Shown here: positions 1 to 34,626 of the stretch, piece by piece
Numbering within the stretch: the stretch's first letter is position 1
Layout: each line of letters starts with the position of its first letter
Assembly: GCA_019058515.1 (NCBI GenBank)
Contig: JAHPYY010000167.1
Coordinates: forward strand, 1-34,626
DNA: 34,626 nucleotides
Origin: Promethearchaeota archaeon
Lineage (GTDB): Archaea > Asgardarchaeota > Lokiarchaeia > Sigynarchaeales > SOKP01
Direction of reading: 5' to 3'
Notes under the pieces: model-generated
The model's input: only the letters and a program-made list of their open reading frames with translations
What the model was told of the DNA's origin: nothing
The model's database searches: none
Translations under genes and position numbers: made by a program

Positions 1-560
1 GACTATACCTGTTCTTTGCAGATTCTGAAAAGGATGATAACAGCGGTTCAATGACGGTTTCAATATCAGAAGACACTTCGGGTGAGGATGGCGAAAATGG
101 TGAGGATGGCGAAAATGGTGAGGATGGCGATAATGGTGATGACGGAGATATTCAAGATTCAATCACAATAATAACACCGAAGACATCAACAATTTGGAAA
201 ACAGGGATTTCATACGATATCGTCTGGACTTCACAGGGAGACATCTCAAGCGTTATTATTGAATTATATAGAGAATCCACAAGAATATTAGAAATTGAGG
301 ATAAGGTTGAGAATACTGGTACGTATTCGTGGCAAGTAAGCCAAGATATTGCGGAAGGATCAAATTACAAAGTAAAAATAATTGACTATGATGACTCTTC
401 GAGTTATGATTATAGCGAAGAGTTCAAAATTGAAGCAAGTGAAACTAGTGGAGAGATACCTGGTTATGATATATTTATCTTTAGTTCAACCATTGTAGTA
501 TCATTATTAGTAGTTACAAGACATCTAATCAGGAAGAAATTAAGACCACAACAATTTTAA
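1..560 (+). CDS. Surface-anchored protein, C-terminal part (KNH-like Ig domain plus PGY sorting tail)
   Basis: The reading frame is open to the left edge of the window (codons begin at base 3), so the 5' end is missing. Visible in order: a linker of Gly-Glu-Asp-Gly-Glu/Asp-Asn repeats; a domain of about 90 residues resembling the Kre9/KNH N-terminal Ig-like family (pattern ITPKTSTIW, YDIVWTSQGD, then VIIELYRES, TYSWQV, NYKVKI); and a C-terminal tail with Ser-Gly-Glu-Ile-Pro-Gly-Tyr, a hydrophobic helix of about 20 residues and a basic end (RKK). PGY followed by a membrane helix and basic residues is the layout of archaeosortase-type sorting signals seen on Asgard surface proteins. Inferred role: cell-envelope protein displayed outside the membrane. 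The domain assignment is by pattern only. A first internal ATG is at base 51, but coding sequence clearly continues upstream of it. Confidence 0.7.
   Translation, partial: LYLFFADSEKDDNSGSMTVSISEDTSGEDGENGEDGENGEDGDNGDDGDIQDSITIITPKTSTIWKTGISYDIVWTSQGDISSVIIELYRESTRILEIEDKVENTGTYSWQVSQDIAEGSNYKVKIIDYDDSSSYDYSEEFKIEASETSGEIPGYDIFIFSSTIVVSLLVVTRHLIRKKLRPQQF
81..149 (+). repeat. 18-bp in-frame tandem repeat coding an acidic Gly-rich linker
   Basis: Two perfect copies of GGTGAGGATGGCGAAAAT (81-98, 99-116) are followed by a third with one change (117-134) and a degenerate partial fourth. Each unit codes Gly-Glu-Asp-Gly-Glu/Asp-Asn. The repeat forms the flexible acidic stalk ahead of the Ig-like domain and could vary in copy number by slippage. 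Confidence 0.9.
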
Positions 561-1105
561 ATTACATCTAATTTCATTATTTATCATTTTATATCCTTGC
601 TAATATTATAATTTTAAAAAGAGAATCATTCTAACAATAATACAACAAGAATTTTTTTAGTTAGCATGGGGGACATAACTCGCAACTGGATTTTGTTTTT
701 TGGTTAGTGTACTTAGTACACGTTGATTTTTGCCCTCTTCACCCTATTTAATTTTATACCTCACATTGAGATCAGCGACTTGAAGCTCCCACCTTTAATT
801 GTAGAAAAAAATTGTAATAAGCTCAACTAAGAATTTGGTGTTGTCGTCTAAATTAAATAGTATTCATACTTACAGTTTCCTAATCTCCTCTTCTTATATA
901 AATATTCTTATTTATAAAAGATTTTAAAACATAATTTTAATTTATCAATCCTATTCTGAGACCTTGTATAATTCGATTAGGGATGCTTTCTATATTATTG
1001 AGCTAATTTTAAGCGCCAAGTTTTTTAGAAAATTATAAAGGTATTCAGTTTTATTATTTAGTCAAATCTACTGGATTAAAATATCTCCTGTAAATAGTCT
1101 AAATA
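561..1105. other. Intergenic region, possible gene relic and a small inverted repeat
   Basis: About 545 bases without an intact gene. A perfect 6-bp inverted repeat with a 3-base centre (GTGTAC-TTA-GTACAC) lies at 707-721. On the minus strand, roughly 657-795, a frame reads about 50 codons with a single TAG, with protein-like composition but no recognisable family, so it may be a gene relic. The segment 900-1100 is very AT-rich and probably holds the promoter of the gene at 1106. Confidence 0.3.
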
Positions 1106-2404
1106 ATGAATTCAAAGAATTTACTAGATGAGCTTATTGAAGAATTAAACAAATATCCAAGAGAGATGTACTTACTAAATCCTTGCCCAATTAATAGAGC
1201 CCACACGGGAGTTATTAATCAAGTTATATCTAGATTTTGGGGGTATTGGGATGGGTATGTTTCAGAAAAACTAAAATATCATAGAAATAATCCCAAATTC
1301 ATCCTTCCTAAAAAAAAACTTAATGAGTTTAAAATTAATTTAGAACACCAATTTGGTACTAGGGCAAATGAATGTATAGTACAGATAGATTTACACCAAA
1401 TTGGGAAGACTTCATTTACTTTACTTATTAATAATCTTAAAATCGAACGGGGAAAAATTTCATATAGTGTGAGAACAAATCTAGAAGATTTAGCCATTAT
1501 TTTTGGTTACGGCTACGGAATGATGTGCTATATGCATCAAAATAACTATTTTATTTTATCATTAGAGAAGATAAACTTAGTGAAAAACAATTTAAAGCAA
1601 TTATTAGGTAAAAATGCTGAAAAAACATTAGAGATTTGCGATAAGTATATAGAACGCAATCCTGATAGGCTTTTATACCCAAACCAAAACTATACTATAA
1701 CCAATCCAAATCTGTTTAAGGATATTTATAATGAGGAGGTTATGTATTGGTTAGGTTGGTTATGTTCAGATGGGTAGGTGTCTCAACCAGGTAATGTTCA
1801 CTATCGAATACAATTAAAGATAAAGAGACAAGATCATATTATTGCTGAGCGGTTTGCTGATATTGTGGGTTATGAGCATGAAAGAATTTTTGATGAAACA
1901 TACTTATTGAAAGAAAATAACAAAATAAGAGGGACAAATAGCTCAAGAGTATTCTTTGGTTGTAGAATAATGTGGCGAGATTTAGAAAAATTAGGGATTT
2001 TTGATTTTAAAAATTCAGGAAAAGTTCCTAGAATAACCAAAAAACTAATTAATGAAGCTAAAATTAAAAACCCTTTTGGAGATTTAATGTCTACGGATGA
2101 GGGACGATTATCTTTGATTTTTCTTAATGGATTTTACAATGGAGATGGGAATTATAGTGGAGGAATGTCAGCAAGAATTTTAAACTCAAAAAAAGAATTT
2201 TTCGAGGAAATTAGAGAATTTTTCAATATCCCAAGTACTGTTAGACAAAATTCTAAAGGCCTTAGAGACAAAGATACCGACCAAATTATATGGAAACCAC
2301 GTTATCAATTATATTTAAGTCCTGATATTTTTAATCAAATTTTATTGTCATATAACTTGAGTTTGCAACGGAAACGACCAGATGGATACAAAAACTATTT
2401 ATAA
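1106..2404 (+). pseudogene. LAGLIDADG-type homing endonuclease, interrupted by an in-frame TAG
   Basis: A single reading frame of about 432 codons is cut by one TAG at 1775-1777, giving pieces of 223 and 208 residues. The stop falls just after the first LAGLIDADG-like motif (YWLGWLCSDG); the frame continues at once with VSQPGNVHYRIQLKI. The second motif is LIFLNGFYNGDG in the downstream piece. Each motif carries the acidic residue expected of an active-site Asp. The N-terminal 200 residues are not recognised. No host gene is split around it, so it looks free-standing. Either it is a freshly inactivated selfish gene, or TAG is read through, or it is a sequencing error. As two separate proteins it would lose the motif-1 context. 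The downstream piece has a GTG directly after the TAG. Confidence 0.7.
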
Positions 2405-2482
2405 TTTAGAAATAAAAAACTTTTTACTCTGAGTTTTTATATTAAAATTATTAAAATCAGAAAAGAGGTTAAAGTAGTTATT

Positions 2483-2779
2483 ATGACTGAAATGCAGTTA
2501 CCCATAGTGATAACAAAAACTGATTGTCATAGGTGTGCTGAATTAAAAGCTTGGCTTAAAAAAAACGATGTAAAGTACATTGAAGAAGACATTAATGACG
2601 AACATTTCGTTCACCAATTATTAGAAGATGGAAATTTCGTAGGTACCTTTTGCGACGAAGATGGATGTATTGTTAACACCCCAGTGGTTATGCATAAAGG
2701 AAAGTACTGGTTTAAAGAATTATGGGGAATTGATGGACTCCGAGAAAAGGAAGCTAAAAAGCTTTTTGGCGTAAATTAA
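2483..2779 (+). CDS. Glutaredoxin-like thiol-disulfide protein
   Basis: A 98-residue protein, the usual size for a single thioredoxin-fold glutaredoxin. The redox motif Cys-His-Arg-Cys follows the first strand (VITKTDCHRC), and a cis-Pro motif sits in NTPVVMHKGK, as in the glutaredoxin/NrdH group. Extra cysteines occur in the middle (TFCDEDGC). Inferred role: cytoplasmic dithiol reductase or redox relay; the electron donor is unknown. It is preceded by an A/T-rich leader (TTATTATG) with a GAGG at 2465-2468, about 14 bases upstream of the ATG, rather far for a ribosome binding site. It stands alone between the endonuclease relic and the cobalamin-binding gene. Confidence 0.75.
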   Translation: MTEMQLPIVITKTDCHRCAELKAWLKKNDVKYIEEDINDEHFVHQLLEDGNFVGTFCDEDGCIVNTPVVMHKGKYWFKELWGIDGLREKEAKKLFGVN

Positions 2780-2980
2780 GTCCTAACTTATTCTTTATTT
2801 TAGATTTTTACTTTTTTTCAGTTTGATGTGATAATTGATTAATTATTTTATCTATAAAACGAATTGAAAAATAAATCATTATTGAGCAAGGAATATCTAA
2901 AATTTCCAAGAATAGAGTGAAACATTTTAATAAAAATTCTTAGATCTCAGTTAAAAATAGATTGTATGTTAATACTTAAA

Positions 2981-2991
2981 TTTGTATATTA
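2981..2991 (+). promoter_or_regulatory. TATA-like box of the cobalamin-binding protein gene
   Basis: TTTGTATATTA lies about 18-28 bases before the ATG at 3009, with no clear Shine-Dalgarno sequence between. The spacing fits an archaeal promoter giving a leaderless or nearly leaderless transcript. Assigned by eye. Confidence 0.35.
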
Positions 2992-3008
2992 GATTATAGA
3001 GAATTATA

Positions 3009-4076
3009 ATGACAGATATCAATAAAGAATTGAGTAATTTTCTCGTAAAAAATTTCGTTTCACTACAAGATTTAATTATTGAAAAGTATAAAGAAGCACC
3101 TAAACAAGATACTTCATCCAGAGCTGTATTACCTGTTAAAGATCTATTTATGTATCTCGATCTTCACTTAGCCTATATCGTGTATGCTATCAGGCTAAAT
3201 AATAAGGATTTACTTAGACATTACATAAACTGGATAAAAACTATATTCTTTTCTAGAAAAATACCAGTAGCGGCACTATTAAAGGGTAATTTAACGATTA
3301 GAATGACACTATTAGAAGCTGTTCCTGAAAAGTATCGTGAGATTCTTAACGACTTTCTTGAGCTTGAGGAGAAAAATATGGATAATATTCAAATTTCAAG
3401 CAAATCTCTTATTTCTGAGGACAATCCTTATTATGTTGACGCTAAAAAATATCTATCCTTACTCTTGGAAAGAAGCAAAGAGCAAGCTTTCATTACTATT
3501 GTGAATCTTATTAAAAGAGGAGTAGATTTGAAGGATATTTATTTAAACATATTTCAACCCGCTCAAAATGAAGTGGGACGATTATGGGAATTAAACGAAA
3601 TTAGTGTAGCTCAAGAACATTTCACATCCGCTGCTACTCAATCTATAATAGCGTACTTCTTTCCAGAGATTTTCAAGGTCACGAAAAGGAGATTAACCTT
3701 AATTGCGGCTAGTGTGGGAAATGAGTTACATGAAATCGGAATAAGGATGATAGCTGACTTTTTTGAAATGAATGGTTGGAACACAATTTACTTAGGGGCA
3801 AATACGCCTTCAATTGATATAATCAACGAAATTGAAAAAGTCCAGCCAGAAGTTGTTGCACTTTCGGCGACTATGATGACCCATGTAATTCAGTTAGAGG
3901 AGCTTATATCAAACATCATAAAGACAAATTCAAGTGTAAAAATTATAGTTGGTGGATATCCTTTCAATCTTGATCCTCGCCTTAGTCAAGAGATTGACGC
4001 AGATGGTTACGCTATGAATGCTTCTGATGCCATTAAACTTGCAGAAGTATTAATTAGTAAAAACTTAAATCATTAA
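3009..4076 (+). CDS. CarH-like cobalamin-binding sensory protein without DNA-binding domain
   Basis: 355 residues. The C-terminal half is a B12-binding module: a helical cap with the sequence W193-x9-E203-H204 (within GRLWELNEISVAQEHF), the W-x9-EH signature of CarH/LitR-type adenosylcobalamin photoreceptors, followed by a Rossmann-like cobalamin domain with E239-x-H241-x-x-G244, where the His would be the lower axial cobalt ligand, and a GGYPF loop near the end. The N-terminal 130 residues are helical and not a MerR helix-turn-helix, so it cannot bind DNA like CarH; they loosely recall RsbRD-type N-terminal sensory domains. Corrinoid methyltransfer proteins (MtaC-like) are an alternative, but they normally lack the W-x9-EH cap. 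Inferred role: light or cobalamin sensor acting through a protein partner. The GTPase operon starts 280 bases downstream on the same strand. Confidence 0.75.
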   Translation: MTDINKELSNFLVKNFVSLQDLIIEKYKEAPKQDTSSRAVLPVKDLFMYLDLHLAYIVYAIRLNNKDLLRHYINWIKTIFFSRKIPVAALLKGNLTIRMTLLEAVPEKYREILNDFLELEEKNMDNIQISSKSLISEDNPYYVDAKKYLSLLLERSKEQAFITIVNLIKRGVDLKDIYLNIFQPAQNEVGRLWELNEISVAQEHFTSAATQSIIAYFFPEIFKVTKRRLTLIAASVGNELHEIGIRMIADFFEMNGWNTIYLGANTPSIDIINEIEKVQPEVVALSATMMTHVIQLEELISNIIKTNSSVKIIVGGYPFNLDPRLSQEIDADGYAMNASDAIKLAEVLISKNLNH

Positions 4077-4358
4077 TTAATCTATATCATGAGCTTTTTT
4101 CTATCTTTTTAGTATTCTTTTCATTCAGTTGCTCATGATTAGAATTTTCGTATGATCTCAAAAAGTGATGAAATTCTAATTCATTATCAGAGAATTTTTT
4201 ATAGAAATACTTTCTTCCTGTTCTTTTTTTTGTCGTTTTCTATTTGCATACATATTTATATTTCTTTTTTTTTGATTCATTTACGGTTAAGGACATTTAA
4301 AATAAATTCTTGAAATTAAATCACACAAATAATACTTTTTTCTTGAAGATAACTAATC

Positions 4359-4874
4359 ATGTCAAATAATCAAATAAAAATACTCCTATTAGGCTTAAGT
4401 AATAGTGGTAAGACTTCAATAGTTCTTACATTACAAAAAGAAACAAATCTTCTGACTTACGCTTCGTTAAAAGCCACCAAAGGGATAAAGCGAGACGAAT
4501 TTGAAGACGATGGTACAATATACCACATATGGGATTTTGGGGGTCAGGAGCAATATCGCAAGGTTTATTTGGAAAAATTTGATACCTATCTCACGGGAAC
4601 CCAAAAAGTAATTTTTGTAATTGATGTGCAAGAAAAAGAAAAATTTAAGTTAGCTTTAAATTATTATAGAGAAATAGTTAAACGACTTGAAGATATGGAC
4701 GCCCAAATTCAGCTTTCAGTATTTTTACATAAGTGCGATCCAAATTTCGAAATTGAGGATAAAGAACTATTAGATTTGTCAGAAAATTTTTCTGAAAATA
4801 TACCTAAAAAATTTAATTTCTCGATATTTAAAACGAGTATTTTCACGGTTTTTTACAAAGTTTCGTTACAATAA
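4359..4874 (+). CDS. Rag/Gtr-like small GTPase
   Basis: 171 residues. G1 P-loop G12-LSNSGKTS-20, G2 Thr near 40 (KATKG), G3 WDFGGQ (D59-Q63), and G4 as H124-K-C-D127 instead of NKxD. The HKxD form and the FKTSIF segment after it are typical of Rag/Gtr GTPases. Rag proteins carry a roadblock-type C-terminal domain; this one stops right after the G domain, and the next gene codes a separate longin domain. The frame stays open for 12 codons past the TAA (reading FKMLEKNKTVLL) and ends in a TAA that shares one base with the ATG at 4913, so a longer ancestral protein is possible. It is the first gene of a three-gene plus-strand operon. Likely a membrane- or complex-associated molecular switch; its effectors are unknown. 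Confidence 0.8.
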   Translation: MSNNQIKILLLGLSNSGKTSIVLTLQKETNLLTYASLKATKGIKRDEFEDDGTIYHIWDFGGQEQYRKVYLEKFDTYLTGTQKVIFVIDVQEKEKFKLALNYYREIVKRLEDMDAQIQLSVFLHKCDPNFEIEDKELLDLSENFSENIPKKFNFSIFKTSIFTVFYKVSLQ

Positions 4875-4912
4875 TTTAAAATGCTAGAGAAGAATAAGAC
4901 GGTTTTGCTATA

Positions 4913-5314
4913 ATGTTTGATTTACACGGCGTTTGGATGATAGAACAAGACGGGCAAGTAATATACGAACACGAGTTTTATGTTCAAGGAAGTGAACAAT
5001 ATGATACTGCCTTACTTGGAAGCCTATTATCTCACATAAAGAAAGCTGTGTTAAATTCAAATGAAAATCAGATAAAAGTAACGGAACTCGAGGACGCGAA
5101 GATAGTTACATTAAATGATACTAAATTGGGTGTTTTAATTGTAATTAAATGTAGAAGAGACGCTGATTACTATAGAATTAATGTACTCATTGATTTTTTA
5201 CAAGAATTATATGATAGATATAGCTCAAATTTTGATGAGTTTAAAAGAGAAGTAGAAGAATTATTGAGATTTGATTCTGAATCTGCAAAGAAAACACTTA
5301 TAGAAAATATTTAA
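4913..5314 (+). CDS. Longin/roadblock-like domain protein
   Basis: 133 residues forming one small alpha/beta domain. The start (FDLHGVWMIEQDGQVIYEHEF) gives a beta hairpin with a G turn; then comes a helix (LLGSLLSHIKKAVL), more strands (IKVTELEDAKIVTL, LGVLIVIKC) and a long C-terminal helix ending in acidic and basic residues. This is the order of longin-type domains found next to small GTPases in Asgard genomes. The gene lies 38 bases after the GTPase and 26 bases before the longin-GTPase-PAS gene, implying co-transcription and possibly a GTPase-binding or dimerisation role. The fold is inferred from the pattern only; a roadblock/LC7 fold cannot be excluded. Confidence 0.6.
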   Translation: MFDLHGVWMIEQDGQVIYEHEFYVQGSEQYDTALLGSLLSHIKKAVLNSNENQIKVTELEDAKIVTLNDTKLGVLIVIKCRRDADYYRINVLIDFLQELYDRYSSNFDEFKREVEELLRFDSESAKKTLIENI

Positions 5315-5340
5315 TTTCTATACTAAATTGGTGCATTTGA

Positions 5341-7470
5341 CTGAAAACTCTGATTCTTAGCCATTTTGATAATTTTTATGGACCAAAAATATTCCTATTT
5401 GCGCCAAAAACTATTGATGTTAACGAATATGAACAAATTCCTTCGTTAATGGATCTTTACGAGGAAGGCTTTTTTGTCCATATATTTAAAGGGTTTAAAA
5501 GCGCAAATCTTATTTTTAACATAGAAAATCCAAATGCGAGAGGAGGAACGCAGGTATTACTTGCCTCAATAGTAATTAAGGAAGGAGACATAAATCTTAA
5601 TTTATCGGAAGAATTATTAACCCGCTTTGCTAACGAGTTAGAGGGAATTGACAGCGGTTATAAAGCGTTTCAGTCAAATACAGAATCTGACGATATAGCA
5701 CTTCAGAAAAAATCGGAGTTTAAAAGTATTTTTTCTGCGTTTTTTAAAACATTTCCAGAGGAGAGTATTAATGTTAAATATCAAGATGTTAGCGTGTTTT
5801 TTTTCGGGCTTTCTGATGCCGGTAAATCAACTGTACTAAAGAGTATACAAAAGACGAAGGATATGCGAACGCTTCCAACTACTAATGTCGATGTTTCTAG
5901 AATATTCCTTAATAACCTATCGATATTAGCTTACGACACTCCTGGTCAGTCAAAATTCAGAGATCTTTGGACACCCTACATCAAAAATCAAAACGCATTA
6001 GTTTTTATCTTTGATGTAAGCGATACGTTGAAGTATGAGGAAGCGTATGCAATATTGCATAAGATATCTAACTATCCACAGGTAATTAATTTACCACTAC
6101 TTATTTTAGGAAATAAGATTGATTTAGTAACCCCCGATATAGAAGATTTAAAGTTAAAGCTCGGAATATATGAGCTTAAGGATAGACCAATTAACTTCTT
6201 TTTAACAAGTGCTATTAATAACGAAGGAATTGTCGAAGCCTTTAATTGGCTGACCTTAAAGCTTTCTGAAGGGTTCAGCTTATCCCAAGAATCGCAAGTG
6301 GGCATAATATTTAGTAGCTGGGACGATTCTCTTGGATTAGAAATAAAGGCTATGTTTCCTTTTGACGCATTCGAAGACCCTGATGTGATAGCAATACGAT
6401 GTTTCTCAATCTCCCAGTTCATATTTGGGGGTAAGCGTTTTGAAAAAGTATCTTTTATCCTTCCTTTTACGCATCTTAACGCTAAAGCAGCTATTTTTTT
6501 TGATTTCATTCACGATAAAAACACCCGAGGTGGCTTACTCCCGATTTCTTTAATCATTTTCTTAAGCGATAGAATTCCAAATGCGATAATAGAAAACTTT
6601 AACAATTTTATATTTGAGAATATAAGCAACTTAAAAGAGCATCTCAATGATAAAGCTTCGATAATAAGAGAGCTGGAAAACATTTATAATTCAGTAATAT
6701 TATTGATGAAATTGTTTAAACCAACCATAGATGTACTCAAAGACGCAGAATTACAATATCGTTCGCTATTCAAAGCTGCACGCGATGCGATTTTTATTAT
6801 CGACAAAACCACTGGTATTGTTATTAATATAAACGAACAAGCGAGTAAATTACTCCTTCGCCCAATAGACGAGATAATTGGAACTCATTTAAGGCAACTC
6901 AAAATTACAAGGGCTTATGGTGCAGCTAGACAACCAGTTCTTAACCCCGATCAATTATCTTTTCCTGCAATAATTACAGCAAGTGTGAAAAATTCTGATG
7001 GAAAAGAAATACCGGTTGAAATTAATACGAGTCCTGTGAAGGATGGCAAACAAAATGTGATTCTCTGCATACTAAGAAATATAACTAGACGAAAAGAAGC
7101 GGAGTACAAATTAAAAGAGTCTGAGAGTAAATATCGCAACATCTTTATGAATTCTCCCATTTCGACGATGGTAATCGACCAACATGGTCAAATTACTGAT
7201 TGTAATCCAATAATCGAACAGCAATTAGGTTACAAGACCGGAGATTTTCTTGGGAAAAATTATTCTGAGCTTGAGATTTTTGATCTTAAGGATTTAATGG
7301 TGCCAATTGCTCAAATTAAATCGGGAAAAGAAGGAAGCGTTTTACCCATATTAAAAACGCAATTAAGAAAAAAAGATGATTCGCTAGCTTGGTTCAATCT
7401 TCAATTTTCATCGTATAAGGTAGATGAAGAATTACACATTTTATTATTGTTGACGAGAGATTCACAGTAA
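5341..7470 (+). CDS. Longin - small GTPase - longin - PAS - PAS fusion protein
   Basis: From the first in-frame ATG (5449) the product is 673 residues, but the frame is open back to a TGA at 5338-5340 and the 36 extra residues complete the first longin strand (LKTLILSHFDNFYGPKIFLF). I therefore place the start at CTG 5341, seven bases after a GGTG. Numbering from ATG 5449: longin-like 1-75; G domain with P-loop G120-LSDAGKST-128, DTPGQ 163-167, NKID 222-225 and TSA in the G5 region; second longin-like domain about 285-415; PAS about 428-545; PAS about 555-670. No kinase, cyclase or HTH output is present, so the GTPase itself may be the output of PAS sensing. No PAS cofactor can be read from the sequence. 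Last gene of the GTPase operon. Confidence 0.8.
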   Translation: MKTLILSHFDNFYGPKIFLFAPKTIDVNEYEQIPSLMDLYEEGFFVHIFKGFKSANLIFNIENPNARGGTQVLLASIVIKEGDINLNLSEELLTRFANELEGIDSGYKAFQSNTESDDIALQKKSEFKSIFSAFFKTFPEESINVKYQDVSVFFFGLSDAGKSTVLKSIQKTKDMRTLPTTNVDVSRIFLNNLSILAYDTPGQSKFRDLWTPYIKNQNALVFIFDVSDTLKYEEAYAILHKISNYPQVINLPLLILGNKIDLVTPDIEDLKLKLGIYELKDRPINFFLTSAINNEGIVEAFNWLTLKLSEGFSLSQESQVGIIFSSWDDSLGLEIKAMFPFDAFEDPDVIAIRCFSISQFIFGGKRFEKVSFILPFTHLNAKAAIFFDFIHDKNTRGGLLPISLIIFLSDRIPNAIIENFNNFIFENISNLKEHLNDKASIIRELENIYNSVILLMKLFKPTIDVLKDAELQYRSLFKAARDAIFIIDKTTGIVININEQASKLLLRPIDEIIGTHLRQLKITRAYGAARQPVLNPDQLSFPAIITASVKNSDGKEIPVEINTSPVKDGKQNVILCILRNITRRKEAEYKLKESESKYRNIFMNSPISTMVIDQHGQITDCNPIIEQQLGYKTGDFLGKNYSELEIFDLKDLMVPIAQIKSGKEGSVLPILKTQLRKKDDSLAWFNLQFSSYKVDEELHILLLLTRDSQ

Positions 7471-7520
7471 AATTCACTAATTTAAAGCACGCATTTTCTA
7501 TTTTTTTGGACTATTTCTTA

Positions 7521-7541
7521 ATTGAGAATATATATATTCCA
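7521..7541. repeat. 21-bp duplicated element, copy 1 (palindromic core)
   Basis: The element holds the perfect palindrome GAATATATATATTC (7525-7538) with identical flanks to the copy at 9708-9728. It sits about 50 bases after the stop of the PAS-fusion gene. Downstream on the plus strand only an 11-codon ORF (ATG at 7577) is seen, so here the element has no clear gene to serve. It may be a regulator site, or a TATA box left over from a duplicated promoter. Confidence 0.6.
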
Positions 7542-7632
7542 GAAAGTCTTCTAAAAGCTCGCAGAACGGGAAATGATATATCTTACTACAGATTTAGAAG
7601 AAATCTAATAAATAGTTAAGCAAATAAAAAAA

Positions 7633-7887
7633 CTAAAAAATGGTTTTAAGAAATTCGAGGGAAGGGCAAGTGGACTTGGTTTCTTCGCCATATAGCTTGC
7701 ACGATTTGTGTATCTGTTTAAGCTCTTCTCTCATAGATTCTAATTCCTCTCCAGAAAATTCCCAAAAGTCTTCGATCAACACATAAAACGAATAAAAATT
7801 GATGTTGGTGTGACAGATCCTTATAAACTCTCGAAGCTTCTCAATAGTCTCTCACTGAAACTTGAGTTTATCGCTTTTTCCATCCAT
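7633..7887 (-). pseudogene. Small unrecognised gene with an in-frame TGA at codon 12
   Basis: On the minus strand a frame starts with ATG (7885-7887), reads MDGKSDKLKFQ, meets TGA at 7852-7854, and continues ETIEKLREFIRICHTNINFY to a TAG at 7633-7635, 84 codons in all. The part after the TGA is rich in helix-forming and charged residues and contains three cysteines (RICH, HKSCKL, STCPS), so it looks like real protein. There is no good start just after the TGA; later GTG or ATG codons would remove the first helix. Most likely a small inactivated gene. Readthrough is possible but unsupported. No family is recognised. It lies in an otherwise empty 620-base stretch, opposite in strand to its neighbours. 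Confidence 0.4.
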
Positions 7888-8089
7888 CTCTACTTTCACT
7901 ATAATTAATGATTCTGATTATCAAGAAAAAATTATAAATAGAGGAGATTTAAATAAAGGAGATTTAGATTATTATATTATTACTATCAAAATTCAATTTT
8001 TTGATATTATCAACTTCCGACAATAGGTAATTAAAATTAATTCTGATAAAATCTTTTACTTTTCATTAAATCTTGTATATACAGTAGTT

Positions 8090-9172
8090 TTGGTTTTTCT
8101 TTTATCAACCTTTTTGTATAAAAGAAGCAAAAAAAACCAATCTATCCCTCATTTAACAGTTGCTGTGTTTTTTTCATTACTTTCTAGTATTTCATATTTC
8201 CCACAATTTATCTTATCAAATCATCCTTTATCAATTGAAATACTGCTATTTACGGATAATATTGGTTTAATTTTCCTAGTTTTTTCATTTTTTGCAGTAT
8301 TTTTGCATTATGAAGCACTTTCTTCTCTTAAACCAGATCTTCGGCGCTACACTATAATTATCGTTTTTGGAGTGGCTGCTTTAACTACAATTCTTATAGA
8401 ATTTATTATTTCTTCCGCAGAATTAAGTAAGATCAACTTATTGAAATTTTTCATTGGTGATATATTTGGTTTATTATGTTTTACATATCCATTAGTAGTA
8501 AGTGTGAAAATAAATAAAAGAATAAAAGAGAGAGCCGCTCAGATCGAACTTTTTTCAATTATTGTGATTCAACTAAGCAATATTTTATATTTCCTAAAGG
8601 ATTTAGCTTTCATCTTTAATCTCACTTTAGACCCTTTATCTCTTGAAATATTTAATTCAGCTGATGTTATTCTGTTAATTGGTATAATTCTCTTAATTAG
8701 CAATTATATAATTCATAGTAATTATATCTATCTGCTTCCATTTCCTATTCATGAATTCTTTATTATTAATAAATCTGGTATCGTCTCTTATCATCGACAT
8801 ATATCCAATATCAATTTAACTTATTTTCAATCTACAGATAGATTACTTATCAGTGGAGTTATTAAAGCGATTTCATCATTGATTCCCCAAATTCTTGATA
8901 CTAGCGCTCAGCTAAGATATATTGATGCAAAATCGTATAAAATTCATTTATCTCATATTGCCAAAGAAAATGTGATTATAGCTATTGTAGCCTCTAGGAT
9001 TAATTATTATCTTAAAAAGTCTCTAAATCATTTTAAAAATTCCATTACCAAAGAAACTCTAAATAAAATTCAAAATACGATCATAATTGACAGGGATCTT
9101 TATAAGCAACTTGATAAAATCCTTCTCCGAACATTTCCTTATTTAGATATTCGAAGGGAAAATATTGAATAA
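8090..9172 (+). CDS. Seven-helix membrane protein with C-terminal longin-like domain
   Basis: About 360 residues from TTG 8090. Hydrophobic helices lie at about 22-42, 50-74, 87-107, 115-140, 149-177 and 187-209. A further helix spans the N-terminus and needs residues upstream of the TTG: the frame is open to a TAG at 8024-8026 and reads DKIFYFSLNLVYTVVL before VFLL, so a non-standard start such as ATT 8030 is likely. Residues 215-360 form a soluble domain (FFIINKSGIVSYHRHI, then LLISGVIKAISSL, YKIHL, ENVIIAIVASRINYYL, C-terminal helices) with longin-like order. The layout is a seven-helix sensor with a cytoplasmic domain of the kind found with small GTPases. It is 620 bases after the PAS-GTPase gene, on the same strand. 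Ligand and partner are unknown. Confidence 0.65.
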   Translation: MVFLLSTFLYKRSKKNQSIPHLTVAVFFSLLSSISYFPQFILSNHPLSIEILLFTDNIGLIFLVFSFFAVFLHYEALSSLKPDLRRYTIIIVFGVAALTTILIEFIISSAELSKINLLKFFIGDIFGLLCFTYPLVVSVKINKRIKERAAQIELFSIIVIQLSNILYFLKDLAFIFNLTLDPLSLEIFNSADVILLIGIILLISNYIIHSNYIYLLPFPIHEFFIINKSGIVSYHRHISNINLTYFQSTDRLLISGVIKAISSLIPQILDTSAQLRYIDAKSYKIHLSHIAKENVIIAIVASRINYYLKKSLNHFKNSITKETLNKIQNTIIIDRDLYKQLDKILLRTFPYLDIRRENIE

Positions 9173-9251
9173 TTTGTAAATATATAAGTCTAAAACAAAA
9201 TAGTACGAAATAGGGGCGTTCGTATGTAATTATAGATTTTAAGATCATGAT

Positions 9252-9413
9252 GTGCTATTTGTTGACAATTCCATTCCTATCTGTTCAAAAAAGTGGAAAC
9301 AACCTTTCATAGAAGATGAAACAACCAAGTCACGATCTTTATTTCCAGATTATAAAGTAGGTATTTCCGACTCTATTAACATAATTAGAGATCAATTTAA
9401 CATAGAAGATTAA
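9252..9413 (+). pseudogene. Short unrecognised ORF, probable gene fragment
   Basis: A GTG-started frame of 53 codons with a protein-like sequence (LFVDNSIPICSKKWKQPF near the start, VGISDSINIIRDQFNIED at the end). The same frame continues upstream as GAFVCNYRF but is cut by a TAA at 9240-9242, so this looks like the 3' end of a decayed gene. A hairpin terminator lies about 145 bases downstream. The remaining sequence between 9173 and 9750 is AT-rich with no other gene visible. Confidence 0.3.
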
Positions 9414-9558
9414 ATAAAGAGAGGTTTACTCCCAACCCTATTTTTTTCTACTAGATAGAAAACAATAGAGATTTTAGAAAACGAAGAAAATTTATGATTT
9501 AATACTTATTTTTTTTTATCCTGAAAAGATGTCTTTCAATGGTATAACCTTGCCTTTA

Positions 9559-9583
9559 AATCAGAAAATCTTCTGATTTTTTT
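9559..9583 (+). terminator. Hairpin with U-tract, intrinsic-terminator-like
   Basis: A perfect 8-bp stem AATCAGAA/TTCTGATT with a 4-base loop (9559-9578) is followed by an uninterrupted T run to 9583. It would end plus-strand transcripts from the upstream region before the promoter of the gene at 9750. Archaea mostly terminate at U-tracts, so the T run may matter more than the stem. Confidence 0.5.
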
Positions 9584-9707
9584 CCTATTTTTTTTTAATT
9601 AATCCTTTCTAGTAAATAATCCTTAATTTCGATAAGTATAACGGGTTATATTTTAATACTTTTAACTTAGGATTGGCAATAGAAAGTACATATTTTTGTT
9701 TTTCTTC

Positions 9708-9728
9708 ATTGAGAATATATATATTCCA
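9708..9728 (+). promoter_or_regulatory. 21-bp duplicated element, copy 2, at the promoter of the 9750 gene
   Basis: Identical over 21 bases to 7521-7541, with core palindrome GAATATATATATTC at 9712-9725. The core lies 25-38 bases upstream of the ATG at 9750, the position expected of a TATA box for a leaderless transcript. It may therefore be the TATA element itself, an operator over it, or both. Confidence 0.5.
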
Positions 9729-9749
9729 AAAGTCATATAATAACTTATC

Positions 9750-10421
9750 ATGATAGATGATTACAAACCTATGGAACCTGTGACGATTGTTACCGACGGG
9801 ATTCTAGCGATTATGGGATTTTTATTCGCAGCGTTGCTCTTATATTATTGGTTTAAGATTGAGGGGGAGCGACCTCGTACGACCTTGATGTGGATTGGGA
9901 GTTTGATATCGACAGCGCTATTTGCGATGTTCGGAGCATTATCACACGGAATGACCTCTATTACGATTGGGGATATTTTATGGATTCCCACTTATATATT
10001 TGGAGGGGTGGCGTTCATTTTTCTGGTAACTGGGGTTATGATTTACGAAAGAGAAGAAAACTATGAAAAGCTGATAACTATACCGGTGGTCTTAGTGGTT
10101 ATTTACCTCATTTTAGGGATACTGTTGAATTGGATGTTCCTACTTTGGGTTTTCCTACTCGTGATTTGTGCTGTGGTAATTTTATTCTTTTCGTTTAAAG
10201 CTAGAAAAGATGGTAAAGAGCTAGCGAACTATCTCATTCTTGGATTAATCATTATTATAATCGCGGGAGTCGTTCAAGCTATAGGAGGCATGTTAGGTTT
10301 ATCTACTACATTTGGACCAAGTAACGAATTTCTTTTCTCGCCACATAACGACATCTTTCACATCATCGCTATATTTGGAGTTATAGTGCTTTTTATTGGA
10401 TTTAAAAAGGAATTATCATAG
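9750..10421 (+). CDS. Seven-helix membrane protein, DUF6962-like
   Basis: 223 residues with seven hydrophobic helices at about 14-34, 46-66, 76-98, 107-127, 128-148, 158-181 and 200-220. Sequence marks: EPVTIVTDG before helix 1, GALSHG at the end of helix 2, and HNDIFH entering helix 7. This set (EPxTxxTD, GxxHG, NDxFH) matches what I recall of the DUF6962 family, whose function is unknown. Paired histidines in helices 2 and 7 recall CREST-type membrane hydrolases (alkaline ceramidase, PAQR), where they bind zinc, but that link is speculative. No Schiff-base lysine is evident in helix 7 (IAIFGVIVLFIGFKKE), so it is not a rhodopsin. The start is ATG 9750, with the duplicated palindromic element just upstream. 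Confidence 0.6.
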   Translation: MIDDYKPMEPVTIVTDGILAIMGFLFAALLLYYWFKIEGERPRTTLMWIGSLISTALFAMFGALSHGMTSITIGDILWIPTYIFGGVAFIFLVTGVMIYEREENYEKLITIPVVLVVIYLILGILLNWMFLLWVFLLVICAVVILFFSFKARKDGKELANYLILGLIIIIIAGVVQAIGGMLGLSTTFGPSNEFLFSPHNDIFHIIAIFGVIVLFIGFKKELS

Positions 10422-10473
10422 AATAATTTTTTTTCTATTCCTTTATTCGCAATCGGAGGACAGTTAATAAAAG

Positions 10474-11220
10474 TTAAGGATAAAAAATTCTGTAAAGCTC
10501 CCCGTAAATCTCAGCAAGTTTAGAAATCATTTCAAAATCGTTTTGGGAAAGGTAAAAAGAGATATAACTCGATAAACCGTTCGGATCTCTTATCCATTGT
10601 AAGAAGCTTTCGATCTCAACTCTTAAATTTGGATCAATTGATGGATAGGTTGGTGTTACTTCTTGCGACATCGATATTGTTCCTAAAGTTTCACTAGTTC
10701 CCCTTGTTAGTTCCTCAGAAACTTCTGTAATTTCCTCTGTTTTTTTGCCTTTTTTCTTTTTCTTCTTATCTTTCTTTTCTTTTTTCTTTTTCTTTTTCTT
10801 CGAGACTTTTGATTTAGGGCCTAAATATTCGATTTGTGCTCCTTTTTTCATAGCAGCTGCAGCTCTAGCAACTGTAGGATAAGCCATATGAAACCATCCC
10901 TTTGCTTTGTGGTTTATATGAGCAACAACGAAGATATCTTCATCAGGTATTGCTGCACCTATTAAATGTCCCTTATCTTGGCGATTTGTTGCAATGAATC
11001 GTTCAGGTTCCATTTGAAGAATTGAGTAACGAATTCCATTCAAGGTAACAGATTGTGCCGTGACGCTCGCCCAACTTTTTAAAACTGCGCTTATGTCGCT
11101 TGTGACATCCCAATTTTGAGTTGAATACATTATTTTCCCTGTCCTACTTACAACAACAACATGCGTGGCGTCCGAGTAATATTTCTGAAGGTCGCCCACA
11201 ATAGCTTTATAATTTACCAT
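10474..11220 (-). CDS. Profilin- or roadblock-like domain protein with poly-lysine linker
   Basis: I place the start at the ATG ending at 11220 (248 residues); an upstream ATG at 11283 would add 21 hydrophobic/basic residues. Residues 1-125 form a small alpha/beta domain: N-terminal helix, VVVVSRTGKIMYSTQNW, a helix DISAVLKSW, SVTLNGIRYSILQ, ERFIATNRQDKGHLIGAA, DEDIFVVAHI and a C-terminal helix (YPTVARAAAAM). This order (strand with a G turn and aromatic, NGIxY strand, KG-I strand, final helix) resembles profilins, including Asgard profilins; roadblock/LC7 is the alternative. Residues 136-160 are almost all lysine, followed by an acidic/Ser-Thr stretch and an aromatic-rich C-terminal helix. 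The poly-lysine could bind membrane, nucleic acid or acidic partners. Convergent with the 9750 gene. Confidence 0.5.
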   Translation of the reverse strand: MVNYKAIVGDLQKYYSDATHVVVVSRTGKIMYSTQNWDVTSDISAVLKSWASVTAQSVTLNGIRYSILQMEPERFIATNRQDKGHLIGAAIPDEDIFVVAHINHKAKGWFHMAYPTVARAAAAMKKGAQIEYLGPKSKVSKKKKKKKEKKDKKKKKKGKKTEEITEVSEELTRGTSETLGTISMSQEVTPTYPSIDPNLRVEIESFLQWIRDPNGLSSYISFYLSQNDFEMISKLAEIYGELYRIFYP

Positions 11221-11384
11221 ATGCAAGATATCTCGTAAGATTTTAAATAAAAGTTTTAAAGTTAAAAGGAAATTTCTTCCCAAACAAATTATGGAGCGTT
11301 ATATTATAAAGAGTGTTTGGAGTAGATAAAGGTTACAAGCTTTACTAAATACTGTGAGTCACGAAATTTGTTTCCTCTGTAGTT

Positions 11385-11990
11385 TTATTGTGAATTGCTT
11401 TTAAATTCAGCCAATCGCTTAATCACTTTTCGAATAGCTCTTAACCCTTCATCGTCCTTCTCGATGCCTTTTTTTCCTTGATCACGCGTCCACAAGCTTG
11501 CTCCTAAATTTGCACCAAATGCACCCCCTGAAACACTAATTACATGATTTTGCTGGAAAAAATCTAAAATTGAGCGAATTGCGATTTCTTGCCCTCCCGC
11601 CCTGTCTCCTCCGACCGCAATGGCGCAACCTATTTTATTTTTAAAAACAGATGGATTTTTTGCCACTAAAGCCCTAGTTCTATCCATAACAGTTTTCACT
11701 TGTCCTGATAAATTTCCTTGAAAAACAGGGGTTCCAATTAAAAGGTACTTAGCATTTTCAATTTTCTCATAGAGTTCTACGACATCGTCCTTATGGACGC
11801 ATCCTTGCTTTTCCCTGATACAATAATCACAGTGAATACAGAACTTAATTACCTTGCTTCTTACGGTCCAAAACTCCGTTTCGAATCCAAACTTTTGCTT
11901 AGCGTAGTTTAAAGCGTATCGAACCGCGAATTCAGTCCCTTGGTTCCGAGGGCTTCCACAGATACCTAGAAGGTCTTCACTCCCACTCAT
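11385..11990 (-). CDS. Iron-sulfur flavoprotein (NADPH-dependent FMN reductase fold)
   Basis: 201 residues. The flavodoxin-like FMN-binding start is GICGSPRNQGTEFAV; a compact cluster motif C51-x2-C54-x2-C57-x6-C64 (CIHCDYCIREKQGC) follows the second strand, as in the archaeal iron-sulfur flavoprotein (Isf) family, where it binds one [4Fe-4S] cluster. Further marks are GTPVFQGNLSG (flavin phosphate/ring loop) and the GGDRAGGQE loop. Known members are homodimers that take electrons from ferredoxin and can reduce O2, H2O2 or quinone-like acceptors; the substrate here is not knowable. The gene is divergent from the HTH regulator at 12062, with only 71 bases between start codons, which suggests shared control and possibly a redox link. 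Confidence 0.8.
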   Translation of the reverse strand: MSGSEDLLGICGSPRNQGTEFAVRYALNYAKQKFGFETEFWTVRSKVIKFCIHCDYCIREKQGCVHKDDVVELYEKIENAKYLLIGTPVFQGNLSGQVKTVMDRTRALVAKNPSVFKNKIGCAIAVGGDRAGGQEIAIRSILDFFQQNHVISVSGGAFGANLGASLWTRDQGKKGIEKDDEGLRAIRKVIKRLAEFKSNSQ

Positions 11991-12061
11991 GGATTAAGAT
12001 AGTGAATTAGGATATAAAATATTACTATTTTTAAGATAAAATCCACTTTACTAGTTGAACT

Positions 12062-12715
12062 ATGTCTACCCAGAATGCCAGTCTCGCAAGAGTTAAGATC
12101 AAATTTCCTAGCGATATTTGGATATCGGATGTTTTTTCGAAGTTTCGAGACGTTAAAATGCGCATAGAATATTTTTTGCCCTACAACATCGAAGAAACGA
12201 TTGGTAACGCGGTCATTGAAATTTTTCATTATAAAATCGAAGATATTGTCAATCTGATTAAAAATCACAAGTCGATTATTGAATTTAGCGTGTTAGAAAA
12301 CGAGGAGACGAGGGTAAAAATTAACGTAAAAACCTACGATCCGTATTTATTATACGCAGTGATAAAATGTGGCGTATTAATTAACTTCCCTGTCAATGTT
12401 AGAGATGGGTATGCATATTGGAAATTAATATCCACGCGAGAGGGCATTGACAAACTTTTAACTATTTTTGAAGAGAAAAAAATTACATTCGATCTACTCA
12501 GAATAGGGAACTCTCCCTATAATCTTGAAAGAGAAGAGCATCAGCTATCATTCGAAGAAGAGGTTATTCTCAATAAAGCAATAGAGCACGGATTTTTTGA
12601 AATTCCAAGGAAAATATCTCTGGAAGATTTAGCGGGATTATTAGGCAAATCTAAATCAGCGTTAAGCGTTAGTTTGAGAAAAATTATAAAGAAAAAAGTA
12701 CTTGCAGAAGGATAA
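12062..12715 (+). CDS. Bat-type HTH (HTH_10) transcriptional regulator
   Basis: 217 residues. The C-terminal 55 residues match the bacterio-opsin-activator helix-turn-helix: LSFEEEVILNKAIEHGFFEI, PRKISLEDLAGLLGKSKSAL, SVSLRKIIKKKVL. The first 160 residues are an alpha/beta region (VKIKFPSDIWISDVFSKF, IEYFLPYNI) as in other archaeal HTH_10 proteins, where it is thought to sense a signal or mediate dimerisation. In haloarchaea Bat and relatives control bacterio-opsin and carotenoid genes, which makes the nearby carotenoid cluster a plausible but unproven target. Divergent from the iron-sulfur flavoprotein gene and convergent with clpB (16 bases between the stops). Confidence 0.8.
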   Translation: MSTQNASLARVKIKFPSDIWISDVFSKFRDVKMRIEYFLPYNIEETIGNAVIEIFHYKIEDIVNLIKNHKSIIEFSVLENEETRVKINVKTYDPYLLYAVIKCGVLINFPVNVRDGYAYWKLISTREGIDKLLTIFEEKKITFDLLRIGNSPYNLEREEHQLSFEEEVILNKAIEHGFFEIPRKISLEDLAGLLGKSKSALSVSLRKIIKKKVLAEG

Positions 12716-12731
12716 GTAAATCTAATACTGG

Positions 12732-15329
12732 TTAAGTGAAGCGTTCGAACATTAAATGATTGTCATCTTTAACATCAACTTTAATAACGGTATCGTCTTG
12801 AAATTCTTCGTTTAGCAATCTTATAGCTAATGGATCCAATACATAAGTTTGAATTGCTCTTTTCAACGGTCGAGCACCATAGTTTGGATCGTATCCCTTC
12901 TCACTAAGAAATTCTTCTGCTTTTTTGGTAAAACTCAGCTTAATTTTTTTATCGCTTAAAATTTTGTTAAGTTGCTTAATTTGAATGCTCACAATATCTT
13001 TTATTAAATCTTGGTTCAGAAAATTGTATATTACTATGTTATCCACGCGATTCAAAAATTCTGGTTTAAAAACTTGTTTTAATCCATCAATGATTAACTC
13101 TTTGTTAATCTCTCCCTTATTTGCTTTAGCATTTAATATATATTCACTTCCTACATTGCTTGTCATTATAATAACTGTATTTTTGAAGTCTACTGTCCTA
13201 CCATGTCCATCGGTTAACCTTCCATCGTCCATAATTTGTAGAAGAATATTAAAAACCTCGGGATGAGCTTTTTCAATCTCATCAAATAAAATAACTGAAT
13301 AAGGTCTTCTCCTTACAGCTTCTGTTAAATACCCTCCTTCCTCATAACCAACATATCCTGGAGGAGCTCCAATTAAACGAGCCACGCTATGCTTTTCCAT
13401 GAATTCAGACATATCGATTCTTAGTAATGCGTTTTCAGTATCGAATAAAAATTCTGCTAAAGCCTTTGCAGTTTCCGTCTTACCAACGCCTGTTGGTCCC
13501 ATAAAAATAAACACGCCAATTGGCCTATTTGGATCTTGGATTCCTGCTCTCGCTCTTCTAATGGAATTGGATATGGAAGTTAACGCTTCATCTTGGCCGA
13601 CGACTCTTCGTTTCAATCGTTCTTCCATTTTCAATAATTTTTCTCTCTCCCCCTCTAACATTCTGGAGACTGGAACACCAGTCCACTGTGATACAATTCT
13701 GGCAATATCTTCCTCTTCAACTTCTTGTTTAAGCATTGGTTTATTAGTTTGAACATTATTTAATTCAGAATTATAACGATTGAGATCTTTTTTTAGCTGA
13801 TTTAATACCCCATATGTTAATTCTGCGGCTTTTTCGAGATCTCCTCGTTTTTCCGCTTTTTCTGCTTCGATTTTGGTTTTTTCGATTTGTTTCTGAATGT
13901 TGTTTATTTTTTCGATGATTTCTTTTTCACTATTCCATTGAAGTTTTAACTTATCGCTTTCTTCTCTCAAATTGGTCAACTCTTCTTCAATTCGTTTTAG
14001 TTCATCTTTAACTAGATTGACTTTCTCCTTTTTGAGAGCTTCTTTTTGTATCTCTAATTGTATTATCTTACGATCAATCTCGTCAATTTCAGTAGGTAAA
14101 CTGTCAATTTCAATCCTTAGTCTAGACGCTGCCTCATCCATCAGATCAATTGCTTTATCAGGCAAAAACCTATCGGATATATATCTGTTCGACAATGTAA
14201 CCGCAGCGATTATGGCCGAATCTGTAATACGTACTCCGTGATGAATTTCGTACTTTTCCTTCAACCCTCTTAAAATAGCTATAGTATCTTCGACCGAAGG
14301 TTCTCCAACATAAACAGTTTGAAATCTGCGGGTTAACGCCGCATCTTTTTCAACATATTTACGATACTCACCTAATGTGGTTGCTCCAACACATCTTAAT
14401 TCTCCTCTTGCTAAAGCAGGTTTTAGCATATTTGAAGCGTCTATAGCACCTTGTGCTGCTCCTGCTCCGACTAAAGTATGCAATTCATCGATAAATAAGA
14501 TATATTTTCCAGCTCCTTTTTCGACTTCTTTTAGAAATGCTTTAAGCCTATCCTCAAATTCACCTCTATATTTAGCACCGGCAATCATAGCACCTAAATC
14601 CATAGCCAAAATGTCTTTTTCTTTAAGAGATTCAGGTATGTCTCCGTTAGCAATCCTTTGTGCTAAGCCTTCAACGATAGCTGTTTTACCTACTCCTGCT
14701 TCACCAATTAATACGGGATTATTTTTAGTTCGTCTCGATAATATATGCATTAACCTTCTAATCTCGTCATCTCTACCGATTACGGGGTCAATCTTCCCTC
14801 TTCTTGCTAAATCCGTTAAATTTCTGCTGTATTTCTCTATTACTTGATATTTTCCTTCTGGATCTTGGTCGGAAACGGTCTGACTTCCTCGTATTGTCGT
14901 TAATGCTCTTAACAAACGGTCTTTCGTGATTCCATGTTTCTTCAAAATTGAAAATGTGACCAACGATTGCGAATCGCTAATTGCTAACAGTATATGTTCT
15001 GTACTCAAAAACTTATCTCTAAAGGTTTCGGCTTCTTTCCAAGCCTTATCGAAAAGAAAACTTAACTCTTTAGAAATTACAACATCAGTCGCCCCAGATC
15101 CAGTTACTTTAGGGAACCTACTTAATTCGTTGTATAAGTCGCTTAGTAATTGCCGAATGTCAATTCCTAACTTTTTTAGTAATGGCGTGGTGATGCCTTC
15201 CGTTTGGTCGATTAATGCTATTAACAAGTGAACAGGGGTAATTTGCTGATGGTCTCTTTCTTGGGCTAGAGAACGCGCAGCCATTATTGCTTCCTGAATT
15301 TTTATAGTAAACTTGTCAAATTTCATCAT
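12732..15329 (-). CDS. clpB: ATP-dependent disaggregase ClpB
   Basis: 865 residues, normal for ClpB/Hsp104. In order: N-terminal double Clp repeat (1-145); AAA-1 with Walker A G209-EAGVGKTA and Walker B ILFIDELH; a coiled-coil middle domain (about 400-525, long E/K/L heptads); AAA-2 with Walker [10 protein letters not shown] and Walker [13 protein letters not shown]; and the C-terminal D2 small domain ([16 protein letters not shown]). The middle domain separates it from ClpA and ClpC. It extracts and refolds aggregated protein with Hsp70 in the cytoplasm. ClpB is patchy in archaea and probably came from bacteria. Start: first of two adjacent ATGs. No heat-shock operator such as CIRCE is visible. 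The 258 bases upstream to the idi gene are AT-rich and hold both divergent promoters. Confidence 0.97.
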
Positions 15330-15587
15330 AGTTTACATGCTCCTCTAATAGTTCTGTGGTGTTATCCTTATTTGAGTCTTAATAATAAATGGTAATTAAT
15401 CAAATTTTTGATCGTATCATAGTTTAATTTACTTGCGATAAATCTGTAATTCTACTTTATTAAAGAGGTAAATTACCTGAAAATAGTTTGCTCATTCGAT
15501 TTTTTGATACTTAGATTTGTAATTTGGAGTTCTCATAACCTAAAAAATTGAATTACTTTATTAAAATTTAGTTCATAAGATGTTATT

Positions 15588-16688
15588 ATGGAAATATCAA
15601 AGATTCCGATAAAAAATCGAAAAGACGAGCATATATTTTTGGTAAGCACAGAGGATGTTGAATGTCACGATACAACATGGCTCGAGTATGTTAAACTCGT
15701 GCACAATACATTGCCAGAGCTAAATTTAGACGACATCAATGTATCATGCGAATTTCTTGGAAAATCGATAATGGCACCTATTTTTATAGGAGCAATGACA
15801 GGTGGAACAGAATTAACGAAAAAAATCAATGTTTCACTAGCAAAGTCTGCTCAAAAATATCGCATCCCAATGATGGTGGGAAGTCAAAGAGTTATTCTTA
15901 AGCACCCAGAAACAAAATCTTCTTTTTCAGCTGTTCGAGAATGTGCACCTGATGTTCCTATAATCGCAAATATTGGAATAGCTCAAGTGGCTACCTCTGA
16001 TAATTTTGACTACATTGATGAAATTATTGAGAATATCAAAGCGGATGCGGTAGCTATACATCTAAATGTAATTCAGGAAGTTATTCAACCTGAAGGGGAC
16101 AAAATATTTTCTGGAGGACTTAAAAAAATTAAATCCCTAAAAGATCAGATTAAGGTTCCAATTGTAATTAAGGAAACCGGCTGTGGTATTTCTAAAGAAG
16201 TGGCACAGAAACTATTTGAAATTGGAATTAATGTCATTGATGTGTCAGGGGTTGGAGGGACCAGTTGGATTGGGGTAGAATATTTCAGGGCGAAGAAGCA
16301 CGGTGTGAAGTCCAAAATGGATTTTGGAAAGCTATTTTGGGACTGGGGAATCCCTACCGCGGCAAGTATTATTGAGGTTAGATCTGCGGTAAAAGATTTT
16401 CAAGACATATCAATAATTGGAAGCGGGGGAATTAGAAATGGCATTGATGTTGCAAAGGCGTTAAGAATTGGAGCGAATTTTGTTGCGTTAGCTCGACCTT
16501 TTTTAATGGTGGCACTAGAAGGACAAACTTCTATTGAAAAATTCATCGAACATATTGTCGGAGAATTAAAAATCGCAATGCTTCTAACAGGGAGTAGGGA
16601 CATTGAAGAACTTAAAAAAGCCTCGTTGGTAATCGGATCTTCTCTGAAAAATTGGATGGAAGAGAGAAATATAAAAATCAGAGATTAA
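15588..16688 (+). CDS. fni: Isopentenyl-diphosphate delta-isomerase, type 2 (FMN)
   Basis: 366 residues, slightly over the usual 340-355. It has the substrate-binding R11-KDEH-15 near the N-terminus, the FMN/phosphate loop GAMTGGT (68-74), GSQR at 98-101, the VSGVGGTSW loop, and the C-terminal phosphate-binding IGSGGIRNGIDVAKALRIGA plus ALARPFL of the TIM barrel. It interconverts IPP and DMAPP using reduced FMN, feeding prenyl transfer for lipids and carotenoids. It converges with the HMG-CoA synthase gene two bases away. The start at ATG 15588 lies in TTATTATG with no Shine-Dalgarno sequence. Confidence 0.95.
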   Translation: MEISKIPIKNRKDEHIFLVSTEDVECHDTTWLEYVKLVHNTLPELNLDDINVSCEFLGKSIMAPIFIGAMTGGTELTKKINVSLAKSAQKYRIPMMVGSQRVILKHPETKSSFSAVRECAPDVPIIANIGIAQVATSDNFDYIDEIIENIKADAVAIHLNVIQEVIQPEGDKIFSGGLKKIKSLKDQIKVPIVIKETGCGISKEVAQKLFEIGINVIDVSGVGGTSWIGVEYFRAKKHGVKSKMDFGKLFWDWGIPTAASIIEVRSAVKDFQDISIIGSGGIRNGIDVAKALRIGANFVALARPFLMVALEGQTSIEKFIEHIVGELKIAMLLTGSRDIEELKKASLVIGSSLKNWMEERNIKIRD

Positions 16689-16690
16689 TT

Positions 16691-18313
16691 TTAATCTAGA
16701 GGATAATTAAGCGGCTTATATGTAGGAATCCAGTTAATATACCCATTCTCTACACAGAGAGATGGTTCATTCTTTCCCGCGCGAAGCAAATTATATTCGA
16801 CGGTTTGACCTTTTTTAACATCCGCAGAAATTCTAACGATAGAGTCGGATAAAACATCATTCTCGTCAAAATCATGTGAGGGATCGGAGGTTACCACCGC
16901 ATACATAGGAAGCATCTTTTTGTAAGAGTCGTTTCTCCCTGTTGGGCAAAAATCAAGACCCTCCAATTTAGATACTAAGCACCCTTCGGCACAGACACTC
17001 ATTTTAATGAATCTATGTTCATTGGATGGGTGTGGTTTGATATTGGCATATAGGACGGTTGTAGCGTCTATTTTTTTCCTCATTTGTTCGTAGTCATTAA
17101 TGGATTTGCGCTCCTTATTTTGAATAAAGTCATTTACTGTTGGGGCTTTAACTTTAAATTCCCTAAATGAAGGTAGGACTTTAAGCATGCCCGAAATGCA
17201 GGTTGCACCTGAACCATAAGAGCCAAAATAGATCAAATCGTTCTCGCTTACAACGCTTTCCAACATATATATTAATTGAGCCCATATAGACGCAGAATAC
17301 ATGTTTCCGATCGACATTGGCACATTAAGCGCAGGCAACACTTTATTTGAAAGGCTTTTTGTCAATTCTACTTTAAGCGTATCTGTATCGTGCATATTTT
17401 CCGTGTTCTTGATAGCCTCTAGGACAGTTGTAAGCAAATCTTCTAAGTATTCGCAAGCTTGTTCGTGAATTTTAGCGGAAATAGAAGCGGTTGTCGCATT
17501 TCTAAGCAATATTTTCTTAAGAGAGTCCCATCTATTTAATAGAAGGTTTTGTACATTCTTTAAAGGTAATTTAGCAAAGGGAGAGTGGAAAACCATATAA
17601 TCTGGTAAAATATTTCCTGCGTGCTTGTAGAAGTCATCAAATGCACCTAATTGAAATTTAATATAGGAATTAATCGAAAATTTGCCGTACACAACAGGGT
17701 AATCTTCATATGGTAACCTATAAAAATCGTAGACATTGGCAGAATATTTACCAAATTTTTTTCCAAAAACAGCAATTCGAGGGTTCTTAGAAATTACTAA
17801 CGCCGTTGCTGCTGCTCCTTGAGTAGGTTCTCCTGGGCTTTCCAGTTTGTAGCTACAAATATCTGCGCCAATTATAAGGGCTTTGTGGATTATTCCGTTA
17901 TTAATTAATCCTACAGCGTTTAAAACTGCGAGAGTTGCACCTGCGCATGCATTATATACATCTTGCGTAACGCAGTTAATTGAAATACCCAGAATTTCCG
18001 AAATTATGTTAGAAACCGATTTTACGGCGTATGTCATTGTTTCTGTCCCTAGAAAAATCGCATCAATTTCTTCTGGAGCAATATTACCTTTCGTCAATGC
18101 ATATTGACCCGCTTTTACTGCCATACTTACGATATCTTCTCCCTGAGCCGGAATACGCATCTCTTTTGTGAGAAGACCCTTCAAATATTTATTCGGGTCC
18201 ACATTTCTAACTTCTGCTAATTCTCTGAGATCAACATAATATTTTGATGTATAAAATCCCATTGAATCGATTCCGACATTAAAGAAGAAATCGTCTTTAT
18301 CTGAATCATTCAT
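16691..18313 (-). CDS. Hydroxymethylglutaryl-CoA synthase
   Basis: 540 residues. Catalytic residues in family context: E91 in GTETMTYAVKS, nucleophile C123 in VYNACAGATLAV, and H243 in MVFHSPFAKLP. It condenses acetoacetyl-CoA with acetyl-CoA to HMG-CoA, the first committed mevalonate step. Archaeal enzymes are usually about 350 residues; this one is nearer or beyond eukaryotic size, because of an insert after the catalytic His (about 250-330) and about 100 extra C-terminal residues with three cysteines (VCAEGCLVSKLEGLDFC). The usual archaeal thiolase and DUF35 partner genes are not adjacent. It follows crtZ on the minus strand by 15 bases, so the two are probably co-transcribed. Confidence 0.9.
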   Translation of the reverse strand: MNDSDKDDFFFNVGIDSMGFYTSKYYVDLRELAEVRNVDPNKYLKGLLTKEMRIPAQGEDIVSMAVKAGQYALTKGNIAPEEIDAIFLGTETMTYAVKSVSNIISEILGISINCVTQDVYNACAGATLAVLNAVGLINNGIIHKALIIGADICSYKLESPGEPTQGAAATALVISKNPRIAVFGKKFGKYSANVYDFYRLPYEDYPVVYGKFSINSYIKFQLGAFDDFYKHAGNILPDYMVFHSPFAKLPLKNVQNLLLNRWDSLKKILLRNATTASISAKIHEQACEYLEDLLTTVLEAIKNTENMHDTDTLKVELTKSLSNKVLPALNVPMSIGNMYSASIWAQLIYMLESVVSENDLIYFGSYGSGATCISGMLKVLPSFREFKVKAPTVNDFIQNKERKSINDYEQMRKKIDATTVLYANIKPHPSNEHRFIKMSVCAEGCLVSKLEGLDFCPTGRNDSYKKMLPMYAVVTSDPSHDFDENDVLSDSIVRISADVKKGQTVEYNLLRAGKNEPSLCVENGYINWIPTYKPLNYPLD

Positions 18314-18328
18314 GATTATTTAAATTTA

Positions 18329-18829
18329 TTAAGTGGGTTTTACATATCTTGATAAAGTTTTATATTTTTTGGGGGCGTAGAGAAAACCAAATGAATAGCC
18401 TGGTCCCTTCGCGTTAGTAGATTGATGATGATACGAATGAGCGTTAAATATCCTTTTCATGTACCCTTTTTTGGGTCGATATGTATTTTTTATTCTTTTA
18501 TGAAATAACACATCATGGAAGGCAAAGTATCCAAAGCCATAAAGTGCGACCCCTAATCCCATCCAGAGGAGGAAATTTTCACCAAAAAATCCGATGAAAA
18601 TTAGTATAAAGGATAATGCGGCAAAAAATACTGCGAAAAGATCATTCTTTTCAAATCTTCCCTCGGTGTATCTATGGTGATCTTCGTGTAGGTACCAACC
18701 AAATTGGTGCATCACAAACCGATGGAGAAACCAAGCTACACCCTCCATAGAAATAGCACTGAGAATCATAATTCCTATGTTTAAAATCAATGCTAGCGGA
18801 AATGGCATGAAATTATAAAAATTTACCAT
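18329..18829 (-). CDS. crtZ: Carotenoid 3-hydroxylase CrtZ
   Basis: 166 residues from the ATG ending at 18829 (a TTG seven codons further up is possible). The histidine boxes of the CrtZ/fatty-acid hydroxylase group are all present: HRFVMH, HEDHH, FHDVLFH and HSYHH, which bind two irons. Hydrophobic segments precede each pair of boxes, so it is an integral membrane enzyme. CrtZ hydroxylates the beta-ionone rings of beta-carotene to cryptoxanthin and zeaxanthin, using O2 and reduced ferredoxin in characterised members. An O2-dependent step is notable if the organism is an anaerobe. First gene of a minus-strand pair with HMG-CoA synthase; divergent from crtY. Confidence 0.93.
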   Translation of the reverse strand: MVNFYNFMPFPLALILNIGIMILSAISMEGVAWFLHRFVMHQFGWYLHEDHHRYTEGRFEKNDLFAVFFAALSFILIFIGFFGENFLLWMGLGVALYGFGYFAFHDVLFHKRIKNTYRPKKGYMKRIFNAHSYHHQSTNAKGPGYSFGFLYAPKKYKTLSRYVKPT

Positions 18830-18997
18830 AATCGATACTTGATAAAACAAAATTGAAAATAAAATTTTGCCTTATACAATATTTGCATGCTTTAGATAAG
18901 ATGTTCTATTGATCGTCATCTACATACACTAGAGGGAGTATATCTTCTTTGGTAGGAACAAGAACCTCCTTATATCTCTAATAAATTATATAGCCAA

Positions 18998-19010
18998 AGT
19001 ATATAATAAA
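18998..19010 (+). promoter_or_regulatory. TATA-like box of the crtY-crtB-crtI operon
   Basis: AGTATATAATAAA lies 21-33 bases before the ATG at 19031, good spacing for a leaderless transcript. The whole crtZ/crtY divergent region (18830-19030) is about 200 bases and also contains an imperfect inverted repeat around GGAACAAGAACC (18955-18966) that could be a regulator site. Confidence 0.4.
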
Positions 19011-19030
19011 AATTCCTTTATTAGCATTTG

Positions 19031-19762
19031 ATGTGGTTCTATTACCTCTTAGTAAATTTACTTATTATCAGTTTTCCTCTTACCGCTTCCTTTGAAAAAC
19101 GAATTCAATATTACAAGAAGTGGAAACCCTTACTTATGTCGATACTAATCGTTAGCTCTATATATATCGTATGGGATGTATCAGTAACATACATCGGGCA
19201 TTGGAGTTTCAATCCTCTATACATCTTTGATTTTCATCTACTTAGCTTGCCCTTAGAGGAAATTTTGTTCTTTATAACAGCCCCATACTCCTGTATATTC
19301 ATTTACGAGGCAATTCTTTACATAATTGGAGACACGGAGCTTCGCTTCAATAAGTACTTATACACTGTAATTGGACTTATTTTTATTGGAATATCTTTTA
19401 TCTTCGTAGTACAAGGGTACACTTTTATTGTGCTTAATTTTGTCGGTGCGTTCTTTATCATCGCTTCTTGGTTGTACCCCCATATTTTAAAAGCCAGAGC
19501 TTATTGGATGTATGTAATCATCACGATTATTCCGTTCTTTTTCACTAACTATATCCTAACCTCAGTTCCCATTGTATTATACAATCCCGAAGCTATTTGG
19601 GGAATTAGAGTAATTACTATTCCACTAGAGGACTTTTTCTACAACTTTTCGATGCTTTCGCTCTATTTAATGGTATATTTATATTTCAAAAAAAAATGGC
19701 GAGTTGGAGCTAACGGGAAGAATGCCTCGGTTGAGATCGGAACTAATCGGTTTGAAAATTAA
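19031..19762 (+). CDS. crtY: Lycopene cyclase, CrtYcd type (fused two-domain)
   Basis: 243 residues from ATG 19031; a TTG directly before it is less likely. About seven hydrophobic helices. The PLEE motif of the first CrtYc/CarR-like repeat (LPLEEILFFITAP, about 74-86) recurs as IPLEDFFYN in the second half, so both halves of the heterodimeric bacterial cyclase are fused, as in haloarchaea and fungi. It forms beta-ionone rings on lycopene to give beta-carotene. First of three plus-strand carotenoid genes, with crtB 92 bases downstream. The gap holds an A/T-rich stretch and could contain a second promoter. Confidence 0.9.
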   Translation: MWFYYLLVNLLIISFPLTASFEKRIQYYKKWKPLLMSILIVSSIYIVWDVSVTYIGHWSFNPLYIFDFHLLSLPLEEILFFITAPYSCIFIYEAILYIIGDTELRFNKYLYTVIGLIFIGISFIFVVQGYTFIVLNFVGAFFIIASWLYPHILKARAYWMYVIITIIPFFFTNYILTSVPIVLYNPEAIWGIRVITIPLEDFFYNFSMLSLYLMVYLYFKKKWRVGANGKNASVEIGTNRFEN

Positions 19763-19854
19763 AAAATGGTAAGTTCTCAGCATAGCAATGGAACGAATTA
19801 TTAATAATTTTAAAACACAAAATATAAAAAAATTAAAATTTATCACACAATAAT

Positions 19855-20682
19855 ATGGGTACCCCAATACCAGACATTCATCGTGAAGTTTTTAAGAAGG
19901 GAAGCCGAACATATTTTAACAGTAGTATTTTCTTTCCAAAGTCTGTTAGAAGAGATGTTTTCTTTTTGTATGGATTTGTGAGGGTTGCAGACGATTACGT
20001 TGATACAATACCTCAAAAACGGGAAGAATTTGAGAATTTTCGGAATTTGTATAAACAAGGGCTTTCAGGGGAGAAGACGAATAACCTTATCATTGATTGC
20101 TTCGTAGAACTAATGCAAAGAAAAGAATTTAAAGAGGAATGGGTAGATGCTTTCTTGCATGCGATGGAGTTGGATCTGACAAAAAAGATTTACAGCACAT
20201 TAGAGGAGACTCTTGAATACATTTATGGATCTGCAGAAGTAATCGGGTTGTTCATGGCCAAAATTCTGGATTTACCAGAAGAGTCGTATTTTTCTGCCGA
20301 AAGGTTAGGTCGAGCAATGCAGTATATAAATTTTATTCGAGATATTAAGGAAGACATAAAGCTAGGAAGACAATATCTTCCTTTAAGTGGTTTTGATTTA
20401 AAAAACTTGACAAAAGAAGAAACATTAAAAAAAAAGTCGGAGTTTGAAAGGTTTATCAAAGCTCAAATCGACCATTACCTTGAGTGGCAAAATGAGGCAG
20501 AAAGTGGATTTAAATTTATTCCAAAAAGGTACCTAATTCCAATAAAAACTGCATCAGAAATGTATAAATGGACCGCATTAAAAATTAGGAGTGATCCATT
20601 TATCGTTTACAAAGAAAAGGTTAAACCATCTAAGCGAAAGATAATTTCAACAATCTTAAAGTATTCAATAAAGGTAAGATAA
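19855..20682 (+). CDS. crtB: Phytoene synthase CrtB
   Basis: 275 residues, normal for the squalene/phytoene synthase family. First aspartate motif D46-DYVD-50 (VRVADDYVD) and second D162-IKED-166 in the context INFIRDIKEDIKLGRQYLP, which bind the Mg-diphosphates. It joins two geranylgeranyl diphosphates head to head into phytoene; the IRD-xx-ED-xxxGRxYLP signature favours phytoene over squalene synthase, and the adjacent crtI agrees. Followed by crtI after 13 bases, so translated from the same message. Confidence 0.95.
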   Translation: MGTPIPDIHREVFKKGSRTYFNSSIFFPKSVRRDVFFLYGFVRVADDYVDTIPQKREEFENFRNLYKQGLSGEKTNNLIIDCFVELMQRKEFKEEWVDAFLHAMELDLTKKIYSTLEETLEYIYGSAEVIGLFMAKILDLPEESYFSAERLGRAMQYINFIRDIKEDIKLGRQYLPLSGFDLKNLTKEETLKKKSEFERFIKAQIDHYLEWQNEAESGFKFIPKRYLIPIKTASEMYKWTALKIRSDPFIVYKEKVKPSKRKIISTILKYSIKVR

Positions 20683-20695
20683 GAGATTTATTAAA

Positions 20696-22192
20696 ATGAA
20701 TGATAAAGAAGGAAGAAAAGTAATAATTATAGGAGCGGGCTTTGCAGGTTTATCATCCGCAGCCATTTTAGCAAAAGAAGGGTTTGACGTTACGGTACTT
20801 GAAAAAAACGATAGACCCGGAGGACGCGCCATGGTTTGGAAAGAAGAGGGTTTCATTTTTGACATGGGACCGTCATGGTACATGATGTTGGAAGCATTTG
20901 ATAATTTCTTCGCCATGTTCGATAAGAAACCCGAAGATTACTTCGATACGATACGGTTAGATCCCTCTTATAGAGTGTTTTTCGGTGAAAACGATTATTT
21001 GGATATTATGGACAATATAAACAAAAACTACGAAATTTTCGATACGTTCGAAGTAGATGGAGGGAAGAAATTAAAGAATTTCATTGATAAATCCCAAATA
21101 ATGTACGATATAGCAATTAACAAATTTCTCTACAAGGATTACTGGAGTATAAAAGACTTAATGGATAAAACGCTTGTTGTTGACGGATTAAAACTCAAAA
21201 TTTTCACCAAGTTGGATAAATATGCAAAAGCATTTTTTACTAGCGATAAAGCGCGTAAAATCGTCCAATATCATGTAGCTTTTGTTGGTGCTTCACCACC
21301 AACAAGTCCCGCCGTCTACTCTATGCTTGCACATGTTGACATGAATCTTGGTATCTGGTACCCAATGGGTGGTTTTGGCAGCGTTGTAGATGCGATCATG
21401 AAGGTGGGATTAGAATACGGAGTTATCTTCAAATTTGACACAGAGGTTATTCAAATCGTTACCGAAGAAAATACAGCTACAAAAATTGTTACCAATAGAG
21501 GAGATTACGACGCAGATATAATTTTAAACACGGCAGATTACCACCATGGGGAGATGCAACTTTTAGATGAAGAACACAGGTCTTATCCTGAAAAATTCTG
21601 GAAAAAGAAAATAATAGCTCCTTCTGCATTTCTAATATATCTTGGGCTTAACAAGAAATTAAACAACTTCTTACATCATAATTTTTATTTCAATTCAGAT
21701 TGGGACAAATATTTCGATCAACTCTTTTCAAATCCCGAGTGGCCAGAAGACCCTTCTATCTATATAACCGTTCCTTCTAAGTCGGATCCATCCCTTATTC
21801 CTCACGATGGAGAACTAATGACTATTCTAGTTTTAGTTTCCCCTGATCTAGAAGATCTTGAATCCCATCGCGAACCGTATTTTAATAAGATTCTCGAGAA
21901 AATTGAGAAAATAACTGGTGAATCTATTAGGGACGCGATTGTGGTTAAGCGAATAGTAGCACATGAACATTTTAAAAACACATTCAATGCGTACAAGGGA
22001 ACAGCTCTTGGTCTAGCTCATACTTTACGCCAAACTGCGATTTTTCGGCCTCATCATAAAAGTAAAAAAGTTAAAAACCTTTATTACGCAGGACATTATA
22101 CCCATCCAGGAGTGGGCGTCCCTGTATCAATTATATCCGCTCAATTAGCTTGCGAGAAAATTATAGATGATATAGAAAAAAAGTTGGTTTAA
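20696..22192 (+). CDS. crtI: Phytoene desaturase CrtI
   Basis: 498 residues, the usual CrtI length. N-terminal dinucleotide fold IIIGAGFAGLSSAAILAKEG, VLEKNDRPGGRA; a central membrane-associated substrate domain; and a C-terminal FAD motif YYAGHYTHPGVGVPVSIISA. It introduces conjugated double bases between phytoene and lycopene at the membrane; the number of desaturations cannot be told from sequence, but the cyclase downstream in the pathway implies lycopene. Other CrtI-like desaturases or isomerases are possible, but the gene order crtY-crtB-crtI makes this call firm. Convergent with the HMG-CoA reductase gene, with about 43 bases between. Confidence 0.95.
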   Translation: MNDKEGRKVIIIGAGFAGLSSAAILAKEGFDVTVLEKNDRPGGRAMVWKEEGFIFDMGPSWYMMLEAFDNFFAMFDKKPEDYFDTIRLDPSYRVFFGENDYLDIMDNINKNYEIFDTFEVDGGKKLKNFIDKSQIMYDIAINKFLYKDYWSIKDLMDKTLVVDGLKLKIFTKLDKYAKAFFTSDKARKIVQYHVAFVGASPPTSPAVYSMLAHVDMNLGIWYPMGGFGSVVDAIMKVGLEYGVIFKFDTEVIQIVTEENTATKIVTNRGDYDADIILNTADYHHGEMQLLDEEHRSYPEKFWKKKIIAPSAFLIYLGLNKKLNNFLHHNFYFNSDWDKYFDQLFSNPEWPEDPSIYITVPSKSDPSLIPHDGELMTILVLVSPDLEDLESHREPYFNKILEKIEKITGESIRDAIVVKRIVAHEHFKNTFNAYKGTALGLAHTLRQTAIFRPHHKSKKVKNLYYAGHYTHPGVGVPVSIISAQLACEKIIDDIEKKLV

Positions 22193-22235
22193 GAATATAA
22201 TTTTAATTGACTTCTATTAAGTGTGAAATTCGATA

Positions 22236-23399
22236 CTAAGAACTTTTTTCTAACTTTCGTTTGTGTAACTTCATGTGTCCTGCCTGAATCCCCTCCGCTG
22301 CTAAAGCGCGTAAAGCCCCTACATTTTGGCAAAGCCCAAGAGCAACAGCAACTTGAGATAACTCTTCTACATTATTAATTCCAAGTATTTTCAAAGAAAT
22401 TCTCGCTAAAGGGTGCGTTTTAGTTAATCCACCAATAATTCCTAGCGCTAGTGGAAGTCCCAATTCACCTACTAAATTACCGTCTGAATCTACATCGAAT
22501 TTACTCAGCGGAGAGTATCCATTTAATGAGGCGTAAGTGTGTGCTCCCGCTTCGATTGCACGAGTGTCGTTTCCCGTTGCGAGTGTTAATGCTATGATAC
22601 CATTCATAATACCCTTATTATGCGTTGCTGCTCGAAATGGGTCCGCTTTGGCAAACGCATACGCGTATAATATACCTTCGACTACTTCGTGACCGCCTAA
22701 CATGTCTCTATCAAACACCGCACGGCATTTTGCAATTCTATAAGTCGCTAAATTGGAAATAATTCTTAGAAGGTATTTACCATTACACAATTCTGCTATA
22801 TAAGGTGCGACTGCTTCAGCCATGGTATTCACTGCATTTGCCCCCATCGCATCCAATACATTCACTAACAAATGAACAATAATCATGGGTCCTTTAATGG
22901 TTTCGAGAGGTCGAATTTCTAGATCTATTACACCTCCTCCTAACTTAATAAGAATGGGATCTTTCTCATTTGCCATTTGAATAATTTTATCCTTATTAGC
23001 TTCTACATTTTTTACAGCTTCGTCCGTATTTTCAATGTTAACAATTTGAACCTGACCAATCATGATTGGTTTGATTTTTTCGCATTGAAAACCTCCCTTT
23101 TTTCTTGTCATTCTCGCAATATTCGACGCTGCCGCTACAACGGAAGGTTCTTCAATGACCATCGGGACAAGGTAGTCTTTTCCATTGACTTTGAAATTAC
23201 ATGCGATCGAATATGGTAGTTGGTAATTTGCTATTACATTCTCGATTAACATGTCCATCTGTTCTGGTTTGAAATAACCAAAATTCTTTAGTACTTTAAT
23301 CTCATCATCGGTAAAACCAACCTTTTCATTGATAAGTTTCAACCTTTCGTCGACAGATAGCTTATAAAAGCCAGATATCTCTGAAGAATACATATTCAT
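22236..23399 (-). CDS. Hydroxymethylglutaryl-CoA reductase, class II
   Basis: 387 residues. It starts with ISGFYKLSVDERLKL, typical of class II (Pseudomonas mevalonii-like) enzymes. Catalytic residues: E83 in VIEEPSVVAA, Lys in THNKGIMNG, Asp in TGNDTRAIEAGAH, and H375 in QAGHMKLH. It reduces HMG-CoA to mevalonate with NAD(P)H. Class II enzymes are about 428 residues, with a C-terminal flap of about 45-50 residues that carries the catalytic His over the site; here only 12 residues follow the His, so the flap is absent, and no continuation is visible past the TAG. It may be a naturally short form. Divergent from the decarboxylase gene over a 200-base promoter region. Confidence 0.92.
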   Translation of the reverse strand: MNMYSSEISGFYKLSVDERLKLINEKVGFTDDEIKVLKNFGYFKPEQMDMLIENVIANYQLPYSIACNFKVNGKDYLVPMVIEEPSVVAAASNIARMTRKKGGFQCEKIKPIMIGQVQIVNIENTDEAVKNVEANKDKIIQMANEKDPILIKLGGGVIDLEIRPLETIKGPMIIVHLLVNVLDAMGANAVNTMAEAVAPYIAELCNGKYLLRIISNLATYRIAKCRAVFDRDMLGGHEVVEGILYAYAFAKADPFRAATHNKGIMNGIIALTLATGNDTRAIEAGAHTYASLNGYSPLSKFDVDSDGNLVGELGLPLALGIIGGLTKTHPLARISLKILGINNVEELSQVAVALGLCQNVGALRALAAEGIQAGHMKLHKRKLEKSS

Positions 23400-23442
23400 A
23401 CTCTCAAATGTTCTTTTTTTTAATTAAGAGATTAGGTTATAA

Positions 23443-23458
23443 TTTATATATTTATATA
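23443..23458 (+). promoter_or_regulatory. TATA-rich promoter between the HMG-CoA reductase and decarboxylase genes
   Basis: TTTATATATTTATATA is the strongest TATA-like run in this divergent region. It is about 11-26 bases before the small ORF at 23469 and about 45-60 bases before the HMG-CoA reductase start on the other strand. Which direction it drives is not decidable from sequence alone. Confidence 0.4.
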
Positions 23459-23468
23459 AAATAACACA

Positions 23469-23552
23469 ATGGTTGAAAAATTACACATACCTCAAGAAAA
23501 GGATTTAGCCCCACTAATAAGTCGTTTCATTGCTTATCGCGAAAACCGTTGA
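23469..23552 (+). CDS. Putative 27-residue small protein
   Basis: ATG to TGA, 27 residues, with protein-like composition (KLHIPQEKDLAPLISRF then an R/N-rich end) and an amphipathic helix in its second half. A TATA-like box lies just upstream, and the decarboxylase start is 47 bases downstream. It could be a micropeptide, a leader ORF, or the remaining 5' end of a lost gene. Not recognised. Chance occurrence is possible at this length. Confidence 0.3.
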   Translation: MVEKLHIPQEKDLAPLISRFIAYRENR

Positions 23553-23599
23553 TAGTGTAAAAATGATTTTTTTAAATAACACTAATTATTAGTACTATT

Positions 23600-24688
23600 A
23601 TGAAGTCTTCAGCAGTAGCGCACCCAAATATTGCTTTAATCAAGTATTGGGGTCGCGATTTAGATCAGCCTTCCTACCTTAATATCCCTACGAACGACAG
23701 CATAAGTATGACTAAAGAATCAATTTATAACGAAAATTCAGAGATAGAATTGATCACGCATACCACTATAGAATTTTCCGATAATTATAACGAAGACACT
23801 GGTTATTTGAAAACTGATGAGGGGTTAATTGAGTTTGATGGCACTCAAATGAAAAGAGTAGTTAAAGTAGTAAATGCGTTAAGGGAATTGACAAATCTTA
23901 CTGAAAACTTCAAAATGGTAAGCGAAAATAAGTTTCCAACTGCTGCGGGATTAGCTTCTTCAGCTTCGGCGTTTGCTGCTCTCGCAACTTGCGCGAGCAA
24001 AGCATTAGGACTTAATTTAGACAAAAGGGAACTCTCAAAATTCGCAAGGCTAGGCTCAGGATCGGCTGCTCGCTCAATTCACGGAGGATTTGTTTGTTGG
24101 AACAAGGGAAATTCTCACGATACATCGTATGCTGAACAAATATGTGCTTGCAACGAATTTAATTTAGGGGCAGTTATTGCGGTTATAAATAGAGGACGAA
24201 AAGACATAGGCTCAAATGTAGGACACGATTCTGCTCATTCTAGCGTATTCAATCCAATAAAAATAAGGGAATCCCAAAGACAAGCTGAAGAGCTCAAAAA
24301 AGCAATTATAGACAACGATATTACCACTGTCGGTACGATAGCTGAAAAAAATTGCCTTTATATGCACAGCGTAATGATGACCTCAGATCCTTCGCTCTTT
24401 TATTGGAATCCGAGTACATTGAAGGTCGTGAAAGCAGTTTTGAAAACAAGAAATCAGTTTTTCCAGACCTACAAGACGATTAACAAGGGTGTAAAAGAAA
24501 AAGAGAAAGAGGGTGTTGAGTGTTATTTCACAATCGATGCGGGTCCAAACATTCATTGTTTATGCAGAGTGGAAGATATTGACGAGGTTCAGAGTTTTCT
24601 CCAAAAAATAGGTATTCCCGAAAGCGACATTGTAAAAGTAAGGCAAGCAGAGGTTGGTTCTAAAATTGTTGATAAGCATTTATTTTAA
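23600..24688 (+). CDS. mvaD: Mevalonate diphosphate (or phosphate) decarboxylase, GHMP family
   Basis: 362 residues. N-terminal substrate motif AHPNIALIKYWGRD with K15; the ATP loop AAGLASSASAFAAL (115-128), in which GLASSAS is the decarboxylase form of the GHMP P-loop; SGSAARSIHGGF; and catalytic D313 in TIDAGPNIH. These mark the ATP-dependent decarboxylase giving IPP from mevalonate diphosphate (classical route) or isopentenyl phosphate from mevalonate phosphate (haloarchaeal route); sequence reading cannot separate the two. Retention of Asp and Lys argues against the mevalonate-3-kinase variants. Plus strand, divergent from HMG-CoA reductase, convergent with the broken reductase gene. Confidence 0.9.
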   Translation: MKSSAVAHPNIALIKYWGRDLDQPSYLNIPTNDSISMTKESIYNENSEIELITHTTIEFSDNYNEDTGYLKTDEGLIEFDGTQMKRVVKVVNALRELTNLTENFKMVSENKFPTAAGLASSASAFAALATCASKALGLNLDKRELSKFARLGSGSAARSIHGGFVCWNKGNSHDTSYAEQICACNEFNLGAVIAVINRGRKDIGSNVGHDSAHSSVFNPIKIRESQRQAEELKKAIIDNDITTVGTIAEKNCLYMHSVMMTSDPSLFYWNPSTLKVVKAVLKTRNQFFQTYKTINKGVKEKEKEGVECYFTIDAGPNIHCLCRVEDIDEVQSFLQKIGIPESDIVKVRQAEVGSKIVDKHLF

Positions 24689-24699
24689 TGTATTTACAA

Positions 24700-25840
24700 T
24701 TATTTTGGTAAGAGGATTATCCTGTTAGCTGGTAATATTTTATTTAGTTTATTAAAGAACATAGTTTTCAAACCTGATTTTAGGGAACTCCTCTTCATGT
24801 GATCAAGCAACTCTTCATTTGTTTTCAGGTTGAGTAAGCTATTTTCAGTGTTTTTTCTGTTCTGATTTACTATTTTTCTCATTGATTTCTCGTAAAAAGT
24901 GATAGCAGGCTTATTATGTTTCTCAGCTTTATAGATAGCTCGCGCCGCTCGTCGCCCGCTTAACGCGGCTGCATCCATTCCCAAACCCCTGTACATATCA
25001 ACTAATCCAGCTGCGTCTCCTACGAAGAGTAAGTTTCCTTCACAAAGAAATATGTGATTTGGATCGTCAAGGGGAAACTTCGAAGCATAGCCTTTTCTCT
25101 TAACTAATTCCCCTTCGAATTTGAATTGGGATTTTATATGTTCTAAAAGCAGTTCGCAATGTTTTATAACATTATCTGTATGACCAGTACCGACGACCCA
25201 AAAGTCGTTTTTTTTTTATAACACCAAGCAAACATTAGGTTATTGTAATCCATATTCCAGTATTGGTACAAAATATTCGACTTTAATTCTCCTTCTTCAA
25301 TTGCTTTAATATAATAATTCATTGTTGGGGATAATGGTTTTTGGGCGAAGTCTTGAGGTCTTAATTTTTTTCGTATTGAAGATGATAATCCATCAGCAGC
25401 TACGAGGTATTTCGTTTCGATAACTTCGTTTTTTGGTGTTTGGGGCGGATTGATACTTTATAACCTCCTTTATAAGTTTCGAATCCCATGCACCTCACTC
25501 CGTCTCTGAATTCAGCTCCTGCTTCTATCACAAGCGAATTTAACCAATCATCGAACACATCTCTAGTAAAATTAAGCATTTTGAAATGAAGGATAAACAC
25601 TTTTCCGTCCCGACGTTCCATATATAGAGTATCCAATGGATTAGAACAAAGTTTATGTTTTGGAATTTTGGTTCCAATAAGCTTTTCGAAGTAAGGAAAT
25701 TAAATCGCGCTACATGGTTTTTCCCGAGGAGTATGTGCGCTTTCTACTATTAATGTGTTAAATCCCATTTCTGCGGTTAACCTACCGGTCATTGATCCCG
25801 CGATTGAACCTCCTACAATAGTTACATCGTACTTTTCCAT
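24700..25840 (-). pseudogene. Geranylgeranyl reductase family FAD protein, broken by a stop and two frameshifts
   Basis: The minus strand codes a full-length homologue if three lesions are repaired. Start ATG at 25840: MEKYDVTIVGGSIAGSMTGR, a dinucleotide-binding N-terminus. A TAA at 25700-25702 (codon 47, between KPCSAI and FPYFEKLIG) probably replaces CAA. Near 25430-25450 the frame must shift after KVSIR to reach NEVIETKYLVAADGLSSSIR. At 25209-25218 a run of ten T (A on the coding strand) shifts the frame again before NDFWVVGTGH. The rest, including LLFVGDAAGLVDMYRGLGMD and the C-terminus, is open to 24700. Relatives saturate geranylgeranyl chains of archaeal lipids or related prenyl compounds. 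Two lesions are in or near homopolymers, so assembly error is possible; the stop is not. Confidence 0.8.
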
Positions 25841-26076
25841 CGTAATTTCGAAGATTTTAATTCTAGTTTATGTAAAAATGAGAATATTAAGCCTTTTATC
25901 TATTTAGTGCAATTTCGAATAAGTTAACGATTTTGGAAAATTAAGGACCACAAATGTAGGAAAAAGATCCTTTTTTCTTTCAAAAGTAGATTAAATGAAT
26001 CACGAAAACAATATTTAAATTCAATCTGCTAATTTAATCTATAATCTGCTCATTTTAATTTTCAATTGTTATTATT

Positions 26077-27351
26077 ATGCCAGAAGAAAGCGATAATAAT
26101 CGCGAGTGGAAGCTTTCTCGTTACTTTGTTTACATGATAATTATACTTACTTTCATTCAAATTTTAATTAGTTATATCTCGACGGCGTTCAATATCATGC
26201 CTTCGAAAATAATTAAGGAATTTTTAGGAAATTACGAACTTAACGCAGCTAACGCTATATATAGTCTATATATGGCCCTTGCTTCCGTAGGCTACTACTT
26301 AGCATTTGGAACTCAATTTCTCGCTGATAAATTTGGTAGGAAAAGGTTATTAATCCTCAGCGTAGTCGGTTTTTCTCTTACCTCTTTAGCCATCTTTTTT
26401 TCTTTGACTATCGTTGACTTTTCACTTTTCATTTTTCTCCAAAATGTAGCGTTTAGCACCAATACTGTAGTTATATATGTTTCGGAAGAGAGTCCTCCAT
26501 CAAAACGAGGAGTATGGTTAAATCTCGTGATGTTGGGGTCAGTAGCAGGTACCATTGCCGCCCCGATTGTTAGAGCGATATTTATTACAGAGACCGTGTC
26601 AAATTGGAGAATGATGATGCTTTTCCCAGTGTTTATTGGATTGCCCATAAGTATCTTGATTTTATTTACATTCAAAGAGACAAGTAAGTACATCCAACTA
26701 AGAAAAACCAAATCATTCAACGATTATCACATTAGTATTAAAAAGTCAATTCCTATGCTTTTCAAGCACTCGCAAAAACACGCATATATCGCAATTTTGG
26801 TAATGAGCTTGCTCCGTGGCTTTAATTTGATTTTTGTATATATGGGCGAGAGTTTTCTCTCACAAAATCCTAATTTTTCCACCAACGATATAAATATCAT
26901 CGTGTTTATTATAGCAATTGCCGCAATTTTTGGCTATGTCATTACTGGAGTGGTTGCGGATTCCTATGGAAGATTACCGCTATTATATCTCTATTCTGTG
27001 TTATACCCAGCGGCTACTTTTATGACTCTAATTGGGATGTATCTCCCAATTTATTCACTTTTAGTGGTTGGTATAGCCGCAGGGCTCCTTAACGCGGTGT
27101 TTTGGGGAATCACCAATATTTCCACGCTTTATGTAATTGAAATCACTCCTACCGAACTACGAGGAGCCGCCACGGGGTTCAAAATGTTCTGTGATTCCGT
27201 AGGAGCTACACTTGGTCTCCTTTTGAGCAGTGTAATCACTATATTTTACGGATTAGGGGCTTCTCTACTAACTTTTAGCTTGTTATTTCTTTTATACCTT
27301 CCAATTATTCGAAAATACTTGAAAGAGACCAAGGGAATACCTTTAGCGTGA
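26077..27351 (+). CDS. Major facilitator superfamily transporter
   Basis: 424 residues with about twelve hydrophobic helices in two six-helix halves. The MFS motif A appears in the loop after helix 2 as DKFGRKRLL and is echoed after helix 8 as DSYGRLPLL. SEESPPSKRG between helices 4 and 5 and ITPTELRG in the second half match the sugar-porter/organic-ion subgroup. The substrate cannot be told. Single gene, ATG in a TTATTATG context, 5' flank (25841-26076) AT-rich. Convergent with the ferredoxin-type gene. Confidence 0.88.
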   Translation: MPEESDNNREWKLSRYFVYMIIILTFIQILISYISTAFNIMPSKIIKEFLGNYELNAANAIYSLYMALASVGYYLAFGTQFLADKFGRKRLLILSVVGFSLTSLAIFFSLTIVDFSLFIFLQNVAFSTNTVVIYVSEESPPSKRGVWLNLVMLGSVAGTIAAPIVRAIFITETVSNWRMMMLFPVFIGLPISILILFTFKETSKYIQLRKTKSFNDYHISIKKSIPMLFKHSQKHAYIAILVMSLLRGFNLIFVYMGESFLSQNPNFSTNDINIIVFIIAIAAIFGYVITGVVADSYGRLPLLYLYSVLYPAATFMTLIGMYLPIYSLLVVGIAAGLLNAVFWGITNISTLYVIEITPTELRGAATGFKMFCDSVGATLGLLLSSVITIFYGLGASLLTFSLLFLLYLPIIRKYLKETKGIPLA

Positions 27352-27403
27352 ATACCAATTAATTTAAAGAGAAATAGGGAAATATTCAAAAAAAGTTCTT
27401 GTT

Positions 27404-28177
27404 TTAGATTTTACCTTGACGGATTATCTCTCCTGTGCGGCTAATTATCGTTTCAGACATAGCGATAGGCCGATCAATAGATGCAACCAACGGATCTATA
27501 AATAGCTTTATTTTTTGGCAGCAAGGAACCTCCATTAATATCATATTGACATCATATATGGGATTTAATGCTAAAATCTTTTTGAGTTTTTGAAGTTCCA
27601 ATTCTCCTAATCCTAACATGGGACACACCGTAATTATAGGTTTACCTCGCAAAATTTTTCGGTGAAAATCTCCGAAGGCTACTGGAGCACAGTCAGAAAC
27701 TATCACAAGTTCTTCATTTTTAAAGTACGGAGCTTCGGGGGAAACTAAGGTTAGTTTTGTCGGCCATTGTCGCAATGCGGAGGGAATATCTTCTGTGGAA
27801 GTTGTTTCTTCCCAAGTATCTCCTAGAACCATGGTGGTTGCAGATTGGCAACTACATTGATGCGAATGTCCCGCACTTTGTGTCTTGACAGGTTCCTGCG
27901 CGTTATTCATATTTTCTTCTAAATGTTTTTCCACTTCTTCCTCGCTAAACTCTGGAGCGTCTCGTTCTATGATCCTCAAGGCACCTTCTGGGCATTCGCC
28001 AATACAAGCCCCTAAACCATCACAAAATACATCGCTGATAACTTTTGCCTTTCCGTCTACAATTTTTAACGCCCCTTCAGCACAACTCAATACGCAGTTA
28101 CCGCATCCCGTGCATAAGTCTTCATCAATTTCAATAATTTTTCTTTTAACTACTTTAATTTCATCTGAAACTGTCAT
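27404..28177 (-). CDS. 2[4Fe-4S] ferredoxin-domain protein with C-terminal redox domain
   Basis: 257 residues. N-terminal ferredoxin module with two cluster motifs: CTGCGNCVLSCAEGAL and CDGLGACIGECPEGAL (the first motif Cys-x2-Cys-x2-Cys-x3-Cys is complete; the second has one wider spacing). Then an acidic linker, HSHQCSCQS, and a C-terminal domain of about 130 residues (SALRQWPTKLTLVSPEAPYF, VSDCAPVAFGDFH, ITVCPMLG, MEVPCCQKI) with five further cysteines, found in anaerobe ferredoxin-type proteins of unknown role. Probably a cytoplasmic electron carrier or a hub with an extra cluster. It lies directly downstream, on the same strand, of the decayed cooS 3' end, so it may once have belonged to a CO dehydrogenase operon. 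Confidence 0.8.
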   Translation of the reverse strand: MTVSDEIKVVKRKIIEIDEDLCTGCGNCVLSCAEGALKIVDGKAKVISDVFCDGLGACIGECPEGALRIIERDAPEFSEEEVEKHLEENMNNAQEPVKTQSAGHSHQCSCQSATTMVLGDTWEETTSTEDIPSALRQWPTKLTLVSPEAPYFKNEELVIVSDCAPVAFGDFHRKILRGKPIITVCPMLGLGELELQKLKKILALNPIYDVNMILMEVPCCQKIKLFIDPLVASIDRPIAMSETIISRTGEIIRQGKI

Positions 28178-28298
28178 AATTAACGAATTATAGAATAGAT
28201 AATAATTTTGATTTCGAACATGTTCATATTACGATCGATTTACAAATTCAATCAAAATCAAAAAAAAGAAAAAGAAAAGAAATAAAAGTAGTTTGATT

Positions 28299-28391
28299 TC
28301 CTAATTTTTTACAGCTCGTTTCGATATGTTCCAACATTGCCGCGACCGCTTCTTTTGCATCGGTTTCTTCTTCAACCATTAATTTTGCTTT
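28299..28391 (-). pseudogene. Decayed duplicate of the cooS 3' end
   Basis: The minus strand codes KAKLMVEEETDAKEAVAAM, then LEHIETSCKKLG, against ILHVETDAKEAVTAM, LEHIEVNRKKLGI at the end of the cooS gene at 34237. From ETDAKEAV on, 19 of 23 aligned residues are identical. Upstream a TGA (28392-28394) cuts the frame, and the normal stop codon has been lost. The pyrimidine-rich tract that follows (minus strand, 28257-28290) resembles the one after the complete copy. The rest of the gap 28178-28525 shows no gene. Confidence 0.75.
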
Positions 28392-28525
28392 TCATTTGTC
28401 TATCGATCCAAATCGAATGATTCAATGATATTGGCAACTCGGTAAGATCTACGGCGAATCTTAAGATCAGTAATACATTCTCAAATTATTTTAGCATGAT
28501 GACCATATTTTTTTAAAGGAAATCG

Positions 28526-30208
28526 TCAGTCTTCTTCTGTGTCAAACTCCTTGTATATATTTTCTACGAAATCCAGAAAATGTGGATCTCTTGTTGCGTT
28601 TGGATCGAGATCATCCTCCAAGCTATCGATATATTTCATCAAGGTGGGCAATTTATCTGCCGGAGGTATCGCTGCTAATCGGGGAAGACCCCACTTTTTT
28701 GCTTTCTGCAATGTTTCTAATGTTAATCCTTCAGCGTTAGAATCTGGATCCATAACTTCCATCCGTGTAAAGTTCATGTACTGCATCATATGCCCTCCTT
28801 CGTCAATAGTACACCACGATCCATCAGGTCCGTCGTCAAGCATGTAACCCTTTTTCTGCCATTTTTTTTTCGCAGGAAAATGAACTTTTCTAACGAAATC
28901 GTAGAGTTTATCCGGCGATAAGTAAACACCAGCAGGAAGTGGTCCATTCGTACCTGCCATGGGCATTTCACAGGCTTTTAATGTGAAGTTTTTTAAAACG
29001 ATCATTTGGAACAGCCCTTGATAGTGTCCACGAAGGAATTCAGGGGTACAAAATTCTTTTGGGATATATTCTTCGAAATTTTTCACTACTCCAGAAGTAT
29101 CCCCTATTTTAAGTGGGTTGTGATCTGGCCATGGATCGATAACCTTAGCACCAGTTTTTTTAGCAATTTCTTTTAAGGCGTTCACGCAATAATCATAATG
29201 AGCCTGATTTATAGCGACGATATGTCCAAACCATCCTCCTTTTTCCAGCATCTTTCCAAAGAAATTTGCCCGTCTCATTCGCGCCCATTCATTCTTTGAA
29301 ATAGAAACGAGGGCTTCCTGTTTAGTAGTAGAGCATCTACCAAAGGAGTCCAATATTTCTGCCTCTCCGATTAAATATATTCCATCGCATTCTCGGTCAT
29401 AATTGTTCCATATAATCATTAATATTTTATTGTAGGGACCATCCTTTAAGTCGAACCAGGGAGGCCTTCCTCCCGCGGAAATCTTTTTTGGACCATGCCA
29501 AGGATATAATTTTATGGCTACTTTGGTAAAAATACCACGCGTTCCGAAAGCTCCCCCTTCACCCCTAATTACACCATATAAACTTGGACCTGGGCCATCT
29601 CCGCTAAACCATCCTGCATTAGGCGTATTTGGAGACCCTAACGTTAGCTTCTCACCTGTAGGTAAGATCCACTCTAGCGCAAGCCCGTTACGTTCATTAT
29701 ATCCCCTTGTTATAGAACTATCTCCACTCCCTCCCACACTTGTGATCGAGGCGAGAGGCGAAATAGATGCTCCCGCGTCAATCATGTGAGGTGCTAATCC
29801 GTGTTTTATACATTCAGTAAATATTTCTGCTTGAGTAACATATGGTTCTACAACGGCGTACATGTGTTCTGTGTTGATTTCGATAATTTTATTCAGCCTA
29901 CAAAGATCGATTGTAATTCCATCTCTATCTTGAGGAAACGCTCCAGGATATTGCCCTGTTGAGTGAGCTTTGAACCTCACCTTATACTTATTACACGATT
30001 TCACAATTTCTTGAATTTCTTCGACAGATCCTGGAAGTACTATAGCAGATGCACGGTTCCACCACACACCACGGTACATTCCTTGAGTAGGAACGCCTAA
30101 AAAAGTTGCATGACATGCGTATGAATCTAAAACGGCTGGATCTTTACTCACGTTTTCTGGACCAACTATTTTCTGAATCTTCTTGTAAAATCTTTTTGAA
30201 AATGGCAT
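28526..30208 (-). CDS. FAD-linked oxidase (PCMH/VAO family), GlcD-like
   Basis: 560 residues. The N-terminal FAD-binding type 4 domain has the phosphate loop KAHSTGQYPGAFP, VVEPYVTQAEIF, and SITSVGGSGDSSITRGY (about 155-172). The C-terminal half is the cap/oxidase domain. No flavin-linking His motif is evident. This family oxidises alpha-hydroxy acids, alcohols or phenols; the substrate is unknown. It is the last gene of a minus-strand operon, 4 bases after the CCG-domain subunit. With the second FAD protein upstream, the set parallels glycolate oxidase GlcD-GlcE-GlcF, though both FAD proteins here are full size. A leading role in central metabolism near cooS is inference only. Confidence 0.82.
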   Translation of the reverse strand: MPFSKRFYKKIQKIVGPENVSKDPAVLDSYACHATFLGVPTQGMYRGVWWNRASAIVLPGSVEEIQEIVKSCNKYKVRFKAHSTGQYPGAFPQDRDGITIDLCRLNKIIEINTEHMYAVVEPYVTQAEIFTECIKHGLAPHMIDAGASISPLASITSVGGSGDSSITRGYNERNGLALEWILPTGEKLTLGSPNTPNAGWFSGDGPGPSLYGVIRGEGGAFGTRGIFTKVAIKLYPWHGPKKISAGGRPPWFDLKDGPYNKILMIIWNNYDRECDGIYLIGEAEILDSFGRCSTTKQEALVSISKNEWARMRRANFFGKMLEKGGWFGHIVAINQAHYDYCVNALKEIAKKTGAKVIDPWPDHNPLKIGDTSGVVKNFEEYIPKEFCTPEFLRGHYQGLFQMIVLKNFTLKACEMPMAGTNGPLPAGVYLSPDKLYDFVRKVHFPAKKKWQKKGYMLDDGPDGSWCTIDEGGHMMQYMNFTRMEVMDPDSNAEGLTLETLQKAKKWGLPRLAAIPPADKLPTLMKYIDSLEDDLDPNATRDPHFLDFVENIYKEFDTEED

Positions 30209-30212
30209 TTTA

Positions 30213-31502
30213 TCACTTACCTTCTCTTGTTAGTGTTATTAATACAATCTCGGCAATATCATAAAATTTTATATTAGAATCTACTTCTGCAATGGCATCT
30301 TTTAGATTTGTACTGCAGAAAGGGCAATGTGAGGCTAATATTTCCGCTCCTGTTGCTTCAGCTTCCATGATCCGTTCTTTAGCTGCCCAAACCGCGAAGT
30401 CTGGGAACGCTGCTTTTGCACCTCCGCCAGCACCACAACACCAAGCGTATTCTTTAATTCTTTCCATTTCTACTAATTCGACACCAGGTATCGCTTTTAA
30501 TATGTTTCTTGGAGCCTCGTAGCAGCCTCCAAGACCCATTCTCACCGGGTGTTCTGGAACAGGTTCGTATATATGAGGACCAGTTAATTTCCATTCTCCC
30601 TTCCATTCTGGGATAAATTCTGAGCCTCGTCCAAGATGACAAGGATCGTGATAGGTAACTCTCATCGACAGCTCACTTTTGAACTCTAATTCTCCCTTCT
30701 TAATTTTCTCGTCTAATACCTCAGCGAGATTCACAACTTCAAACGAAAATTCTTTGAGCATCGCAGGATATTTTGTTTTAAACATCCCGTAACAACCAGC
30801 ACATGATGTTAAAATCTTTTTAGCGCCGCTTTTTCTAATCTTTTTAGACACATTTCTTGCAATTTCTTTTGCTTTCCGATATTGTCCCGTTTGATAAATA
30901 GGACTACCACAGCATGTTTCATCATCGCCTAAAACCATGAAATCAACACCAATCTTGTTTAGCACTTTTACTGTCGCTCGTGCTATTTCAGTTCTACGGT
31001 AAGAAGACGTGCATCCCGTCCAATATATAACATCGGCTTTTTCGTTCACTTTTACTTCTTCAGGCATCCAATCAAAACGGTTTTCGTGAGCTTCATTATA
31101 AGGATTGTTCCTTTTTTCAATAGATTCTGTGTACTCTTTATGAGCGGGCAGTGGAGCAGCCCCACTGAGAACTGCATTGTATTTTAAGGCGTAGATAATG
31201 CTATTAAGGTCAGTTAAATAATTATTGGTTCGACAGGAAATGTGGCAAGCTCCACAATTCGTACATGTATATAAGATTTTAAGCATCTCATCTGTCCATT
31301 CCTTTATTCTTTCTTGATGGACTCCAAGAGCCATTTGGATTTTTCCCGATCCAGAATACGCATGAAATTTATATCTTGCAAGAGAAGGACATATTTTTGA
31401 AAATCTATGACTTTCCAAAACTGCCCATGGTACAAACTTACAATGCGAACATCTAAAACAATTGTTCATCTCATATTCTAATTTTTCTAATGTTCTAACC
31501 AT
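30213..31502 (-). CDS. CCG-domain iron-sulfur oxidoreductase subunit (GlcF/HdrD-like)
   Basis: 429 residues. The N-terminus has two cluster-type cysteine groups (NNCFRCSHCKF with a later CPSL, and CTNCGACHISC). Two cysteine-rich CCG domains follow: one with GCTSSYRR, ETCCGSP and SCAGCYG, the second with DPCHLGRGSE, WCCGAGGG and SHCPFCS. CCG domains bind non-cubane [4Fe-4S] clusters in HdrB and occur in GlpC, GlcF and LldE-type partners of FAD oxidases. It probably passes electrons from the two flanking FAD subunits to a membrane carrier or heterodisulfide-like acceptor. Its ATG abuts the stop of the upstream gene with no spacer, so the stoichiometry is likely coupled. Confidence 0.88.
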   Translation of the reverse strand: MVRTLEKLEYEMNNCFRCSHCKFVPWAVLESHRFSKICPSLARYKFHAYSGSGKIQMALGVHQERIKEWTDEMLKILYTCTNCGACHISCRTNNYLTDLNSIIYALKYNAVLSGAAPLPAHKEYTESIEKRNNPYNEAHENRFDWMPEEVKVNEKADVIYWTGCTSSYRRTEIARATVKVLNKIGVDFMVLGDDETCCGSPIYQTGQYRKAKEIARNVSKKIRKSGAKKILTSCAGCYGMFKTKYPAMLKEFSFEVVNLAEVLDEKIKKGELEFKSELSMRVTYHDPCHLGRGSEFIPEWKGEWKLTGPHIYEPVPEHPVRMGLGGCYEAPRNILKAIPGVELVEMERIKEYAWCCGAGGGAKAAFPDFAVWAAKERIMEAEATGAEILASHCPFCSTNLKDAIAEVDSNIKFYDIAEIVLITLTREGK

Positions 31503-32972
31503 TTAGATCCTCTCCGTAAAGCATAGTTTTCCAGGATTCATTACATTCCTCGGATCAAACAAATCTTTAACTTTTCTTAAAACTGGTACAACATCTTGAT
31601 AATTTGAAAATACCTTATTTGTTAAAATGTCGTATGGCCTACTAAAATAGGCACCAGCACTTATCACTTGATCTACTGCATCTATCATAAAGTTTTTAAT
31701 TAGATTTTCTTGGGTTTGATCATCTGGGGTTAAATGCAAATTGAATTCGAGGTGAGCGTGAATACCTTGCTTGCAGGGTTGTATGTAAACTCCAATATCT
31801 GACATTGGAAAACCTGTTTTAGTAATTAATTTCTCCACGAGATCGACAAAAAATGCTGATTTTTTCAAAGAAGTTAAGAAAAATAAATCTCTCATATCAC
31901 CTTTAACTCTAATCTTCCAATAAGGTTCTTCAGATGGTTTTCTGATAACCTTCGTCATTATCTCATTAGCATTTATTCCTGATATGGAATCTAACATTGG
32001 AATCTTCCTTTCCTTTATCACATTTTTTTTATAATTAATCATCTCTTCGGGTCGCACGCTAAAACCTGAAACCGTGTAGATTAAAGTCCATGGGAGAAGT
32101 TCATTGGCTAATTCCCTAATTTTTTTTGGATCTTTTCTAAGTAAACTCGCTAAACTTAGAGAGTTTAAAATAAAAACATCGTCTACGGTTCGATCGTATA
32201 CCAATTGATGAGCATATGTAGTTAGTTCCGATAAGTTATTACTATGAGCAAAATAGAGTTCTTCCCGTTCTGGAAGCAATTCACATCTCAAACTCGCCCA
32301 TGTGCATGCACATAATGTTCCTTGAGAAGCACTTCCAACTTTCCTGATGTTGAATGAAAATACCCCAAAAGGTACTTTGTGAGAAAATCCCTGTTTTCGC
32401 TGCCATTTTTCGTCATTCCCACAAAAACCAACCTCGCCACCCCATAAAATATCTCCACTACCAAGCATTACTTCGGTAGAAGCCAAGGGATCTGCTGCAT
32501 CCCAGTGATATTTGGGGAGAGTATTCGGTACTCGCTCCCAATGGACACTAATCACAGATTTTGTTGATCTTGGACATAGTGGTTGGGCGATTCTTAATCC
32601 CTGTTTTTTTAGTTCTTCTTGGAGTTCACCAAAGGTTACTCCAGGTTCAACTACACACACTCTATTTTTTCGTTGAATCCATTCAATATTCTTCATATTG
32701 CTTAAATCTAGAATTACTGTGTTGTCTTTTGTTGGGATCGTGTCACCATGAAACCTTGGACCTTTAGAACTCACGGGAATTATTTTAAAATCCATCTTAT
32801 TTGCTAAATGTATAATCTTTTGAATTTCATGACGTTTTTTAGGCTTAACGACTAACTCAGGCATTTTGGGAGTAGCAAAAGAGTGATCTTTTGAATAATC
32901 TTTTAATATCTCGAGGTCGTCTAGTACGTTATTTTCTCCTACGATTTTTACTAAATCTTCTCTAATTCTCAT
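31503..32972 (-). CDS. FAD-linked oxidase, second subunit
   Basis: 489 residues. FAD-binding type 4 fold: MPELVVKPKKRHEIQKIIHL, IIPVSSKGPRFHG, VVEPGVTFGELQEEL. The usual GG-rich segment that follows is altered (SVHWERVPNTLPKYHWDAAD, VGFCGND), and the region TLCACTWASLRCELL has extra cysteines, so it may be a diverged, partly structural subunit like GlcE. The start overlaps the end of the upstream unknown gene by 11 bases, and the next gene abuts its stop, so the four genes form one transcript. Confidence 0.78.
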   Translation of the reverse strand: MRIREDLVKIVGENNVLDDLEILKDYSKDHSFATPKMPELVVKPKKRHEIQKIIHLANKMDFKIIPVSSKGPRFHGDTIPTKDNTVILDLSNMKNIEWIQRKNRVCVVEPGVTFGELQEELKKQGLRIAQPLCPRSTKSVISVHWERVPNTLPKYHWDAADPLASTEVMLGSGDILWGGEVGFCGNDEKWQRKQGFSHKVPFGVFSFNIRKVGSASQGTLCACTWASLRCELLPEREELYFAHSNNLSELTTYAHQLVYDRTVDDVFILNSLSLASLLRKDPKKIRELANELLPWTLIYTVSGFSVRPEEMINYKKNVIKERKIPMLDSISGINANEIMTKVIRKPSEEPYWKIRVKGDMRDLFFLTSLKKSAFFVDLVEKLITKTGFPMSDIGVYIQPCKQGIHAHLEFNLHLTPDDQTQENLIKNFMIDAVDQVISAGAYFSRPYDILTNKVFSNYQDVVPVLRKVKDLFDPRNVMNPGKLCFTERI

Positions 32973-33756
32973 ATTCTTTCATCAATCTATCTATAATAGA
33001 CAATAATTTCTTGTTAAAATAATCTAAAACTTGTTTTTTTGATATTATGTGTATGATTTTAACAGTATTTTCGGTAGAAAATTCTATCCATTTATCTGAT
33101 TTTTTCATTAATTGCATGTATCTTGCATTTCTAAAACTAATTTTTCCTTTAACAGAAATCCAAAAAAATAAACTTGGAAGTCCTTCTAAGCGCATTCCTG
33201 GACCTTTCTTTTTAGTTAGTCCTGTCTTGAAAATTTCTCTTAATATACCTCTTAGATCGAGCTTAACTACAAAGAGCTTTTTTTTTCTTATTTCATTCAT
33301 CAATACCAGTCGTTTTTCAATCAATGAATAGGGTATAATTTTACGATTTCTTGATTTCTGTTTTCCAATAACTCTTTTCAATAACTTTTTTGCCAAATTT
33401 GAATTCAAAAGTCTTGAAATACCTTTTTGAGGAAGTAGTCTGATAATATAATAAAAAAATTTCATGATGATTTCAATAGATAATGAGCTTTTAATCTTAT
33501 ATAAAAGAAATTTATCTTCTCTGGTCGAAATAACGATACCTTTATCGCGATATTTTCGAAAATCTGGAAAAAGAAGAAGTCCCCTCAATAATGTAGTTCT
33601 TAACTCAGTATCCGCAATAATTTGTTGTATCACATCAATAAGATTTAATTTTAAATCGTTAATAAAAACGGTTTTATCTATATCGCCTGAAATGTACTTA
33701 ATAAAGAATTTTTTAATTAATTGGCTTGAGTCATCTGTTTTTGTAACTATTGTCAT
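32962..33756 (-). CDS. Conserved-looking protein of unknown function heading the FAD-oxidase operon
   Basis: 264 residues, basic, no signal peptide. One hydrophobic/aromatic segment (IEIIMKFFYYIIRLLPQKG, about 94-112) could be a membrane-associating helix rather than a clear transmembrane span. It is followed by a very basic helix (KKLLKRVIGKQKSRNRK) and an alpha/beta C-terminus (PSLFFWISVKGKISFRN, VKIIHIISKKQVLDYF). I do not recognise the family. The 11-base overlap with the FAD gene shows tight coupling, so it may be an accessory, anchor or sterol-carrier-like binding protein for the oxidase complex. Confidence 0.6.
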   Translation of the reverse strand: MTIVTKTDDSSQLIKKFFIKYISGDIDKTVFINDLKLNLIDVIQQIIADTELRTTLLRGLLLFPDFRKYRDKGIVISTREDKFLLYKIKSSLSIEIIMKFFYYIIRLLPQKGISRLLNSNLAKKLLKRVIGKQKSRNRKIIPYSLIEKRLVLMNEIRKKKLFVVKLDLRGILREIFKTGLTKKKGPGMRLEGLPSLFFWISVKGKISFRNARYMQLMKKSDKWIEFSTENTVKIIHIISKKQVLDYFNKKLLSIIDRLMKEYEN

Positions 33757-33904
33757 TTATATCATCTTATTATTTAAATTTCCTTCCCAATTAAAAAAGA
33801 AATATTTTTTGTATAATTTAATCTTTTTTTTATTCTTAAATGCTAGTTTTTTAATTCAATTAAAAATTTAATAGTTTTAGTTATTACTCGCCATTCAAAT
33901 CAAC

Positions 33905-34144
33905 AATTAATTTTGGGACGCCGCATATGTGGATGATACCTCAAAAGAAAATTGGTAGGACGGTGATTGAGTAGAAATCCTCCTATCTCACAGACCATTT
34001 GGCCGCCGCTAAACGGTGAGTCAACAGATTAAGCTTGAGCAAGACCTGGAGAAGCCATCTAAAGGTTGTCATGATGGCACAGCAAAATTGTGTCAAATGG
34101 ATTTTCAATTCTTCCTTCCTCTAGAAGCAAGAGCGTTTTTCTAA
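33905..34144. other. GC-richer segment: possible structured RNA or gene relic
   Basis: In the 480-base gap between the unknown gene and cooS, this part is visibly richer in G and C than its surroundings and dense in small inverted repeats: CCGCATATGTGG (33920-33931), CCG-ctaaa-CGG (34006-34016), CTTGAGCAAG (34033-34042), GCCATC/GATGGC (34054-34059 and 34072-34077) and CACA/TGTG nearby. It also contains a 42-codon ORF from GTG 34016 to TAA 34144 (SQQIKLEQDLEKPSKGCHDG near its start) that reads on upstream with one stop. I could not match it to RNase P RNA, SRP RNA, a tRNA or a known transposon end. Confidence 0.35.
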
Positions 34145-34214
34145 AATTGAGATAATTCCTTCGGAATGATATTTTTGTGAGAGAATTTCTAAAATTTATC
34201 TAGTAAATGTAATT

Positions 34215-34236
34215 AATTTAGAAAAAGAAAAAAAAA
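34215..34236 (-). terminator. U-tract terminator after cooS
   Basis: Directly after the cooS stop, the minus strand reads a long T-rich run (nine consecutive T, then CTTTTTC), the normal form of an archaeal terminator. A similar pyrimidine-rich tract follows the decayed duplicate at 28257-28290. Confidence 0.55.
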
Positions 34237-34626
34237 TTAGATTCCTAATTTTTTTCGGTTCACTTCTATATGTTCCAACATTGCTGTCACCGCTTCTTTT
34301 GCGTCAGTTTCAACATGTAGTATCCCTCCTGTCAGGTCTTTGCAATCTACGGTTAGTAATTTAACCAGATCTGGACCTCCAGTAACAGTAGGAACAGGAT
34401 TGACATATGTATAAAGCCCAAATGCCAAAGCAAAAATAGCGTCTATAGTAGCCTTTTGTTCCATGTATTCTGGAGCCGCAGCAACTACGGGTAAGTCGGG
34501 TATTGGAACTCCACCAAGTGCACTAGAAACCGTAGCAACAAGGTCAGCAACTCTCCCTGTGTCGGTACAGGTACCATAGCTAAGAATGGGGGGTATGGCG
34601 AGTTTTTCGCATAATGCTTTCAATCC
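34237..34626 (-). CDS. cooS: Anaerobic CO dehydrogenase catalytic subunit, C-terminal part
   Basis: The gene runs off the right edge; the last 129 or so residues are present. The sequence LAIPPILSYGTCTDTGRVAD, then VAAAPEYMEQKATIDAIFAL and YVNPVPTVTGGPDLVKLL, is characteristic of the C-terminal domain of Ni-Fe-S CO dehydrogenases (CooS group, hybrid-cluster-protein superfamily). CooS interconverts CO and CO2 at a nickel-iron cluster; the cluster ligands here include the Cys of the GTC motif, the others being outside the window. Asgard genomes use such enzymes in or beside the Wood-Ljungdahl pathway. The N-terminal half and its neighbours are not visible, so the complex type (CooS alone or ACS-linked) is unknown. 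Confidence 0.9.
   Translation of the reverse strand, partial: GLKALCEKLAIPPILSYGTCTDTGRVADLVATVSSALGGVPIPDLPVVAAAPEYMEQKATIDAIFALAFGLYTYVNPVPTVTGGPDLVKLLTVDCKDLTGGILHVETDAKEAVTAMLEHIEVNRKKLGI

Follow-up and report, generated by a model that had tools for sequence, protein, structure and literature searches.

Rag-like GTPase genes encoded beside membrane sensors and longin genes in Asgard archaea

Does a run of six genes in a Promethearchaeota genome constitute one sensory GTPase system, as its initial annotation proposed, or is a smaller part of it the conserved entity? The window (the whole 34,626-nucleotide stretch of DNA that was analysed) carries a small Rag-like GTPase gene adjoining a longin gene, with a seven-helix membrane protein bearing the same longin domain encoded nearby. 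Comparison with other Asgard loci revealed that the core of the six-gene cluster is conserved and that the whole cluster is not a conserved unit. This core is almost certainly a conserved receptor-linked Rag-like GTPase module of Asgard archaea.

Gene content of the window and class of its GTPase

All six plus-strand genes were confirmed as real. The features are as follows:

3009..4076, plus strand: B12-binding protein without a DNA-binding domain (Pfam and NCBIfam), 282 bases from the GTPase gene
4359..4874, plus strand: Rag-like small GTPase, 171 aa (Pfam Gtr1_RagA, 1.3e-22; inside the family clade)
4913..5314, plus strand: stand-alone longin protein, 133 aa, starting 38 bases after the GTPase gene (predicted longin fold)
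5341..7470, plus strand: PAS-GTPase, with N-terminal longin-like domain, Arf-like GTPase, middle domain and two PAS domains (Pfam)
7521..7540, plus strand: 20-base repeat, copy 1, upstream of the 7TM-longin gene (exact copy)
8030..9172, plus strand: 7TM-longin protein, seven helices, N-out C-in, cytosolic longin (predicted structure, positive-inside pattern)
9708..9727, plus strand: 20-base repeat, copy 2, upstream of the DUF6962 gene (exact copy)
9750..10421, plus strand: DUF6962 membrane protein (Pfam, 6.9e-16)

The GTPase and longin genes are separated by 38 bases and the longin and PAS-GTPase genes by 26, with wider gaps of 282, 559 and 577 bases elsewhere in the run; the 7TM-longin gene lies 559 bases past the PAS-GTPase gene and more than 3 kb from the Rag-like GTPase. 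The 20-base repeat occurs in two exact copies against 0.03 matches expected. The PAS-GTPase start was inferred as CTG at 5341 (an ATG lies at 5449), and that of the 7TM-longin is uncertain, at 8030 or at a TTG at 8090.

The window GTPase contains the motifs GLSNSGKT (G1), WDFGG (G3) and LHKCD (G4), and shares 44-50% identity over its full length with five operon members. It carries the Gtr1_RagA signature (PF04670, 1.3e-22, against 2.5e-19 for Arf; 4e-24 in the member at L150), and in a PDB sequence search Arf-family chains (4.8e-18) outrank RagC/RagD (2.2e-15), two chains named only GTP-binding protein ranking ahead of both. Replacement of NKxD by HKxD is typical of Rags; HKxD is found in 66 of the 74 family GTPases, including the window's, and the other eight gave no pattern match. 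Rags form heterodimers of two Rags and bear a C-terminal roadblock domain within their own chain. No such domain is present in the 171-aa window GTPase, whose chain stops after the G domain as in its relatives, and a separate longin gene comes next instead of a fused roadblock. Its short C-terminus had looked cut, and a truncated reading was dropped because the relatives stop at the same motif. In a tree of 73 of the 74 family GTPases (one was excluded for masked residues), the family forms one clade relative to four outgroup GTPases, with the window inside it at no resolved position.

Gene neighbourhoods of the GTPase family

The census comprised 74 distinct GTPases (73 chosen by GTPase similarity, plus the window), an adjacent partner being a gene of the system on the same strand within 350 bases. 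The family search listed 89 matches, of which 73 entered the census and 16 did not: 12 weaker than 1e-45, two in frames longer than 240 aa, one below the cut on rescoring (G158) and one not fetched (G159). At least one excluded match (G084:C3, at L215) has a GTPase-longin pair too. An adjacent partner was found for 70 of the 74 family GTPases and for 0 of 45 control GTPase genes, some of whose loci stop before a neighbour is seen (Fisher 1.5e-28, with related operons counted as independent and all 45 controls as alike). Two sets, which may overlap, make up these controls: 15 small GTPases outside the family that are encoded in the fetched loci, and 30 GTPases retrieved by a search of their own, of which 20 measure 155-211 aa and 10 are larger fusions.

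Directly adjoining a family GTPase there is usually a membrane-sensor gene, a longin-type gene or an ArsR-type HTH gene, or more than one of the three. The arrangements are:

ArsR-type HTH, GTPase, MASE3 histidine kinase, receiver-domain (REC) protein with a longin/roadblock-like tail: 34 full
the same HTH-GTPase-kinase-REC order, cut by contig ends: 4
HTH, GTPase and REC protein without a kinase: 3
GTPase and REC protein: 2
single-pass receptor with cytosolic longin, GTPase and in some a longin: 6 full, 1 cut
7TM-longin adjacent to GTPase: 2 (two genomes)
GTPase-longin pair: 4, the window among them
other longin or REC orders: 3
HTH only: 11
no partner: 4

Next to genes of this one GTPase family, the 7TM-longins, the single-pass longin receptors and the kinase-plus-receiver pair take one another's place; in the near relatives G157 and G155, receptor-GTPase-longin operons have receptors of the single-pass and the 7TM kind (L205, L206). 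The single-pass receptors have large predicted extracellular parts. Small-longin relatives adjoin 14 of the 74 members, the window counted. When the 30 best members were selected on the GTPase alone, 13 had a longin-family gene within 300 bases, and in 16 the directly downstream protein has 5-8 predicted helices, with a PAS match in 15 of these.

The initial annotation had noted that no histidine kinase or DNA-binding output was present. Pfam indeed detected no histidine kinase in the window's own cluster, but the statement fails for the family, in which a MASE3 sensor gene adjoins 38 of 74 members and an ArsR-type HTH gene 52 of 74; the HTH accompanies 37 of the 38 MASE3 genes, the last being cut by a contig end. 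The operon kinases keep the H-box in 38 of 40 and GTGLGL in 37 of 40, and the Asp motif was detected in 38 of 46 receivers. In the type copy, Pfam matched MASE3 (3.6e-83), HATPase_c (2e-26), Response_reg (5.5e-24) and HTH_5 (4e-12).

Longin domains, 7TM proteins and the remaining genes

The predicted structure of the small longin is a clear longin with the b-b-a-b-b-b-a-a fold, and its nearest folds are Sec22b, TRAPP subunits, Ykt6, and AP sigma and COP zeta chains; longins rank above MglB, and no roadblock Pfam match occurs in the window's cluster. Profile comparison united the small longin and the receptor tails, including that of the window 7TM-longin, in one domain family. Placing the REC-protein tail in this family was unsupported: profile comparison detected no relation between the two, and REC-protein tails gave no significant Pfam match (7 tails) and no PDB-sequence match. 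The REC-protein tail and the PAS-GTPase middle domain form one family (hhalign E 3.7e-12).

The window 7TM-longin is predicted to fold as seven helices plus a longin, and the N-out C-in, GPCR-type topology was obtained for 7/7 aligned 7TM-longins from the model and from charges summed over loops. The fold neighbours of the seven-helix part include LYCHOS (GPR155), which PDB titles call an mTORC1 cholesterol sensor, a likeness of fold alone; GPCR homology was considered and is not claimed. The family occurs in at least 129 of 227 genomes. Genome-wide searches scored only the top candidates in each genome, so copy numbers and counts of presence are minimum values. On this scoring, 7TM-longin genes (A1 profile, 1e-5) are present in 89 genomes in which no family GTPase reaches 1e-40, and absent from 19 genomes that have one, so that co-occurrence is weak (p 0.066); given those 89 genomes, 7TM-longins cannot serve the family GTPase alone.

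The suggestion that the 7TM-longin is a membrane receptor gained ground from same-strand 7TM-longin genes directly beside a family GTPase in two genomes (L206, L299), but these are only 2 of 74 members (about 0.2 expected on the guess of five copies per 3800 genes; p 0.016). Both proteins fall outside the narrow A1 profile, which had no match at any of the 73 family loci other than the window; when a profile was built up from the window 7TM-longin, it matched helices and tail at L206 (4.8e-32) and L299 (2.3e-18), and also at L260 (3.8e-31). Any Arf/Rag-type GTPase was found in 7 of 40 7TM-longin neighbourhoods, which we read as no enrichment, and a looser control rule, with strand disregarded, gave a 7TM-longin neighbour for 1 of 11 other GTPases (L047). 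We assign the 7TM-longin as receptor for the window GTPase only tentatively.

Conserved partnership does not extend to the B12, PAS-GTPase and DUF6962 genes: none of the other 73 family GTPase loci matched their profiles, and a single-sequence DUF6962 profile had no match in the other loci searched. The B12 and DUF6962 proteins are neighbours whose membership in the module is not supported. A CarH-like regulator reading of the 3009-4076 protein was rejected for want of a DNA-binding part, Pfam giving no HTH there and the CarH model 46 bits against a 400-bit cut-off. The PAS-GTPase has 93 homologues. In the 68 longer than 900 aa, the H-box position holds N in 36, H in 14, Q in 6 and another residue in 2, with the motif not found in 10, and GxGLGL occurs in 0 of 68; on these counts, active kinases were rejected. 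The window PAS-GTPase lacks the kinase-like tail of these longer homologues.

Proposed mechanism, alternatives and known systems

Longin and roadblock dimers bind GTPases in TRAPP, Mon1-Ccz1 and MglA-MglB. By analogy, the longin is probably a direct regulator of the Rag-like GTPase. The cytosolic longin of a receptor would dimerise, with the stand-alone longin or with a second copy of itself, to give a platform that may bind the GTPase and set its state. Ligand binding, or receiver phosphorylation in the kinase version, would then shift nucleotide exchange or hydrolysis, and the output may be membrane organisation, or transcription in operons with the HTH. The likeliest receptor in the window would be the 7TM-longin, with the PAS-GTPase as a possible second, cytosolic sensor.

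The signalling route with a GTPase at its centre, as first annotated, keeps its longin-bearing membrane receptors and a GTPase family found in sensor operons of many Asgard genomes, but loses the six genes as one unit. It is very unlikely that all six belong to a single pathway in which B12, PAS and 7TM inputs feed two GTPases. Their common strand, the tight spacing of GTPase, longin and PAS-GTPase genes, the kinship of the PAS-GTPase middle domain with the REC-protein tail, and, in one relative (L108, G110), a 500-aa protein that matches the B12 profile and is encoded some 5 kb from a PAS-GTPase speak for it. Against it stand the three wide gaps and the two closest genomes, where neither the PAS-GTPase (1e-30) nor the window 7TM-longin (1e-4) has a match. 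The gene-order search across Asgard genomes proposed by the annotation found the six-gene order in 0 of 69 neighbourhoods (40 around 7TM-longin and 29 around PAS-GTPase genes), and with no repeat at the 73 family GTPase loci either, the six-gene unit was rejected.

The module might instead be a transcriptional switch, in which the GTPase controls or obeys the ArsR-type HTH and sensors act through longins as in conservons, without membrane trafficking. The frequency of the HTH gene, above all beside MASE3 genes, fits this, as does a different Asgard Arf-like GTPase followed within 53 bases by a small gene in 18 of 30 control loci, one examined copy of which gave a weak winged-helix match. Yet an HTH gene is missing from the same-strand gene runs in the single-pass longin operons and around the window GTPase, and the HTH may merely autoregulate its operon; we consider this reading unlikely. 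Trafficking or membrane-organising complexes of TRAPP or Ragulator type, with membrane-bound longins as anchors rather than receptors, would suit the fold neighbours of the small longin, but signalling proteins, the kinase-receiver pairs, adjoin genes of the same GTPase family, and the single-pass proteins expose large predicted extracellular parts, making this account highly improbable. A bolder extension of receptor-linked control, quite unlikely in our judgement, holds that the cytosolic longin of 7TM and single-pass receptors is a direct exchange or activating factor for the Rag-like GTPase; this would be true Asgard receptor-to-G-protein signalling, ancestral to the nutrient signalling that reaches Rag GTPases in eukaryotes and perhaps to 7TM-receptor/G-protein logic.

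The nearest known kind is the actinobacterial conservon. Conservons (CvnA-D) are operons that encode a small GTPase together with a sensor histidine kinase and a platform protein of the roadblock type (PMC13343842; PMC4316618), and the Asgard kinase-version operons likewise join a sensor histidine kinase, a putative platform protein and a small GTPase. They differ in a Rag/Arf-like GTPase, a longin in place of the conservon MglB, an added receiver-domain protein and ArsR HTH, and a kinase replaceable by longin-bearing 7TM or single-pass receptors. The window has neither sensor histidine kinase nor MglB-type roadblock protein, whereas the full kinase operon occurs in 34 of 74 members. In the MglA-MglB polarity module, a small GTPase lies beside its own platform-domain regulator and response regulators feed in (PMC4316618; PMC9481161); the Asgard platform is a longin, not a roadblock, and Asgard membrane receptors are fused to it. 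Rag-type GTPases are under longin/roadblock protein control in eukaryotic Rag-Ragulator-GATOR1; eukaryotic Rags carry their own C-terminal roadblock, the Asgard GTPase a separate longin gene instead. Tran et al. 2024 (PMC10933270) report Rag-like GTPases in Asgard archaea and GTPases fused to longin or roadblock domains, and state that MK-D1 GTPase genes are in general not part of operons with longin or roadblock genes; one Rag-like subfamily does sit in such operons here, receptors included. No paper describing an Asgard receptor-linked Rag GTPase module was among the matches listed from open-licence PMC articles.

According to Tran et al. 2024 (PMC10933270), Asgard archaea encode many eukaryote-like small GTPases with unknown regulators and roles, Rab and Rag proteins among them, and genome layout makes matching GTPases to regulators difficult. 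Gene order now pairs one Rag-like subfamily with its partners: sensors, longin proteins, receivers and HTH proteins. The question of how eukaryotic GTPase regulation arose is thereby brought down to small protein pairs that can be purified and assayed.

The six-gene run and its surroundings

The initial annotation proposed a six-gene sensory GTPase system at 3009-10421, and all six plus-strand genes are present. The features of the window are as follows:

3009-4076 (+), B12-binding protein
4359-4874 (+), Rag-like GTPase
4913-5314 (+), small longin, 133 aa
5341-7470 (+), PAS-GTPase; start corrected, the reading frame being open back to CTG at 5341
8030-9172 (+), 7TM-longin, seven helices and a soluble tail; start corrected, the frame being open back to about 8030
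9750-10421 (+), DUF6962 membrane protein
1106-2404 (+), two abutting ORFs, the latter of which weakly matches LAGLIDADG (0.014)
10474-11283 (-), convergent with the cluster; weak profilin match (0.017) and a long lysine-rich stretch
15588-24688, isoprenoid/carotenoid block: FMN-dependent enzyme, HMG-CoA synthase, hydroxylase, lycopene cyclase, phytoene/squalene synthase, desaturase-like flavoprotein, HMG-CoA reductase, diphosphomevalonate decarboxylase

Because the intergenic gaps along the six genes measure, in order, 282, 38, 26, 559 and 577 bases, only the GTPase, longin and PAS-GTPase are packed in an operon-like manner. An exact 20-base repeat, ATTGAGAATATATATATTCC, lies 5′ of both the 7TM-longin and DUF6962 genes (7521-7540 and 9708-9727; expected matches 0.03) and is possibly a shared promoter element of the two. 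The ORF pair at 1106-2404 may represent a single broken homing-endonuclease-like gene. Within the isoprenoid block, we take the FMN-dependent enzyme to be IPP isomerase-like and one gene, from its sequence, to be HMG-CoA reductase; the latter is 80-85% identical to counterparts in 6 of the 227 genomes of the phylum that includes L002, a Lokiarchaeota MAG. Named homologues of the PAS-GTPase are Asgard records, and on these grounds the organism is placed among the Asgard archaea.

Operons of one Rag-like GTPase family

The pairing came to light through small-longin relatives that directly adjoin a Rag-like GTPase. A phylum-wide search with the GTPase alone as query returned at least 89 matches in at least 59 of 227 genomes at 1e-40, and their surroundings were then read, yielding a census of 74 distinct family GTPases, the window counted.

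Gene orders around 74 family GTPases (HTH, ArsR-type; REC protein, receiver domain with longin/roadblock-like tail)
HTH - GTPase - MASE3 kinase - REC protein, full: 34; same order cut by contig ends: 4 more
HTH - GTPase - REC protein: 3
GTPase - REC protein alone: 2
Single-pass receptor with cytosolic longin - GTPase - longin: 6, plus 1 cut
7TM-longin adjoining the GTPase: 2 (L206, 7TM-longin - GTPase - longin; L299, HTH - GTPase - 7TM-longin)
GTPase - longin: 4, the window being one
Other longin or REC orders: 3
HTH as sole partner: 11
No partner: 4 (one of them, L260, has a longin on the opposite strand after the GTPase, followed by a 7TM-longin)

Under a strict rule (same strand, at most 350 bases), 70 of 74 family GTPases have a partner, versus none of 15 non-family small GTPases within the fetched loci and none of 30 GTPase genes from a separate search of 20 genomes (20 of 155-211 aa, 10 larger fusions). 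The Fisher p for 70/74 against 0/45 is 1.5e-28, its true strength being lower since related operons are not independent; the contrast is nonetheless clear. A looser first control, ignoring strand, found a neighbour for 1 of 11 other GTPases (L047). In the tree (73 members plus 4 outgroup rows), the family forms one clade, within which the window GTPase falls without a firm branch position, and kinase operons cluster (5 changes versus 25.5 in shuffles).

Separately, in 18 of 30 control loci (L305-L334), another Asgard Arf-like GTPase is followed within 53 bases on the same strand, often with overlap, by a gene of 169-190 aa (for example L309, 1477-2564), making the pair a candidate second GTPase operon. 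By eye, two copies of the small gene (L309, L321) have a longin-type-looking start, and the L309 copy shows a weak match to a winged helix at its end (E 0.016).

Genes outside the conserved core

Profiles of the B12, PAS-GTPase and DUF6962 genes found no matches around the 73 family GTPases from outside the window, which moves the B12 and DUF6962 genes further from the module. The B12 profile, built from very few sequences, matched in only two other loci, in one of which (L108) the match lies 5 kb from a PAS-GTPase. The two closest genomes contain no match to the window PAS-GTPase or 7TM-longin; one (G136) has a kinase operon (L207), and in the other (G157) there are both an operon with a single-pass receptor (L205) and a GTPase paired with REC (L248).

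The PAS-GTPase family, found at 1e-60 in at least 23 of 227 genomes, reaches 1126 aa, and its named members are recorded as PAS domain S-box protein, ADP-ribosylation factor-like protein and, once, putative histidine kinase. Longer members among the Arf GTPase-PAS homologues (P0009-P0101) end in a histidine-kinase-like tail whose catalytic His is mostly lost: across the 68 homologues above 900 aa, the H-box position holds N in 36, H in 14, Q in 6 and another residue in 2, was not found in 10, and GxGLGL occurs in none. The window protein, like P0097 and P0098, ends after the second PAS.

Interchangeable sensors and longin-ended receptors

In the type kinase operon (L222), the kinase matches MASE3 (3.6e-83), HisKA (2.8e-11) and HATPase_c (2e-26), alongside Response_reg (5.5e-24) and HTH_5 (4e-12). 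The H-box is present in 38/40 kinases, GTGLGL in 37/40 and the receiver Asp motif in 38/46 REC proteins, counts in which overlapping loci may enter a gene twice. The REC-protein tail matches the middle domain of the window PAS-GTPase in 46/46 (hhalign E 3.7e-12), and profile comparison with the small longin family detected no relationship; it is provisionally called longin/roadblock-like solely because of where it sits in proteins that combine a longin with a GTPase. Tran et al. (PMC10933270) describe a fusion in which a longin and a roadblock domain flank the GTPase.

The narrow 7TM-longin profile misses the proteins that adjoin the GTPase in L206 and L299 or lie close to it in L260. When the profile is instead built up from the window 7TM-longin, it matches their helices and tail (4.8e-32, 2.3e-18 and 3.8e-31, respectively), supporting the view that 7TM-longins beside family GTPases are its kin. 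At the cut-offs used, 89 genomes have 7TM-longins without a family GTPase and 19 the reverse (p 0.066); 7TM-longins are thus not tied to the family GTPase. Presumably they serve other GTPases as well, although any Arf/Rag-type GTPase is present in only 7 of 40 7TM-longin neighbourhoods. In L047 (G050, 9613-11557), a 7TM-longin lies 242 bases from an opposite-strand small GTPase of another family, a candidate second pairing. The receptor-like proteins with a single membrane pass (L134, L135, L143, L205, L216-L219) measure about 750-940 aa. They have a longin and a large predicted extracellular part, which matched no Pfam family in L205, and their C-terminal stretch looks conserved by eye.

Three front ends replace each other beside one GTPase family: kinase plus REC protein, single-pass receptor-longin and 7TM-longin. 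Their common denominator is a sensor ending in, or phosphorylating, a platform-type domain, and mainly for this reason longin-type domains would be the output acting on the GTPase.

According to Tran et al. 2024 (PMC10933270), small GTPase genes of MK-D1 generally do not share an operon with genes for roadblock, longin or TRAPPC3 proteins, and what the Rab and Rag proteins of Asgard archaea do is unknown. The word GTPase occurs 0 times in the texts of an archaeal two-component census (PMC5847659) and an Asgard sensor kinase study (PMC10343646). Conservons, described in PMC4316618 (2014) and PMC13343842 (2026), are the nearest known kind. Among the papers listed by targeted searches of open-licence PMC literature, none describes the present GTPase-sensor system. 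The Asgard operons are thus a form of sensor-GTPase operon with a receptor class, membrane proteins ending in a longin, for which these searches likewise gave no earlier description.
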